Counted from the first letter of the stretch, positions 1-50,247 are shown. The stretch is 50,247 nt of DNA from a virus (IMGVR_UViG_3300028666_000045:1-50247); one strand, 5' to 3'. Notes: a model not told the origin generated them from the sequence alone. Program-made: numbers and translations.

Positions 1-247
1 CGGTCTGCGGGCGGCGCGGTGCCCAACCCGGCTCACCCAAGCCGCGCGCTCCGGGAAAGAGCCTAAGCCCGATCCACAACCGGCGGCAATGGTCTCAACT
101 GCTGGCGCCCTGCGATCTGCGCAACCCTTACCTGCCCGGTCTCTTGCCGTTCTGCTGGAAGAACATTTTGCTAGACCGTCAGGCTGTTTAGTGGCTTTAT
201 ATCGTCATACAGACGGTCTTTCGCAGAGACCACAGGAGACAAAGCCA
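1..247. other. Left-edge non-coding or unassigned region with operon leader
   Basis: No convincing complete gene lies here. Plus frame 1 is open from the edge to a TAA at 64-66 and could be the tail of a gene entering from the left, but the 21 codons show nothing recognisable. The segment from about 150 to 247 is more AT-rich than its surroundings and leads into a hairpin and ribosome binding site before the first gene, so it probably contains a promoter. No clear -35/-10 pair could be fixed. Confidence 0.4.
215..231 (+). promoter_or_regulatory. Leader hairpin, copy 1 (GGTCT-TTCGCAG-AGACC)
   Basis: A 5-bp perfect stem encloses the 7-base loop TTCGCAG. The hairpin ends 16 bases before the ATG at 248 and is followed by the Shine-Dalgarno stretch GGAGACA. 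Two further copies (9475-9491 and 12181-12197) have the same loop, the same following GGAGACA and nearly the same distance to the start codon, but different stem bases that still pair. This points to a conserved RNA structure in the mRNA leader, perhaps bound by a regulator. Its function is unknown. Confidence 0.7.
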
Positions 248-445
248 ATGACCAGAAGCTTCAGCAGGGCGCAAATCCAGACTTCCCAGTTACGGGAACA
301 GCAGGCGGAACGCGCCGCGCGCATCCGCGAGAAAGCCGCCCTCGTCGGTTTCTTCGGCACGGCGGCCCATCACAAACTCGGGACGGTCCGCGTCTACATT
401 CCCACCAAGGAAGAGGCGGCAGAATCCGCCGGGGAGACGAACTGA
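248..445 (+). CDS. Small basic/helical phage protein, 65 aa
   Basis: First gene of the left operon. The ATG is placed by the strong GGAGACA ribosome binding site after the leader hairpin; a longer reading from 89 would run through the hairpin and is rejected. The N-terminal half is rich in Gln, Arg and Glu and probably helical (SQLREQQAERAARIREKAA). The C-terminal half contains VRVYIPTKEEA, which could be a short beta strand. No family recognised. The stop overlaps the next start (TGATG). Confidence 0.6.
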   Translation: MTRSFSRAQIQTSQLREQQAERAARIREKAALVGFFGTAAHHKLGTVRVYIPTKEEAAESAGETN

Positions 446-516
446 TGCCCAACCATACCGCGCGGGTCACCATCATGCTGGCCCTTCTTATCATCCAAGC
501 CATCTGGGGGATTTAG
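445..516 (+). CDS. Tiny single-span membrane peptide, 23 aa
   Basis: An ATG overlapping the preceding stop opens a 23-codon frame. Its product has a short polar N-terminus followed by one hydrophobic stretch (VTIMLALLIIQAIWGI) long enough to span the inner membrane. The coupled position and composition suggest a real membrane micropeptide, one of two in a row. No homologue is known to me. Confidence 0.45.
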   Translation: MPNHTARVTIMLALLIIQAIWGI

Positions 517-520
517 AGTC

Positions 521-598
521 ATGACCTTCGGCAGGATCACACTCGCCGTCATCGGTCTAGCTGCTTATCTCATCATTTTTTACGGGGTGCGACTGTGA
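521..598 (+). CDS. Tiny single-span membrane peptide, 25 aa
   Basis: A 25-codon frame starts 4 bases after the previous stop and ends overlapping the GTG of the next gene. The product is almost entirely one transmembrane helix (ITLAVIGLAAYLIIFYGV) with an Arg near each end. It pairs with the similar 23-aa peptide directly upstream. Function unknown; small membrane peptides in early phage operons sometimes act on host membrane processes. Confidence 0.45.
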   Translation: MTFGRITLAVIGLAAYLIIFYGVRL

Positions 599-783
599 AC
601 ACCAGCGACGAACAACAGCTGCGCCGCATCCTGGGCCTTAACGGGCTGGAAGAAACGCTCGCCGCACTCAAGCGGCAGGCCAACTGGCATCGGGCGGTTT
701 CAGCCAATCTCGGGCACGCCGAAAGCGTCAAGCAGTGGGAACGGGCGATCACAAAACTCGACACGCTGGAGAAACAGCCATGA
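595..783 (+). CDS. Hypothetical phage protein, 62 aa
   Basis: Starts at a GTG overlapping the previous stop (GTGA) and ends overlapping the next ATG. The product is probably all helical, with a central WHRAVSANLGH segment and heptad-like Leu/Ala spacing (LEETLAALKRQ, ITKLDTLEKQ). This would suit a small helical-hairpin or coiled-coil protein. No family recognised. Confidence 0.6.
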   Translation: MNTSDEQQLRRILGLNGLEETLAALKRQANWHRAVSANLGHAESVKQWERAITKLDTLEKQP

Positions 784-1076
784 GCACGCAACCTGAAAAC
801 GGACTGATGCTGCTGACCGCCTTTGCACAGCTGCAGCGCGAGCTACGCCACGAACAGCGGCACAGCGAGGCGCACCTGGTCCAAACGGTGCAACTCAAGC
901 TCCAGGACGAAATGGCCGAGCGCGTTCTCTGGATCATGCTCGACATCATGGCCGGGCGCCGCGATGCGGAAGGCCAGCACGCGGCCAAGCTTGAGGCGCC
1001 AGCGCCGAAAGGGCCCGGCACACTGGCCGGCCGGATTCACGCGGCTATCAGATATCAACCGGAGGCAACGGTATGA
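780..1076 (+). CDS. Hypothetical phage protein, 98 aa
   Basis: The ATG overlaps the upstream TGA, so it is translationally coupled. The first 65 residues look like a long amphipathic helix (LTAFAQLQRELRHEQRHSE, then QLKLQDEMAERVLWIMLDIM). The last 30 are Ala/Pro/Gly-rich and probably flexible. No motif identifies a function. The reading frame was chosen by coupling at both ends. Confidence 0.6.
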   Translation: MSTQPENGLMLLTAFAQLQRELRHEQRHSEAHLVQTVQLKLQDEMAERVLWIMLDIMAGRRDAEGQHAAKLEAPAPKGPGTLAGRIHAAIRYQPEATV

Positions 1077-1330
1077 ACTACGACATGGGCACGCCAGAAG
1101 GGCGGCTTGCGGCCGCCGAGTCCCTCACCCCCGAGGAATACAATCGGGCGATGGACGCTTACCGGCGGCGCGCGGTGGTCTGCACCGTCAACGGCCACGA
1201 CATCCGGACAGCCGGCTCCCGCTTTGGTCTGCTTTACGCGGTCGGAGACACCGGGCGGGCTTTCATGACGATGGAAGCCGCGCGCGCCTGCGCCAACTCG
1301 ACGCCGAAACCGGAGAAAAAAGCGTCATGA
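1073..1330 (+). CDS. Hypothetical phage protein, 85 aa
   Basis: ATGA overlap with the upstream gene. The segment LTPEEYNRAMDAYRRRAVVCTVNGHDIRTAGSRF suggests an alpha/beta mini-domain in which a helix is followed by strands. The C-terminus is Lys-rich. No family recognised. The downstream gene starts inside its last codons. Confidence 0.6.
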   Translation: MNYDMGTPEGRLAAAESLTPEEYNRAMDAYRRRAVVCTVNGHDIRTAGSRFGLLYAVGDTGRAFMTMEAARACANSTPKPEKKAS

Positions 1331-1656
1331 CATTGCCAGAGCGGAAGCGCCGTGATCCACGGTTTGAGGATCTGGAGCTGCATATCGGCCAGGACTATGC
1401 TGTGGCAATGCTGCCGCGGGAAACCACCGAAACCGCCACGGTCAATTTCGGCCGCTGCCAGGATGGCGGCGCCCAGCGCGCGGTGCGGCGTTTCGTGCGG
1501 CGCTACAATACCCAGCCCGATCTTGTCTCTGCCGGTAATCTGGCGCTCGATCAGCTCCAGCATGTGGCGCTTTCGATCAAGAAAGACCAGGACCCAGACC
1601 TCCACGCAGCTATCAGGGCGCTCAAGCTTGCGCTCAGAAAGGCAAAGGGATCATGA
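1327..1656 (+). CDS. Hypothetical phage protein, 109 aa
   Basis: Starts at an ATG overlapping the preceding stop. The product is mixed alpha/beta: an acidic N-terminal part (FEDLELHIGQDYAVAML), an Arg-rich middle (AVRRFVRRYN) and a helical, Lys-rich end (LHAAIRALKLALRKAKG). The end could contact nucleic acid, but this is only composition. No recognised domain. Confidence 0.6.
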   Translation: MTLPERKRRDPRFEDLELHIGQDYAVAMLPRETTETATVNFGRCQDGGAQRAVRRFVRRYNTQPDLVSAGNLALDQLQHVALSIKKDQDPDLHAAIRALKLALRKAKGS

Positions 1657-1889
1657 CCAGGACGCCAGAGGCGCAAGCCGCCTATGAGGCATGGGTCACG
1701 GCCGATCAGGATTGGATGGCTGAGCTCGAAAAGGCTTTCGGCACCGATGCCTGTAACCGGCGCTTTCAGGCGGATCAGTCAGAGCATCCGCAAGCTTGCC
1801 GGGATGCAGCGGCGAACTGGTCGCGCCTCGGGACAATAGCCCGCAAGCTTTTGGGCTGGGACAAACCGCCTGAAGTTGAAATGTACTGA
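1653..1889 (+). CDS. Hypothetical phage protein, 78 aa
   Basis: ATGA-coupled to the gene before, and its last base is shared with the next ATG. The product is acidic and Trp-rich (AYEAWVTADQDWMAELEKAFG) with two cysteines (DACNRRF, PQACRDA) spaced too far apart for a classic zinc knuckle. No family recognised. Confidence 0.6.
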   Translation: MTRTPEAQAAYEAWVTADQDWMAELEKAFGTDACNRRFQADQSEHPQACRDAAANWSRLGTIARKLLGWDKPPEVEMY

Positions 1890-2089
1890 TGGCCTTCATA
1901 ATCGAGACCCCGCAGACGCATCCAGGCATCAAGCAGTATGTCTGCCGAAAGGAAGCGTCTGGCCGGCGGCCGCAGTACGAAATGCGCGGCGTGCGCGCTG
2001 AGGCGGTAGAATTCGACAGCGAAGCCGCAGCCGACATCGCCATCATGCAGTTTTCCAGCCTGTACAGTCTTGAGAAGGTGAAGGTCTGA
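1889..2089 (+). CDS. Hypothetical phage protein, 66 aa
   Basis: Small protein whose ATG overlaps the previous TGA (TGATG). It looks beta-rich: IIETPQTHPGIKQYVCRKE, then VRAEAVEFDSEAAADIAIMQF. The acidic helix after the strand resembles small ferredoxin-like or swapped-hairpin folds, but no family can be named. Confidence 0.6.
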   Translation: MAFIIETPQTHPGIKQYVCRKEASGRRPQYEMRGVRAEAVEFDSEAAADIAIMQFSSLYSLEKVKV

Positions 2090-2090
2090 G

Positions 2091-2291
2091 ATGCCAAAAT
2101 CGTATTACAAAGGCGTCAACGCGCTGGCCATTGCGAGCGTGCATCCAGTTAAGGATATTATCCAGGAAATTCTCACACCGCGCGTTGGAAACGAGGGGGT
2201 CGCGCAGGGAATGGCGCTCGCTATCACCGAGGCGCTTGTCGCTGGCGAATGGCTTGCGACGGCCAAGTGCGACGGGGATCATCCGGGATGA
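2091..2291 (+). CDS. Hypothetical phage protein, 66 aa
   Basis: Starts one base after the previous stop. The sequence is helical, with the pattern VKDIIQEILTPRVGNEGVAQGMALAITEALVAGEWL, and one Cys near the end. There is no hydrophobic span long enough for a membrane helix. The TGA overlaps the next ATG. No family recognised. Confidence 0.55.
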   Translation: MPKSYYKGVNALAIASVHPVKDIIQEILTPRVGNEGVAQGMALAITEALVAGEWLATAKCDGDHPG

Positions 2292-2575
2292 GCCAAAACA
2301 TCGCCCACGCGCCAATAGCGGAGATTGTGCTTAAGAAGCAAAGCCTTCCGGCTAAGGCACGGGATACATTTTCGGCAGAGCGCGCCAGGGTCGAAGAAGC
2401 TGCAGCAACCCAGCTATACCGCTATGAATATATGGCAGCACTTGAGATCATTGGTGTTGATGGGCCGCGGTGGGAAAATCTTTCCATTCTCCAGCGCGCG
2501 ATGCTCCAGGCAGTTATTACTGTAGCGGATAGATATAGCATTTCACTTCGTATCGCATTGCGATCGAGAAATTGA
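2288..2575 (+). CDS. Hypothetical phage protein, 95 aa
   Basis: The ATG overlaps the previous stop (ATGA). The product is mainly helical (TFSAERARVEEAAATQLYRYEYMAALEIIGVDG). Its last 25 codons (VITVADRYSISLRIALRSRN) are encoded by noticeably more AT-rich DNA than the neighbours. The next gene follows with a clear AAGGAGGG ribosome binding site. Function unknown. Confidence 0.55.
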   Translation: MSQNIAHAPIAEIVLKKQSLPAKARDTFSAERARVEEAAATQLYRYEYMAALEIIGVDGPRWENLSILQRAMLQAVITVADRYSISLRIALRSRN

Positions 2576-2586
2576 AGGAGGGAAAT

Positions 2587-2955
2587 ATGTCTGCGATTGA
2601 CGACATTGCTGCCGAGCGCATCCGCCAGATCGAAAAGGAGAAGTGGACTGCAGCACACGATGATAACCACGGCACAGGCGAGATCGCTTTGGCCGCCGCC
2701 ACCTACGCCTATGCGGCGACACTCCACCGCACCGAAGTGGATTTCCACAAAAAGAGGCTGGACCAAGGTATCGAACGCGGCACCGTGAGCATCATCGCTT
2801 ACCTCTGGCCGTGGGGCGCCGCCTGGTTCAAGCCGGGCAGCAAACGCCGGATGCTGGTCAAGGCCGGCGCGCTGATCGTGGCAGAAATTGACAGGATGGA
2901 TCGAGAGAAGGCGGCAGGCGACGCGGAGACCCTTCGTATCGCCAAAGCGTCTTAG
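2587..2955 (+). CDS. Conserved phage protein (ERxRQI...HDD...KAGALI family), 122 aa
   Basis: The ATG follows GGAGGGAAAT, which decides the start over an upstream TTG. The layout is familiar from many phages: an N-terminal AAERIRQIEKEKW, then HDDNH, an alanine-rich helix (EIALAAATYAYA), a Trp-Pro-Trp segment (YLWPWG), and a C-terminal MLVKAGALIVAEIDRMDR. The arrangement of acidic and His residues on helices recalls all-alpha NTP pyrophosphatases, but that is a guess. Its biochemical role is not established to my knowledge. Confidence 0.75.
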   Translation: MSAIDDIAAERIRQIEKEKWTAAHDDNHGTGEIALAAATYAYAATLHRTEVDFHKKRLDQGIERGTVSIIAYLWPWGAAWFKPGSKRRMLVKAGALIVAEIDRMDREKAAGDAETLRIAKAS

Positions 2956-2975
2956 CAAGGGAGGGAATTTTCCAG

Positions 2976-3233
2976 ATGGCAAATCCTAACGATGACGACG
3001 AATTGGTGCGCACCGCGATTGAGGGCATGGCGCCGGTATTCACATGCGGATATTGCCGGGCTGAGTTCGTCAGCGAGCGAAAGCTAACCGCGCACGATGA
3101 CGCGATCCACGGTCGCCGCTCCAGGCTGGAGAGCGAGCGCAATCATCTCAACAATTCTTTCGGTCATGGGGCGATTGCAGATGGTCGTATCCGTGACCGC
3201 ATCGCGGAAATTGACGCCATGTTGGCGCAGTAA
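2976..3233 (+). CDS. C2H2 zinc-finger protein, 85 aa
   Basis: Residues 24-45 form a classic C2H2 finger: Cys-x2-Cys, 12 residues, His-x4-His (FTCGYCRAEF ... LTAHDDAIH). An acidic N-terminus precedes it, and a basic, helical tail follows (GRRSRLESERNHLNNSF). Single C2H2 fingers of this kind bind DNA or protein; which applies here is unknown. A GGGAGGG ribosome binding site lies upstream. It is one of several zinc-binding small proteins in the window. Confidence 0.75.
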   Translation: MANPNDDDELVRTAIEGMAPVFTCGYCRAEFVSERKLTAHDDAIHGRRSRLESERNHLNNSFGHGAIADGRIRDRIAEIDAMLAQ

Positions 3234-3244
3234 GGGAGGGCTTG

Positions 3245-3445
3245 GTGAAGACTGAACGAGAGAAGCAACTGGAGACAGCCCTGGCCGATGCAAAGGCTTG
3301 GGTGCTTGAGTGCTATGCGGCTTGGGCGCCACCCTTCGCTGCGCACAGCATCCTCACCACCCAACACTCGGAAGACATGATGGACCGGATGGGACGCATC
3401 AATCTCGCTTTGCAGTACCACCGCGAAGTCAAAGACCACAACTGA
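3245..3445 (+). CDS. Hypothetical phage protein, 66 aa
   Basis: A GTG start is chosen because it lies 6 bases after the GGGAG of a recurrent GGGAGGGCTTG ribosome-binding module; a TTG at 3242 is the alternative. The N-terminus (TEREKQLETALADAKAWV) resembles the C-terminal helix of the 49-aa product at 4220 (RTKQLEKALADLV), so the two may share an origin. The rest is helical with no motif. Confidence 0.55.
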   Translation: MKTEREKQLETALADAKAWVLECYAAWAPPFAAHSILTTQHSEDMMDRMGRINLALQYHREVKDHN

Positions 3446-3458
3446 GGAGCGTTTGCCC

Positions 3459-3725
3459 ATGAGCATGACAAGGGAAGAAAAGAAGCACTGGCAAGGTGTC
3501 GGTTATCACATCGCCATCGGTGTCATGACGGCCGCCTGGGTGGTGGTCGTGGCTAGCATGGTGCTCGCCTATCTCATTTCTGGTACCGGCTGGGTTCACC
3601 CGACAGACGATTGCGACCGTAGCACCTGGGATCGCTGCGGCATGAAAGTCCTGACGGACGCCAAGACCGGGCAGCAATATCTCGAAACCCCTGGCGGCGG
3701 GATCATTGCCCGCGCCACAAAATAA
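3459..3725 (+). CDS. Single-span membrane protein, 88 aa
   Basis: The ATG follows the recurrent GGAGCGTTTG module. The basic N-terminus (MTREEKKHWQG) is followed by a long hydrophobic segment at roughly residues 15-40 (IAIGVMTAAWVVVVASMVLAYLI). A soluble tail of about 45 residues carries two Cys (DDCDRSTWDRCGMK) and a Gly-rich end. The positive-inside rule places the tail in the periplasm, where the Cys pair could form a disulfide. Similar small membrane proteins occur in other phages; function unknown. Confidence 0.65.
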   Translation: MSMTREEKKHWQGVGYHIAIGVMTAAWVVVVASMVLAYLISGTGWVHPTDDCDRSTWDRCGMKVLTDAKTGQQYLETPGGGIIARATK

Positions 3726-3736
3726 GCGAGCGGCTG

Positions 3737-3928
3737 ATGTTATTTGAAATTCAGTGCGGTCAATTGAGAGAGCGCCGCGTCGAAGCGCACACCATTGGGC
3801 AAGCCTGGCGCTCTGCTGTTGAGGGACGCGGCGATATGCTCTCAGCACTGGCGAGATTTAGAACGCTCCTGCCGCATCGCGGAAAATGGCAATACATCAC
3901 ACCTCAAGCCCTCGAAAGAATGGAATAG
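3737..3928 (+). CDS. Hypothetical phage protein, 63 aa
   Basis: Short protein starting with a beta-like LFEIQCGQLRERRVEAHTIGQAWRSAV, then a helix and FRTLLPHRGKWQYITPQALERME. The pattern suggests one strand-helix-strand mini-domain. The ribosome binding site (GAGCGGCTG) is weak. It sits two bases before the next start. No family recognised. Confidence 0.5.
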   Translation: MLFEIQCGQLRERRVEAHTIGQAWRSAVEGRGDMLSALARFRTLLPHRGKWQYITPQALERME

Positions 3929-3930
3929 AC

Positions 3931-4206
3931 ATGCCGAAGTTTCGCAAAAAACCGGTCGTGGTTGAAGCCATCCTGTGGGAGGGCGGCGATTACAAATGCC
4001 TTGAGACATTCTGCGGTCGAAACTGGAACCGTGCCGATGCCGTTGATGAGCGCGGGCCAAACGACAAGGAAAATGTCGTGGTGTTCAATCCTCTCGAAGA
4101 TCAGTGGCTAAACGTCCCTGTCGGGCATTGGATTATTCGCGGCGTGAAGGGCGAATTATACCCGTGTGAGCCAGAAGTCTTTTCTGTCACTTACGAACCT
4201 GTCTGA
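3931..4206 (+). CDS. Conserved phage protein (FRKKPVVVEA ... GHWIIRGVKGE), 91 aa
   Basis: A widespread phage family is recognisable from its two ends: an N-terminal KFRKKPVVVEAILWEGG and a C-terminal GHWIIRGVKGELYPCEPEVF with VTYEPV. The fold is likely a small beta barrel. Members occur in many tailed phages of Gram-negative and Gram-positive hosts; I know of no established function. The length of about 90 residues is normal for the family. Confidence 0.8.
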   Translation: MPKFRKKPVVVEAILWEGGDYKCLETFCGRNWNRADAVDERGPNDKENVVVFNPLEDQWLNVPVGHWIIRGVKGELYPCEPEVFSVTYEPV

Positions 4207-4219
4207 AACGGAGCCTCCG

Positions 4220-4369
4220 ATGAAGTTTTTACGCAGCAAGGATTGGTGGCTCACCCGGATACTGAAAGAGCCGGATGCACCTATCGGTGCCGGGGTGGAT
4301 CGCACTAAGCAGCTTGAGAAGGCTCTGGCCGATCTGGTCATGCACGCGCGTAGGCTTGATCCGAAATAG
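4220..4369 (+). CDS. Hypothetical phage protein, 49 aa
   Basis: Short basic protein with SKDWWLTRILKEP at the N-terminus and a helix RTKQLEKALADLVMHARRL at the C-terminus. That helix resembles the N-terminal helix of the 66-aa product at 3245-3445. A GGAGCC ribosome binding site precedes the ATG. Coding is supported by spacing and coupling only. Confidence 0.5.
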   Translation: MKFLRSKDWWLTRILKEPDAPIGAGVDRTKQLEKALADLVMHARRLDPK

Positions 4370-4381
4370 GAGCGTTTGACC

Positions 4382-4582
4382 ATGGCGAAAGAACTTACAA
4401 GGCCGGAAATAATTGCAGGGCTGGAATCTGCGCGCCGAGGCCTAATCGAGGCAGGCTACTTCGGTCCCAGCGATCACGGCCAAGGCGACGACGAGGTGCT
4501 GGCCATTGAAGCCGTGCTTCGCGCCTACAACGACGGCGAGAGCATCCACCTCCCCGGCTGCAGCGTCACAGGACAGGGGTGA
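4382..4582 (+). CDS. Hypothetical phage protein, 66 aa
   Basis: The ATG lies after the GGAGCGTTTGACC version of the recurrent ribosome-binding module. The product is mostly helical (TRPEIIAGLESARRGLIEAGYF) with an acidic stretch (GQGDDEVLAIEAVLRAYND). The TGA overlaps the GTG of the methyltransferase-derived gene (GTGA). No family recognised. Confidence 0.6.
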   Translation: MAKELTRPEIIAGLESARRGLIEAGYFGPSDHGQGDDEVLAIEAVLRAYNDGESIHLPGCSVTGQG

Positions 4583-5577
4583 GCGGTGTGGCGGCTTACT
4601 ACAACGAATTTGACCCTTTCGCGGCCGCCTGGCTCCGCGAACTTATCAAAGAAGGTTTGATCGCAGATGGCGAAGTCGATGAACGAAGCATCAAAGATGT
4701 TGCCGGAGACGATCTCCGCGGCTTCGATCAGTGCCACTTCTTCGCAGGCATCGGTGGATGGTCCCTCGCCTTGCGCCTCGCAGGATGGGCCGACGACAGA
4801 CCTGTTTGGACAGGTAGTTCCCCTTCCAGCCGTTCAGCCTCGCAGGGTCGCAAAAAGGGTTTGCCGACGACCGCCACCTCTGGCCCAGCCTGTTCGGACT
4901 TATCACCGAGCGACGCCCTTCAATCTTCTTTGGAGAGCAGGTTGCGTCAGCGGGTGCATGGCTCAGAATTGTGCGAAGTGATCTGGAAGCCGTGGGTTAC
5001 GCCGTGGGGGCAATCCCTATGGAAGCCGCGAGCGCGGGTGCGGACCACCTGCGAGACAGATTCTGGATTGTGGCCAACAGCCAGAGCGAACGACAGCACG
5101 GGGGCGAAGGTGCCGCCGGGGCGCATGGGCGGTCTGGCCTTGAAGCAAGCGGCGTCGGCCGGGCCGACACCGACGACGCGCGATCACAAGGACGGATCAC
5201 CCTGCCAGAACGTGCCAGTGAACGGGCTGCTCGGCAGGATGGTATGGCCCACGCCGACCAGTCTAGCGCCAGCGAAGAACGGCCACAACGAGGCGGGGAA
5301 CAGTGCGGGGCTGGTGGCGATCCGCAAGCTGGCCCTTTACCCTACAGCGCGAGCGAACAAGTGGGGGCCTCCGGACAGCCACGGGAACGTGAGCGCATGG
5401 AGTGGGTCATCGGAGCAGACGGAAAAGCCCGGCGCGTTAAACCCGGAGTTCGTCTGCTGGCTCATGGGATACCCGGCCGCGTGGGTAAATTGCGCGGATT
5501 CGGCAATGCGATCGATCCGCGCCCAGCCGCGGCGTTCATCCAGGCGGCAGCCGAAGCCGTCAGTGCAACTTAGCTAG
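4579..5577 (+). CDS. Cytosine-5 methyltransferase-derived protein with overprinted C-terminal part, 332 aa
   Basis: Residues 1-80 match the start of phage cytosine-5 DNA methyltransferases: YYNEFDPFAAAWLRELI, then FFAGIGGWSLALRLAGW (SAM-binding motif I), then PVWTG. Where the catalytic PCQPFS motif is expected, this frame reads SSPSSRSA, so it departs from the enzyme by one base. The tail nevertheless resembles a second phage family, as I recall it: LESRLRQR, LWPTARANDSTGAK, TPTTRDHKDGS, then EKPGALNPEFVCWLMGYP. The enzyme's own later motifs lie in another frame over the same DNA (4827-5573). The protein is therefore probably full length for the derived family, but cannot be a catalytic C5 methyltransferase. 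The GTG start overlaps the upstream stop. Confidence 0.65.
   Translation: MSGVAAYYNEFDPFAAAWLRELIKEGLIADGEVDERSIKDVAGDDLRGFDQCHFFAGIGGWSLALRLAGWADDRPVWTGSSPSSRSASQGRKKGLPTTATSGPACSDLSPSDALQSSLESRLRQRVHGSELCEVIWKPWVTPWGQSLWKPRARVRTTCETDSGLWPTARANDSTGAKVPPGRMGGLALKQAASAGPTPTTRDHKDGSPCQNVPVNGLLGRMVWPTPTSLAPAKNGHNEAGNSAGLVAIRKLALYPTARANKWGPPDSHGNVSAWSGSSEQTEKPGALNPEFVCWLMGYPAAWVNCADSAMRSIRAQPRRSSRRQPKPSVQLS
4827..5573 (+). other. Alternate open frame carrying C5 methyltransferase motifs (ancestral or second coding frame)
   Basis: This frame is open for about 249 codons and overlaps the 4579 gene. In order it reads QPFSLAGSQKGFADDRHLWP (after motif IV), RPSIFFGEQVASAG (like motif VI), DLEAVGYAVGAIPMEAASAG, ADHLRDRFWIVAN (like motif VIII), and finally VGKLRGFGNAIDP (motif X). 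This is the usual methyltransferase order. The residue before QPFS is Phe where the catalytic Cys should be. A GTG at 4971 is the only obvious internal start. It may be a decaying remnant, a second product, or part of a frameshifted gene. Confidence 0.6.
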
Positions 5578-5594
5578 GAAGGCGAGCGTTTGGA

Positions 5595-5825
5595 ATGACC
5601 ATAAACAAGCACCACCAAGATCAGTCCATGCACGCAATCTGGCGCGGCATCCTGGCTGACAAAGACGTGCAGCCGCATGAGGTCATTTACGAGTTAGCCC
5701 GCCGCCATGCCGAAGCCGAGACTGAGAGATATCGCGTCGCGCTTGAGGACATCGCCAGCGGCCTTAGCGTCCTCAATCCGTACCACGTTGCCAACGAGGC
5801 GCTTGGCCGCGCCGTCACGGAATAG
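5595..5825 (+). CDS. Hypothetical phage protein, 76 aa
   Basis: The ATG follows GGCGAGCGTTTG, a variant of the recurrent ribosome-binding module. The product is His/Glu-rich and helical (YELARRHAEAETERYRVALEDIASGLSVL). ETERYRVALEDIASG resembles short helical ends of many phage early proteins. Function unknown. Confidence 0.6.
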   Translation: MTINKHHQDQSMHAIWRGILADKDVQPHEVIYELARRHAEAETERYRVALEDIASGLSVLNPYHVANEALGRAVTE

Positions 5826-5836
5826 GGGAGGGATTG

Positions 5837-6057
5837 TTGCCGCACTATACCTATACCAATCGGATGGCGGGGCCCGTGATCGACACGGCGCACGGCTCGC
5901 TCTTGAGCAAGCAGCCGGGCCGCCCTTCCCGGTCCATGCAGGCGCGGTCATTTTTGAGTGTGACGCAGCGGACATTCTTGAGGCAGACACCCAGCTTTTT
6001 GACGCGACCGGCTGTGTCGCGACCAAAGAGCCTGCGGTGTGCTGCGCCATTTCGTAA
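5837..6057 (+). pseudogene. Probable frameshifted small phage gene (about 73 codons)
   Basis: The recurrent GGGAGGGATTG module is followed by TTG at 5837, opening PHYTYTNRMAGPVIDTAHG with strongly GC-biased third positions. After about 5895 that frame turns Arg/Ser-rich. The frame one base back then reads LALEQAAGPPFPVHAG and VIFECDAADILEAD, ending at TAA 6055-6057 just before the next ribosome binding site. The second frame has no ATG, GTG or TTG start. The simplest reading is a one-base indel near 5893-5897 in a gene of about 73 codons; a sequencing error is the alternative. Confidence 0.45.
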
Positions 6058-6070
6058 GGGAGCCAAAAAC

Positions 6071-6493
6071 ATGAAGATGGAAAAGCATTTCGTGACGTTC
6101 TTTAGCCCCGGCACTTTTGTCCCGGAGCAAAATTGCCAGGAGGTCAAATCCTGGGACGTGGACGGGGCCGTGAAGCTGGCGGGCGAGATCGTCCAACGGT
6201 ACGGCGCACGGCCCTACGCCTTCCGGTTTCACACGATTGGGCGCGGCGATAAGGACTTCGAGCCGAAAACCACCAAGACTGGCAACCTCTATTTCCTCGG
6301 CGGCAAGGTCAGGACGCTGGCTGAGGTCGAAAAGGACAACGACCCGAAAGAGGAAGTTCTTCGGTCCAACATGCGGGTCAACAAGATCAAGCGGGTCATC
6401 ACGAACGACAATTCCTACCGCTTCACCGTAGAATTTGGCGACAAGGATGTGTTGCTGGATGTGACGCTCCCGCCGTTGAAGAAGTCGGCATAG
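6071..6493 (+). CDS. Conserved phage protein (FFSPGTFVPE family), 140 aa
   Basis: The N-terminus HFVTFFSPGTFVPEQ, the central YGARPYAFRFHT and the LYFLGGKVRTLAEVE segment match a phage protein family I have seen without a known function. A basic stretch (NMRVNKIKRVITN) and a Trp-less beta-rich end follow. The start is the ATG at 6071 after GGGAGCC. An extended open frame reaches back to 5834 but belongs to the preceding gene. Confidence 0.7.
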   Translation: MKMEKHFVTFFSPGTFVPEQNCQEVKSWDVDGAVKLAGEIVQRYGARPYAFRFHTIGRGDKDFEPKTTKTGNLYFLGGKVRTLAEVEKDNDPKEEVLRSNMRVNKIKRVITNDNSYRFTVEFGDKDVLLDVTLPPLKKSA

Positions 6494-6507
6494 GGGAGGG
6501 CTTGATC

Positions 6508-6765
6508 GTGGCTGAGAAAATCGACCACCGGGACGCCTGGAACGTCGCCTGCCACCGCCGCGAGGGCAGCAACTTCGCGCGATCATATATCGAGTTGCGG
6601 GTGGCTTTGCAGCGCCTCGAAGAGTGCTGCGACAGGTCCGCCGCCATCAGGCCCCAAGCGGCATATGACGCCATCGTGGCCGTGCCGGATGGCAGCGACA
6701 CACTTCTCGCCCTGGACTTCGCGCGGAAGGCGGCCCGCGAAATTCTGTCCGCCGTCGATCAATAG
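6508..6765 (+). CDS. Hypothetical phage protein, 85 aa
   Basis: A GTG start is chosen, 6 bases after the GGGAGGG of the recurrent module; a TTG at 6502 is too close. Helical protein with WNVACHRREGSNFARSYIELRVALQRLEECCDRS, carrying a CC pair and another Cys that could bind metal. It ends KAAREILSAVDQ. No family recognised. Confidence 0.6.
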   Translation: MAEKIDHRDAWNVACHRREGSNFARSYIELRVALQRLEECCDRSAAIRPQAAYDAIVAVPDGSDTLLALDFARKAAREILSAVDQ

Positions 6766-6782
6766 GAATGGAGCGCTTGCCG

Positions 6783-7055
6783 ATGACAAAAACAATCACA
6801 CCTGGTCGCTTGGCTTTCCGTGTTGAGGGCGACATGTGGAATGCCTACTTCGCCCGCCTCGACACAATGGAAGGCGCGATCTTCATGGGATCAATCCCGC
6901 TGGGGTTCGTTTCAGAAAATGAGGACCGCAAGCAAGCCTTCATGGAACTGATGAAGGGCTGCTTCGATGATGCGGTCGAAGGAAAACTCGGCGTGCGCCC
7001 GACATGGAGCGATCCCGCGCCAGCACCAGAGCATGAACGCTCTGGTCACGCCTAA
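6783..7055 (+). CDS. Hypothetical phage protein, 90 aa
   Basis: The ATG lies after the GGAGCGCTTGCCG module. The first half is beta-rich (GRLAFRVEGDMWNAYFARLDTMEGAIFMGSI). A helix (RKQAFMELMKGCFDDAVEG) and a Pro-rich tail follow. The composition is like small phage inhibitors or cofactors, but nothing specific is recognised. Confidence 0.6.
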   Translation: MTKTITPGRLAFRVEGDMWNAYFARLDTMEGAIFMGSIPLGFVSENEDRKQAFMELMKGCFDDAVEGKLGVRPTWSDPAPAPEHERSGHA

Positions 7056-7066
7056 GGGAGCATCAA

Positions 7067-7237
7067 ATGACGCCAGGAAAGTTCAACGGTCTGGACCAGA
7101 AAACGGGCGCGCTGATCTTCAAGGACGGCAGCCCGCGCCAGCCCGGCCAAGACCCTGAGACACGCGAATATTCTACCGGGCAGATGATGTTTGACGAAAT
7201 GCACGGCGGCGATACCAACCAGCCGCTTTTCGATTAA
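7067..7237 (+). CDS. Hypothetical phage protein, 56 aa
   Basis: A 56-codon frame with ATG after GGGAGCATCAA. The product is hydrophilic, Gly/Pro/Asp-rich and probably disordered (FNGLDQKTGALIFKDGSPR, then TGQMMFDEMHGGD). It fits exactly between its neighbours in the same operon, which supports coding. No family recognised. Confidence 0.5.
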   Translation: MTPGKFNGLDQKTGALIFKDGSPRQPGQDPETREYSTGQMMFDEMHGGDTNQPLFD

Positions 7238-7251
7238 CAGGGGAGCAGTTT

Positions 7252-7351
7252 TTGAGCGGCATTGTACTTTCCCTCTTTGACCTGACCGATTGGATTTGCC
7301 CGCGCCGTATTCAACGTCAACCACAAACCCGCCATTGCGGCGGTCGCATAG
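7252..7351 (+). pseudogene. Possible remnant of a cytosine-5 methyltransferase N-terminus
   Basis: After a GGGGAGCAG ribosome binding site, a TTG opens SGIVLSLFDLTD. This resembles the start of phage cytosine methyltransferases (VLSLFDLTG). That frame then loses sense, while another frame reads FARAVFNVNHKPAIAAVA before a TAG at 7349-7351. The latter resembles the methyltransferase segment in which an Asn-His follows the beta-2 strand. It looks like a deletion-scarred fragment; about 100 bases are too few to be certain. Confidence 0.3.
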
Positions 7352-7363
7352 ATCGGAGCCAAA

Positions 7364-7678
7364 ATGACCCGCCCAAGAACAGCCGTCCGCCGCACCGTCG
7401 AGAAGCGCAAGCGCGTGGTGACATTCATCACCGTGAAAAAGGAGGTGATGCAGTGCGAGCCGATTTATGTTCGATTCGGGCTGGCCGTCCGCGATGCCCG
7501 GCATGAACTGGATTGGAACCAGCAGGCCCTGGCCGACAAGATGGGCCTGTCACGCGGGTCAATCGCCAATATCGAAACTGGACGGCAGCGCGTCCTGCTT
7601 TCCGATCTTCTGGACTTCGCCAAGGTCTTGAAGCTGGACCCTAAGAAACTCTTTGTTGCCATTACGGCGACCAACTGA
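7364..7678 (+). CDS. XRE-family helix-turn-helix regulator, 104 aa
   Basis: Residues about 43-97 form an XRE/Cro-cI domain: FGLAVRDARHELDWNQQALADKMGLSRGSIANIETGRQR, then LLDFAKVLKLDPKKLF. The recognition helix is SRGSIANIETG. A basic N-terminal extension of about 38 residues (RTVEKRKRVVTFITVKKE) precedes it; an in-frame start at ATG 7448 (MQCEPIYVRF) is possible. It likely binds operator DNA and regulates phage genes. No aspartyl or LexA-like protease domain follows. Confidence 0.8.
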   Translation: MTRPRTAVRRTVEKRKRVVTFITVKKEVMQCEPIYVRFGLAVRDARHELDWNQQALADKMGLSRGSIANIETGRQRVLLSDLLDFAKVLKLDPKKLFVAITATN

Positions 7679-7694
7679 AAGCGAGCCCATCACC

Positions 7695-8258
7695 ATGACA
7701 GAAGCACTCGACCTGACCCCGTATTGCAGCACCGATCCCCTTCGGCCTTTCCTCCACGCCCCGTTCACCCAGGGCGGCCACACTTTCGCAACCAACGGAT
7801 ACATTCTGGTGCGGGTAACGCTTCGACCGGATGTTCTGCCGCCGCCCGAGAACAAGCCGCGAGCCGATAAGCTGTTTGCCCGGGATTGGCGCGAGCCCAC
7901 GATGCCGCTGCCTGCGTTCACCCTTCCCGAAGAACGCCTTCGGGAGTGCGAGAATTGCAAGGGCGAGAAACACAATTTCCATGCATGCGAATGCTGCGAA
8001 TGTACTTGTGAGGCATGTGACGACGAAGGCCGGGTTTCTTCCCTGAACACGGTAAGCGTCGGCCTCTGCGGCGCATTCTTCGCTGCCAAGTATGCCAGGA
8101 TGTTGCAGCCGCTTCCCGGCATCCGCGTTGCCCCGTCGAAAGACGCCATGTCGCCAATGCCTTTCGCGTTCGATGGCGGCGAAGGGCTCTTGATGCCGCT
8201 GCGGACGACCCTCGCAAACCATATCGACGTTCCGGCCATTACGCCGGCCACTCCCTGA
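7695..8258 (+). CDS. Phage protein with DnaJ-type cysteine cluster, 187 aa
   Basis: The N-terminal part (PLRPFLHAPFTQGGHTFATNGYILVRV) and C-terminal part (FFAAKYARMLQPLPG, then FAFDGGEGLLMPLR) match a phage family I recognise. It carries a DnaJ-like zinc region in its middle: CENCKGEKHNFHACECCECTC, then CDDEGR, about residues 82-110. The flanks resemble one domain of a sliding-clamp-like fold, which is only an impression. The start is an ATG 17 bases after the previous stop. Confidence 0.7.
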   Translation: MTEALDLTPYCSTDPLRPFLHAPFTQGGHTFATNGYILVRVTLRPDVLPPPENKPRADKLFARDWREPTMPLPAFTLPEERLRECENCKGEKHNFHACECCECTCEACDDEGRVSSLNTVSVGLCGAFFAAKYARMLQPLPGIRVAPSKDAMSPMPFAFDGGEGLLMPLRTTLANHIDVPAITPATP

Positions 8259-8272
8259 GGGAGCGTTTGAAC

Positions 8273-9010
8273 GTGCCGATCATCACGGGCGATTTCAGGA
8301 CAGAGTTAGCGGCGCACGCGCCGTTCAACATGCTGCTTGCTGACCCGCCTTATGGCGACACGTCGCTGGCTTGGGACAAGCGCCTGGCCGGCTGGCCGTC
8401 CAACGCGATCGAGCTTCTGGCCCCTAACGGCTCAATGTGGGTTTTTGGGTCCATGCGCTTCTTTATCGACACCGGGGCCGAGTTCGCCGCTGCAGGCTGG
8501 CGGCTGGCCCAGGATGTGGTTTGGGAAAAGCACAATGGCAGCGGCCTCCATGGGGACCGCTTCAAGCGGGTCCATGAACTGGCTGTCCAATTCTACCGGG
8601 CAACCGACAAATGGCCCGATGTCTTCAACGAGGTCCAGAAGACCAATGACGCCACGGCCCGCACCGTGCGGCGCAAGACCAAACCCCAGCACCACCAGGG
8701 GAAGAGCGCGCCCAGCTACTATGAGAGTGAGGACGGCGGGCCGAAGATTATGCGGTCTGTCATTTTCATGCGGTCCTGTCATGGGCGGGCGATCCACCCA
8801 ACTGAGAAGCCGGACGCGCTGCTTGAAATCCTGATCCGCACTAGCTGCCCCGTCGACGGCCTGGTGGGTGATCTGTTCGCCGGCAGTGGGGCCGGTGGCG
8901 AGGCCGCGATGCGCGCCGGGCGCCGGTATGTCGGAACTGAAATTGACCCAGCCATGGCGGGAAAGGCGCGGGATCGTCTCGCGTCACTTCTGCCAATGGC
9001 TGCAGCTTAG
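8273..9010 (+). CDS. DNA N6-adenine / N4-cytosine methyltransferase, 245 aa
   Basis: Catalytic motif DPPY at residues 24-27 (LLADPPYGD), followed by a target-recognition region (VVWEKHNGSG ... HELAVQFYR). The SAM-binding motif is at the C-terminal end (VGDLFAGSGAGGEAAMRAG, then GTEIDP). The order DPPY before FxGxG is that of the beta class of amino-methyltransferases. HPTEKPDALLEILIR is a typical linker. The start is the GTG 9 bases after GGGAG of the recurrent module. Probably protects phage DNA or alters host-type methylation; specificity cannot be read. Confidence 0.9.
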   Translation: MPIITGDFRTELAAHAPFNMLLADPPYGDTSLAWDKRLAGWPSNAIELLAPNGSMWVFGSMRFFIDTGAEFAAAGWRLAQDVVWEKHNGSGLHGDRFKRVHELAVQFYRATDKWPDVFNEVQKTNDATARTVRRKTKPQHHQGKSAPSYYESEDGGPKIMRSVIFMRSCHGRAIHPTEKPDALLEILIRTSCPVDGLVGDLFAGSGAGGEAAMRAGRRYVGTEIDPAMAGKARDRLASLLPMAAA

Positions 9011-9030
9011 AAAATTGGAGGCTCAAAACC

Positions 9031-9228
9031 ATGTTTATCGACAAGAATACAGCCGACAGCACGGCAGATATGTTGAGCGGAGAGCCGTGTCGTTGTCCAG
9101 AATGCGGCGAGCCGGTGCGGAGTTTTTTCGATCATGTCGACATCGACTGCACCGGTAACAATCCAGATCTTGTCGCCGCCGGCAAACTTAAGCCGCGGCT
9201 TCGTATCGTGCGGGAGGTAAAAATATGA
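9031..9228 (+). CDS. Small zinc-ribbon-like protein, 65 aa
   Basis: The segment CRCPECGEPV supplies a CxxC pair, and HVDIDC downstream supplies His and Cys that could complete a zinc site. The remainder is basic (KLKPRLRIVREVK). The ATG follows ATTGGAGGCTC. The stop overlaps the ATG of the membrane protein downstream. Confidence 0.6.
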   Translation: MFIDKNTADSTADMLSGEPCRCPECGEPVRSFFDHVDIDCTGNNPDLVAAGKLKPRLRIVREVKI

Positions 9229-9401
9229 GATTTCTATTTTACTGGCTTATGATCACGCTTGCGCTTTTCGTCTGCACAATCTTGTGGATCGCGGCGCAGA
9301 TCATGCACTACATCATTCCGATAGTGCTTATCCTGATCGTCTGCGCATTCTGGCCCCAGCTTCGAGGCGAGCCGCCGCCGAAGTCTCACAATCAGGGATG
9401 A
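9225..9401 (+). CDS. Two-span small membrane protein, 58 aa
   Basis: ATGA-coupled to the gene before. Two hydrophobic stretches (FLFYWLMITLALFVCTILWI and YIIPIVLILIVCAFW) joined by a short AAQIMH turn form a helical hairpin, followed by a polar Pro-rich tail. The arrangement resembles small holin-like or superinfection-type membrane proteins, but the early-operon position argues against lysis. Function unknown. Confidence 0.6.
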   Translation: MRFLFYWLMITLALFVCTILWIAAQIMHYIIPIVLILIVCAFWPQLRGEPPPKSHNQG

Positions 9402-9474
9402 CCCCCGTTTTGCCGGTCTGCTGAGGCCCTTGTCAGCCAGGGGCTGGGTTTGGCAGTCTTTCTCCCATCAAACC

Positions 9475-9491
9475 GGGTTTTCGCAGAACCC
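9475..9491 (+). promoter_or_regulatory. Leader hairpin, copy 2 (GGGTT-TTCGCAG-AACCC)
   Basis: Perfect 5-bp stem with loop TTCGCAG, 14 bases before the ATG at 9506 and followed by GGGAGACA. Compared with copy 1, stem pairs 3 and 4 differ on both sides and pairing is kept. The surrounding 9402-9505 gap separates two gene blocks. It contains a possible -35 (TTGTCA at 9430) but no convincing -10. Confidence 0.7.
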
Positions 9492-9505
9492 ACGGGAGAC
9501 AGAAA

Positions 9506-9709
9506 ATGCATATTTCCGAAATCATCGCGCTTGCGGAAAAGCACGTCGAGAAGGCGCAAATGCTTTCTTCCGCAAAGCTGTGCCTTTCGGACGCGAAGGA
9601 ATTAGTCGGGCGGGGAGAAGTCGAAAGCGCCAAGGTTCGCGCGCTTAAGTCTCTCGCCTATAGCATCGGAATTTTACATCCAGATTACCGCGCCGCTGCG
9701 GCGCGCTAG
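9506..9709 (+). CDS. Small helical protein, 67 aa
   Basis: First gene after the second leader hairpin. The sequence is one or two helices (ISEIIALAEKHVEKAQMLSS, then CLSDAKELVGRGEVESAKVRALKSLAYSIG) with an arrangement like a single tetratricopeptide-type helical hairpin. No family recognised. The next gene follows with GGGAGACAGACA, again the GGAGACA-type ribosome binding site. Confidence 0.6.
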   Translation: MHISEIIALAEKHVEKAQMLSSAKLCLSDAKELVGRGEVESAKVRALKSLAYSIGILHPDYRAAAAR

Positions 9710-9720
9710 GGAGACAGACA

Positions 9721-9915
9721 ATGAACGGACGCTATTTTAATTCCGGCCGCTTCGGTTACGCGATTGGCTACAGGAGCCGCACGGCCGCTGAGGACACTTT
9801 CGACAGCATGTGCGCCGAGGGGGAAATTTCCCCGTGCGAGGGCCGCGTCGAATCCTACCTTTCCCAGCGAGACGGAAAGACCGTCACGCGCTACGCCGTC
9901 ACCATCGGGGGCTAA
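9721..9915 (+). CDS. Hypothetical phage protein, 64 aa
   Basis: Beta-rich small protein (RYFNSGRFGYAIGYRSRTAAED, then GRVESYLSQRDGKTVTRYAVTIGG) with two Cys (SMCAEGEISPCEG). GGAGACA precedes the ATG closely. Lies in front of the DUF3560 gene, in the same apparent operon. Function unknown. Confidence 0.6.
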   Translation: MNGRYFNSGRFGYAIGYRSRTAAEDTFDSMCAEGEISPCEGRVESYLSQRDGKTVTRYAVTIGG

Positions 9916-9919
9916 GACC

Positions 9920-10669
9920 ATGACCAGCTACACCGCCACCTATTCGCCGGAAGACAACAAGCTGCGGCTTTACGCCAGTTCGCGGCTGGACGCGGAGACA
10001 TATGCCCGCGTCAAGGCGGCCGGATTCCGGTGGGCGCCCAAGCAAGACCTTTTCGTCGCGCCCATGTGGACGCCAGGCCGTGAGGATCTGTTGATCGAGC
10101 TTGCGGGCGAGATCGATGATGAGGACAAGTCCCTGGTCGAACGCCAGGAAGAGCGGGCGGAGCGTTTCGAGGAATACAGCGAGAAGCGCGCGGCCGATGC
10201 AGAGCGGGCGCGCAAGACGGTCGATGCGATCGCGGACGGCATCCCCTTTGGCCAGCCCATCCTGGTCGGGCACCATAGCGAGAAGCACGCGCGCCGGGAT
10301 GCGGAGAAAATCCGCAGCGGCATGCGCAAGGCCGTCGATATGTGGAAGACGTCGAAATACTGGGAATACCGGGCTGCCGGCGCCATTGCCCACGCGAAAT
10401 ACAAAGAGCGGCCGGACGTGCGGGCGCGCCGGATCAAAGGCATCGAGGCAGACCTACGCAAGCTTGAGAAAGGCCGGGCAGAAAACGCCGCGCGGCTGGC
10501 GCTGTGGCTCAAGGTCCAGGGCATCAACGACCCAGAGACAAAGCATAAAGCGGCGATGGCTGCCGCCAATCATCCCGGCTACCGTGACTTAGACACCCAA
10601 TCTCCGTGTGACGCGTTTGCGCTCGGAGAATTGTCCAGATTAGGTCTGGCTGTCGCCGGACATAAATAG
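9920..10669 (+). CDS. DUF3560-domain protein, apparently C-terminally shortened, 249 aa
   Basis: Recognised by its run of conserved segments: YSPEDNKLRLYASSRLD, AGFRWAPKQDLFVAP, WTPGREDLLIELAGEI, IPFGQPILVGHHSEKHARRD, and the IAHAKYKERPDVRARRIKGIEADLRKLE region. DUF3560 proteins are common in proteobacteria, plasmids and phages; their activity is not established. After residue about 205 the sequence becomes atypical (DTQSPCDAFALGELSRLG) and stops earlier than I would expect. A truncated methyltransferase follows 18 bases later, so a deletion may have joined the two. Confidence 0.85.
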   Translation: MTSYTATYSPEDNKLRLYASSRLDAETYARVKAAGFRWAPKQDLFVAPMWTPGREDLLIELAGEIDDEDKSLVERQEERAERFEEYSEKRAADAERARKTVDAIADGIPFGQPILVGHHSEKHARRDAEKIRSGMRKAVDMWKTSKYWEYRAAGAIAHAKYKERPDVRARRIKGIEADLRKLEKGRAENAARLALWLKVQGINDPETKHKAAMAAANHPGYRDLDTQSPCDAFALGELSRLGLAVAGHK

Positions 10670-10687
10670 GGCCACTAACCGGGGGTA

Positions 10688-11017
10688 TTGTTTGCCGTCC
10701 AGGTGGTGTGTGCGGATTTTCTAGCCATCGATACGCCCGAAAGCTTCATTGCCACAAATCCGGACGCCAGCATGATGGGGCGCTTCGACGTGGTGGTGAT
10801 GAACCCGCCTTTCGATGGCTGCGCGGACATCAAGCACATCCAGCACGCGCGCAAGATGCTGAAGCCGGGCGGGCGCCTGGTTGCGATCTGCGCCAACGGA
10901 CCGCGCCAGCGGGCGGCGCTTATGGACGAGGCAGAGCATTGGGAAGACCTGCCGGCAGGGACGTTTAAGGCGGCAGGGACGGGCGTAAACACGGCTTTGC
11001 TAGTCATCCGGGGATGA
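10688..11017 (+). pseudogene. N-terminally truncated SAM-dependent methyltransferase fragment, 109 aa
   Basis: The frame carries the second half of a class I methyltransferase: VVCADFLAI, then FDVVVMNPPFDGCADIKHIQHA (catalytic NPPF), MLKPGGRLVAICANG and a C-terminal TGVNTALLVI. SAM-binding motif I and the first strands are absent. The only start is a TTG at 10688 with a GGGGGTA upstream. Complete relatives often lie next to DUF3560 genes, which is the case here. Without motif I it should not bind SAM, so a remnant is more likely than an active enzyme. Confidence 0.7.
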
Positions 11018-11023
11018 GATTAC

Positions 11024-11050
11024 CGGGAGGGGATTCGTAGTCCCCTCCCG
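11024..11050 (+). terminator. Strong 10-bp hairpin after the methyltransferase fragment (loop TTCGTAG)
   Basis: CGGGAGGGGA pairs perfectly with TCCCCTCCCG around the 7-base loop TTCGTAG. It starts 7 bases after the stop at 11017, so it could act as a terminator or mRNA 3'-end protector, but no T-run follows. The loop differs by one base from the TTCGCAG loop of the three leader hairpins. The remaining 11051-11155 interval is GC-rich and shows no gene. Confidence 0.6.
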
Positions 11051-11155
11051 AACCTTTCCGGGGGCCTTCCAGGGGCACCGGACGGGGGCCGGGGCCAAGA
11101 GCCGGGGGAAGACATCGCCCGGCAACGGGCCCAGAAGCCGCGACCATACCCAGCC

Positions 11156-11419
11156 ATGCGGGCCGGTCAATACCCCAATGTCTGTCCGTTGGGTCCAGCT
11201 GCTGGAGGCGCTGACCAGGAAGATAATGCTTCACCCCGACCGGCTGGGGCTGGCAGTCTTACGGGCATAGAAACCGGCCCAGGCCAGGTCGATACCGATG
11301 ATGACCTGGAGGTTGATGACAAGCCGCTCTACAGCTACGGCGATGATGGAGTCTTGGTGAGCGCCTGGGTTCATATCCGTCACCCTGAGACCGACGAAGA
11401 GGAAGAGGCTGCAGCGTAA
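11156..11419 (+). CDS. Acidic phage protein, start uncertain, up to 87 aa
   Basis: The C-terminal half (VDTDDDLEVDDKPLYSYGDDGVLVSAWVHI) resembles an acidic protein type seen in other proteobacterial genomes and plasmids and is probably real. The N-terminal 40 residues are Pro/Gly/Ala-rich, and ATG 11156 is the only upstream start. An overlapping frame at 11178-11270 (SVRWVQLLEALTRKIML) also looks protein-like, so an indel or two short genes cannot be excluded. The stop overlaps the next ATG. Confidence 0.5.
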   Translation: MRAGQYPNVCPLGPAAGGADQEDNASPRPAGAGSLTGIETGPGQVDTDDDLEVDDKPLYSYGDDGVLVSAWVHIRHPETDEEEEAAA

Positions 11420-12123
11420 TGACCGACCGCGAAAAGCTGCTGACCAAAATCCGCGCGCTGATGGCCAAGACCGAAGCCAACGGCTGCACGATGGCCGAGG
11501 CCATGCTGGCGCTCGAAAAGGTCCAGGAGCTGCGGGACGCGCACGGGATCACCGACCGGGAATTGAGCCAGGGCCGGGAAGGTACAGACGCCGGGCACAT
11601 CCGGCACCGGGGCACGGACCCGCTGGGCGCGAAGGATTTCCTCGGGGCGGCCATCGCAGCTTTCTGCGAGGTCAAGATGTGGCGCCAGCCGGACGGGTTC
11701 TATATCGCCGGGCTGGGCCAGGACGTGCTGATGGCGGATTATCTGCTGGAAGTGCTGGCCGGCTTCGTCGGGCGCGAGCTCGAAACCTACATGACCGGGA
11801 ACGGGGCGCGGGGAGACCGGCGCCGCCGGATGGAGCAGGGCTTCGTCATGGGCGCCTGCCGGACCCTCAGCGAGCGTCTAGGCTCCCTCGCCAGGGAACA
11901 CCGGGAAGCCCAGGAACGTCAGGAGGCAGCCGGGCTAGGCCGGGCCGTCACAGTCCATAAGCAGGCCCTTACAGCCGCCTATCTCGCCTCCATAGGGTTC
12001 CAGGACGCGGCGAGACGGCGGGTTAAGACCAGGGTTCACGGAGACGCCCGGGCGGCCGGTCTACAGGCCGGGGAGCGCGCCAGCCTTAACCGTCCAATCC
12101 GAGGCCGGGAGGGGCCCGGCTAG
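11419..12123 (+). CDS. DUF2786-domain protein, 234 aa
   Basis: The N-terminal 45 residues are a DUF2786 domain (REKLLTKIRALMAKTEANGCTMAEAMLALEKVQELRD). A second conserved part follows (FLGAAIAAFCEVKMW, then GLGQDVLMADYLLEVLAGFVGRELETYM), as in the DUF2786/DUF7168 proteins of phages and proteobacteria. The C-terminal third is Arg/Ala-rich with a helix RLGSLAREHREAQERQE. Function is unknown for the family. TAATG overlap with the previous gene. Confidence 0.85.
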   Translation: MTDREKLLTKIRALMAKTEANGCTMAEAMLALEKVQELRDAHGITDRELSQGREGTDAGHIRHRGTDPLGAKDFLGAAIAAFCEVKMWRQPDGFYIAGLGQDVLMADYLLEVLAGFVGRELETYMTGNGARGDRRRRMEQGFVMGACRTLSERLGSLAREHREAQERQEAAGLGRAVTVHKQALTAAYLASIGFQDAARRRVKTRVHGDARAAGLQAGERASLNRPIRGREGPG

Positions 12124-12180
12124 GCCGGAATATGGCGCTTTACAAAGCCGCCTGTTCCCCTGACACTTTCCAGACAAACC

Positions 12181-12197
12181 GGGGTTTCGCAGGCCCC
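12181..12197 (+). promoter_or_regulatory. Leader hairpin, copy 3 (GGGGT-TTCGCAG-GCCCC)
   Basis: Four G-C pairs plus a closing U-G pair enclose the loop TTCGCAG, 15 bases before the ATG of the ParB-like gene and followed by GGAGACA. Upstream, AAACC directly precedes the stem as in copy 2. TTTACA at 12139 with GACACT 17 bases later is a weak candidate promoter. This copy completes a set of three in front of the three left-arm gene blocks. Confidence 0.7.
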
Positions 12198-12212
12198 ATA
12201 GGAGACAAAGCC

Positions 12213-13091
12213 ATGAAAATCGCCGTCGCGGCCATCAGCCCGGACCCCGCCCAGCCCCGCAAGCTTTTCGACGTCGAAAAGCTTCAAGAGCTCGCCCGCA
12301 GCCTCAAGGAAAACGGCCAGCTTCAGGACATCACCGTGCGGCCGGACCCCGACAACGAAGGGCGGTTTTTCGTCTGCTACGGGGAGCGCCGCTGGCGCGC
12401 GCACCAGCTTCTGGTGGATCAAGGGGTTTTCGCCTTCAAGACCATCAGCGCCAAGGTTGTCGAAATCGCGGACAAGGATCTGCGCGTGCGGCAGATTGTC
12501 GAAAACGTCGCTCGCGCGGACATGACGGCACAGGAAGAGGCAACCTCTTTCGCGGCGCTTCTCGACAGCATGCCGGAAGAGGAAGCCGCGCGGCGCCTTG
12601 GGCTTTCCCTCGCCAAGTTCCGGGCGCGGGTTTCGCTCACGAAGCTGGAGCCGGGCATCTGGAAGTTACTCGGGGCCAAGCAAATCAAGGACACCGACGC
12701 CGCAGAATTGGCCAGGCTGCCGCGCCACGCGGACCAGCTTAAGCTTCTCAAGATGCTCAACGCCGGACAACTCGGGCGGTGGAACAGCCTCAAGGCGGCA
12801 GTGGATGCGATCCTCCAGCCGGAAGAGACACAAAGCCTTTTCGGCGCGGACGCACCGGCGGCCACGAACGAGGAAGTCCGGGCACTTTCTGTTATGGAGC
12901 AGCGCATCTCGCGCGTCGCCGGGTTGCTTTCTGGCGGGTTCAAGGATGGGGAGATCGTCATCGCCAACAAGGTCAGTCCGGACCGAGCGGCCCATCTTGC
13001 CGACCTTCTAGGGACCATCCGCGTCACCGCGCGCCAAATGGAAACCGCACTCAGGGCAAAGACAGCCCAGGCCAGACTAGCGGTCGAATGA
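12213..13091 (+). CDS. ParB/Spo0J-like protein, 292 aa
   Basis: The ParB N-terminal domain is clear: VAAISPDPAQPRKLFD, then LARSLKENGQLQDITVRP and CYGERRWRAHQLL (GERRWRA at 57-63). A helix-turn-helix region (MTAQEEATSFAALL, then AARRLGLSLAKFRARVSL) follows. The C-terminal half is helical, with KLLKMLNAGQLGRWNSL and SRVAGLLSGGF. Such proteins segregate plasmid-like genomes or bind phage DNA as regulators; no ParA partner is visible. The ATG follows leader hairpin copy 3. Confidence 0.88.
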   Translation: MKIAVAAISPDPAQPRKLFDVEKLQELARSLKENGQLQDITVRPDPDNEGRFFVCYGERRWRAHQLLVDQGVFAFKTISAKVVEIADKDLRVRQIVENVARADMTAQEEATSFAALLDSMPEEEAARRLGLSLAKFRARVSLTKLEPGIWKLLGAKQIKDTDAAELARLPRHADQLKLLKMLNAGQLGRWNSLKAAVDAILQPEETQSLFGADAPAATNEEVRALSVMEQRISRVAGLLSGGFKDGEIVIANKVSPDRAAHLADLLGTIRVTARQMETALRAKTAQARLAVE

Positions 13092-13249
13092 CAATCACGC
13101 GCGAGAAAATAGAGGAAATTCGCGCGCGCTATGCCGATCAAAGCTGGCCGAACTACGGATATTTCGTCCACGGCCAGGCAAGGATGGACATCCGAGACCT
13201 TTTAGAATTCATCGATCAGAAACAGACACCACAGGAGCTCAAGCCATGA
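13088..13249 (+). CDS. Hypothetical phage protein, 53 aa
   Basis: ATGA-coupled to the ParB-like gene. Short protein: ITREKIEEIRARYADQSW, then YGYFVHGQARMDIRDLLEFIDQK. The pattern (helix with IEEIRARY, then RMDIRDLLEFID) is common among small phage proteins that fold as two helices. Function unknown. The stop overlaps the next ATG. Confidence 0.6.
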   Translation: MTITREKIEEIRARYADQSWPNYGYFVHGQARMDIRDLLEFIDQKQTPQELKP

Positions 13250-13833
13250 TTCCTCCGAGCCGCCACGGCCTACCGGCCATGGGCCTTATCTCGACAATGC
13301 AGAAAGCGGTGCGCCGAAATATGGAACGCCTCGCGATGGAGTGCGCGGTCGAACTCATCAACAGCAGCAAGGCGCAATGCTCGATGGTCGCTAACCGGCT
13401 CATCGTCATATCTCAAGAAGATATTGACGTCATGGCCCAGCCGCACATCGTCCCGTTCGTAGACTGCTGCGCGCGGCAGATGAAAGACATGTACGACGCG
13501 GAGAACCCCGGCAAGTCGAGGATGTTTGCCGGCAACGCCATCAGACTCATGGCCAGGGCGCCGAAAAGCCGGGAGGGTGATCACTTCCAGGCCGCCATCG
13601 GGCTCAAGAATCTTTTCGGGCTTTCCATCCCGGAAATTCCGGATTGGGCGAACGACGGTCATACGATGAAGGGTAAGCGTCTGGGGCGCGGCGTCGATTT
13701 CTTCCGTGCGGAATCCACCAAGCTCATCCCGCCCCAGGCGGGCGCCCCAGACGCTTACGAGGCGGAGGCTTACGCCATGTGGGAAGAGAAAGAGAAGCGC
13801 GCGAAGGCGGCGAAGGGGATGCTGGAAGAATGA
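13246..13833 (+). CDS. Stand-alone RarA/MgsA C-terminal-like protein, 195 aa
   Basis: Residues about 12-115 resemble the oligomerisation part of RarA/MgsA clamp-loader-like ATPases. ISTMQKAVRRNMERLAMECAVELINSS parallels their ALQK...RRgdedAA helix. ANRLIVISQEDIDVMAQPHIVP parallels the RRL..iASEDiglAdP signature. AIRLMARAPKSREGDHF parallels the APKS motif. No Walker A or B motif is present, so it cannot hydrolyse ATP alone. It may cap or modulate a host RarA or clamp loader, or act in replication beside ParB. The C-terminal Lys/Glu-rich tail is probably helical. Confidence 0.6.
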   Translation: MIPPSRHGLPAMGLISTMQKAVRRNMERLAMECAVELINSSKAQCSMVANRLIVISQEDIDVMAQPHIVPFVDCCARQMKDMYDAENPGKSRMFAGNAIRLMARAPKSREGDHFQAAIGLKNLFGLSIPEIPDWANDGHTMKGKRLGRGVDFFRAESTKLIPPQAGAPDAYEAEAYAMWEEKEKRAKAAKGMLEE

Positions 13834-14054
13834 GCATCGACCGCATCAAAGGCTCCGTGGCTTTCTTCTGCGACCTTCCAGGCTGTGAGGAAGGCATCGA
13901 GACGGGCGAGCGAGACTTCATCGAAGCCAAGGATCACGCCAAGGCGGAGGGATGGCAATTCCGCAAGCGTGACCCGGAGGGCTGGAAGCAGTTCTGCTGC
14001 GACGGTCATGCCGTCATGGACTATCGCGGGCAGAGCCTCGTCGCGAAAGACTAG
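13830..14054 (+). CDS. Small zinc-ribbon-like protein, 74 aa
   Basis: Two Cys groups (FFCDLPGCEEG and FCCDGHAV) flank a helix (DFIEAKDHAKAEGWQFRKRD), an arrangement typical of small phage zinc ribbons. ATGA overlap with the gene before. Its TAG lies in a CTAG that is also the stop of the convergent gene on the other strand, so the two gene blocks abut with no spacer and no visible terminator. Confidence 0.65.
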   Translation: MSIDRIKGSVAFFCDLPGCEEGIETGERDFIEAKDHAKAEGWQFRKRDPEGWKQFCCDGHAVMDYRGQSLVAKD

Positions 14055-14998
14055 GCTGCTTTCGCAATAACCTGATCGAAATACGCCACGGTCTTTTCAA
14101 GACCGGTCTGAAGCCCGACGCGCGGCTCCCATCCAAGCTCGCACCGCGCTTCGCCGATGTTCGGGCAGCGGCGCCGCGGATCGTCTTTTGGTGCCGCGAT
14201 ATGTTCCAGCTTTGATTTCGAGCCGGTTATTTCCCTGATCATGATGGCCAGGTCGAGCACGGAAATCTCTGTCGGATTGCCAAGGTTTACCGGTCCGACA
14301 TAGCCGTGCGGCGTGGCCATCAGTATCAGGAGACCGTTCACGAGATCATCGATGTAGCAAAGCGAGCGCGTCTGCATGCCATGGCCGTGGATCAACAGCG
14401 GTTCGCCGCGCAAGGCGGCGCAGATGAAGTTCGGCACCATTCGGCCGTCATCGACGCGCATGTGTGGACCATAGGTGTTGAAGATGCGGGCCACCTTCAC
14501 GTCCATGCCCTTGCAGGCAGCATCGAAACAGATTGCCTCCGCCGCTCGCTTTCCTTCGTCGTAGCAGGCGCGCGGTCCCATCGTGTTCACGTTCCCACAA
14601 TAGCCCTCGCGCTGGGGATGCTCGGTCGGGTCGCCATAGACTTCGGAGGTTGACGCCTGAAGCAGCGGGATGCCGCGCATCTTCGCGAACTCGACAGCAT
14701 TGAACATTCCCATGACATTGGTGCGCATGGTGTGAAAAGGGTCACGCTGGTAGACGACGGGCGACGCCGAGCAGGCCAGGTTAAAGATGCGATCGGCACC
14801 AATCATTGCGCTATATGGCCTGCAGACATTGTGATGCAGGAAATAGACCAATTCGCTCTGCCGCATGAGCTGGCGAACATTCTCTTCGCTGCCGCTGGTA
14901 AAGTCATCGATGATCGACACCGTGTCGCCCATCTGAAGAAGGCGCTGGCAGAGATTGCGACCGATAAAGCCGGCGCCGCCGGTGACCACAGTTCTCAT
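14051..14998 (-). CDS. UDP-glucuronate decarboxylase (UDP-xylose synthase)-like SDR enzyme, 315 aa
   Basis: Extended short-chain dehydrogenase with the NAD-binding GGAGFIG at residues 7-13 and catalytic YxxxK at Tyr146/Lys150 (ACYDEGKRAAE). The segments NLACSASPVVYQRDP, STSEVYGDPTEHPQ, YCGNVNTMGPR and NTYGPHMRVDDGRMVPNF are characteristic of UDP-glucuronate decarboxylase. That enzyme converts UDP-glucuronate to UDP-xylose in the cytoplasm. The length is normal. The ATG at 14998 overlaps the sulfotransferase stop; an upstream in-frame extension is rejected. Last gene of a coupled string with a glycosyltransferase and a sulfotransferase. Confidence 0.9.
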   Translation of the reverse strand: MRTVVTGGAGFIGRNLCQRLLQMGDTVSIIDDFTSGSEENVRQLMRQSELVYFLHHNVCRPYSAMIGADRIFNLACSASPVVYQRDPFHTMRTNVMGMFNAVEFAKMRGIPLLQASTSEVYGDPTEHPQREGYCGNVNTMGPRACYDEGKRAAEAICFDAACKGMDVKVARIFNTYGPHMRVDDGRMVPNFICAALRGEPLLIHGHGMQTRSLCYIDDLVNGLLILMATPHGYVGPVNLGNPTEISVLDLAIMIREITGSKSKLEHIAAPKDDPRRRCPNIGEARCELGWEPRVGLQTGLEKTVAYFDQVIAKAA

Positions 14999-15642
14999 TT
15001 TACGTTCCAATAATCGAACATGGTCATCATTGTGTCTTCCGCATGGCAAATATCATGCTCCAGCGTCGAAGGAATTACCGTCTTTGCTTGATACTCCAGC
15101 GCATTGGCCGCCACCTTCTGGGGCGGCACGGACCGAAGCGCAGCTTCGTCAAAAGTGTGCCCACTCACAGACAGAAACGTCACCAGATGGTCGACCAGCT
15201 TCTCTGTCCGCAGCACAGCAACTACAGGCGCTGGAAAATCCCAGACTGCTAACTTGGCGCAAATCATCTGGCTGTAGACGCCAGGCATGCGCTCCAGATA
15301 GTTCTCGACAAATTTCCGGAAATCGTTGGACCAGCAGCATGCCATCCAGTGCGCCGCGGCAGCGGGATTGGTGTGAACCTTGTCGGCAAAGCCGCTGGCC
15401 ATTCCGTATGCCCACCGGCTTTTGATCCATGAAACGGGATGGCGGACGCAGCTGAAGACCTTTCGGCCATCGCAAATTTCCGGATGGGTAGCCAGGATCT
15501 CTGGGATGCCGTAATGGTCCTCAATCTCGAATGGTCCTGATTCCCAGGTTTTGATGCCGGCCGCAGCCATCATCGCGCGCACGCTGGAGCCGCCGGTCTT
15601 GGGCAGGTGGATGAACAGGGTTTTTTCAGATACGAGGGCCAT
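14995..15642 (-). CDS. Sulfotransferase-family protein, 215 aa
   Basis: The 5'-phosphosulfate loop is at residues 11-20 (IHLPKTGGSS) and the 3'-phosphate-binding segment at 64-77 (SCVRHPVSWIKSRW), as in enzymes that use PAPS. The family moves sulfate onto sugars or other acceptors. The length of about 215 is normal for the compact bacterial/viral form. The acceptor cannot be read. It lies between a lipoprotein and UDP-xylose synthase, with TAATG and ATGA overlaps, so the acceptor may be the sugar made by the module. Sulfotransferases are uncommon in phages. Confidence 0.85.
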   Translation of the reverse strand: MALVSEKTLFIHLPKTGGSSVRAMMAAAGIKTWESGPFEIEDHYGIPEILATHPEICDGRKVFSCVRHPVSWIKSRWAYGMASGFADKVHTNPAAAAHWMACCWSNDFRKFVENYLERMPGVYSQMICAKLAVWDFPAPVVAVLRTEKLVDHLVTFLSVSGHTFDEAALRSVPPQKVAANALEYQAKTVIPSTLEHDICHAEDTMMTMFDYWNVK

Positions 15643-15815
15643 TATTCATGCAGCCTTTTCTCGGAAACCACGCAGACTTTTCCAGAATAAACATCAGACC
15701 AGCCGATGCCATCTGACCTTGCATAAGTCATCAAACGATAATCGTTGCAAATGTCCTTCGGCGGCCGACCGCACCCCGCCAGAACCATGAAGATCGCAGC
15801 AATCGCATTCTTCAT
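15642..15815 (-). CDS. Small lipoprotein, 57 aa
   Basis: A short gene fitting exactly between its neighbours (ATGA at its start, TAATG at its end). The N-terminus MKNAIAAIFMVLAGC is a lipoprotein signal with lipobox LAGC, so Cys15 would be acylated, leaving a mature peptide of about 43 residues. The mature part (DICNDYRLMTYARSDG, then SGKVCVVSEKRL) has two Cys that could form a disulfide. Predicted location is the periplasmic face of the inner or outer membrane. The role beside the sugar-modification genes is unknown; superinfection exclusion is one possibility. Confidence 0.65.
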   Translation of the reverse strand: MKNAIAAIFMVLAGCGRPPKDICNDYRLMTYARSDGIGWSDVYSGKVCVVSEKRLHE

Positions 15816-16579
15816 CGCTGCGCCGTCTTGTTGGTGCGGGATACGCGAAGGCTAACGCTTGCGACCTCGCGCGATTTCTTGCGGAAGCCGGGTTGCTTGA
15901 AGGACACAGCATTGCCCCATGCTTGGCGAATTTTTCGCGTCGCCTCTTCGAAGCCTTGCGGGGTGATCAAGCCAACGTTCCCACCGCGACCGCTGAAGAC
16001 GGGCCCGCAGTCGAAAAAGAACCTGACATCAGCGTACACGGCACGGTCGAGCAAAAGGGTGCGAAGGGTCCAATCAAGATCAGCCCGCCCTGGTAAGGCA
16101 GTGCTCCACTTCCGATGGCGTGCCGCCCCCATAATACCGAATGCGCGAAATACCGGCTGCACAGGGACGATTGGCTTGAAGTCCGGTTTGATGATTGTGG
16201 TGTTGGGGGTTCCAGAGAAGCAGAAAGTGGTTCGACCCAGGTCTTCGCAGCAGGTCGCCGCGTTCTCCAGAATTGCCAGAATTTCCTCATGGTCGCTGAT
16301 AAACCTCTGGGATCCTGTGGTGACGCGCACGCCGCGGAAATCGTCATCGATCATGACAAGGATGGGCGCTGAGATGTTGTCGACCATCCAGTTGCGGACC
16401 GTCGCGGCAATTTCCATCGGCGGGTGCAGGAGAAGATGTTTTTGGGGCACCTCGGCGGCATAGTCGGCTGCCTCGCGCTCATCCACGCAGATGATGGCGC
16501 TGGGCAGCAATTCCCGGATCAGCGGCATGTTCTGCACGCGCTTCCTGGATGGCACCACGATGGCCATTTTCTGCTTCAA
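15812..16579 (-). CDS. GT-A-like glycosyltransferase, possibly DNA-modification type, 255 aa
   Basis: The start IVVPSRKRVQNMPLIREL, then VRNWMVDNI and ILVMIDDDFRGV (DDD at 78-80, in the place of the metal-binding DxD), suggest a GT-A glycosyltransferase. The layout (PSRxR start, RN before a DDD strand, later RGGNVGLIT) resembles the TET/JBP-associated glycosyltransferases proposed by Iyer, Aravind and colleagues in phages with modified DNA bases. No TET/JBP dioxygenase or modified-pyrimidine synthase is visible here. The substrate may be a sugar nucleotide such as UDP-xylose from the nearby decarboxylase; that link is inference. Confidence 0.65.
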   Translation of the reverse strand: MKQKMAIVVPSRKRVQNMPLIRELLPSAIICVDEREAADYAAEVPQKHLLLHPPMEIAATVRNWMVDNISAPILVMIDDDFRGVRVTTGSQRFISDHEEILAILENAATCCEDLGRTTFCFSGTPNTTIIKPDFKPIVPVQPVFRAFGIMGAARHRKWSTALPGRADLDWTLRTLLLDRAVYADVRFFFDCGPVFSGRGGNVGLITPQGFEEATRKIRQAWGNAVSFKQPGFRKKSREVASVSLRVSRTNKTAQR

Positions 16580-16797
16580 TGCTTTGCTCCGGATGGCGCG
16601 CTGAAAGCTTCCACCGCCGTGTTGATCACCACCACGATGGGCTGACCGGCATTTCCGATGACCTGGAAGCCGTTGCAGAAATTCAGGTTGATGCCTGCGT
16701 ATTTGAGGAATTCCACCAGCCCGGGGTGCATGCCGGGCCCGAAGGTCATGACCTTCGCGTGCTCTTCCTTTTCCTTCTTTTCGCTGTCGGCGGTCAT
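16576..16797 (-). CDS. Hypothetical protein between ParB-like and glycosyltransferase genes, 73 aa
   Basis: Coupled by ATGA at both ends. A charged start (SEKKEKEEHAKVM) leads into a compact part (HPGLVEFLKYAGINLNFCNGFQVIGNAGQPIVVVINTAVEAF) with alternating helix and strands. No family recognised. Its fixed place inside the modification operon suggests an accessory role. Confidence 0.6.
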   Translation of the reverse strand: MTADSEKKEKEEHAKVMTFGPGMHPGLVEFLKYAGINLNFCNGFQVIGNAGQPIVVVINTAVEAFSAPSGAKH

Positions 16798-17477
16798 TTC
16801 AAAACCTTGATCAGGTCTTCCGCCTTGCAGGCGCGCGCGGTGCCCATGCGGCCGCGGCGCTTCATCGGTTTCAGCCCAAGCTTATCGCAGATCAGGTTCC
16901 AACTTTGGCTGTCGCTCGCCAGCACCACCAGATAGTCGTAATGCTCGTGCGGCTCCAAGGCCATGCCGGGCACTTCCATCTTGGCTTCCGGATCACCGCG
17001 GTCTTCCTCGTCCGCCATCTGGTCCGTCAGATCGGTGATGAGACGGCGCAGTTCGGCGTTATCGTCTAGGTCAACCGTCTTGAGCAGTTCGGCCAGGAGC
17101 TTTTCATCGGTCTCGGCCAAGCCGGCGATAGGATCGAAGGTGGCCAGAACCTGGGCCGCCTCCTGGTCGTTCAGATCGGTGATCAGAACCGGGACCATTT
17201 CGCTGCCGGCGATGTCCTGCCGCAGATGACCGTCAAGGATTTCGAGCGAGCCATCCGCCAGCTTGCGGGTGACGATGGCACCGACGATGCCGACTTTCTT
17301 CAGCATGGCGCCTAGCGCGCCGCGCTGGCTTTCCGGATGCAGACGCCAGTTCCTGGCGTTTTTCTTCAGGTCGCTTGCTTTGACGCGCTCGAAACCAATG
17401 ATGCGATCGCGGAAGGCTGCAGCGGCATCCGATGCCGGTGCCTCAGTCGCCGCCTGACGTTCGGCGCGCTTGCTCAC
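16794..17477 (-). CDS. ParB/sulfiredoxin-like domain protein, 227 aa
   Basis: Residues about 25-115 form a ParB-like N-terminal domain: VKASDLKKNARNWRLHPESQ, then LGAMLKKVGIVGAIVTRKL, LEILDGHLRQDIA and ITDLNDQEAAQVLATFDPIAGLA. This subtype (NWRxHP start and LATxDP end) occurs in phages, often near DNA methyltransferase or DNA-modification genes. The C-terminal 80 residues contain KLGLKPMKRRGRMG, which is basic. The GTG start overlaps the previous stop; a longer reading from 17495 is possible. Confidence 0.8.
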   Translation of the reverse strand: MSKRAERQAATEAPASDAAAAFRDRIIGFERVKASDLKKNARNWRLHPESQRGALGAMLKKVGIVGAIVTRKLADGSLEILDGHLRQDIAGSEMVPVLITDLNDQEAAQVLATFDPIAGLAETDEKLLAELLKTVDLDDNAELRRLITDLTDQMADEEDRGDPEAKMEVPGMALEPHEHYDYLVVLASDSQSWNLICDKLGLKPMKRRGRMGTARACKAEDLIKVLK

Positions 17478-17995
17478 ACAAGGCCGCCGTTCCAATCGAT
17501 GTCGGAAGATAGAACCTCGCGCGGCGCGCGCACCCAGGATTCCGGAAGCTGCCCGGAGGCGATGGCAATGGCCTTGCCCTCTTCGCGGTCCACAAAGCGC
17601 TGGCCCGTGGTCCAGAAACCGGCGATGTCGCCAGGCTCTGGATCCTTGTAGCCGCGGATCATGGCGTGACTGCCTTCCTTGACGTGAAGGATTTGCTCGC
17701 CGCGCCGGATGGCGCAGCCCGCCAGGCGCTCGCGTTCCATCTTCAGCTGGTCCGCCATGGTGTTGCGCACCTTTGCCTGATTGACCTTCTCCGCCATCGG
17801 ATTGTGAGGCAGCACGACGCGGATGGGGCGTGTAGTCTCGATGCGCCCGGCGGTCGGCATCTTTGCGACAGTGCGGTTGACCTTTCCAGTCACGACATTG
17901 AGCTGATTGAGTTCGCGATCCAACTCGCGCCAGATAAGGCCGCGCTCGCGCGCCTCGTTGCGCCGCGCGCCTCGATAATCGGATGCGGGTCTCAT
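17474..17995 (-). CDS. Conserved phage protein, 173 aa
   Basis: Segments ELDRELNQLNVVTGKVNRTVAKMP, HNPMAEKVNQAKVRNTMADQLKMERERLAG, and SHAMIRGYKDPEPGD followed by RFVDREEGKAIAIASGQL look like a phage family I have met without a function. The last part resembles a Nudix-adjacent or ADP-ribosyl-hydrolase-like GRFVxR...AxxIA motif of phage proteins. Basic and hydrophilic. Coupled by ATGA to the gene before. Confidence 0.65.
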   Translation of the reverse strand: MRPASDYRGARRNEARERGLIWRELDRELNQLNVVTGKVNRTVAKMPTAGRIETTRPIRVVLPHNPMAEKVNQAKVRNTMADQLKMERERLAGCAIRRGEQILHVKEGSHAMIRGYKDPEPGDIAGFWTTGQRFVDREEGKAIAIASGQLPESWVRAPREVLSSDIDWNGGLV

Positions 17996-18210
17996 TTCTT
18001 TTTCTTCGCCTTTTTCGCTGCGGTCTTGCGCTTTTTGACCTTGGTCGCGGTCCGCGCGGCCGCCTTTTCCTTCTTGGCCTTGCCGGCGGCGCTGGGCTTC
18101 ACCGGCTGATTTTCGATGTCCTTGATGCGCTCTTTGGCGGCCGTCTTTGGTTTCGGGCAGACCCGGGACCAGTGCGCACCATCACAAAGCTTACATTTGG
18201 GCGGGGTCAT
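17992..18210 (-). CDS. Zinc-knuckle protein with Lys/Ala-rich tail, 72 aa
   Basis: CKLCDGAHWSRVC at residues 6-18 fits a zinc knuckle (C-x2-C-x3-H-x4-C), close to the retroviral type. The last 30 residues are almost only Lys, Ala, Arg and Thr, like the tail of histone H1 or alphaproteobacterial histone-like proteins. Together they suggest a small nucleic-acid-binding protein. The start at 18210 is chosen because it begins directly before the knuckle and lies 1 base from the upstream stop. Confidence 0.65.
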   Translation of the reverse strand: MTPPKCKLCDGAHWSRVCPKPKTAAKERIKDIENQPVKPSAAGKAKKEKAAARTATKVKKRKTAAKKAKKKK

Positions 18211-18211
18211 A

Positions 18212-18457
18212 TCAGTCTTCCTTCTTCTCCATCGCCAGGCGCTCTTTCTCGTCCTTGAGCGCGGCTTCCGCCACGCGGCTGATCGGTACTTTGAGCGCCC
18301 TCGCAAGTTTCACGATGATCAGGAAACCGGCGTTGGAGATGTGCCGGTTCTCAATCTGGCAGATGTGCTGGTTGGACACGCCAGATTTTTTCTCGACATC
18401 GCGGATCGATAGCTTTCGTATCTCCCGAGCGGTTTTCAGAAATGTGCCAAATCGCAT
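18212..18457 (-). CDS. XRE-family helix-turn-helix protein, 81 aa
   Basis: A complete Cro/cI-type domain: FGTFLKTAREIRKLSIRDVEKKSGVSNQHICQIENRHI, then LIIVKLARALKVPISRVAE, with recognition helix SNQHICQIE. The charged tail (LKDEKERLAMEKKED) is short. It stands at the head of the coupled string that ends in the sugar-modification genes, so it may regulate that string. A 30-bp gap precedes it. Confidence 0.85.
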   Translation of the reverse strand: MRFGTFLKTAREIRKLSIRDVEKKSGVSNQHICQIENRHISNAGFLIIVKLARALKVPISRVAEAALKDEKERLAMEKKED

Positions 18458-18487
18458 GCCCGCAAAGTATCGTTGGCAGCGGTTTCG

Positions 18488-18850
18488 TCAAGCGGGGATT
18501 TTTTCCTCTTTCGGCACCGGCACCATCCAGGCTGTTTTCGCCGCAGGGCCATCCCCGACCCAGCCGCGCTCAATCTTGCCCCGCTCTTCCAATCTGGTGG
18601 TGATGCCGATGACAGCGGCCCTGTTATCGAAAATCTCGGGGTCTTGCTTCAGCGCGCGGGTGATGTCGGCCGCCGTCATAAGCTCGCCCTGGCGGCGCTG
18701 GAGCACGATGTGAACCTGGCGCGGGCTAGGGTCGAAGCCATAGGTCGGTGGGATGGACGGCGCCGGGGGCGCCTTTGTCTTTGGCATCGCCTTCTTGCCT
18801 CCAACGGCAGCGCGGCCTTGTGCGAGCGCGGCGCGCGCGTCATCGCTCAC
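18488..18850 (-). CDS. Phage protein with possible winged-helix C-terminal part, 120 aa
   Basis: The GTG start overlaps the previous TGA. A Pro/Ala/Lys-rich linker of about 40 residues precedes PRQVHIVLQRRQGELMTAADITRALKQDP and AAVIGITTRLEERGKIERGWVGDG. The latter order (helix, helix, recognition-like helix, short wing) suggests a winged helix. Probably binds DNA, but no family can be named. Confidence 0.55.
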   Translation of the reverse strand: MSDDARAALAQGRAAVGGKKAMPKTKAPPAPSIPPTYGFDPSPRQVHIVLQRRQGELMTAADITRALKQDPEIFDNRAAVIGITTRLEERGKIERGWVGDGPAAKTAWMVPVPKEEKIPA

Positions 18851-19083
18851 AGCCACGGGTACGGCACCTCCCCGATGCGGGTGGGCCAGTTCAGCCTGCC
18901 GGCGATGCCGGTTTTCATCTTGGCGATGATGGCGCGTCTGTCCTTCAGGCGACAGTTTTTCGGGATTTCTGTCGTCTGGGAGACACGCGGTGGCGGATCT
19001 GCCGGTGCCCTGCTATGCAATCTCGCCTGCCGGCGCGCTTCCGCGAGGGCGCCAATCTGGCGGTTCAGGCTATCGGGCATCAT
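18847..19083 (-). CDS. Hypothetical phage protein, 78 aa
   Basis: Basic protein (LNRQIGALAEARRQARLHSR, then IPKNCRLKDRRAIIAKMK) ending TRIGEVPYPWL. The ATGATG start overlaps the upstream stop. Likely helical; no motif recognised. It lies in the replication operon downstream of the DUF1376 gene. Confidence 0.55.
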   Translation of the reverse strand: MMPDSLNRQIGALAEARRQARLHSRAPADPPPRVSQTTEIPKNCRLKDRRAIIAKMKTGIAGRLNWPTRIGEVPYPWL

Positions 19084-19595
19084 GCTTGGTCTCCGATCTT
19101 GCTGCGAATTTCCAGGATGCGCGCAGGAAGGCGTTCCAGAAGCCGGGCCCGGGCCTGCATTCCCTCGTGGTGTTCCTTCACCGCCGCCAGAACTTCTGCG
19201 ATCGACGGCGGGAAGGTGCAGGTTTTGATCAGGTCGCGCGTGGCACTTTCCAGCGCCACCTTTGACGGCCCGATGGCCATCACCTCTTCGGCCATGATCT
19301 CGGAATTCAAGCCCATCTCCGCGTCCTTGCGCATCGCGGAAAAGGCCCGCACCAGGCCATCCAGCGCGGTCACAATCTCGCGTGGCGTCGCCGGGGCGAC
19401 TAGCACGGGCGCTATGCCGGCCGTAACTCCATCGCGCATGGCCTCGGCGCCGATGAGGCAGAGCGCCCGCAACTCTGCCGGCGACATCCGGTTAAGATCC
19501 GCATCCCAAAGCCGCATGAGGTCGCGTGCGCGCGCCAGCGCCACCTCGGCGGTCGAGAGCTTGTGCTGTACCATGGCGCCAGTTTCTGCCATCAC
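19080..19595 (-). CDS. Helical phage protein in replication operon, 171 aa
   Basis: Mostly helical: STAEVALARARDLMRLWDADLNRMSPAELRALCLIGAEAM, and later CTFPPSIAEVLAAVKEHHEGMQARARLLERLPA. The PSIAEVLAAV segment recalls phage replication loader proteins, which carry a similar xPTIAEVxxA helix. No ATPase motif. The position between the DUF1376 initiator and downstream genes suggests a helicase-loading or organiser role, unproven. Confidence 0.55.
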   Translation of the reverse strand: MMAETGAMVQHKLSTAEVALARARDLMRLWDADLNRMSPAELRALCLIGAEAMRDGVTAGIAPVLVAPATPREIVTALDGLVRAFSAMRKDAEMGLNSEIMAEEVMAIGPSKVALESATRDLIKTCTFPPSIAEVLAAVKEHHEGMQARARLLERLPARILEIRSKIGDQA

Positions 19596-20524
19596 GCCCT
19601 GCCTTCAGCTTTTTCCAGGAAACTCAACAGGCCGGCCCGGGAGCTTTCAACCCCGACCAGCTTGGTCTTCCCCCGCCCGTTGTCGTAATTGCCCTCCATC
19701 AGCTTGGTGAAATTCTCAGCTTTTGCCAGCCAGCCGATATCCACCCCCCAGGATTCATGCCCCCGCCCACGCGCGGCCCGCCCGCTGAGAAAATCCGAAT
19801 TCGCGGCGCGCACCAGGGCCGCTTTCCAGCCCTCCAGGCCAACTTCCTTGAGCCGGGCACGCAATGCCTTCTCGCGAGCGCCCGTCAGGCGCTTGGATGC
19901 CGCCCAGCCCGCGCCAGCGCCGCCGGGACAGGTTGCAGCCGCATCGTTGTAAAATTTAACAGCTAGGTCCAGGTCCGTGATCACCACCGCAGAAAGGGCT
20001 TTGGAAGGGACCGCTGGGGCGTCGGTGACACCAGAGCCGTCAGGCTCAGTAGCAGCGTTAGCTGCTACTTTCTTTTCTTCTTTCTGGACTCTGGTATATA
20101 GACTCTGGTCTCTAGTATGGCTTGAGCGTGGATCAAGCGGGCGCTCAACAGATTCTTTGATTTCATTTGGTTTTTTACGAGCTTCGGCAGATTTTTTTCC
20201 ACCACTCGATCCTATCTCAGCCATATGATCGGCCTGAGATATCAACTTCCCGAGCTCTTGATCGCATCGGCGGTTGGAGATTCTGCCGTCTTCCAGCCGG
20301 TAAAGTTTGCCCTTTTGGATGAGGCTTTCGATGACCGCGGCGGCCTTGCGGACAGAGCAATCCAAGTAGCCCGCCAGCATGCGCATGTTGGACGGCAAGG
20401 GCCCCTCCCGGTCGTAAATGTAATCCTTGAGCGTGGCATAGGCGCCGCGTTCCTCCAGACTTAGACCCATGTAGCCGGCGATAGCATCGCCATGATAACG
20501 CTTGTGATATGGGTGCCTGCTCAT
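19592..20524 (-). CDS. DUF1376-domain replication protein, 310 aa
   Basis: The N-terminal 90 residues are a DUF1376 domain: YHKRYHGDAIAGYMGLSLEERGAYATL, then YIYDREGPLPSNMRMLAGYLDCSVRKAA and LYRLEDGRISNRRCDQEL, a winged-helix type found in phage replication initiators. A low-complexity linker follows. A C-terminal part (WAASKRLTGAREKALRARL, then WKAALVRAANSDFLSGRA) is typical of initiator/organiser proteins. The ATG overlaps the dnaB stop (ATGA), so the two are translated together. Likely binds the origin and recruits helicase. Confidence 0.85.
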   Translation of the reverse strand: MSRHPYHKRYHGDAIAGYMGLSLEERGAYATLKDYIYDREGPLPSNMRMLAGYLDCSVRKAAAVIESLIQKGKLYRLEDGRISNRRCDQELGKLISQADHMAEIGSSGGKKSAEARKKPNEIKESVERPLDPRSSHTRDQSLYTRVQKEEKKVAANAATEPDGSGVTDAPAVPSKALSAVVITDLDLAVKFYNDAAATCPGGAGAGWAASKRLTGAREKALRARLKEVGLEGWKAALVRAANSDFLSGRAARGRGHESWGVDIGWLAKAENFTKLMEGNYDNGRGKTKLVGVESSRAGLLSFLEKAEGRA

Positions 20525-22011
20525 GTCTTCAGATCCTCCGCCAGCTTTGACCAAAATGTTGGACTCTCGCCCGACGGCACGGCGTCTGGCGAAGTGTCTC
20601 GCAGGGCCGAAGACCCTGGTTTTATGAAATAATCCTCGTATTCGGTGTCGGCGCCGCCGCGGTTCTTGAGCGCGGCCATCTCCACCACATCCCTAGCCTT
20701 GTCGTATTCATCGATGGCTTTGGTGCGCTGTTCCTCGTTGCGCGCGGCCTGGAGTTTCTGGCGGGCGTAAACCAGCGGCCGCATGATGCCTATGACCACA
20801 TCCGCGTCCTGCTCGACACTGCCGCCCTCGCGCAGGTCCGCCAGCTGGGGGTGCTTGTCCTCGCGTTTCTCGACATCGCGGGAAAGCTGGCACAGCAGCA
20901 GGATGGCGATCCCAAGCTCTTTTGCCAGCGCTTTCAAGGTCATGGTGATGATCGTCTGGATTTCGTTGCGGTTGGCGCCGCGGCGGGCGTTGGCCAGGCC
21001 AACCAGCTGCAGGTGATCGATCACGAACAGCATATGGCCGGGCTTCTTGCGCCACATCCGGCGGATGGTCGCCACGATCCATTCCAGCGTCATGAACGGC
21101 GCGTCGATGAATTCCAGATCCAGGTTGCGCAGGCTCTGGCCGGCGAAGGCCATGCGCTCGAATTCGGCGGCGGTGGCCTTAAGGTGTTGAAAGTCCCCGT
21201 ATTGTAGCGGGTCTCGGCATTCGGCGGTGGCCCGGTCAAAATCGGCGTCGGCGCCGGTGCGGGCCGCCAGTTCGTCGCCGTCGAGTTCGCCCGACAGATA
21301 GCGGACCGGGATGTGCGCGGCCGCGGCGCGGGCCCAGCTCGTGCCCAGGATGGATTTGCCGTGCCCGGGCCGGCCGGCGCCCACATAGAGCTTGCCGGGA
21401 AAAATTCCACCGATGATGCGATCAATCCGCTCGGATCCGGTGGTGACGCCGTGTGGCTTGTCCGAAGTCGCCTGTTCCTCGATCCGCCTCAGCATGGCGC
21501 TCACGGCGTCTGCGGCGTGCACCGGCTGGCGGCGGCGCCCGGCGGGGGTGCCGGCCGCCAGCTGCTCCACCGTGTCCTGGTAGTTGGCCAGGATTTCTTC
21601 AAGGGTGACGTCGCGCGGACCCTGCGCCGCGTGATGGGCGATTTCCTCCGCCAGCCGGATTATCGCCCGCCGGTCGGACAGGTCTTTGACCAGCGCCGCA
21701 TAGCCCTTCATGGCGGTGATGGTTGGGCTAACCTCGATGACGTTCTGGAAAAATTCGAGCGCGCCGGTCTTCTTATCCTTGAAATGCGGGTCGGTCCGCA
21801 TGACCGCCGCCAGCAGCTGGGCATCCACCTCGCCCTCTTCCTGAAGGGCTAGGATCATGTCGAAGGCGCGCGCCGCCAGGGGGTGGCTAAAATGGTCTGA
21901 CGCCAGAATTTCGGCCGCCCGGTCGATATTCCTGTTGTCCCGCAGGCACATGCCGATGACCTGGAATTCCAGTTGTTCATCGACGGGCATTGGCTGTTCG
22001 GAGGGTCTCAT
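20521..22011 (-). CDS. dnaB: DnaB-type replicative DNA helicase, 496 aa
   Basis: The N-terminal helical domain (about 10-155) is followed by a RecA-type ATPase: TTGSERIDRIIGGIFPGKLYV, Walker A GAGRPGHGKS at 211-220, SGELDGDELAARTG, Walker B LFVIDHLQLVG near 328-338, and LCQLSRDVEKR with DLREGGSVEQDADVV further on. This is the DnaB order and length. It unwinds the phage replication fork as a hexamer. Its gene partners the DUF1376 protein downstream. An alternative start at 21990 is possible. Confidence 0.95.
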   Translation of the reverse strand: MRPSEQPMPVDEQLEFQVIGMCLRDNRNIDRAAEILASDHFSHPLAARAFDMILALQEEGEVDAQLLAAVMRTDPHFKDKKTGALEFFQNVIEVSPTITAMKGYAALVKDLSDRRAIIRLAEEIAHHAAQGPRDVTLEEILANYQDTVEQLAAGTPAGRRRQPVHAADAVSAMLRRIEEQATSDKPHGVTTGSERIDRIIGGIFPGKLYVGAGRPGHGKSILGTSWARAAAAHIPVRYLSGELDGDELAARTGADADFDRATAECRDPLQYGDFQHLKATAAEFERMAFAGQSLRNLDLEFIDAPFMTLEWIVATIRRMWRKKPGHMLFVIDHLQLVGLANARRGANRNEIQTIITMTLKALAKELGIAILLLCQLSRDVEKREDKHPQLADLREGGSVEQDADVVIGIMRPLVYARQKLQAARNEEQRTKAIDEYDKARDVVEMAALKNRGGADTEYEDYFIKPGSSALRDTSPDAVPSGESPTFWSKLAEDLKT

Positions 22012-22064
22012 TTTGACCGGCCGGAGTTCGTAAACCTAAGGCGCTCTTTGGTTGCCATTTGGGG

Positions 22065-23702
22065 TCAATGTTGAAGGAATGCGATCGGGCGCTGCTTCGC
22101 CGCTGGTGCCCAACAGAGACCACAATTCCCGCAGTGCGTGGTGCCGCCGGTCTGGGCGGGGCAGGTTATGGCGCTATCTGGCTTGCTGCTGGCACTATCT
22201 GGCACCACGATGGTGCGCGGCCCGCGCGCAGCCCCGCTGGTGCGGATGGCGAACCGGTTCCAGCGCTTGGCGCGGAGACGGTTGATTTCGGCGCCGATGG
22301 GATCCGATGCTTCCCGGGCGGTGTAACCGAAAATGCGCAGGGCCGGGAACCAGTCCAGCTGGGCTTCCCAGAATTTCACATAATCGACGGAGTAAAAGTC
22401 TCCGAGGATGTGCAGGCGCAACACGAAGCCGCCGGGGTGACGCTGCTGTAGGAAGCCGAGCTCCAGGCCCAGCGCCTGTTCCAGCCGGTCGCCGTGCTTG
22501 TAGCGGACGGACTGGATCATGTTATTGCCGTAGCAATTATGACTGAGAAGCCCCTCGGCTATCAGCGTGCCGGTGCTGGTTTTAATGGTCACAACCTTTC
22601 GATCACCGGCAGGTTCAAGTGCTAAGACGGTGGCGGTCCGGCCTCCGCGCCCCAGCGTGTCCTGACCTTCCCATAGTTCTTTGGCCTTTTCGATCAATCT
22701 GGTAGGTCTGATCACGCCCAAAAAACGGATCACCTCGCGCCAGCCGCCAAGGATGTCAAAATGGCAAATCTCGGTATGCGCGACACCGGCGATGCGGTGA
22801 TAGCGAGAAACCTGGAAGCCGAGCCGCTGGGCGACAGCTTCAATATCATCAGCCAACGGAGTCGGCCTTTGGGCCCATCCGGCAGTTACCTTTTGAAAAC
22901 TCTTGCCGTTTGGCTGCTTGACGCAATAACCCTCACCTTCGACAAAACCGCGAAGACGGCCAGCTTCATAGCTGCGGTCTGATTCCCACGGTCTTGCGAA
23001 GAACTGGATTTCAGTGTCCGGCGTCAGATCGGCGGTCTTGATCCAGCGGTAGCCGGCCCTGCTGTTCCTGGCGAGCCAGAGATGGCCGGCGCTCGCTGTC
23101 ACGTCACCCTGGTCGGTCCGGACCTTGAAACAAGGCTGGATGGCCCGCCCAATTTCTTCGACGGTCGCAATCTTCGTTGACCTATGCCCAAGCTTTCGGC
23201 CTTCTTCCTCGAAGGCGCAAATCTCTGAACCGACATGCAAAGTCCCAATCTCGCGCCAGCGAAGATCAGCGCATAGGACGCGCGTTTCAGGAACGAGACA
23301 ATTCAGCCACTGCTTGCAGGACCGCGGGCAGGTGGCGCGCTCTTCCAGCGTCAGGGTGTAGATTGGCATGCCCTTCCAGGCGCCCTTCAGAACCTCTCCG
23401 CCGATCTTGCGCTGCTGCCAGCCGGGCTTGAGCACACCCATGCGCCCTGGCGCCTCGACGCGCCCGTGAAACCGGCTCTGGGCTTTGACGTCAGCCGGGC
23501 TGCCGGCGGCGATGGGGCGCCCACCGCCGGTCGGATAGTGGAGGTGCTGGCGCATGGACTGGCCATCGATGGCGCCCTTGGTGCGGCGCAGCGCGGCGGC
23601 GATTTCAGTCTTTGACAGACCCTGATGCCAGAGTTCGGCAAGGCGGTCTTTTTCCCAGTCCGGCCAGTGGCCACGACGAAGCGCAAGCGTCTGCTGAGGC
23701 AT
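22065..23702 (-). CDS. Gp88-like phage protein interrupted by an intein, 545 aa precursor
   Basis: Residues 10-55 form a GcrA-like helix-turn-helix (HWPDWEKDRLAELWHQGLSKTEIAAAL). The host domain then runs IYTLTLEERATCPRSCKQWLN, is interrupted at residue 135, and resumes at 390 with CYGNNM, FVLRLHILGDFYS, IFGYTA, FAIRTSGAARGPRTIVV and a Cys-rich CPAQTG...CGNCGLCW. This resembles the phage 'gene product 88' family with clustered Cys, which may bind a metal or iron-sulfur centre; its activity is unknown. Spliced product would be about 290 residues. The ATG is placed by GGAGGGGTT. Confidence 0.8.
   Translation of the reverse strand: MPQQTLALRRGHWPDWEKDRLAELWHQGLSKTEIAAALRRTKGAIDGQSMRQHLHYPTGGGRPIAAGSPADVKAQSRFHGRVEAPGRMGVLKPGWQQRKIGGEVLKGAWKGMPIYTLTLEERATCPRSCKQWLNCLVPETRVLCADLRWREIGTLHVGSEICAFEEEGRKLGHRSTKIATVEEIGRAIQPCFKVRTDQGDVTASAGHLWLARNSRAGYRWIKTADLTPDTEIQFFARPWESDRSYEAGRLRGFVEGEGYCVKQPNGKSFQKVTAGWAQRPTPLADDIEAVAQRLGFQVSRYHRIAGVAHTEICHFDILGGWREVIRFLGVIRPTRLIEKAKELWEGQDTLGRGGRTATVLALEPAGDRKVVTIKTSTGTLIAEGLLSHNCYGNNMIQSVRYKHGDRLEQALGLELGFLQQRHPGGFVLRLHILGDFYSVDYVKFWEAQLDWFPALRIFGYTAREASDPIGAEINRLRAKRWNRFAIRTSGAARGPRTIVVPDSASSKPDSAITCPAQTGGTTHCGNCGLCWAPAAKQRPIAFLQH
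22536..23300 (-). mobile_element. Intein, 255 aa, with LAGLIDADG-like endonuclease motif
   Basis: Block A begins at Cys with CLVPETRVLC. Block B is GDVTASAGHLWL. The central part has GRLRGFVEGEGYC, a single LAGLIDADG-like motif (usual LAGFxExDG). The C-terminal blocks are KVVTIKTSTGTLIAEGLLSHN, ending with His-Asn, and the next extein residue is Cys. All catalytic positions of a class 1 intein are present: Cys1, block-B His, His-Asn and Cys+1. Block B has Ser for the common Thr. It sits exactly between the Asn and Cys of the host protein's Cys cluster. Confidence 0.9.
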
Positions 23703-23745
23703 AACCCCTCCTTCTCCCCTTTCTTCCCAAACCCATACCCTGTGT

Positions 23746-23824
23746 CTGTCTGGAGGACGGGAAGGGGAAAGAGGCGGGAGGCGCGGAGGGCGCTTGGCCT
23801 GGGCTTTCCCGCCCGTCCAGACAG
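23746..23824. repeat. Long imperfect inverted repeat in the leader of the Gp88-like gene
   Basis: CTGTCTGGA (23746-23754) pairs with TCCAGACAG (23816-23824), and inner segments such as CGGGAA/TTCCCG extend the stem. The unpaired middle is purine-rich on the plus strand. It lies 44 bases upstream of the ATG at 23702 in the minus-strand transcript. It could form an mRNA leader structure or end transcription from the HNH gene. No poly-T follows. The rest of 23703-23960 holds no gene I can support. Confidence 0.5.
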
Positions 23825-23960
23825 AACTTACGGGGATCAGCCGCAAGCCCGGCGGTTTCCCACCGGCGCGCAAGAATTGCGCTGATTCCTTTTAGTTCCG
23901 CAACTTGATTTTCATTAAGACGCGCGCGCGCCTGTGAATATTAACGGGCGGTTTCGCATC

Positions 23961-24347
23961 TTAACCACCAAATGCGGTGAAGGCCGCTAGGGATTGGCCA
24001 TAGAAGTGCTGGCGGCAGAATTTCACATGGTCCAGAACAGACCGGTCTCCCCGCTGGTTGTTGCACCAAGCGCAGGCCATCACGACGTTGAAGATCTGGT
24101 TGGTGCCGCCGTCCTGGCGCTTGATCAGGTGCTCCCTGGTCGCCATCCGGAACTTCGCCACATCCTGCCACGAGATGCCATGGCGCGCGGCAAAGGTGTC
24201 CATCGGCTCGATTTCTGGAAGCCAGGACTCGCGCAGACAATAATAGCAGGCGCCGCCCTGCATCTCGAAAAGGCGCACAAGCCTGCCGCGCGCGATGCGC
24301 CCGCGGAGCGGATCACTGACGCTTCGAAGAATTCTCTGGTAGGTCAT
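23961..24347 (-). CDS. HNH-family nuclease, 128 aa
   Basis: Zinc-binding CYYC pair, then the HNH core TREHLIKRQDGGTNQIFNVVMACAWCNNQRGDR: His in REHLIKR, Asn in IFNVV and the second Cys pair give the beta-beta-alpha metal fold. It probably nicks or cuts DNA; HNH proteins in phages act in packaging, homing or restriction-like roles. The position next to a methyltransferase is notable. The ATG overlaps the stop of the methyltransferase gene. Confidence 0.85.
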   Translation of the reverse strand: MTYQRILRSVSDPLRGRIARGRLVRLFEMQGGACYYCLRESWLPEIEPMDTFAARHGISWQDVAKFRMATREHLIKRQDGGTNQIFNVVMACAWCNNQRGDRSVLDHVKFCRQHFYGQSLAAFTAFGG

Positions 24348-25045
24348 AAACCATCGCCAGGCGCATCAAAAAGCTTTCCCTGCCGAGCATCGATGCGATC
24401 GAGCATGTGGAGCGTTGGATCACCCGGAGGGACGATGCGATCCCAGACAAACCAGGCGTTAAGGTTTGGCGGCGCGCCCTGGCCTGTGAAATCTATTTTC
24501 CAGCGCATGAGATGTATGCGCGCGGGAGGATATTTCTCCCAGAAGGCAGCCAAGCCACCGGCGCCGGGGAAGCTCCATGGCAGCAAAAGCGCCATATATT
24601 CGATGCCCAAAGTTTCCAGCGCATGATACAGCCAGCGGGCGCGCCCATTGCCCCAGCCGCATTGGTCGAACGGCGGGTTCGTAAAGATTGCTTTTGACGG
24701 CACATCTGCCGCGCCGAAGCTGTAAAAGTCTTTGACAACCGCTCCAGTGCATCCGCGCTCAATCAAATCTGATGGCGCCACCTTATGACCGATGGCTTCC
24801 ATTTCACGCACCATCGCGCCATCACCGCATGCCGGCTCCCAGATGATCGGAAAATCCCTCAACCGTCTATCTTCTATCGCCAAGCCGGCACGCGTTGGTT
24901 CACAAGGCGTTGGATAGAAATCGTTTGCCTTGCGCTCTAGCCCTTCATCCGACCTGCTATATTCGCCAGTGATCAGATCCCGAACGACAACAGGCTTCGA
25001 CTTTTTCCCAGTTGCCCGGAAAAGGCCGCGAGCGGACGCCGCCAT
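24344..25045 (-). CDS. SAM-dependent DNA methyltransferase (NPPF type), 233 aa
   Basis: Motif I is IIWEPACGDGAMVREMEAIGH, followed by VAPSDLI and the catalytic NPPF in AIFTNPPFDQCGWG. The C-terminal part (MALLLPWSFPGAGG, then IHLMRWKIDFTG) fits the adenine-methylating gamma-like group found in phages. The ATG overlaps the upstream stop (TGATG); an upstream in-frame extension is rejected. With the adjacent HNH gene it could form a modification/cleavage pair, but this is only proximity. Confidence 0.85.
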   Translation of the reverse strand: MAASARGLFRATGKKSKPVVVRDLITGEYSRSDEGLERKANDFYPTPCEPTRAGLAIEDRRLRDFPIIWEPACGDGAMVREMEAIGHKVAPSDLIERGCTGAVVKDFYSFGAADVPSKAIFTNPPFDQCGWGNGRARWLYHALETLGIEYMALLLPWSFPGAGGLAAFWEKYPPARIHLMRWKIDFTGQGAPPNLNAWFVWDRIVPPGDPTLHMLDRIDARQGKLFDAPGDGL

Positions 25046-25200
25046 CAGTGCGTCTCCGCCCATGCCGCTGCTTCGCCCAGCCGCTTGAACTTCAGGTTCA
25101 TAAAATCCAGCATCAGCGGCTCAAAACGCTCGTGCCGCACAAGCCAGCGCCAGGGACGGTCGCGTGTGATGATGTAGCCGCCGCAGTGATAGCTGCGCAT
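25045..25200 (-). CDS. Hypothetical phage protein, 51 aa
   Basis: Short protein with YHCGGYIITRDRPWRWLVRHERFEPLMLDFMNLKFKRLG. The pattern beta hairpin plus helix is plausible. The start MRSYHC at 25200 is chosen because it lies after the upstream stop; an extension to 25260 would overlap it by 40 bases. No family recognised. Confidence 0.5.
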   Translation of the reverse strand: MRSYHCGGYIITRDRPWRWLVRHERFEPLMLDFMNLKFKRLGEAAAWAETH

Positions 25201-25219
25201 GCCGGCGCGCGCAGGCCGC

Positions 25220-25702
25220 TTACGCGACTTTCTCGATGTCGAGGGTTGTTCCAACTTCATGTCCCTTGTCGGTAATCTGCCAAGCCTTGCGATCTTCTGT
25301 CAGTTCGATTAGCCCCAGCTGCGCCATTCGCAGTACTGCTGCGTTGAACTGCTTGCTGGTGATATCTGGCCCTTTCTCGAAAAGAACGAGCGCCGATAAA
25401 TTATCGGGAACCGCTAAAAATAGAATGTTCAGGTATGCCTGCTCTGTCTGATCCAGATCATCTTTTGTGATCGACTTCGTGACCACCGTATTTCCCGGCT
25501 GGCCTGAAGCTACGGCCACTGCTTTACCAGCGGCACCTGGATCCTGCTTTCTGCCCCTCCACGGTATGATAGAGATTTCGTCATCCTGGAAGCGGTCCAT
25601 GACCTGGAGCGCCGAAGCGATCTCTTCGTATTCTTGCGCCAGCGCCTCGCGCTCATCGGCTATCGCCTTGCAGCGCGCTTCCATCTTTTCGCGGATGCTC
25701 AT
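25220..25702 (-). CDS. Coiled-coil plus winged-helix-like phage protein, 160 aa
   Basis: The N-terminal 35 residues are a coiled coil (MEARCKAIADEREALAQEYEEI). A linker leads to a C-terminal domain (DQTEQAYLNILFLAVPDN, then TSKQFNAAVLRMAQLGLIELTEDRKAWQITDKGHEVG) that reads as a winged helix, the last part being the wing. Probably DNA-binding. The gene overlaps the start of neither neighbour and is coupled by ATGA to the RuvC-like gene. Confidence 0.65.
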   Translation of the reverse strand: MSIREKMEARCKAIADEREALAQEYEEIASALQVMDRFQDDEISIIPWRGRKQDPGAAGKAVAVASGQPGNTVVTKSITKDDLDQTEQAYLNILFLAVPDNLSALVLFEKGPDITSKQFNAAVLRMAQLGLIELTEDRKAWQITDKGHEVGTTLDIEKVA

Positions 25703-26268
25703 TGTGCGGTCTCCTGTTGGAACAGTGGGGTTTGCTCGTGGGAAACATCTTTAGCCAGCTTCTCTGCGAACCAGGATGCCATGCAGAGCGCATCGCATCC
25801 ATGTTCGTCATCGCTTGGCCATCCGCGGGCATAGCAGCCGTCCGCCGTGCCAGCCTTTATCGCTTTGGTGCCGCGCGGGATCGCACCCATGAAAGCTTCG
25901 CGCGCGCGGCCTTCGTCATCCTCGACGCAGCGGATTTTAAGTTCGTCCGCAATTTCTTCCACCTTGAAGATTGTGCCGAACAGCGGGCTGATGTTGGCTG
26001 GCGGGATCGGCTGATAAATCCATCTCTGCTTTTTCTTGTCGAACCATCGGGTCATGCCGACGAAAAGCGTGGCAAAACCAATAACTGCAGGCTTTTCCTG
26101 CAGGATCATTTGGCGGATACGGTGGTCCGCATCGCGCATCAATGGGCCCATGCTATGCGGCCCGCCGCGTAAACGAAAGCTCCCGGCGACAGGCGCGCGG
26201 CCGCCGCCGAGAGCTCCAAAACCTAAATTCATTCCGCCATCGAACGCGAGGATGCGCGGCACGCTCAT
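25699..26268 (-). CDS. RuvC-like Holliday-junction resolvase, 189 aa
   Basis: An RNase H-like fold is indicated by the first acidic strand ILAFDGGMNLGFGAL, a second strand region (KPAVIGFATLFVGM), then KIRCVEDDEGRAREAFMG and a C-terminal DDEHGCDALCMASWF. The last gives the two carboxylates typical of RuvC (DExDAlxxA). The length fits compact phage RuvC proteins. It would resolve branched DNA during phage recombination or before packaging. Located in a minus-strand early operon. Confidence 0.8.
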   Translation of the reverse strand: MSVPRILAFDGGMNLGFGALGGGRAPVAGSFRLRGGPHSMGPLMRDADHRIRQMILQEKPAVIGFATLFVGMTRWFDKKKQRWIYQPIPPANISPLFGTIFKVEEIADELKIRCVEDDEGRAREAFMGAIPRGTKAIKAGTADGCYARGWPSDDEHGCDALCMASWFAEKLAKDVSHEQTPLFQQETAQ

Positions 26269-26270
26269 GG

Positions 26271-26669
26271 TCAGTGCTTGGTCTTCGGCCGCGCCAAGGT
26301 GGTCTTGACGTAATCGGCGAAGGGCGTGCCGTCCATCGCAGCGGCAAGCGTCTCGCGCTGCGCCCGCTCGACTTCATCCATCTCCTGCTCTTTTTCTTCG
26401 GTGCGCAGGTTCTTCAGGACTTCCTTGCACAAGCCCTTGATCACGGAAGACTTGCATTTGAGCGTCTTGGCGGCCTCTTCGTAATTGGCGTCGATGTCGG
26501 CCTTATAGCCGGCCATGTCGGAGTCCATGTCCTTCTGGAGCGTCAAGTATTTCTCCAGGAAGGGAACGGCGGCTTCCCGAATTTCCTTCAGGTTGTCGCC
26601 CATAAGATTTTCGCGTTGCTTGCGGCGCTTGCCCTTTTCGCCGTCGCCTGAACTCAAACTTTCTGCCAT
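26271..26669 (-). CDS. Charged coiled-coil protein, possibly GapR-like, 132 aa
   Basis: Very charged and helical: LKEIREAAVPFLEKYLTLQKDMDSDMAGYKADIDANYEEAAKT, then VIKGLCKEVLKNLRTEEKEQEMDEVERAQRETL. The organisation of a long coiled coil, an EEAAKTLK-KSSVIKGL junction and a second helix resembles the alphaproteobacterial DNA-clamping protein GapR (DUF2312). That protein also has EVYxEAKxxGFDxK before its second helix. The match is loose and order-based. Would bind overtwisted DNA if correct. Confidence 0.5.
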   Translation of the reverse strand: MAESLSSGDGEKGKRRKQRENLMGDNLKEIREAAVPFLEKYLTLQKDMDSDMAGYKADIDANYEEAAKTLKCKSSVIKGLCKEVLKNLRTEEKEQEMDEVERAQRETLAAAMDGTPFADYVKTTLARPKTKH

Positions 26670-26752
26670 TTCGGTCCTCGTGGGTTCTGCCGGCTGGTTG
26701 GTAGACTGCTGCGCGCCCCGGCCGAACGCGAGAAGTCTGTGGAAAAGTCGTT

Positions 26753-26956
26753 TCAGGGGGGTGGTCCATAGATGTCAGGGCGCAGCTGGTGCTTGGTGAC
26801 GGCACCGCCAGCCGCCTCTTCCAGCGCCAGAACGCGCTTTGGTGGGCATACGCCCCAGCCATAAATTGCCTGGACAGTGATGTCGAAAAGACCGGCAACG
26901 GCCTTTATACCGCCCGCCCGATCAATCGCCAATTCCAGTGCCTTTTCCGGTGTCAC
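26753..26956 (-). CDS. YdaS/Cro-type repressor, 67 aa
   Basis: A YdaS/Cro-like helix-turn-helix: ALELAIDRAGGIKAVAGLFDITVQAIYGWG, then PPKRVLALEEAAGGAVTKHQLRPDIYG. The C-terminal AVTxxxLRPDIY is a hallmark of the family. It is the first gene leftward from a divergent control region, the usual place of a Cro-like gene. It probably binds the palindrome at 27015-27031. Upstream on the same strand is only the control region. Confidence 0.85.
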   Translation of the reverse strand: MTPEKALELAIDRAGGIKAVAGLFDITVQAIYGWGVCPPKRVLALEEAAGGAVTKHQLRPDIYGPPP

Positions 26957-27014
26957 GCGCTAGATGCCCCGCGAATCGTCGCCATAACCAGTTAAAGCAA
27001 GACGCGGAAAATCA

Positions 27015-27031
27015 TTCAAGCACCGCTTGAA
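27015..27031. promoter_or_regulatory. Divergent operator/promoter palindrome TTCAAGCACCGCTTGAA
   Basis: A perfect 7-bp inverted repeat with a 3-base spacer lies between the Cro-like gene (minus) and the MarR gene (plus). Each arm doubles as a -35 box. On the plus strand TTGAAA is followed after 16 bases by TAAAGC; on the minus strand TTGAAT is followed after 17 bases by TTTAAC. A dimeric repressor bound here would cover both promoters. The short AAAG-containing repeats around it may be part of the -10 elements. Confidence 0.6.
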
Positions 27032-27105
27032 AGGCATGCGAAACCTGCTAAAGCTAGTTGGCAGCCGAGATGATCACCGGCTTGGCTAAAGGGGCGGAAA
27101 ACGCA

Positions 27106-27519
27106 ATGGAACAAAGGTTTTTCAGACTTCTCTGGCGGGCAAATCAGGTGATGAACGCAGCGTTCGCGAAGGAAGGCGCCAAGCTCACCCTCAGGCAGGT
27201 GACCCTGCTTTCGCTGCTGCAAGATGGCCGAGCGTATTCCCAAACCGACATACGCGACCTGACCGGCATGGACCGCTCGACCATCAGCGAGATGGCGCGG
27301 CGCATGCAAGCGGCAGGGTTCGTTTCCAGGGTGCGGCCGAACCCGTCTGACGGCGACAGCCGCGAAATTATGGTGCAGATCACCCGGTCCGGCCGGGCAG
27401 CGCTGAGGGCGACCGAGACGTGTCTTACCCAGGCCGAGCAGTCCGTGCTGAAGCATGTGGCACTGAATGACAGGCAGGGATTTACGCGCGGGCTCCGGGG
27501 AATAGCCGATGCTCGCTGA
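27106..27519 (+). CDS. MarR-family transcriptional regulator, 137 aa
   Basis: The whole MarR winged-helix layout is present: FFRLLWRANQVMNAAF, then LTLRQVTLLSLLQDGRAYSQTDIRDLTGMDRSTISEMARRMQAAGFVSRVRPNPSDGDSREIMVQIT, with the wing at DGDSREIMV, and a dimerising C-terminal helix. MarR proteins bind palindromic DNA as dimers and usually respond to small ligands; they are unusual as phage switch regulators. The ATG at 27106 follows GGCGGA; an in-frame ATG at 27070 is the alternative. It diverges from the Cro-like gene. Confidence 0.85.
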   Translation: MEQRFFRLLWRANQVMNAAFAKEGAKLTLRQVTLLSLLQDGRAYSQTDIRDLTGMDRSTISEMARRMQAAGFVSRVRPNPSDGDSREIMVQITRSGRAALRATETCLTQAEQSVLKHVALNDRQGFTRGLRGIADAR

Positions 27520-27718
27520 CGCCGACCCGCTTCAGATCTGGTTGCTGGTGCCCGCACTTTTCCTGTGGATTGTCGGCGGGCGCATGGCCTGGGTATTCCT
27601 GCCCGCCACCGGCTATCCGAACCCGTCGCCATGGCTGGTGATGGCGTGGCCGTTCTGGTGCTTTGCCGAGATCGTCAGCCTGGTCGCCGGCTGTATTTTT
27701 CGCATAAGGATCAAATGA
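27509..27718 (+). CDS. Two-span membrane protein, 69 aa
   Basis: The ATG overlaps the end of the MarR gene. Two hydrophobic segments (IWLLVPALFLWIVGGRMAWVF and PWLVMAWPFWCFAEIVSLVAGCIF) with many Trp indicate an inner-membrane helical hairpin. A short basic end (RIRIK) should stay in the cytoplasm. Its stop overlaps the exonuclease start. Function unknown. Confidence 0.65.
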   Translation: MLADADPLQIWLLVPALFLWIVGGRMAWVFLPATGYPNPSPWLVMAWPFWCFAEIVSLVAGCIFRIRIK

Positions 27719-29070
27719 ATAGCATTCCGCACCTTTTGCTGGTCGACGCCAGCGGAGTCGCCTACCGGGCATGGGCAACGGCCAACCCGGTGAACCGACC
27801 GTCGGATGGTCAGCCCATCGGCGCGGTCTTGCAATTCATGAAAATCATCTGGCGGATGATGGGCGCGGCCGAAGCCGATAAGCCAACCCACGGCGCCGCC
27901 ATCTTCGACGCGCCTGGTGGCTATTTCCGCCACGACATTTTTCCAGCCTACAAGGCGGGCCGGGCGGAAGCCCGTGACGTCGAACTGGAAGACCAGCTGC
28001 AGGTCATGCGGATGGCGGCGGACGCGCTGGGCCTGCGTGCGATCGAGAAGCTGGGCTTCGAGGCCGATGATCTGATTTCGACATTGGCCGCCCAAGCGCG
28101 ATTGCGCGGCTGGCGCACGACTATCGTCTCCAGCGACAAGGACTTTTCCCAGTGCGTGGTGGATGGGCATATCGAGATCGTGGACCCGCTGCAGAAGCGG
28201 CGCATTCTGGAAGCGGACGTTTTGGCGCGCTGGGAAGTACCGCCGCCGCTGGTCACCACCGTGCAGGCTCTGGCGGGCGATAGCGCCGACAAGATACCTG
28301 GTGTCGATGGGCTGGGCCCCCGGCGGGCCGCGGCGCTGGTGCGCCGGTTCGGCCATCTGGACAACATCATCGCCCATGCCGACGAAATCCGCTGGCCCGG
28401 GGTGCGCTCCTATCTGAAGCGCAAGCACAAGCACGGCACCGATGTTTCCCGCACCGGCCTGGAATGGCTGCGGGTATGGATGGAACTGGTCACGCTGCGG
28501 CAGGATGTCGAGCTGGATCAGGACATCGAAAAGCTGGCGCTGGAGCCGATCATGCGCAGCCATATCGATGAGATCCTGCGCGTGCTGGAGGCAAAGCCAT
28601 ATATTCATGAGGTTTTCGGTCTCGACCCGAAGATGGTGCGACAGGTCGAGCCGGTGGACGATCCGCTGGGGTGGTGGAAGGAAGAACTCAAGCATCCGGG
28701 CCAGAAACTGCCGGACGTGCCTCAGTGCGGATTCTACCAGCGGCGCCTGATCAAGAACGGCGCCCTCGTGCCGGCGCGCATCTGGCGCACGCCCGAGAAA
28801 GACCTGGACGGCACCCCGACCGGGATGGACCAACTGCGCTGCGAGGTGAACGGCAAGGTCTGTGATCCCTATTCGGAATGGGCGCGGCTTTCCATGAGCC
28901 CCATCGAAGAGAAGACCTATCGGTTCATGACGGCCGATCTGGCGCATGCCAAGAAATGGCGCCCGAACGACCCGCGTGCGGACCCCAAAAAGGTTGCCGA
29001 CATCACCAAGGTGCCGGCGCCAACAAATCCTTCCCCGAAACGGAGACGTGCCTATGACCGACCAGCCTAG
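27715..29070 (+). CDS. 5'-3' exonuclease (PolI-N/FEN family) with extra C-terminal domain, 451 aa
   Basis: The FEN nuclease core is complete: LLVDASGVAYRAW (10-20), AAIFDAPGGYFRHDIFPAYKAGR (61-83), GFEADDLISTLA (114-125), SSDKDFSQ (139-146), and the helix-3-turn-helix GDSADKIPGVDGLGPRRAAAL (188-208). The Asp/Glu metal ligands are in these segments. A C-terminal extension of about 120 residues (CGFYQRRLIKNGALVPARIW onwards) resembles a small domain seen separately in phage proteins, so this is a fusion. Likely removes primers and processes ends. ATGA overlap with the gene before. Confidence 0.9.
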   Translation: MNSIPHLLLVDASGVAYRAWATANPVNRPSDGQPIGAVLQFMKIIWRMMGAAEADKPTHGAAIFDAPGGYFRHDIFPAYKAGRAEARDVELEDQLQVMRMAADALGLRAIEKLGFEADDLISTLAAQARLRGWRTTIVSSDKDFSQCVVDGHIEIVDPLQKRRILEADVLARWEVPPPLVTTVQALAGDSADKIPGVDGLGPRRAAALVRRFGHLDNIIAHADEIRWPGVRSYLKRKHKHGTDVSRTGLEWLRVWMELVTLRQDVELDQDIEKLALEPIMRSHIDEILRVLEAKPYIHEVFGLDPKMVRQVEPVDDPLGWWKEELKHPGQKLPDVPQCGFYQRRLIKNGALVPARIWRTPEKDLDGTPTGMDQLRCEVNGKVCDPYSEWARLSMSPIEEKTYRFMTADLAHAKKWRPNDPRADPKKVADITKVPAPTNPSPKRRRAYDRPA

Positions 29071-30607
29071 AGACATCACCCGGACCCACAATCAGCCGCC
29101 GCTGGAATTGCCGAGCGAAGAGGCAATGCTTGCGGAGCTTAAGCACCGCTATCCAGAGCTTGAGCAGCGCCTGACGGAATGGGAGACAGCGCTGAAGACA
29201 TTCCGCACATCCGGCGGCGAGTTGCCCAAGTTCACGCTGAAGGATAGCGAGACGGCCGAGGCGCTGCAGGATTTGCTTGGGCAAATCGACAAGGTTAGCC
29301 GCGCCTGGACCAAGAGCGACATGGCGGCCGAGAAAAAGCCGCTCAATGCCCTGCTGAAGGTTGTCGGCAATTTCTTCACGAAGGGCCAGGAAAAGGCCGA
29401 CACGATGCTGGCGGAGTGGGAGCCTGTCCATGACGCCTATATCGGTGAGGTCAAAGCCGAGCGCGAACGCAAGATGCAGGAAGAGGTAGAGCGTCAGCGC
29501 AAGGAAGAAGAAGCCAAGCGGGCCGAAGCCGAACGGCTGGAGCACGAGCGCAAGGCGGCAGAGGAAGCGGCTGCCGAAGCCAGGCGCAAGGAAGCTGAAG
29601 AGCGCGAAAAGGCGGAAAAGGCCAAGCGCGAGCGTGAGGAAGCAGAGCGTCGCGCCGAAGAGTTGAAGGCTGAAGAGCGGCGGCTTGAGAAAGAAAAGGC
29701 AGACCGCGACCGCGCCGAAAAGGAAAAGAACACCCAGGCGCTGCGCGACATCCGCCGGTATCTGAAGGATGCGGAAAAACTCCATGCGCTGAGTGAGACC
29801 GAAGAGGCCAGCGAAGAAGAACTCAAGCTGCTGGACGGCTTGATCCGCCACGGCGGCACCATCAGCCTGCTGGCCGGTCCGGTGGCGAGTTCGCATCTGC
29901 TTGACGACGAACAGCGCACGGAAATCGAATTGGTGCGCGGGCGTCTGAATGAAATGCGCGAGTCGGCCAACAAACAGTTCAACAAGCGCGAACAGAAGCG
30001 GCGCGAAAAGGAAGCCAAGGAGGCCGAAGAGCGCGAGGCGAAGCTGGCAGCCGAGCGCAAGGCCCGGCAGGAAGAGGAAGACCGCAAGCTTGCAGAGACC
30101 AAGGCAAAACGCGAGGAAGAAGAACGCAGAGCTGCCACGGCTAAGGCGGAGAAAGAGGCTTCCGAAAAGGCCGCGCGCGAGTCACGCCAGTCCGCCCGTG
30201 AAAGTGAGAGCGAGGCGCGCGATGCCGGTAAGGGTGTGGCCAAGGCTGGCCTGGAGGCGGACCGCGCGGCGAACCGGGCTGATCGGGCCGAGACGCGGCT
30301 GGAGAATACGACCGAGGCCGAACTGTCCCGCACGCGTGGCGATTTCACAACCGCTGGGCAGCAGCGCCACTGGAAGCACTATATAACCGATGAAGACGCT
30401 CTGCGCGGTGCCATCCAGGGATCGATGAAGCTGGATCACCCGCAGTACGCCATCCTCGTGTCCCTGTTAGCGGCTGACGATTTAAATGGCGCCGTCTACA
30501 GATACATGATGCAGAATTACCGGAATTGGACCAAGCGCGAGCGCGTCGATGACGTGCTGGCCGGCGTCTCATTCGTGTACGAGCTCGATACCAAGATCAG
30601 AACATAG
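29054..30607 (+). CDS. Long coiled-coil phage protein, 517 aa
   Basis: A globular N-terminus (HNQPPLELPSEEAMLAELK, then FTLKDSETAEALQDLLGQIDKVSRAWTKSD) resembles a phage family that often stands near recombination genes. Residues about 135-450 are two very long Glu/Lys/Arg/Ala coiled coils, separated near 235-305 by a short folded part (LKLLDGLIRHGGTISLL). The C-terminal 70 residues (AIQGSMKLDHPQYAILVSLLAADDLNGAVYRYM) are folded. It starts 17 bases before the exonuclease stop. A structural or scaffolding role is likely; function unproven. Confidence 0.7.
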   Translation: MTDQPRDITRTHNQPPLELPSEEAMLAELKHRYPELEQRLTEWETALKTFRTSGGELPKFTLKDSETAEALQDLLGQIDKVSRAWTKSDMAAEKKPLNALLKVVGNFFTKGQEKADTMLAEWEPVHDAYIGEVKAERERKMQEEVERQRKEEEAKRAEAERLEHERKAAEEAAAEARRKEAEEREKAEKAKREREEAERRAEELKAEERRLEKEKADRDRAEKEKNTQALRDIRRYLKDAEKLHALSETEEASEEELKLLDGLIRHGGTISLLAGPVASSHLLDDEQRTEIELVRGRLNEMRESANKQFNKREQKRREKEAKEAEEREAKLAAERKARQEEEDRKLAETKAKREEEERRAATAKAEKEASEKAARESRQSARESESEARDAGKGVAKAGLEADRAANRADRAETRLENTTEAELSRTRGDFTTAGQQRHWKHYITDEDALRGAIQGSMKLDHPQYAILVSLLAADDLNGAVYRYMMQNYRNWTKRERVDDVLAGVSFVYELDTKIRT

Positions 30608-30711
30608 AGACCACCGCCTGCAAAACTGGTGGGAGCCGAGGGCGGGGGCTGGCGTGGTAGGCGGCGCAATACTTGGACAGACCCCCGCTGAAACTTTGGA
30701 AAGGAAAGCAC

Positions 30712-31932
30712 ATGCAGACCGGATTTGACGAACCAGCCGAAGGCGTCATTGATGAAGAAGATGCGGTGGAAGTTTCCGCCAATCCTGGCGCGCTCATGCA
30801 GATCAGCGAGGCGGAGGTCAACCGGCAAATTCTGACCGCGCGCGCCTATCCGCGATCCATCACTGGCTTCCGCCAGCAGATGCGCGAGCTGGTCACGTTC
30901 GATGAAGAGACCGCAAAGGGCTGCCTCTATGCATACAAGCGCGGCGGCAAATTGATCGAAGGCCCCAGCATCAACTTCGCGGCCAGCGCGATGCAGGCAT
31001 GGGGCAATGTCCGCACCGGCTCCATGATCACGGAAGTGGGCGAGGATTTCATCACCGCACAGGGCTTTTTCTGGGATCTGGAAAAGAACATGGCGGTGGC
31101 CTTCCAGGTCTTGCGCCGCATCACATCGGCCGATGAAAAGACCGGCCAGAAGGTGCGCTACAGCGACGACATGATCATGGTGACCGGCAACGCCGCCGGC
31201 TCCATCGCGCTGCGCAACGCCATCCTGAAGGGTATTCCCAAGCCATACTGGAACCCCAGCTATCAGGCGGCGCGGCAATGCTCTGTCGGCAAGTTCGAAA
31301 ACTTCAGCCAGAAGCGCGAGGACATGCTGAAAGCGTTCATGCTGATGGGTGTGGACAAGGAGCAGATTTTCGGTCTGCTCGGTGTCAAGGGGATCGAGGA
31401 TGTCAATTACGAACATCTGATGTTCCTGGCCGGCGTGCACAACAGCATCAAGGAAGGCGGCGAAAAGGTCGAAGATATTTTCGCGCTGGAGAACATGCAG
31501 AATCCGGATCAGGTTTCGCCGAAGCGCCCACGCCAGAGCGAGTTCACGCGCACCAAGGTCGCCGCTGATAAGACGGATAAGCCAGCAGCGGAAAAGGCAG
31601 AGGCCGCTGCCAAAACGGCGCAGACCGAGACGGCGGAAAAGAAAGACGCCGATCCACAACAGCAGCAGACTAGCCAGGGCGATCTTCTTGAACAAAACCG
31701 CGAACAGGAACGGCTGGACCTTGAACAGGAACGGCTGGACCTTATCAAGGATGCCTATGGGCAGTTGGAAAAGGTGGCGGCAGGGCGCAGCGTACGCGAT
31801 GTCACCAATCTGCGGGACGAGGTGATCGAGGCCGGTATCCTTTCGGAGGCAGAGCAGACCAAGTGGGAAACCGATTGTCAGGCCGCATCCGACAAGGTGG
31901 CTGCCGCCTTCAAGAGCCGTCTTAAGAAATGA
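30712..31932 (+). CDS. Phage recombination-associated protein (EGPSIxFA family), 406 aa
   Basis: The central part (ARAYPRSITGFRQQMRELVTFDEETAKGCLYAYKRGGKLIEGPSINFAASAMQAWGNVRTG, then VAFQVLRRITSADEKTG, SDDMIMVTGNAAGSIALRNAILKGIPKPYW) resembles a phage family with the EGPSIRLAE signature near recombination genes. I recall no proven activity; a RecT-like or annealing role would fit the neighbours. The C-terminal third is Glu/Ala/Gln-rich with a 21-base tandem duplication. The ATG follows AAAGGAAAG. The 30608-30711 gap holds no gene. Confidence 0.65.
   Translation: MQTGFDEPAEGVIDEEDAVEVSANPGALMQISEAEVNRQILTARAYPRSITGFRQQMRELVTFDEETAKGCLYAYKRGGKLIEGPSINFAASAMQAWGNVRTGSMITEVGEDFITAQGFFWDLEKNMAVAFQVLRRITSADEKTGQKVRYSDDMIMVTGNAAGSIALRNAILKGIPKPYWNPSYQAARQCSVGKFENFSQKREDMLKAFMLMGVDKEQIFGLLGVKGIEDVNYEHLMFLAGVHNSIKEGGEKVEDIFALENMQNPDQVSPKRPRQSEFTRTKVAADKTDKPAAEKAEAAAKTAQTETAEKKDADPQQQQTSQGDLLEQNREQERLDLEQERLDLIKDAYGQLEKVAAGRSVRDVTNLRDEVIEAGILSEAEQTKWETDCQAASDKVAAAFKSRLKK
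31702..31743 (+). repeat. Perfect 2 x 21-base tandem repeat within a coding gene
   Basis: Two identical 21-base units lie head to tail in the C-terminal region of the recombination-associated gene. They encode EQERLDL twice and keep the frame. The preceding bases (GAACAAAACCGC) look like a decayed further unit. The repeat is in-frame, so it likely arose by slippage in a low-complexity segment. Confidence 0.9.
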
Positions 31933-32198
31933 CGGCGGCGACGATCAACAAGGGCGGACGGCCGCGGGTGGCACCCGCGCCCAATGCCTATGACAAAGCG
32001 CTCGGCGAGCGCGTGCGGCTCCAGATGGAGCTTTGTCGCATGGGACCGACGCAGATGGCGGACCGCATCGGCACCCACAAAAGCCAGGTCTATCGCTATC
32101 TGGCCGGCGACACACCGATAGCTCCCGAAGTTCTGGCGCGGATGGCCGGCGCGCTCGGGTGTCAGGTGCAGGATTTCACGAAGGATCTGCGAAGGTGA
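31929..32198 (+). CDS. XRE-like helix-turn-helix protein, 89 aa
   Basis: A Cro/cI-type domain: KALGERVRLQMELCRMGPTQMADRIGTHKSQVYRYLAGDTPIAPEVLARMAGALGC, with recognition helix THKSQVYRYLAG. The N-terminus NKGGRPRVAP is a short flexible AT-hook-like GRPR segment that may contact the DNA minor groove. ATGA coupled to the recombination-associated gene. Probably a local regulator. Confidence 0.8.
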   Translation: MTAATINKGGRPRVAPAPNAYDKALGERVRLQMELCRMGPTQMADRIGTHKSQVYRYLAGDTPIAPEVLARMAGALGCQVQDFTKDLRR

Positions 32199-32392
32199 AA
32201 GTGCGCGAGTTCGTCGCTGAGCTTCAGAAGCTTCCGCAGGACTTTGAAATCGCGATCCTTGCGGCTTCCGCCCACGCGCGCCCGCCCGTGCTTGAGCCGG
32301 TAAACCAATGGGCATGGATGCAAACGACGTGTGGCCTGGAAAATCCAGCCCACGCATATCTGATAAGGCCAATGAAGGATGTCATCCGGTGA
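32195..32392 (+). CDS. Conserved small phage protein, 65 aa
   Basis: The GTG overlaps the previous TGA (GTGA). The first 25 residues, KVREFVAELQKLPQDFEIAIL, follow a pattern common in phages (MKVxELIxxLxxxPQDxEV). The rest has HARPPVLEPVNQWAWMQ and a Cys. No activity is known for such proteins. The next gene starts inside its last 14 bases. Confidence 0.65.
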   Translation: MKVREFVAELQKLPQDFEIAILAASAHARPPVLEPVNQWAWMQTTCGLENPAHAYLIRPMKDVIR

Positions 32393-32846
32393 CAAAGAAA
32401 AGCGGCCGCCGCGGAAATACATTCCGGTCAGGATCAAGAAAGAGGTCTGTAAAAGGCAAAAGGGAATGTGCGTTCGTTGCAACAGTGCTCCGGTCTCCCA
32501 CCTTCCAAAAACAGATACGCGGTTTGATCATGAGCCTGCTTTACGCCTGCGCGATGTCAATGCGCGACGGACCGACTACATCCCGCACCAACTCTCGCCG
32601 CGCCACATCGATGCCCTCTGCGCGCAATGCCATCAGGAAAAGACTAACGGGCTTGGAGCAACTACGGCCGGTTACGATACGGGTAAAATCAAGAAAGAGC
32701 GCAAGCGGGAAAAGCAAGCGCGCGGCGAAACGAAGGAGAAGACGAAATGGATGACGCGAAAATTCCCGAAGGGGCAGAGCCGGTGGCCGAAGCGCAAGAT
32801 GCAAAGCTGGCGATTGAATATCCGCCAGGGGAATACGGGATCGTAG
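32379..32846 (+). CDS. HNH-family nuclease, 155 aa, overlapping the next gene by 100 bases
   Basis: HNH layout: VCKRQKGMCVRCNSAP (first Cys pair), RFDHEPALRLRD (His-Asp of the HNH core), HQLSPRHIDALCAQCHQEKTNG (second Cys pair). A basic Lys/Arg tail follows, and its last 33 residues lie inside the next gene. The tail therefore probably lost an earlier stop. Likely cuts or nicks DNA; phage HNH proteins can be packaging or homing enzymes. Confidence 0.8.
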   Translation: MSSGDKEKRPPRKYIPVRIKKEVCKRQKGMCVRCNSAPVSHLPKTDTRFDHEPALRLRDVNARRTDYIPHQLSPRHIDALCAQCHQEKTNGLGATTAGYDTGKIKKERKREKQARGETKEKTKWMTRKFPKGQSRWPKRKMQSWRLNIRQGNTGS

Positions 32847-33169
32847 ACCTATTCGGCCACACTAAGATGGTTGGCCGCGTGTCAGAGGTCGAGCGTTTCG
32901 GCGCGAAGATGCTCTGCGTCGAGGTCATCTTCGAGAACCAGCTTCTGCCGCCGGTCTTTCATGGCGGATCGGCCATCTATGGGCTGACGCCGTGCAGCGC
33001 CGAAGTGGCATTCCGGCGCCAGGCCGCGCAGGACTATTACCTGCCGGCGAACATCCGCGCGACGCTCACCACAAAGGCGCTGCCATCGCCTATCGACAGC
33101 TATCCTTCTGAGCAATACGGCCCTGAAGACGAGGGGCGCGAGGAAGATGATGGGAAGAACGATTTCTGA
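32747..33169 (+). CDS. Conserved phage protein, 140 aa
   Basis: The ATG follows GAAGGAGAAGACGAA, which decides the start although the HNH gene still runs for 100 bases. The domain LAIEYPPGEYGIVDLFGHTKMVGRVSEVERFGAKMLCVEVIFENQLLPPVFHGGSAIYGLTP is compact and beta-rich. The end is acidic (PEDEGREEDDG), as in many single-stranded-DNA-associated proteins, but no OB-fold motif is certain. The next ATG overlaps its last base. Confidence 0.65.
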   Translation: MDDAKIPEGAEPVAEAQDAKLAIEYPPGEYGIVDLFGHTKMVGRVSEVERFGAKMLCVEVIFENQLLPPVFHGGSAIYGLTPCSAEVAFRRQAAQDYYLPANIRATLTTKALPSPIDSYPSEQYGPEDEGREEDDGKNDF

Positions 33170-34971
33170 TGTCCTATCCCGTTCCCGATGATGTGTTGGC
33201 CCGTCACATCGCCGTTGTCGGTGAGACCGGTTCGGGCAAAACCTTCGACACAAAATCTATTGTCGAGCATCTGGTCGAGGAAGGGCACCGCGTCTGCGTG
33301 CTGGACACCATCAAGTCAGACTGGTGGGGGATGATTTCCAGCGCCAGCGGCAAGCTGGCGGGGCTTCCATTCCGGATCATCGGCGGCCCACGAGGGCATG
33401 TCCCGCTGCATGCTGGCGCCGGGAAGGCGCTCGGGGAACTGGTGGCGAAGGGCAAGCTGCCGCTTTCCATCATCGATATGGCTGACTTCGACATGGGTGA
33501 GCCACAATCGTTCTTCGTGGATTTCGCCAAGGCGCTCTGGAAGAACATCAAGGGCGTGCTGTACCTGGTGATCGAAGAGGCCCACGAGATTGCTCCGAAA
33601 GAGCGCGTCGGTGCCGGCAAAGAGAATATGTCGGTCTATTGGGCGAAGCGGCTGGCGACCGGAAGCCGGACGAAGGGCTTGCGTCTGATCGTCGCCACCC
33701 AGCGCACGCAGGCCCTGCACAATGCCGTGCTCGGAAGCTGCGGTGCGCTCACGGCGCATAGCCTATCCCTGCCGGCGGACCAGAAGCCGGTGATCGACTG
33801 GCTGACGGCGAACCTGCGCGATAAGGATCTGCTGAAGGCCATCCAGGGCGAGCTCGCTTTCCTGCCGACCGGCACCGCATGGGTGTGCTGCGCGAAAAGC
33901 GATTTCTTCAAGAAGCTGCATTTCCCGCCCATCAAGACTTTCGACAACACGGCCACGCCGGACAAGGACGCGGATGACTTCGATGTCACCACCGCCGCGG
34001 TGGACCCGGAAGAATTGAAGGCGATCATCGGGGATGCGGTCAAGGAGGCAGAAGAGAATGACCCCGCCAGGCTGAAGGGCCAAATTGCTCGGCTCACGGC
34101 GGCGCTGGAGGCATCCAAGAAAACGTATCTCACGGCGCTTCAAGTCCGGCCGCCAGCGGTTGTTGAACCAGACCCGGAGGCACTCGCGTCAGCGCGCGAG
34201 GAAGGCGTGCGGCACGCTCTCATTACGATGGACGAAGCGATGGAGCTCCAGCATGTCCACAGCTTCGCGGAAGGGGCGGAATTCGGCCGGGGGCAAATCC
34301 TGTACGCGGTCCGTAATTTCACCGGGCCAACCGATTTCAAATTTCCAAACCGGAAAACCCCGCCCGGGGTCCAGGCCATCCTTGCCCGGGCCAAGGCCCC
34401 ACAGCCCGCCACAGGCAGCCGCAGGGCCGCCCGGCAGGTCCAGGCCGCTCCAGCCGCGCCCGCCAGCCGCCCGCCCGCGCCAGCAGCCCGGGGGCCCGCC
34501 CGGGAGCCTCAGGAAGGCGGCCTAAAGGGCTCCCAGCTGCACCTTCTCAAAACCCTCCGGTGGTGGGAGGCGATGGGTCACCCACGCCCGAGCCGGAACC
34601 AAGTCGCTGCCGTGGCCGGCTGGGGAAAGGGCCACCTGAAGAACATCGCCGGGTCTCTCAGCGCGATGGGCCTTATTAGCTATCCTGGGGACAGCGTGCT
34701 GGCCCTGACCGACCAGGGGCGTGCGGCGGCGCCAGAGCCGGACATGGGCGCCAGCCTGATCGACGGCCTCCGGTCCACCCTGAAAGGCACCCAGCAAAGT
34801 GTGCTAGACCTACTGCTCGCAAATGGCCGGGTGATGACCCGGCAGGACATGGGCGGGAAGCTTGGCTGGGGGGCTGGGCACCTGAAAAATATCGTCGGCT
34901 CAATGAGCGCGCTGGAGATCGTCAGCTATCCGGCTGAGGACACGGTCGAGCTTCAAGACTGGGTGCAGTGA
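33169..34971 (+). CDS. HerA/FtsK-like ATPase with tandem winged-helix-like C-terminal repeats, 600 aa
   Basis: Residues 12-300 form a HerA-type motor: RHIAVVGETGSGKT with Walker A at 18-25, VCVLDTIKSDWWG, Walker B LYLVIEEAHE at 131-140, and KRLATGSRTKGLRLIVATQR. A coiled region (PARLKGQIARLTAALEAS) and a Pro/Ala linker follow. The C-terminus has two similar units (GWGKGHLKNIAGSLSAMGLISYP near 484 and GWGAGHLKNIVGSMSALEIVSYP near 566) that may be winged helices. HerA proteins move double-stranded DNA as hexamers; no NurA partner is visible. May work with the RuvC-like and exonuclease proteins. Confidence 0.85.
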   Translation: MSYPVPDDVLARHIAVVGETGSGKTFDTKSIVEHLVEEGHRVCVLDTIKSDWWGMISSASGKLAGLPFRIIGGPRGHVPLHAGAGKALGELVAKGKLPLSIIDMADFDMGEPQSFFVDFAKALWKNIKGVLYLVIEEAHEIAPKERVGAGKENMSVYWAKRLATGSRTKGLRLIVATQRTQALHNAVLGSCGALTAHSLSLPADQKPVIDWLTANLRDKDLLKAIQGELAFLPTGTAWVCCAKSDFFKKLHFPPIKTFDNTATPDKDADDFDVTTAAVDPEELKAIIGDAVKEAEENDPARLKGQIARLTAALEASKKTYLTALQVRPPAVVEPDPEALASAREEGVRHALITMDEAMELQHVHSFAEGAEFGRGQILYAVRNFTGPTDFKFPNRKTPPGVQAILARAKAPQPATGSRRAARQVQAAPAAPASRPPAPAARGPAREPQEGGLKGSQLHLLKTLRWWEAMGHPRPSRNQVAAVAGWGKGHLKNIAGSLSAMGLISYPGDSVLALTDQGRAAAPEPDMGASLIDGLRSTLKGTQQSVLDLLLANGRVMTRQDMGGKLGWGAGHLKNIVGSMSALEIVSYPAEDTVELQDWVQ

Positions 34972-34991
34972 TATGGCTGAAGGAGAAGCAC

Positions 34992-35231
34992 ATGGATGAA
35001 GAACTGCGCGAATCCGTCAAGGCCGAGTTCGGCCGTACCATCGGAACAATTTCTCTGCTGATAGCCTCCAAGCAGGCCATCGAGAAATCGATGCCGGCGG
35101 GTCCGGACAAGGATCTGGTGGGCGACGAAATCATAACGCTGGACGCTATCCGTAATCGCCAGCGCGCGCTGCTGAACCGTTTGCTTGAAAACAGCGAGCC
35201 GCAGCCGGTGCAAGAAATTTCCGACAATTAG
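34992..35231 (+). CDS. Hypothetical phage protein, 79 aa
   Basis: The ATG follows AAGGAGAAGCAC; a GTG at 34968 is less likely. Mostly helical: LRESVKAEFGRTIGTISLLIASKQAIEKSM and IITLDAIRNRQRALLNRLLEN. No motif recognised. Probably a small accessory of the recombination block. Confidence 0.6.
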   Translation: MDEELRESVKAEFGRTIGTISLLIASKQAIEKSMPAGPDKDLVGDEIITLDAIRNRQRALLNRLLENSEPQPVQEISDN

Positions 35232-35254
35232 TCATCGTAAAGCTGGGGGATAAA

Positions 35255-35356
35255 ATGCGTCGCCGATATTTTTGGTTAAAGGTTCGAGGTTACATATGCC
35301 CGCTGCATCTTTTCAGGAGACGCTATGCGGGATGTGGGGAGAAGGTTTCCGCCTAA
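35255..35356 (+). CDS. Very small Cys/Arg-rich peptide, 33 aa
   Basis: An ATG after GGGGGATAAA opens 33 codons: RRRYFWLKVRGYICPLHLFRRRY, then GCGEKVSA. Cys15, His18 and Cys28 could bind zinc. The composition (KVRGYICPLHxxR) resembles small phage peptides I have seen, so it is listed with caution. The rest of the 35232-35419 gap shows no other frame. Confidence 0.4.
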   Translation: MRRRYFWLKVRGYICPLHLFRRRYAGCGEKVSA

Positions 35357-35419
35357 TCGGCGGCCAGGCTGCCTTGTTCTTCTTTTTTACACCGCACTCG
35401 TTTTTCTTGGAGCTTACCT

Positions 35420-35689
35420 ATGGCTGACGAAATTCCCGCCGTAACATCTTCTGCCGAAGCGCCAGCAAAGGGCGTTGAGCTCGTGCGCGATTGCATGGGC
35501 TGCAAGTGGACAAAACCCCTGATGGACAACAAGGGGGTTGTGATGGACTGGTCCAAGAAAGTCTGCATCGGGTCGCCGCCGGCTGTGATGCAGGTCATGA
35601 CGCAGCAGGGCCCAGCCATTCAGACGCTCTTCCCAGTGGTCCAGGGCGGGATGGTCTGCCGGGTGCATAAGTTCCGCGGCGAAGACTGA
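35420..35689 (+). CDS. Small Cys-rich phage protein, 89 aa
   Basis: Cys residues at CMGCKW, KVCIGSP and VCRVHKF suggest a zinc or redox site: two in a CxxC pair, one about 20 residues later and one near the C-terminus. The N-terminus is disordered. ATG follows GGAGCTTACCT. The segment MQVMTQQGPAIQTLFPVVQGGMVCR is probably a beta hairpin. Function unknown. Confidence 0.6.
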   Translation: MADEIPAVTSSAEAPAKGVELVRDCMGCKWTKPLMDNKGVVMDWSKKVCIGSPPAVMQVMTQQGPAIQTLFPVVQGGMVCRVHKFRGED

Positions 35690-35934
35690 TGCGGCAGGAC
35701 GGGTTCATTCTGGCCCTCGCGCACGCGCGCCAGAACTTCCACCACAGCTTTATCGATCCGGAAACGCTGATGGTGATTCGCCTCAACGGCAACTGGGATC
35801 CGGTGCGGATTGATGTCCAGACACGCGAGGAAAAGCTTGGGCGCCTCCGCAAGGCCAATGTCTGGTGGCGCCGTGGGCTGAAATGGTTTCGAGAATTGGG
35901 GCTTGAGCGTGTCCACGCTGACGACGACGAATAA
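35689..35934 (+). CDS. Hypothetical phage protein, 81 aa
   Basis: Shares one base with the previous stop (TGATG). LAHARQNFHHSFIDPETLMVIRLNGNWDPVRIDVQTREEKLGRLRKANVWWRRGLKWFREL is basic, with four Trp in the second half. No known domain. The J-domain gene starts inside its end, so the pair is coupled. Confidence 0.6.
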   Translation: MRQDGFILALAHARQNFHHSFIDPETLMVIRLNGNWDPVRIDVQTREEKLGRLRKANVWWRRGLKWFRELGLERVHADDDE

Positions 35935-36589
35935 GCCTTCCGGCCGGAAGATTGGCGGCGACCGCACGCTCTATGAAATTCTGGGCGTGAAGAAGGATGC
36001 GACCAAGGCGGCCATCCGCGCGGCCTATCGCAAGCTGGTGATCAAGGCCCATCCTGATGCGGGCGGCACCAAGGAAGAATTCGAGGAATTGACCGAGGCG
36101 ATGGTCATTCTCTGCGACGAAGACAAGCGCCGGAAGTACGACGCCACCGGCAACAAGAACCTCAACGAGCCGGACAACCTGGATGCGATCGCGCTCCAGA
36201 TGGTGCTGCAGGCCATCTATCTGGCATGCGACGAATGCAGCAAAGCCAATGTCGACCCGATGACGCAGGCGCTACAAATCCTCGCCATGGAAAGCCTCAA
36301 GGCCAGGCTCACCAAGGCGGAAGAGGTGAAGAAGGGCATGGGCCACGCCATCGTTCTGAACCGTCGCCTTCTGAAGGCGTGGGCGCGGCGCGGCGAAGGC
36401 GACAATCAGATTGCCACCATGATCCGCCATCAGATGGTGATCATCGAGCGCAATCGCGAGAAGGTCGATCAGGAAATAAAGGGCGTGCAGATGGCGAAGA
36501 GGCTTCTGGCGGAATACGACTTCCTGGCAGAGCAATCGCCGATGCAGGTTTTCGTTCAGGTCTTCGGCAACACGAGCACAATCGGATGA
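35909..36589 (+). CDS. J-domain (DnaJ-like) protein without zinc fingers, 226 aa
   Basis: Residues about 18-75 form a J domain: TLYEILGVKKDATKAAIRAAYRKLVIKAHPDAGG with the HPD tripeptide, then DEDKRRKYDATG. The rest is helical (LDAIALQMVLQAIYLACDECS, then MIRHQMVIIERNREKVDQEIKG) with no G/F region or Cys repeats. It should stimulate host DnaK through the HPD loop, as phage J-proteins do in replication or assembly. The GTG at 35909 is preferred over the TTG at 35903. Confidence 0.85.
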   Translation: MSTLTTTNKPSGRKIGGDRTLYEILGVKKDATKAAIRAAYRKLVIKAHPDAGGTKEEFEELTEAMVILCDEDKRRKYDATGNKNLNEPDNLDAIALQMVLQAIYLACDECSKANVDPMTQALQILAMESLKARLTKAEEVKKGMGHAIVLNRRLLKAWARRGEGDNQIATMIRHQMVIIERNREKVDQEIKGVQMAKRLLAEYDFLAEQSPMQVFVQVFGNTSTIG

Positions 36590-36759
36590 AGCTTCAGGAT
36601 CTGCGCTTCGACAATCCGAACAATTCCTGCGAGTCCCTACGGGTTCTGGCCGAGCTCGCGCGCCAGGGCGAGATTACCGTGCGCGCCGCCACGCCTACCG
36701 AGACTGACGGCGACACCGTAATGCGCATGACAGCTATCCAGAGAGGTAAAAGGCGATGA
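36586..36759 (+). CDS. Hypothetical phage protein, 57 aa
   Basis: ATGA-coupled to the J-domain gene and to the gene after it. LQDLRFDNPNNSCESLRVLAELARQGEITVRAATPTETDGDTVMRMTAIQ looks like a small alpha/beta protein. Below the size where a family can be recognised. Coupling on both sides supports coding. Confidence 0.55.
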   Translation: MKLQDLRFDNPNNSCESLRVLAELARQGEITVRAATPTETDGDTVMRMTAIQRGKRR

Positions 36760-36929
36760 GCAAGATCGATGAGATGAAGGCCGCGCTCGAAAAGGGTGTG
36801 GAGATGCGCACGGCACAGAAGGAATATTTCAAGCTTCGCGGTCGCGAGGCGCTGGCGCGCAGTAAGGCGCTGGAGAAGGATTTCGACAAGCTGGCGGCCG
36901 CGGCGCTGACCACTGATCTACTGGGCTGA
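36756..36929 (+). CDS. Small helical charged protein, 57 aa
   Basis: A 57-codon frame, coupled by ATGA. It is a single charged helix (DEMKAALEKGVEMRTAQKEYFKLRGREALARSKALEKDFDKLAAAAL) resembling short coiled-coil phage proteins. No family recognised. It closes the series of coupled genes that started at the J-domain gene. Confidence 0.55.
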   Translation: MSKIDEMKAALEKGVEMRTAQKEYFKLRGREALARSKALEKDFDKLAAAALTTDLLG

Positions 36930-36944
36930 TGGAGGGCCACATGA

Positions 36945-36958
36945 AATACCACGGTATT
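36945..36958 (+). promoter_or_regulatory. Palindrome AATACCACGGTATT in an 82-base spacer
   Basis: A 6-bp perfect inverted repeat with 2-base spacer lies between the end of the helical-peptide gene and the next gene. It could be an operator; no -35/-10 is evident nearby. The rest of the spacer (36930-37011) is GC-rich and non-coding. Confidence 0.3.
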
Positions 36959-37011
36959 AGGTAGCAAGCTTCCAAAGCCCTTCCCTTGAACTTCGGGGGT
37001 CCGGGGGTAAT

Positions 37012-37239
37012 TTGGCGGAGATGACCGCCACAACGATCTACGTTTACCTTCCTCGTGAAGCGGTGCCCGTATGGGCTCCGGTCGATGCGGAGCATGTCGG
37101 AGACAATATTTACCGGATACTGGATTGCCGGGGCGAGGACGCAGAAGTCGAGTTTTGGAAGGGGCTCTTAGTAAAGTGTCGCCTCACCCGCCATGACAAT
37201 GGCAGCGAAATCCTCGTAGCCTACGAAGCCGTGCCATGA
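37012..37239 (+). CDS. Conserved small protein, 75 aa
   Basis: TIYVYLPREAVPVWAPVDAEHVGDNIYRILDCRGEDAEVEFWKGLLVKCR follows a pattern known from bacterial and phage small proteins (TIYVYLxxExVDVWRPVxAxHxGxxxYRI). A small beta barrel is likely. The start is TTG at 37012 after GGGGGTAAT; an ATG at 37021 is possible but sits directly on GGAG. Function not known. Confidence 0.65.
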   Translation: MAEMTATTIYVYLPREAVPVWAPVDAEHVGDNIYRILDCRGEDAEVEFWKGLLVKCRLTRHDNGSEILVAYEAVP

Positions 37240-37346
37240 CCGACACCCACGTCGTCTCCGCGCTCAAAGAGAAGCGCATCCAGGTCGCATCCCAGATTGA
37301 ATCACTACAGGCCCAGCTTCAAAAGCTCGCTGACAAATTGTCCTGA
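37236..37346 (+). CDS. Short coiled-coil peptide, 36 aa
   Basis: ATGA-coupled to the previous gene. TDTHVVSALKEKRIQVASQ and IESLQAQLQKLADKLS match the start of a longer helical protein type seen beside mobile genes (HVVSALxxKRAELAGxIE). It looks like a truncated member or a genuine short helix. It ends 7 bases before the stop of the convergent gene at 37354. Confidence 0.45.
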   Translation: MTDTHVVSALKEKRIQVASQIESLQAQLQKLADKLS

Positions 37347-37353
37347 TTTACCA

Positions 37354-37578
37354 CTAGGCCAGATTCAGCATTCCGCGAAGCTCCAGTGCAGCCTCGTCGG
37401 ATAAGACCTGAGCTATAATTCGCACCGAATCGGGGTCGCTGGCTCTCCGTTCATAGAGAAAATACGCGCTAGGGTCAGATACCTCTTGACCCGACGTTGC
37501 CAGAAATCGGTCACAAAGCGGCGCAAGGCATAAGGTTCGGTCGTTATCCAGATTTGCTGAGAAGTAGAAGTTCAGCAT
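37354..37578 (-). CDS. Small protein on the opposite strand, 74 aa
   Basis: The only minus-strand gene inside the 27-39.6 kb plus-strand block. LNFYFSANLDNDRTLCLAPLCDRFLATSGQE and FLYERRASDPDSVRIIAQVL follow the layout of small proteins common in alphaproteobacterial genomes. The start is placed by TTGAGGTAAAA. It is divergent from the 37603 gene (24 bp apart) and probably an insertion (moron) with its own promoter. Confidence 0.6.
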   Translation of the reverse strand: MLNFYFSANLDNDRTLCLAPLCDRFLATSGQEVSDPSAYFLYERRASDPDSVRIIAQVLSDEAALELRGMLNLA

Positions 37579-37602
37579 TTTTACCTCAAGCGGGAGAGCT
37601 AC

Positions 37603-38040
37603 ATGAGCTCTAAAACAACGACGCACTCGGAAGTTAAAGAACCGCGAATCTCCGTGCAAGCCCTTGCGGAGTACATGGCGGCATCTGAGCGCGGAAAGCG
37701 AACCATCGCCCAAAGTTGTCGGTTTAGGGCCAAAATGCGCCTCATCCAGTACAATGAAGGCAAGCTGGTCGCCGCCCAGTTCATCCGCAAGGGCAAGGTC
37801 GTTGCCGACGATATCGGCGCCTATCAGGCAGCCGCGATCTTTGGATTTCTCCGGGCGTCAGAATTGGAGCCTGGGGAGGAAGCCGAAAAGGCCCTCTGCC
37901 GCGTACTCGACTTGAACGCCGGAACGGTCTTTGTCGCCCCCGGCGACAGCGTCAATATCTGGAACGACATGAAGGCTGCGTGCGCCTCGATTGCCGAACG
38001 CTGGCCCAATATCCCCAAGCCTCCCGGCGCAATTCTGTAA
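37603..38040 (+). CDS. Hypothetical protein, 145 aa
   Basis: The ATG follows CGGGAGAGCTAC. RISVQALAEYMAASERGKRTIAQSCRFRAKMRLIQYNEGK resembles the N-terminus of bacterial proteins of unknown function (ISVNKLAEYL...RRR-IxxQ). The rest is mixed (AAIFGFLRASELEPGEEAEKALCRVLDLN). Followed by a 185-base gap (38041-38225) that is AT-richer and may hold a promoter. Could be an accessory or defence-like gene; unproven. Confidence 0.6.
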   Translation: MSSKTTTHSEVKEPRISVQALAEYMAASERGKRTIAQSCRFRAKMRLIQYNEGKLVAAQFIRKGKVVADDIGAYQAAAIFGFLRASELEPGEEAEKALCRVLDLNAGTVFVAPGDSVNIWNDMKAACASIAERWPNIPKPPGAIL

Positions 38041-38225
38041 CCCAAACACGAAATTTTATTGCGCGCTAGCCCCATACATGCCGTGGCGGGCCAAACATCC
38101 ATTATTTGGTTGCAAGATATCGCCATGTGAGACAACCTGCCGCAGCACCTCTTAACCGGGATAGCATCGCCGGGGTTTAGTTCTGGCCTATATCTTAATA
38201 GAAACCCTCTACGGGGGACCACACC

Positions 38226-38420
38226 ATGCGCGAAAATGAGCTAATGGACGACCGGCGTTTGCAGTTGAATAAGGGCAATATGTTCCGCTTTTGCAAGCAG
38301 AACGGTATGCCCAAGATGCCGGCTGACAGCGCGGTGACGATCACTCCGGTAGTATTTCGTACGGCCTGGGAGATCCAGCGTGCGCGCGTGGAAGCCAAAA
38401 AAAAGGCGGCGGCTAGCTAA
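38226..38420 (+). CDS. Hypothetical protein, 64 aa
   Basis: ATG after CTACGGGGGACCACACC. NKGNMFRFCKQNGMPKMPADSAVTITPVVFRTAWEIQRARVEAKKKAA is basic, with a Lys-rich end. A complete intrinsic terminator follows 26 bases after its stop, so it is likely an independently transcribed gene. Confidence 0.55.
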   Translation: MRENELMDDRRLQLNKGNMFRFCKQNGMPKMPADSAVTITPVVFRTAWEIQRARVEAKKKAAAS

Positions 38421-38446
38421 CAGATTCATTACAGTATAAAGGCGTT

Positions 38447-38480
38447 AAGGCAGGTTCCCATAAGGTGGGCCTGCCTTTTT
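38447..38480 (+). terminator. Rho-independent terminator
   Basis: AAGGCAGG (38447-38454) pairs with CCTGCCTT (38470-38477) around a short loop that can itself pair (CCCA..TGGG), and the stem runs into TTTTT. It ends the transcript of the 64-aa gene. Confidence 0.85.
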
Positions 38481-38673
38481 GCTATGGGAAGAAGCAGGGG
38501 ATTCTCCTTGTCGTCTATAACAGGATGCCATGCCCTAATTTACCGGCCAAGCCCGCCCCACATGGGCGGCACAGCCAGACCTCTCGACCTCCGCAGGCTG
38601 CGGTTGCGCGAGAACGGTCAGTTAAGTCTTCTCGGTTACCCCTGAACATTCACTCAGGACGTACCCGGTGAAT
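38481..38673 (+). other. Terminator-bounded interval without a confident gene
   Basis: About 190 bases lie between two intrinsic terminators. A frame from ATG 38523 runs to a TGA at 38669-38671 just before the second terminator (PCPNLPAKPAPHGRHSQT, then SVKSSRLPLNIHS), but its Ser/Arg/Pro composition is not persuasive. A small RNA gene or short peptide is possible. The DNA is close to average composition. Confidence 0.3.
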
Positions 38674-38720
38674 AAGGCAAAGGGGCGGGCGCCGCGAGGT
38701 GTTCGCCCCAAGCCTTTTTT
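38674..38720 (+). terminator. Second rho-independent terminator
   Basis: AAGGC plus GGGGCG (38674-38687) pair with CGCCCC plus GCCTT (38704-38716), separated by a small internal loop, and T6 follows. It lies between two possible starts of the next gene, so it argues that the downstream protein begins at ATG 38734 and not at GTG 38668. Confidence 0.7.
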
Positions 38721-38733
38721 GGTATGGTTGCCC

Positions 38734-39210
38734 ATGCCCTACACCCTCCGCCAGCTGGAAGGCCAATTCCAGAAAGTCATAGCCATCACGAGCTCGGAAA
38801 TTGAGACCGAGGAAGGCGACTGCAAAGGCAAGTACGTCTGGCGCTATGAGAATGGCGAGGGATATTTCTGGAGCCCATCACCGACGCGCTATGCCTTCCA
38901 GGATGTCGACACGCTGGCCGAAGCGGATGACTTCGTTTTTCTGTGCCCGCTCTGTTTCGCCAAGAATAATGGCCCAGTCGGCACGCACATGGTCATGGTG
39001 AGCTTTGCCGGCCGTAATATCCCGGACGAAGCTGGAAGCCGTGGCACCGATGGCAAGCCGACGCGCTGGACTGTCAGCGGGACCGGCCTGGACGATCTGG
39101 TTCTGACGCCATCCATTGCCCTGAACCCCAGCGCGCCGCCGGAAAGTAAGGTCTGCCGCTGGCATGGCTTTGTCGGCTCCAACGGGATTCCGCCGGGCCA
39201 CGCCGGTTAG
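38734..39210 (+). CDS. Zinc-ribbon protein (DUF6527-like), 158 aa
   Basis: Cys pair FLCPLCF and the second pair in VCRWHGF enclose the segment GTHMVMVSF, then WTVSGTGLDDLVLTPSIAL. These signatures (CPLC ... SGTGLDDLTLTPSI ... CxWHGF) belong to a phage/bacterial zinc protein family that I know as DUF6527-like. The function is unknown. The start is taken at ATG 38734, after the terminator; the frame is open to GTG 38668. Confidence 0.7.
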   Translation: MPYTLRQLEGQFQKVIAITSSEIETEEGDCKGKYVWRYENGEGYFWSPSPTRYAFQDVDTLAEADDFVFLCPLCFAKNNGPVGTHMVMVSFAGRNIPDEAGSRGTDGKPTRWTVSGTGLDDLVLTPSIALNPSAPPESKVCRWHGFVGSNGIPPGHAG

Positions 39211-39262
39211 CCTTTTCTGGAACCCGCGCGTTTTCTCCCTGCCTCAAGAGGGAGATTTCACG

Positions 39263-39418
39263 ATGCTTGGCATACTTCTCATTGTTCTGCTTGTCATTTT
39301 AATCCTCGGCGCCGCGCCGACATGGCCCTACAGCACCGGCTGGAGTTACTACCCATCCGGCGGGTTCGCACTGGTGCTGGTTATCGTCCTCGTGCTTCTT
39401 TTGCTGGGGAGGCTCTGA
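39263..39418 (+). CDS. DUF3309 membrane peptide, 51 aa
   Basis: Nearly the whole protein fits DUF3309: LGILLIVLLVILILGAAPTWPY, then SYYPSGGFALVLVIVLVLLLLG. Two transmembrane helices flank a Pro/Trp/Tyr turn. DUF3309 peptides are common in Rhizobiales and other Proteobacteria chromosomes and occasionally in their phages; the role is unknown. Ribosome binding site GGGAGATTTC. Its host-type character supports the alphaproteobacterial host. Confidence 0.9.
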   Translation: MLGILLIVLLVILILGAAPTWPYSTGWSYYPSGGFALVLVIVLVLLLLGRL

Positions 39419-39579
39419 TGGTCAGCGTCGTCATTATCCTGCTCATCATCGGTCTTGTGCTGGAGCTGGTCGCTGCGATTGGCTATCCGTCCAGCATCAA
39501 TCTGATGGCGCTCGGCCTGTTCTTCTGGATGCTGGCGGAGCTTGTCTCGCGCCTGCCGGCGCACGCCCTGGCCCTATAG
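39418..39579 (+). CDS. Small two-span membrane protein, 53 aa
   Basis: Shares its first base with the DUF3309 stop (TGATG). VSVVIILLIIGLVLELVAAIG and LMALGLFFWMLAELVSRL are two hydrophobic helices. With its neighbour it makes a coupled pair of membrane peptides at the end of the plus-strand block. Function unknown. Confidence 0.65.
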   Translation: MVSVVIILLIIGLVLELVAAIGYPSSINLMALGLFFWMLAELVSRLPAHALAL

Positions 39580-39581
39580 GC

Positions 39582-39621
39582 AAAAGAAAAACCCCGCCGG
39601 CCCAGTGAAGGGCTGGCGGGG
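39582..39621 (-). terminator. Rho-independent terminator for the minus-strand late genes
   Basis: Read on the minus strand, CCCCGCC (from 39621) pairs with GGCGGGG (to 39592), with inner GCCC/GGGC pairs, and the stem is followed by T5CT4. On the plus strand the A-run precedes the stem, so it works leftward. It ends the lysis/tail transcript coming from the right. Confidence 0.85.
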
Positions 39622-39653
39622 TGGAGTTGAACGATGCTTGCCTAAAGCACGGC

Positions 39654-39722
39654 CTAGTGTCTACACGGCCAGAATGAGCACAGCAAGGCGATCAGCGCCA
39701 AAGCCAGAAAACATCCCCACAT
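39654..39722 (-). CDS. Very small membrane peptide at the end of the lysis operon, 22 aa
   Basis: CGGGAGCGGGCC precedes an ATG opening 22 codons (WGCFLALALIALLCSFWPC), essentially one hydrophobic segment with three Cys. It lies between the membrane-anchored lysis-like protein and the terminator. The good ribosome binding site favours coding. Function unknown. Confidence 0.4.
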   Translation of the reverse strand: MWGCFLALALIALLCSFWPCRH

Positions 39723-39789
39723 GGCCCGCTCCCGCACGGCAATGTGTGGAAACGCAATTGTGGCGAAAATCAGCGCGCGAACCGGAACT

Positions 39790-40155
39790 TTATTTCAGTG
39801 CCATATCAGACGATTTGGCCACAGGCGGAGGCGGGCAATTTGGGATCCGGTCCAGGCTCGGCGCCGCCACTGCCTCATTTGTCAAGGCGATTACAGCCTG
39901 GCCGGCGGTTTCCTTGGCCACCTGCGTGCTCTTGCGCAGGCATTTCACGGTGCTGACTGGATCGGGCCCCGCCACCTTCTGGACCTGCTGTAGCTCGTGT
40001 GTCGCGCGCTTCAGGTATGGAAGATCGGCGGCGTGGTTGATGATCGAGTTCGTCCAGCCACCTATCCCGAAGACCACCACAAAGGGGCCGGCCTTTTTCA
40101 GGGCGTACAACAGCGTCACCCAGTCGAAAGTCTTATGTTGCGTGACAAGGATCAT
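39790..40155 (-). CDS. Membrane-anchored helical protein, possible spanin-like, 121 aa
   Basis: An N-terminal segment TLLYALKKAGPFVVVFGIGGW could anchor it in the inner membrane. A helical part (LKRATHELQQVQKVAG, then KCLRKSTQVAKETAGQAV) and a Pro-rich end follow. Size, position next to holin-like genes and N-terminal anchor resemble inner-membrane spanins. No overlapping Rz1-type lipoprotein is evident, but a separate lipoprotein is encoded at 41064. ATGA overlap with the gene before. Confidence 0.45.
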   Translation of the reverse strand: MILVTQHKTFDWVTLLYALKKAGPFVVVFGIGGWTNSIINHAADLPYLKRATHELQQVQKVAGPDPVSTVKCLRKSTQVAKETAGQAVIALTNEAVAAPSLDRIPNCPPPPVAKSSDMALK

Positions 40156-40610
40156 TTGCCGGCTCCAAACTTGATAGAACCTATCAACGCTGTAAAACCG
40201 CCTACCACCTTGAACACCAATTTTGGCCCCGCTGCGCCACCGACCATATAAACGCCCGACGACTGAGCAAAGTTCGTATCTCCGAATCCGGTGCTGCCGC
40301 CGAGCTTGTGCACGATATAGGTGGTGCAGGCCGCCGCGAGCATCGAACCGAAGATGGAATATCCGAGCATCACGGTGTCAATTTTTGGGCGCTCATTCAC
40401 AGGAACGCCTTTATCTGCCGCCTGCTGGCGCGCGGCCTGGGCGCAGATGAACTGGTAAGCGGCTGCGCCGACCGCGCTAAAGACGCAGCCCCAGATAAAT
40501 TCGTTGAAAGATGCGCCCGGGGGCATGAGCGCGCCCAAGCCGAAAAGAGAGCCGCTGGTCACAGTCAAGGCCGCGGCCCCCGCCGCGCTCCCGCTTGCAG
40601 GATCAGGCAT
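40152..40610 (-). CDS. Holin-like multi-span membrane protein, 152 aa
   Basis: Several hydrophobic segments (AALTVTSGSLFGLGALM, FIWGCVFSAVGAAAYQFIC, TVMLGYSIFGSMLAAACTTYIV, and a last LVFKVVGGFTALIGSI) mark an integral inner-membrane protein of three or four spans. The context (downstream of a lytic transglycosylase, upstream of a terminator) suggests a holin. ATG 40610 is taken; a TTG at 40616 is nearer to GGGGGA. Confidence 0.6.
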   Translation of the reverse strand: MPDPASGSAAGAAALTVTSGSLFGLGALMPPGASFNEFIWGCVFSAVGAAAYQFICAQAARQQAADKGVPVNERPKIDTVMLGYSIFGSMLAAACTTYIVHKLGGSTGFGDTNFAQSSGVYMVGGAAGPKLVFKVVGGFTALIGSIKFGAGK

Positions 40611-40637
40611 GTTCAAAATTCCCCCGGGTGCATGGTG

Positions 40638-40937
40638 TTAGGCGGCGGCGGGCGTATCGATTTCAGAGCCGGTAAAGCTCACGGTCTTGCTGAAGAAGAA
40701 GACGCTCACGGTCACCGACCCGCTGACGCTCTTGCCGCTGATGCTGGCCTGGAATGTGCCGCTGTGGCCGTCCATCTGCGCCTTGCCGGATAGCGCACCC
40801 TGCGGATTGCCGGTGCCGGACAGATTGCCATTGTGCTGGCCGTCGGCGGTGTGGATCGCGCCGGTAAAGTTGCCATTGCCGTCAAAGTTCAGTTCGACGG
40901 TTGCGGACTGGCCGTCGGCGAAAACAGAATATTTCAT
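40638..40937 (-). CDS. Beta-rich hypothetical protein, 99 aa
   Basis: AAAAGGAGCTCTCA precedes the ATG. The protein is rich in Gly, Ser and Thr with alternating hydrophobic residues: YSVFADGQSATVELNFDGNGNFTGAI, NLSGTGNPQGALSGKAQMDGHSGTFQASISGKSVSGSV. A small all-beta domain with repeats of about 20 residues is likely. Function unknown; it could be a virion or surface decoration protein. Confidence 0.55.
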   Translation of the reverse strand: MKYSVFADGQSATVELNFDGNGNFTGAIHTADGQHNGNLSGTGNPQGALSGKAQMDGHSGTFQASISGKSVSGSVTVSVFFFSKTVSFTGSEIDTPAAA

Positions 40938-41035
40938 TGAGAGCTCCTTTTTCTGATATGGTCTTTTCACTGCGGTATGCCGAGGTCTGCTTTGGTAAGG
41001 TGCGCCGGGGTATGTCGTTGTGTGGTATGGCTCAG

Positions 41036-41065
41036 GCGGCTCGGAGAAATCCGGGCCGCTTTTTT
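41036..41065 (+). terminator. Textbook terminator pointing rightward inside the minus-strand lysis operon
   Basis: GCGGC-T-CGGA and TCCG-G-GCCGC form a 10-bp stem (one T-G pair) closed by a GAAA tetraloop, followed by T6. It is oriented on the plus strand, although all recognised genes here are on the minus strand. On the minus strand it is only a hairpin directly after the lipoprotein stop. It may stop plus-strand read-through or an antisense RNA. The rest of 40938-41063 holds no gene. Confidence 0.7.
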
Positions 41066-41447
41066 ATAACGGCGGCTCAACAAGAATCGCGCTGTGATCG
41101 CGGTCGAAACGCTGGCGCAAACACTGCTGGTAGGCGCGCGCGGTGTCGACATCGACCACGCCGAGATACTGGAGCGTGCTTGTCAGGATTCCGCCGAGGC
41201 CGCCCAGGAACGGCGCCAACCAGCTGCCGGCGCCAAGGCCGAGATTGCTGGTGGTGCCTTCGGCGCCAGCGACGACAATACCTTGCGTGTCGAACGGGCG
41301 GTGATAGCTGGATGCGAAGAGAATGCAGACTGACTTATCGGCCGCCACCTGCTTCTGATCACTGACGTCATGGATGTCGGGCGTCGGATCGTAAGGTGTC
41401 GCGCACCCGGAAAGGCATAGGGCGGAGACCAGCACAAGCTTTCTCAT
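41064..41447 (-). CDS. Lipoprotein in the lysis region, 127 aa
   Basis: Lipoprotein signal MRKLVLVSALCLSGC with lipobox LSGC (Cys15). The mature protein has a short Asp/Pro-rich linker, then VAADKSVCILFASSYHRPFDTQGIVVAG and a Gly-rich GLGAGSWLAPFLGGLGGILTSTLQYLG, which is hydrophobic. The end (TARAYQQCLRQRF) has a Cys that may pair with an earlier one. Could be an outer-membrane spanin or a surface exclusion protein. Located between holin-like and transglycosylase genes. Confidence 0.7.
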   Translation of the reverse strand: MRKLVLVSALCLSGCATPYDPTPDIHDVSDQKQVAADKSVCILFASSYHRPFDTQGIVVAGAEGTTSNLGLGAGSWLAPFLGGLGGILTSTLQYLGVVDVDTARAYQQCLRQRFDRDHSAILVEPPL

Positions 41448-41470
41448 GACGGTCCCCGCCCCTTCGGTTG

Positions 41471-41836
41471 TTAACTCGCTACCTGCGTGCCGCCAGAGGC
41501 AGGCGGGGTGTTGGCCCGGATGCCGGCGATGACGGTCTGGATCACGCCGCTGCCGGCCTTGGTCAGCACCGCGGCTTCATCACCCTTGGCAGTGTTGAGC
41601 GCCCTGGATTCGATCTGCTCGATGCTCTTGCCAGCGCCGGCATCGGCAATCGCCTGGCCGAGCACGGTGGTGAGGATCTGCGCTTCGGCAGGCTCCAGCG
41701 CGATGAACGCGCCCTTGAGGATGTTCCAGATGCCGAGACCGGCTTCCAGGGCCTCTTCCTCCAGGAAGGAGACGCCGGCCTTCAGGTCGGTTTCGATGGT
41801 CTGCAAAAGCGTCGGCTGTTGTGCAGCTGATGACAT
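41471..41836 (-). CDS. Hypothetical phage protein near endolysin, 121 aa
   Basis: Helical and Ala/Gly-rich: LLQTIETDLKAGVSFLEEEALEAGLGIWNILKGAFIALEPAEAQILTTVLGQAIADAGAG, then VLTKAGSGVIQTVIAGIR. It has no long transmembrane stretch. Similar proteins occur in lysis regions of some proteobacterial phages. Function unknown. Confidence 0.55.
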   Translation of the reverse strand: MSSAAQQPTLLQTIETDLKAGVSFLEEEALEAGLGIWNILKGAFIALEPAEAQILTTVLGQAIADAGAGKSIEQIESRALNTAKGDEAAVLTKAGSGVIQTVIAGIRANTPPASGGTQVAS

Positions 41837-41871
41837 AGGTTTTCTCCGTGGGTTTCCCGAGATGCAGAATG

Positions 41872-41963
41872 CGCCTCAGGCGAAGGCCGCCTGCCACCGT
41901 AACCGTTTCCGAGCATGTCCCCACGAAGACCGAAACGGTGACAGGCGACCCGCGACTGAGGCG
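41872..41963. repeat. Nested inverted repeats between the endolysin and its downstream gene
   Basis: The outer arms CGCCTCAG (41872-41879) and CTGAGGCG (41956-41963) are perfect. Inside, GCCTGCCACCGT (41889-41900) pairs with ACGGTGACAGGC (41935-41946) except at one base, and ACCGTTTC/GAAACGGT offers an alternative inner stem. The 147-bp gap 41837-41983 holds no gene. It could be an mRNA stability or attenuation structure in the late transcript. Confidence 0.6.
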
Positions 41964-41983
41964 AATCAGTCTTGGAACAAGCG

Positions 41984-42514
41984 TTAAATGGTGGCGACGT
42001 TTTCCGCCAGCAGCCCGCGCGTCAATTCTTGCTGCACGCGCGCCACGATCTCGCCGCGGGTGATCTCGCCGTCGTGGTTGAAGTCTAGGCCGGCATTTTC
42101 GACATAGCGCTTCGGATGCTGTTCATCATCCTTGCTGAACACGACAAAATCGTCCTGCTGGCCGATCATGCCGGGCCATATGATGGCGCCATAGACATCG
42201 CCAAGGTTATGGAGATGGCCGCGCCAGGTCGTGAAATATCCTTCCACAAACTGCAGCTGCTGCTCCGCCGTCAGGCTCGCCAGGATTTCCGTTGACGTTC
42301 CCAGCTGGGCCGCAGTCTGGGGCATGAACTGGATCAGGCCAACCGCGCCGCTGCCTTCCTTGTTGAGCACGGAAGGGCTGAAAGTCTCGCCCGTCTCGAA
42401 AGCCATGCAGGCCATCAGCCAGGATGGATCTGCGATTTTCAGGCGGCCGCACGCGGCCACAAGCGTTGTGAGGAATTCCGGAGAGACGCGCGCGCCCCAA
42501 GCAAGGTCTGCCAT
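41984..42514 (-). CDS. Lytic transglycosylase/endolysin, 176 aa
   Basis: SLT-type lysozyme-like domain: FETGETFSPSVLNKEGSGAVGLIQFMPQTAAQLGTS, with the catalytic Glu in FETGETF and the GLIQFMP strand, then LQFVEGYFTTW and DVYGAIIWPG. The C-terminus carries GLDFNHDGEITRGEI, an EF-hand-like calcium loop. No signal peptide, so release would depend on a holin. It cleaves peptidoglycan at host lysis. Confidence 0.85.
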   Translation of the reverse strand: MADLAWGARVSPEFLTTLVAACGRLKIADPSWLMACMAFETGETFSPSVLNKEGSGAVGLIQFMPQTAAQLGTSTEILASLTAEQQLQFVEGYFTTWRGHLHNLGDVYGAIIWPGMIGQQDDFVVFSKDDEQHPKRYVENAGLDFNHDGEITRGEIVARVQQELTRGLLAENVATI

Positions 42515-42523
42515 TTCGATCTC

Positions 42524-43612
42524 CTAAACGTACACGCCGCCGTTCGAAACCGAACCGGCAGAGTTTCCAGGGAAAAAGTTCGCGCCGCCACCGTTTGTAT
42601 TGATGACACCATTCTCGTTTGCCAAATAGCGAACACCGGTTGCGGAGCCAGAGAAGCTAAGACTTCCGACAATAAGCGTGCCGTTGTTCTGTGCATTAGC
42701 AAAGGCACTTGAAAATGCCGGTGTGCCGGTGAGGGTTACAGTAACGGCATTGGAGAAGATCACCCCGTTTGTCTGTGCATTGACTGCATATGGGGCGCCT
42801 CCGGAAATCGTCAGGTTTGATCCGATCTGGATCAGGCCGCATAGCTGGGACTGCAAAATTGAGCCGCCGCCAGCCGCGCCGGAAAGAATTAGGCTGGCGC
42901 CGGTTGTCACGCGGCCAAGCTCTGTTGCCACCACTGCGCTGCTAGAGGCGGACCCAATCGTCGCATTCTGCGCCAAATGATATGCGCTATAGGCGACCGT
43001 TATTGTGCTGTTGATGGTCGTACTTCCGGAGCCAGCGCCGGAAACAATCAGAGGCAGACCAGCCTGGCCCGCCAACTGCCCATAGACATTGTAGCCGGCG
43101 AAGGTGCCAGCTCCGACATTGATTGTCGCCTGAAAGCCGCCGACATCGTAACCGGTAAGCAGGGTGCTAATGCCATGCTGAATGGTCAGCCACGCGCCGC
43201 TGGTGGTATTGGCCAGGCCGCTGTTCGCGTCATTGCCCGTCGCCAATACATAAAAATTCGTGTTTGCGGTCAGCTTCGTGCGACCGGTTGGAGGCTGGGT
43301 GAACGCCGCTAGGCTTCCGGCGGTGATCAGGTTGTCGGCGTTGTCGCCCGCCAGCCACGAAACCGCCGCGGTGCCTTCCTGCGCGCGCACGATGGTCAGG
43401 ACATCGCCGGTTCGCGCCGTCACATAGACAATCTCGTTGATCAGGCCGGTCGCCGCATCGGTGAAGGTCAGCGCGAACTGCTGAGATCCGGAAACCGGGT
43501 TTGGAAACAGCGTGCCCGTACCGGTCGCCAGCTGGCAGCTGGTCGCCGTGTTGGTGATGTTCGCCGCCAGCGTCGAAGCCGCATTGTTCGCGAAGAGGAA
43601 AAGCAGGGCCAT
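42524..43612 (-). CDS. Tail fibre-like protein, 362 aa
   Basis: The N-terminal part (LFLFANNAASTLAANITNTATSCQLATGTGTLFP, then IVYVTARTGDVLTIVRAQEGTAA) is the common phage tail-fibre start. The rest is repetitive and Gly/Ser/Thr-rich (TNFYVLATGNDANSGLANTTSGAWLTIQHGI onwards), like a right-handed beta helix or pectate-lyase-like fibre shaft. It would make or cap the receptor-binding fibre. Good GGAGATAAA site before the ATG. Confidence 0.8.
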   Translation of the reverse strand: MALLFLFANNAASTLAANITNTATSCQLATGTGTLFPNPVSGSQQFALTFTDAATGLINEIVYVTARTGDVLTIVRAQEGTAAVSWLAGDNADNLITAGSLAAFTQPPTGRTKLTANTNFYVLATGNDANSGLANTTSGAWLTIQHGISTLLTGYDVGGFQATINVGAGTFAGYNVYGQLAGQAGLPLIVSGAGSGSTTINSTITVAYSAYHLAQNATIGSASSSAVVATELGRVTTGASLILSGAAGGGSILQSQLCGLIQIGSNLTISGGAPYAVNAQTNGVIFSNAVTVTLTGTPAFSSAFANAQNNGTLIVGSLSFSGSATGVRYLANENGVINTNGGGANFFPGNSAGSVSNGGVYV

Positions 43613-43624
43613 TTTATCTCCTGG

Positions 43625-44356
43625 CTATTTGATGTTGACCACTGGGTTGTACTGGAAAGGAAATTCCAAAACTCCACCTTCCAGTGCCGCCTTGAAGGTA
43701 GCCGCAAGCGGGAAGCTCTGGTGGTTCGGGTTCAGCACCGAGTCCAGTTCATTCGGACGTTTTGTGTTCGGCGCAAAGGCATTCGGGAAGGCGCCGCCGG
43801 TTATCTGGCGCCGCCCGCTCAAAATGTTGATGAAGACATTCGGGGTCGCGATCGAGACGCTAATTGCATAGGTCTGCGAAATGATAGGCGCGGTCCCATT
43901 CGTTCCTGTCAGGAAGCGCATGACGCGCCGCTTCAACCAAGGGATTGTGAAATACTTTCCGTCACCCTTGTAGAAGTGCCACGTCAGGCAGCGCTGGTAC
44001 ACATCATCGGTGGTCGTGAAGTAATTGTTCCCGATGTTGACGCGCTTGATCGCGTTGATCGGCATCTGGTTCGGGCCATAGGTGTTGATCGGCCCGCGCA
44101 GATTGTAGAAGCCGCTCGGAATGGTCGGTCGCGAATAGCCGTAAAGACCGGTCCCCACCCAATCCAGAAGAGGACCGGAAAGGCCAGTGTAAACCGGAAG
44201 TTCGACATAGGCATCCCAGGTCACATATTGCTGGGCGATGGCGTTGTAGCTGTCGACAAATGCCTGAAGGTTCTGATCATCGAAATACTGCTCGTACAGA
44301 TACGCGATTATCGTCTTCAGGACTGTCGTTGGGCCGGTCGGAGGAAAGGTGCTCAT
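43625..44356 (-). CDS. Baseplate/tail protein, gpI or DUF2612-like, 243 aa
   Basis: Follows the baseplate J gene, in the position usual for gpI-type baseplate proteins. VLKTIIAYLYEQYFDDQNLQAFVDSYNAIAQQYV and LPVYTGLSGPLLDWVGTGLYGYSRP resemble the DUF2612 type. VYQRCLTWHFYKGDGKYFTIPWLKRRVMRFLTG resembles a conserved tail segment. It would connect fibre and baseplate wedge. ATGA overlap with the J gene. Confidence 0.7.
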   Translation of the reverse strand: MSTFPPTGPTTVLKTIIAYLYEQYFDDQNLQAFVDSYNAIAQQYVTWDAYVELPVYTGLSGPLLDWVGTGLYGYSRPTIPSGFYNLRGPINTYGPNQMPINAIKRVNIGNNYFTTTDDVYQRCLTWHFYKGDGKYFTIPWLKRRVMRFLTGTNGTAPIISQTYAISVSIATPNVFINILSGRRQITGGAFPNAFAPNTKRPNELDSVLNPNHQSFPLAATFKAALEGGVLEFPFQYNPVVNIK

Positions 44357-45780
44357 CCCTGGTTGATCACAATGCCGGCCGCAGTGGCGAAGAAATAAGA
44401 TTCCGGATCACCGACCAAGAGGCCGGTCCCGGCGGAGGGATTGATCGTCACGCCACTGGCCGCGACGCTGAACACCAGCCGGTCCAGCAGGCTTGAATCC
44501 AGCACAGGCGCAACCGCTTCCTGGAATATCGTGTTCATCACGAACACGTTCATCGGCTGGCCGGGGGCGATGCTGTTGACATAGTTGACCAGAGCGGGCG
44601 CGGCATACTGCGAGATCGAAGCCGGGTTCACATAATTCGGAGAATTCGTGTTCCAGGTTACCGTCATCGTCACGGTCTGTTGCAGCGGAACGACAATCGG
44701 GATCACATAGGTGTCCGGATAATCGTGGATCGAGATCGACACATTGCGCGCGTTCGGCGTGATCGATCCGCCACTCACATAGGCGCCAAAGCCTGAAGTG
44801 TTGACGCCAAAGGTGAAGGAGTTCGGGCTGATCACCTGCACGGTATAGGGGCCACCGTTTGCGCTGGTCATTCCGACAACGCCGGTGATGAAGACGTTGC
44901 TCTGGCCGTTGGTCAGGCCGTGATTTATTGCCGTCGTTACGACGCCAAGGACGGCCTGCGTTATGCCTGTCACCAGGATGGTCGACGGCACCAGATCGTT
45001 GATGTTGAAAAGGCTTTCGAAGATCGCATTCGCCACGGCATAAGGATCGCCGCCACCGACTAGGATTTCCCAGCCGCTGTTTTGGCGCGCGGAGACCAAG
45101 CGGCTCTGCACGCCAGGAACATTGCGCAGCTGGGTTTTCAGATATGTCGTCATGCCCTGCGAGGCGGCAAGGCCCGCCTGCATCACGCCAGCCTGGAAGC
45201 TTTCGACGGTCTCGGACCCGGTGCCCGGCACGCCGGTAGCGGGATTTGTCACGCTCAGCGTTATGGTGCTCGGCGGAGTCGTCGCCAGCTGAGTGACGGT
45301 ATTGACGGGCACCGCCCAAATTCCCGGCGTTGTCGCGAGGCAGAAAACCGGGCCAGTCGTGCAGCTGGCGGGGATCACCACCGGATCCTGGACCGAATAC
45401 TGGTAGGTGCCGTCACCGACCAAGAAGCCTTCGCCGATGTTGAACCCAACGGTCCCGGTGAAAACGACATAGACGGATGTGAAGCTGGCGCCGACCTGCG
45501 TCACGCCATAGATATTGCCTAGCTGGATCAGGGTGAATTGGTTTGCCGTCAATGGGGCGAGCGAGTTCAGCAACTCCACCCGGTAGGCATCCACCAGCAC
45601 CAGCGCGCCGACGCATGTCGAAGAGATGTCCTCGATCAGAATGCCCGGCAAAGCCGCGGTGTAGCCGGGCTGCTCTGCCGACACGCCGGCCAGAAGCTGC
45701 TGCTGGAGCGCCGCCGGACTGGTCGGCTGCGGGCCTTCGGGACCGAAATTTACCGGGAGAAGATTTCCTGGACTGCTCAT
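44353..45780 (-). CDS. Baseplate J-like protein, 475 aa
   Basis: The length and N- to C-terminal order fit the baseplate J family of contractile-tailed phages: QQQLLAGVSAEQPGYTAALPGILIEDISSTCVGALVLVDAYRVELLNSLAPLTANQFTLIQLG, VVFTGTVGFNIGEGFLVGDGTYQYSVQDPVVIP, ESFQAGVMQAGLAASQGMTTYLKTQLRNVPGV and a C-terminal ISIHDYPDTYVIPIVVP. Baseplate J forms wedges around the hub. Presence implies a contractile or myovirus-type tail. Confidence 0.88.
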   Translation of the reverse strand: MSSPGNLLPVNFGPEGPQPTSPAALQQQLLAGVSAEQPGYTAALPGILIEDISSTCVGALVLVDAYRVELLNSLAPLTANQFTLIQLGNIYGVTQVGASFTSVYVVFTGTVGFNIGEGFLVGDGTYQYSVQDPVVIPASCTTGPVFCLATTPGIWAVPVNTVTQLATTPPSTITLSVTNPATGVPGTGSETVESFQAGVMQAGLAASQGMTTYLKTQLRNVPGVQSRLVSARQNSGWEILVGGGDPYAVANAIFESLFNINDLVPSTILVTGITQAVLGVVTTAINHGLTNGQSNVFITGVVGMTSANGGPYTVQVISPNSFTFGVNTSGFGAYVSGGSITPNARNVSISIHDYPDTYVIPIVVPLQQTVTMTVTWNTNSPNYVNPASISQYAAPALVNYVNSIAPGQPMNVFVMNTIFQEAVAPVLDSSLLDRLVFSVAASGVTINPSAGTGLLVGDPESYFFATAAGIVINQG

Positions 45781-45790
45781 TCCGGCCCTC

Positions 45791-46135
45791 TCACACAGCC
45801 ACCGGGAAGGACAGGCGGCCGCCTTGTTTTGTCAGGAGGCTTACCTGATAGGTCGGCGGGTTATTGCTCGTCTTTGTGATCGCCAGAGACCCGAAATACT
45901 GGGCATAAAGCCGTTGGGCCTTCTGCGCATAGAAATCCGGCGGAATCTGCCGGTGCACCGAAGGATAGCTCGGGATGCCGCAATTGGCATAGAACGGGCT
46001 CTCGTTGATGTTCAGCTTCAGGAACTGGACCAGCGCGGTCACATAGACGGCGGTGTTGTCGCCGTTCGGCGCGGTCTGAACCGTCACCCAGGTCTTTGAG
46101 CCATCGGGGTTTGTCACCCGGCCATAGACCCTCAT
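45791..46135 (-). CDS. Baseplate protein (gpW/gp25-position), 114 aa
   Basis: VTALVQFLKLNINESPFYANCGIPSYPSVHRQIPPDFYAQKAQRLYAQYFGSLAITKTSNNPPTYQVSL resembles baseplate proteins lying next to J in phage tail operons. Start MRVYGRV at 46135 is chosen for the ATGA overlap with the spike gene. Probably part of the wedge. Confidence 0.65.
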   Translation of the reverse strand: MRVYGRVTNPDGSKTWVTVQTAPNGDNTAVYVTALVQFLKLNINESPFYANCGIPSYPSVHRQIPPDFYAQKAQRLYAQYFGSLAITKTSNNPPTYQVSLLTKQGGRLSFPVAV

Positions 46136-46764
46136 GCCGGGCCGCCGGTGTTGCTTCCGCCGGTAGTCACCCCGGTATGCTGGTGGGTATCCCACAGCTT
46201 TCCGTCGATGGTCACGCCGCTCGAATTGATCACGATTGACTTGCTCCCCACCTGCAACGTCAGCGTCGTCTTTGCCGTAATCGTCAAATTATTCTTGTCG
46301 CCGGTGATGCTGCAGTTCGCGGCCGTGTCATGGATGTAGAATCCATTTGGACCGTAAAGCTCGATCTTGTTCGGGTCCAGCGCGGTAGACCAGTTCACAT
46401 TTGATATTGCGGTCCAGACCAGCGCCCCGAGGTTGCTCGGCGGCACATCCAGGCGCGCGACGCTGCCCCCTATTCCGCTGATGGCGCCAAGCAGAACATC
46501 GAAAGGCACCACCACGCCGAGATCGCCAACCTGTGTCGGGTAGCGGATGTATTCCGGACTGATGATCGGCACCTTCACGTTCGGCAGATTGAAGGGCGGC
46601 GACTGCAGCTCGAACTTCACCGTCACGATGGAGCCGGTGACGCTCACCACCGATGCCGGCAGGCCCTTGCCCAGCGCATTGTAGGCATCCAGCGCGCGCT
46701 TCTTGGTGAACTTCTCCAGCGCCATGGAAAACGGAGTTTTTTGGGCATTGCTGGGAGACTGCAT
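46132..46764 (-). CDS. Baseplate spike (gpV-like) protein, 210 aa
   Basis: The core (SVVSVTGSIVTVKFELQSPPFNLPNVKVPIISPEYIRYPTQVGDLGVVVPFDVLLGAISG) is an OB-like part of spike proteins. The C-terminus is beta-helical (KIELYGPNGFYIHDTAANCSIT, LTITAKTTLTLQVGSKSIVINS) and ends in HQHTGVTTGGSNTGG, an HxH metal motif at the spike tip. This trimeric protein pierces the outer membrane. Confidence 0.85.
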   Translation of the reverse strand: MQSPSNAQKTPFSMALEKFTKKRALDAYNALGKGLPASVVSVTGSIVTVKFELQSPPFNLPNVKVPIISPEYIRYPTQVGDLGVVVPFDVLLGAISGIGGSVARLDVPPSNLGALVWTAISNVNWSTALDPNKIELYGPNGFYIHDTAANCSITGDKNNLTITAKTTLTLQVGSKSIVINSSGVTIDGKLWDTHQHTGVTTGGSNTGGPA

Positions 46765-47768
46765 CAGGTCGCGCTCACCAGACCGGTCGCGGCGCAATCG
46801 TAAATCGTCACCCAAGCATCTCCCGTCGCCATGCGGAAATTCGCGACATTCCGGATCGTCTGCACCTGAAAGCCGCCCTGGAAGGTCAGCTTGGCATTGG
46901 TGAAGGGGCTTGGCGCGTTCGGGCCGGTGGTCACCTGCGTCTGCGGAAGCTTCATCAGATCGAAAGGCTTTATGTCGGCGCGCAAAACCGTCTTCACCTG
47001 GATCAGGCCATCTTCCAGCCAGGTCGGCTGGCCCATCAGGTCTTGGGCAAGGACTGTTTTTGTGTCGCCCGGAACGGTGCCGTCATCGACATAGATTTCT
47101 TTGTCGAGCACAGAAATGATCACGCCCGTATAATTTTCTTGCTGAAGCAGGTTCTGGCTCAGCTTCTGAACATAGTTCGAAAACTGTTCCAGCGTGTAAT
47201 GATAGCCCTGCTGGTCCTGCGGCAGTTTCAACGTCTTGGCGATATTTATCGTGATCGAATAGCCCGGATAGGCGGTGGAAAGGGTCTGCCGAATTCCCGT
47301 TTCGAGAGAAGTGTTTGCTTTCCAATTGAAGACCAGATTTGCCGGCGCGTCATTGGTGCCGGTCGGCGGCTGCAGGATCAGCTCCAGACTCTGCTCGACC
47401 CCGACCCAGTTTCCGAATGCCTGATAAATCTGCGCGTTGACCAACGTCCCATACTGGCCGGCATTGAAGGCGGCTGTCGCCAGCGGCAGGCCCTTGCGCA
47501 TGCCGGCCTTCACCGTGATGGAAAAGCCGTTCAGGTTCGAAGCGTCGCCGATTTCCTTCAGGCCGATGCCGGTCACGCGCACCCACGACGCGCCGCCCGT
47601 CTGGTGATAGGGCGCCGTCCAGATGTCGAATTCGACATTGAGCGCGCCCGGATTGTTGTCGCCGTTGATGAGGCTCGAAAAGCTCGCGCCCGTGTTGATC
47701 GAGGCGAGGTTCGGCGGAGTCCACAAGCCGCCGCCCTTATCGAAGATGCTGATCTCATACCCTCTCAA
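46764..47768 (-). CDS. Baseplate hub-like protein, 334 aa
   Basis: Lies directly before the spike gene, as phage hub genes do, and shares one base with it. NVEFDIWTAPYHQTGGASWVRVTGIGLKEIGDASNLNGFSITVKAGMRKGLPLA and IRQTLSTAYPGYSITINIAKTLKLPQDQQGYHY resemble hub-like domains. No Walker or protease motif. It would sit at the tail tube end. Confidence 0.7.
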   Translation of the reverse strand: MRGYEISIFDKGGGLWTPPNLASINTGASFSSLINGDNNPGALNVEFDIWTAPYHQTGGASWVRVTGIGLKEIGDASNLNGFSITVKAGMRKGLPLATAAFNAGQYGTLVNAQIYQAFGNWVGVEQSLELILQPPTGTNDAPANLVFNWKANTSLETGIRQTLSTAYPGYSITINIAKTLKLPQDQQGYHYTLEQFSNYVQKLSQNLLQQENYTGVIISVLDKEIYVDDGTVPGDTKTVLAQDLMGQPTWLEDGLIQVKTVLRADIKPFDLMKLPQTQVTTGPNAPSPFTNAKLTFQGGFQVQTIRNVANFRMATGDAWVTIYDCAATGLVSAT

Positions 47769-48256
47769 GGTGAGACCTCGAAAGTGCCATTGGGCGAGCG
47801 GTACACCAGCGTGCTGGTGGTGAAGTATCCCTTCACGAGGTTTATGTCATAGCTCAGCACGCCATTGACAGCCGAAGCGCCCGGGTTCGTTGCCAGGTCA
47901 TAGGACAGCGTGTTCGGATCGGTCACAAAGCAGCGCCATATCCCGTTGTAGGCGGCCACACTTGCGCCCGCGACCGTCAGATCCAGGGTTGCGCCGATGG
48001 CATAGCCGTGCGGGTTCACCGTGTCGACACTCACCTCGCCCGCATCCCAGGTCAGGGACTGGATTGGCATTCCGACATCTGACCCGACAAGACCCGCGGT
48101 CAGCACCACCGTGGTGTCGAGCTGCTGGACCGTGAAGAAATTTCTCTGGCCGGCGACATTCCACCAGACCGAGACCACATATTGCTGGCCATCCAAAGTC
48201 GGTTGAAAGACGAAGGGCCCGGAGACCGGCCGCACATAGGCGTAATAGGTGGTCAC
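47765..48256 (-). CDS. Baseplate protein, Pam3 gp18/plug-like, 163 aa
   Basis: The N-terminal part VFQPTLDGQQYVVSVWWNVAGQRNFFTVQQLDTTVVLTAGLVGS fits the plug-like baseplate protein known from cyanophage Pam3 and many myoviruses. A beta-rich insert with VSVDTVNPHGYAIGATLDLTVAG follows, longer than the small family form. The gene is coupled by ATGA on both sides. Confidence 0.7.
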   Translation of the reverse strand: MTTYYAYVRPVSGPFVFQPTLDGQQYVVSVWWNVAGQRNFFTVQQLDTTVVLTAGLVGSDVGMPIQSLTWDAGEVSVDTVNPHGYAIGATLDLTVAGASVAAYNGIWRCFVTDPNTLSYDLATNPGASAVNGVLSYDINLVKGYFTTSTLVYRSPNGTFEVSP

Positions 48257-48954
48257 GACGGGGGCACCCCCGCTGTCGGGATCGTCGCCGTGTTCGGCGA
48301 TGACTGGATCGGCTGGTTGACCGGATTGCTTGGGTCGGTCCAGTTCACTTGGCCGTTGGCGTCCTGGTTCACCTGCGTGCCGTCACCGATTTTGCTCAAC
48401 AGTGTGCTCTGCGCCTGCTGGGCCTGCGCCACCGTCAGAAGCGGCTGGTGGAAGACCCAGCGCCACGCCACCTGCGCCTGCGCTTCGCCGTCACCATTCG
48501 CATCCTCGATGTAGTCGAGCAGGCAATTGTCCCAGATCATGGCCGGCGTTGCGACGATATAGGTGCCGCCCTTCGCGGTGTGCTGCTGCAGCTGGGACTG
48601 GAGATTTTGGAACATCCCCAGCTTCGCCTCGTAGCCGCCCTCTGTCTGGGCCGGGCACTGCATGATCAGTGCGATCGGAAGCGCCTGGACGATTTGCGCG
48701 TTCGCCGCGACCTGCTGGTTTGCGATCGTGTATTCGGCGCTCTGGTTGAAGATCAGGCGGCTGCCGGCTTCCGGATAGAAATGCGCCAGCGGTTGGTTCT
48801 GCGTCAGGTCCGCGCTACCGGTCGGGCCGCCAGGGAAAAGCTCGGGCTGAAGCAGATAGAGGATCTGCAGCGAGCCGCCCATCTGATCCGCGATCCCGCC
48901 CACCAAGGTGATGGGCGAGTATTCGTAATTCATCTGGAAGTCGGAAAGGCTCAT
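48253..48954 (-). CDS. Baseplate/tail protein, 233 aa
   Basis: NYEYSPITLVGGIADQMGGSLQILYLLQPELFPGG and GTYIVATPAMIWDNCLLDYIEDANGDGEAQAQVAWRWVFHQPLLTVAQAQQAQ resemble a tail protein next to tape-measure genes in myoviruses. The last 50 residues are low-complexity (NPVNQPIQSSPNTATIP). The gene overlaps the tape-measure stop by ATGA. Function inferred from position. Confidence 0.7.
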   Translation of the reverse strand: MSLSDFQMNYEYSPITLVGGIADQMGGSLQILYLLQPELFPGGPTGSADLTQNQPLAHFYPEAGSRLIFNQSAEYTIANQQVAANAQIVQALPIALIMQCPAQTEGGYEAKLGMFQNLQSQLQQHTAKGGTYIVATPAMIWDNCLLDYIEDANGDGEAQAQVAWRWVFHQPLLTVAQAQQAQSTLLSKIGDGTQVNQDANGQVNWTDPSNPVNQPIQSSPNTATIPTAGVPPS

Positions 48955-50247
48955 CCGCCGGCTGCCACTGTCGAAGCGCTCACAACCGGATTGCTACCAG
49001 GCTGAGATTGCACTGTCACATGCACCTTCGCGTCCACCTTTACCTTCGCCGTCCGCCCAGCAGCTGCGTTCAAGGCTTCTGGCGTTCCGGGGCGCGGAGA
49101 AGCTTTTGGGCCGGCCGCCATGATGGCCAAGACCTTCTTTATGTAGCCCGCGGTCTCTTTCGGGAGGTGCTGTTCCCAGGCAGCACCGAAGCGCTTGATG
49201 TCCTTGTCGACATTGCCCTCGCCCCAGTTGTAGCCGGCAAGGGCCTTTTTTATATCCCCCTTATATCGGCGCAGCAGGTCCGCAAGGTACGACCCGGCAC
49301 CGCGCGATTCCTGATCAAAATCTGTCCGGTCATGGACGCCATAGCGCGCGGCCGTGCCTTCCATCATCTGGAAGGCGCCGAGTGCGCCGGCTTTCGAATA
49401 TCCGGCATTCTTGCCGAAAGCCGATTCCGCGCCATAGACGCCGTATAGCAGGTTCTTGGGCAAGCCCTTGTCCCACTCGACCAGCGAAATCCTGTGCTGC
49501 GCCACCGCGCCCTGGCCACTCTGCCAGCTGCCTGGATCCCACCAGCGGGAAGGCCGGTTCGGATCGTTATTGCGCAGTGAGCTGTCCGGATAGCTGGTCG
49601 GCCGGTTGCCGCCGTCGAGCAGGTTCTGGCGGCGATTATCTTCCGCCGTTTTCTGCTTTTCCGCTTCCGGGCTGTGATCTGGGATCAGCCCGAGCCACTT
49701 CAAGCCGTCCGCGATCTTGTGGGCGGCATAGCCCATATCGGTTGCAAAATTCTTCAGGTCGGTGCGGAACTGCGGCGAGCCGATGTATTTTGCCAGGTCT
49801 TGGATGCCCTGCTTCACTTCCGGCGCTGCCAGGAAAGACGAAACGGCATTTGCGAACGATCCGGACAGCTTGGTCAGCTCGGGGGTCAGTGGCGCGAGGC
49901 CGCGCACGAAAGCGCCCTCGATCTGGGTCTTCGACGCATTGAGCATGCGGTCGAAGTCCTGGAACGCCTTCTGGGTCTTTGGATCGACCTCGAATTTGCG
50001 CCGGTCTTCTTCAGACTGGGAGAGGTATTGGTCGAGTTCTGACCGCGGGGTGGCCTTGAGCCGTCGCAGGTCTTCGAGGGTCAGACCAAACTGCCCAAGG
50101 CCACGGGCTGAAAGAAGGTTGCCCAAATAGTCGCCCTTAGTGTGGTCCACCAGCGTCTTGATGCTCGACAGAAGGGCGGTGGAGACCCCGTAGGTGTCCT
50201 TGCCCTGGATCTGGCCGGGTGTGAGGCCGGCCGAATAGAGGAAGCGG
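48951..50247 (-). CDS. Tail tape-measure protein with lytic transglycosylase domain, partial
   Basis: The frame is open across the right edge, so only the C-terminal 431 codons are in the window; an internal GTG at 50150 is not the real start. The first part is helical (LDQYLSQSEEDRRKFEVD, then LTKLSGSFANAVSSFLAAP). An SLT domain follows: LYGVYGAESAFGKNAGYSKAGALGAFQMMEGTAARYGV with catalytic Glu in GAESAFG, then LAGYNWGEGNVDK. It sets tail length and would open peptidoglycan during DNA injection. Confidence 0.85.
   Translation of the reverse strand, partial: RFLYSAGLTPGQIQGKDTYGVSTALLSSIKTLVDHTKGDYLGNLLSARGLGQFGLTLEDLRRLKATPRSELDQYLSQSEEDRRKFEVDPKTQKAFQDFDRMLNASKTQIEGAFVRGLAPLTPELTKLSGSFANAVSSFLAAPEVKQGIQDLAKYIGSPQFRTDLKNFATDMGYAAHKIADGLKWLGLIPDHSPEAEKQKTAEDNRRQNLLDGGNRPTSYPDSSLRNNDPNRPSRWWDPGSWQSGQGAVAQHRISLVEWDKGLPKNLLYGVYGAESAFGKNAGYSKAGALGAFQMMEGTAARYGVHDRTDFDQESRGAGSYLADLLRRYKGDIKKALAGYNWGEGNVDKDIKRFGAAWEQHLPKETAGYIKKVLAIMAAGPKASPRPGTPEALNAAAGRTAKVKVDAKVHVTVQSQPGSNPVVSASTVAAGG

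Follow-up and report, generated by a model that had tools for sequence, protein, structure and literature searches.

A recurrent ParB-like, glycosyltransferase and sulfotransferase-like gene cassette with a predicted role in phage sugar hypermodification

Gene organization of the locus

The sequence analysed, a 50,247-base IMG/VR record hereafter called the window, carries a cassette of six minus-strand genes with a convergent neighbour, and elsewhere a broken methyltransferase gene. The features are as follows, the glycosyltransferase being abbreviated GT, the sulfotransferase-like protein ST and the UDP-glucuronate decarboxylase UXS.

16794-17477, minus strand: ParB-like protein (Pfam ParB_N, E 0.0014, below the cut-off; PHROG ParB/MTase families; alignment of 19 GT-linked ParBs)
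16576-16797, minus strand: 73-aa protein without Pfam or PHROG match
15812-16579, minus strand: GT of the TET-associated glycosyltransferase (TAGT) / T-even beta-alpha-glucosyltransferase family, predicted GT-A fold, DDD at residues 79-81 (PF20691, phrog_842, AlphaFold (AF2) model)
15642-15815, minus strand: putative lipoprotein, 57 aa, lipobox LAGC (sequence)
14995-15642, minus strand: PAPS-dependent sulfotransferase-like protein (ST), 5'-PSB KTGG and 3'-PB RHPVSWIKS (AF2 model, fold matches, motifs)
14051-14998, minus strand: UXS, a UDP-xylose synthase (phmmer match to human UXS1, 4gll)
13246-13833, plus strand: MgsA/RarA C-terminal-domain-like protein, convergent neighbour (PF12002 below the cut-off in the window; synteny)
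4579-5577, plus strand: C5-cytosine methyltransferase gene, frameshifted (PF00145 at 4818-5096 in another frame; translations)

The sequence-only reading had described six minus-strand genes that overlap by 4-5 bases and are made as one unit. All six open reading frames were recovered, and the overlap sizes were nearly right: 4 bp between the ParB-like and 73-aa genes, 4 bp between the latter and the GT gene, which starts with TTG, 4 bp between GT and lipoprotein, 1 bp (TAATG) between lipoprotein and ST, and 4 bp between ST and UXS, whose ATG lies at 14998. The ParB-like gene starts with GTG at 17477, with a 4-bp overlap with the upstream gene (17474-17995); an alternative TTG start is possible further upstream, at 17495. 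The 4-bp chaining goes on upstream of the cassette (17474/17477, 17992/17995, 19592/19595), through a replication-side array that includes a DnaB-type helicase and lies away from the structural genes in the window. The cassette is the 3' end of this longer co-directional array. Translational coupling of the six genes is likely, though not peculiar to them, and the overlap by itself does not set the cassette apart because the upstream genes are chained in the same way. What makes it a unit is the gene order kept in other phages, and the part so conserved is ParB-GT-ST rather than all six genes.

The ParB-GT-ST core in other phages

We searched viral contigs starting from the GT, the ST and a P-loop neighbour, PL, a second sulfotransferase-type P-loop family that stands after ParB-GT in relatives. 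With identical copies left out, 18 contigs carry a close GT (the window, L002, L007, L008, L012, L013, L014, L015, L017, L018, L036, L037, L038, L056, L057, L058, L060 and L062). A ParB-like gene precedes the GT in all 18. A sulfotransferase-type P-loop protein, ST or PL, accompanies ParB-GT in 17 of the 18 (the exception is L018), a count that is biased since several contigs were found through ST or PL; restricted to the window and the contigs from the GT search, the figure is 9/10 (window, L002, L007, L008, L012-L015, L017, L018). The ST family is present in the window, L002, L015, L017 and L036-L038, and the others carry PL, whose gene in L060 faces the GT instead of following it. In L010, the ParB gene, a distant TAGT-type GT and the ST family are parted by an MgsA-C-like gene. 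The MgsA/RarA C-terminal-domain-like neighbour recurs beside the cassette in relatives, with PF12002 over the cut-off in L025, and terminase genes adjoin the GT or ST in L007, L009, L010, L018, L022-L024, L027 and Javan291.

Conservation of the gene order had been set beforehand as a test of the sequence-only reading, and ParB-GT-ST indeed recurs in diverse phages. It is a core kept in distantly related phages, and the window cassette is one example of a type widespread among viruses. Against phages, megablast of half the window gave a single 72-bp match only, and tblastn found no relative of the GT or of the ST; none was found in the bacterial genomes searched. Repeated gain of ST and PL on the GT tree was considered and is unsupported: on that tree, the ST-type GTs fall into a single, modestly supported group (80/80).

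The glycosyltransferase and its ParB-like partner

The GT scores 31.4 bits against PF20691 (TAGT; cut-off 27.5) and matches phrog_842 with E 4e-12. Each of the 23 aligned GTs (the window GT plus 22 relatives) has phrog_842 as its sole PHROG match; the family takes its name from the T-even enzyme by which a second sugar (in T2/T6 a second glucose) is added to glucosyl-hmC DNA. The AlphaFold model (pLDDT 91.4) adopts a GT-A fold, with PDB matches up to Z 14.8, and D79-D80 of the DDD motif are conserved, in agreement with a DXD motif. TAGT proteins are among the best viral structure matches, as is a Klebsiella phage beta-glucosyl-HMC-alpha-glucosyltransferase (TM 0.75); compared with viral proteins, the GT falls together with TAGT and HMC-glucosyltransferases. 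Protein glycosyltransferases, GalNAc-T2 for example, also appear among the fold-library matches. In the model, the fold is closest to TET-associated and T-even-type DNA glycosyltransferases. Pfam, PHROG and AlphaFold thus agree with the earlier call of a GT-A enzyme resembling the TET/JBP-associated ones, and the AlphaFold check asked for beforehand returned that fold and not another. The donor of T-even-type DNA GTs is UDP-glucose; for the window GT, only the neighbouring gene suggests a pentose.

The ParB-like protein scores 19.1 bits against ParB_N (cut-off 26.3), and the cassette ParBs of Teamocil and Javan291 score 33.9 and 38.6 bits. HTH_ParB has no match in the window protein, which carries another C-terminal domain in its place; this domain (FEHYDYVVVLA...W...LG...GxGRAI) is common to nearly all of the 19 aligned GT-linked ParBs. 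We therefore keep the name "ParB-like" for what appears to be a ParB_N/Srx-type N domain followed by a GT-linked C-terminal domain. The adjoining 73-aa protein has no real match in any relative by tblastn.

Sulfotransferase-type proteins and PAPS supply

The 215-aa ST was modelled with a pLDDT of 86.2 (AF2), and the model aligns with heparan sulfate 2-O-sulfotransferase with Z 11.6 over 178 residues at 3.4 A (VIA). Among the chains listed as matching it, 50 of 50 are sulfotransferase-fold proteins (Z 8.9-11.6). The sole PDB profile match, to heparan sulfate 6-O-sulfotransferase, is weak (E 0.2) and has both PAPS motifs in register. K15-T-G-G18 and R67...S75 are invariant in close relatives. 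The window ST has no match over any Pfam cut-off (its best relative, L015, reaches 17.5 bits against 22), nor has PL, whose motif is without the usual Ser of the 3'-PB. In L024, which belongs to a more distant GT clade, the ST slot is filled by a Pfam-grade Sulfotransfer_3. The fold and the 5'-PSB and 3'-PB motifs agree with the earlier proposal of a sulfotransferase with a PAPS loop, and we consider ST a PAPS-type sulfotransferase with putative activity. The likeness to heparan sulfate 2-O/6-O sulfotransferases extends to the fold and both PAPS motifs, but identity in the structural alignment is about 10% and ST is a soluble phage protein.

APS kinase makes PAPS, the sulfate donor and co-substrate of sulfotransferases. 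An APS kinase gene directly follows the ST or PL gene in three cassettes, L054 (E 2e-54), L014 and L039 (E about 1e-14 to 1e-16); the search covered 34 records, and the rest gave no match over the cut-off.

A swappable sugar-donor slot

UXS matches human UDP-glucuronate decarboxylase (UXS1, 4gll) over residues 2-309 with E 1.3e-90, and the next family only with E 4e-30 (phmmer, PDB sequences). The NAD motif GGAGFIG, the TSE of TSEVYGD and the YxxxK of YDEGK are intact. With this full-length match, the decarboxylase call made earlier holds, and by family the predicted identity of UXS is certain. No UXS was present in any other cassette seen, a second UXS cassette having been sought by a single-protein search limited to close relatives; so far, the gene is private to this phage.

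UXS occupies a swappable sugar-donor slot. The L008 cassette carries a member of the reversibly glycosylated polypeptide (RGP) / UDP-arabinopyranose mutase family (Pfam E 2e-36), as does that of L062, and two cassettes, L014 (Pfam E 4e-62) and L056, carry UDP-galactopyranose mutase (UGM). A UDP-glucose 4-epimerase-like SDR neighbours the L019 cassette, and UDP-glucose dehydrogenase is found in L025 (2.5 kb away) and as Teamocil gp90. On the GT tree, the RGP pair (L008/L062) and the UGM pair (L014/L056) each form one supported clade, a pattern that would fit donor enzymes paired with GTs of matching specificity.

Relation to TET loci

One distant relative, L004, has the order ParB-GT-TET (Pfam Tet_JBP, E 4e-11), and with it 80 phage TET loci were collected for comparison. 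A ParB-like gene within 2.5 kb is present in 63/80 of these loci and a detectable GT next to TET in 38/80; both are present, in the same overlapping order, in 28/80. The earlier statement that this ParB-like subtype often occurs near DNA-modification genes is supported. ST, PL, UXS, RGP and UGM occur in 0/80. Since TET loci carry ParB-GT but never ST, TET and the sulfotransferase look like alternative partners of one ParB-GT core. The presence of ParB-GT in TET loci is the strongest, though indirect, support for GT action on DNA.

Phage ParB-TAGT-TET/JBP DNA hypermodification loci have reportedly been described by Iyer, Aravind and colleagues. The window resembles them in its ParB-like partner, its GT family and the overlap of the genes, with ParB first, but instead of TET it has ST and a sugar-donor enzyme, which TET loci lack. 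From its gene content, we would not file the window system under TET-dependent phage DNA hypermodification.

The acceptor

In TET systems, TET creates the hydroxyl used by the GT. TET (PF12851) has no match in the window, and TET_JBP was found in 1 of 35 records, the TET-type L004, several of the records being 40-74 kb long; the model matched no control genome, yet the same search found L004. A thymidylate-synthase-type hydroxymethylase (PF00303) is over the cut-off in 0/35 records, the window included. C5-cytosine methyltransferase was detected in only 2 of 23 records, L007 and, broken, the window. Many of the records searched for acceptor enzymes are fragments. In the complete Teamocil genome, searches for TET and thymidylate synthase gave no match, and neither gene nor a C5-methyltransferase is annotated.

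The sequence-only reading had seen no modified-base synthase in the window. A C5-cytosine methyltransferase gene is in fact present, but it is frameshifted, its catalytic PCQ reads PFQ, and it is probably dead. With its frame broken and the catalytic Cys lost, it was rejected as an active maker of the acceptor. The acceptor base is thus unexplained, since TET, hydroxymethylase and an intact C5-methyltransferase are absent from the window and almost absent in relatives. Three possibilities follow: an enzyme not yet recognised makes the acceptor hydroxyl, the GT attaches the sugar at a different position, or it acts on something other than DNA. We regard DNA as the probable acceptor, though not firmly so, and a virion protein as a doubtful one.

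Proposed mechanism and alternatives

The reading that we tentatively favour is a variant of phage DNA glycosylation, in which a phage-made sugar is transferred and then sulfated around a ParB-GT core. UXS would decarboxylate UDP-glucuronate, presumably made by the host, to UDP-xylose. The ParB-like partner would bring the GT to DNA or hold it there, and the TAGT-type GT would move the pentose to its acceptor, which is most likely phage DNA, either at a base or at a sugar already attached. ST would then add sulfate from (host) PAPS to the transferred sugar, and the resulting charged, unusual mark may shield phage DNA against nucleases and against defences that excise bases or recognise sugars. 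Relatives would exchange the donor enzyme (for arabinofuranose, galactofuranose, possibly galactose or glucuronate), sometimes with their own APS kinase. A bolder version, in which a phage family bears sulfated pentoses or furanoses on its DNA through a ParB-guided GT and a PAPS sulfotransferase and with neither TET nor hydroxymethylase chemistry, would be a new modification class with a new kind of acceptor; we hold it possible, if rather speculative.

Instead of DNA, the cassette could glycosylate and sulfate a virion protein (capsid, portal or tail), altering virion charge or recognition, with ParB a mere neighbour. The GT or ST stands beside terminase in many loci, as virion-modifying genes can, the fold matches of the GT include protein glycosyltransferases such as GalNAc-T2, and no base-hydroxylating enzyme was found in the records searched. 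However, nearly every locus has, ahead of the GT, a ParB whose C-terminal domain matches, and the same pair serves TET loci; in the window, the cassette sits in a replication-side array away from structural genes, and the viral proteins with which the GT groups are the TAGT and HMC-glucosyltransferases. We find this explanation unlikely. A host or phage cell-surface glycan is an improbable target, modified for superinfection exclusion with the lipoprotein taking part. Surface glycans often contain sulfated and furanose sugars, a small lipobox-bearing protein lies between GT and ST, and distant PL homologues in L065/L066 are near UGM and other sugar genes. The sequence-only reading had taken the lipoprotein as a pointer to the cell surface, but this evidence is weak because tblastn found no homologue in any relative. 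Moreover, the cassette includes neither a flippase nor a membrane GT partner, DNA is the target suggested by ParB and the TET-type cassettes, and the cultured cluster EC relatives are lytic (PMC7302621).

Two further explanations concern the chemistry. The P-loop proteins might be sugar or nucleotide kinases or other P-loop enzymes, the mark then being an unsulfated or phosphorylated sugar, as the lack of Pfam matches over the cut-off for the window ST and PL and the missing 3'-PB Ser of PL would allow. We judge this hardly probable given that the chains listed for the ST model are all of sulfotransferase fold, that the PAPS motifs align with those of heparan sulfate 6-O-sulfotransferase, that three APS kinases adjoin ST or PL, and that L024 has Sulfotransfer_3 at the ST position. 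The last explanation, an ordinary TET-type DNA glycosylation system with its TET beyond the ends of the fragment, would suit the TAGT family, the ParB and the C5-methyltransferase relic of the window. It is the least probable: 34 other records, several of 40-74 kb and one a complete genome, showed no TET beyond the TET-type L004, none of the 80 TET loci has ST, PL, UXS, RGP or UGM, and the methyltransferase is broken.

Precedents and significance

Glucose, arabinose and glucuronate are known as additions to phage DNA bases. The T6 beta-alpha-glucosyltransferase was shown by deletion to make gentiobiosyl-hmC, and sugar diversification shields T6 DNA from the Brig1 glycosylase (PMC11078745). The window GT and its 22 relatives share the phrog_842 match with the T2/T6 enzyme, besides the structural likeness to the Klebsiella phage member, but the window GT is distant in sequence, its donor is likely not UDP-glucose and the window has no hmC pathway. 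RB69 DNA contains arabinosyl-hmC (PMC6024577), and Shewanella phage Thanatos has a pentose on cytosine and a UDP-xylose pyrophosphorylase (PMC12838424). Our proposal shares with both an activated pentose made by the phage, placed in their case on cytosine, whereas their donor genes are not UXS, dCMP hydroxymethylase-type genes are present and sulfation is not reported. SP-15 DNA carries an acidic sugar (PMC5977210). With these precedents for a pentose and an acidic sugar on phage DNA, each chemical step is plausible. In the searchable literature, we found no description of a phage sulfotransferase together with DNA modification or APS kinase; nor did we find there a precedent for sulfation of sugars on the DNA of a phage, and this enzyme combination had not been linked.

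Among cultured phages, Microbacterium cluster EC (Quhwahvirus) has ParB (gp88), GT (gp89), UDP-glucose dehydrogenase (gp90) and an MgsA-C-like gene (gp91) in one array, with 4-bp overlaps among gp88-gp90. Its GT is distant, however, no sulfotransferase was seen in it and its donor enzyme would give UDP-glucuronate.

The cassette is real and recurrent, a proposed variant of phage sugar hypermodification and possibly a new chemical class. The sequence-only reading is supported in part: its idea largely holds, with a narrower conserved unit. The way donor enzymes are exchanged suggests an arms race in which sugar chemistry is at stake, and from the association of a DNA-type GT with a sulfotransferase, donor enzymes and a PAPS supply of its own we would expect phage DNA (or virions) to bear sulfated sugars. 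Should the acceptor be DNA, the system raises the question of how the base is readied without TET or hydroxymethylase, and would offer new DNA-labelling enzymes. The cultured cluster EC phages, with their ParB-GT-UDP-glucose dehydrogenase version, make the core question directly testable.

Other genes of the window

Two further regions of the window were considered:

4579-5600, plus strand: C5-methyltransferase region with two open frames
22065-23873, minus strand: 602-aa protein (LAGLIDADG-like and GcrA-like matches, both weak)

Both frames open across the C5-methyltransferase region are similar to annotated phage methyltransferase proteins, one matching phrog_1008 and the other PF00145, and both are present in Tunturi_1 and Klebsiella VLCpiS13e (35-41% identity). 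From the sequence, this double-frame region is possibly a conserved overprinted gene, or possibly a by-product of DNA conservation. The enzyme itself looks inactivated at its active site, because PFQ replaces the catalytic PCQ and the gene is broken in two by a frame shift (4805-4840, plus strand). Judging from its sequence, the 602-aa protein may harbour an intein or a homing domain; it also hints at an alphaproteobacterial host.

Gene associations around ParB, GT and sugar genes

We considered 80 phage loci encoding a TET/JBP dioxygenase (L077-L156). A ParB-like gene lay within 2.5 kb in 63 of these loci, and a TAGT-like glycosyltransferase (GT) adjoined the TET gene in 38. When a GT was present, the usual order was ParB-GT-TET, with overlapping gene ends. 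A gene with similarity to the MgsA/RarA C-terminal domain repeatedly adjoined ParB-GT cassettes, in the window and in many relatives, including Teamocil. The arrangements discussed here were located as follows:

Window, 13246-13833: MgsA/RarA C-terminal-domain-like gene
L033 (NC_073376.1), 49063-51929, cultured Microbacterium Quhwahvirus phages: ParB, GT, UDP-glucose dehydrogenase and MgsA-C-like genes
L026, 5800-7499: one ParB, then two tandem GTs of the same family
L069 (PV055685.1), 2691-11540, Pseudomonas phage QdP_Psa3: thymidylate-synthase-annotated, UDP-xylose synthase and UDP-glucose dehydrogenase genes within 9 kb

The GT match seen in the Quhwahvirus phages recurs in 56 Microbacterium phage records. 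The tandem GTs of viral locus L026 are arranged as if for the addition of two sugars. In two other loci (L065 and L066), ParB-GT is absent and distant sulfotransferase-like proteins of the second P-loop family (PL) are encoded close to UDP-galactopyranose-mutase-like genes and other sugar genes, which is a different context for this family. The gene group of QdP_Psa3 is a candidate for a further pentose DNA modification.
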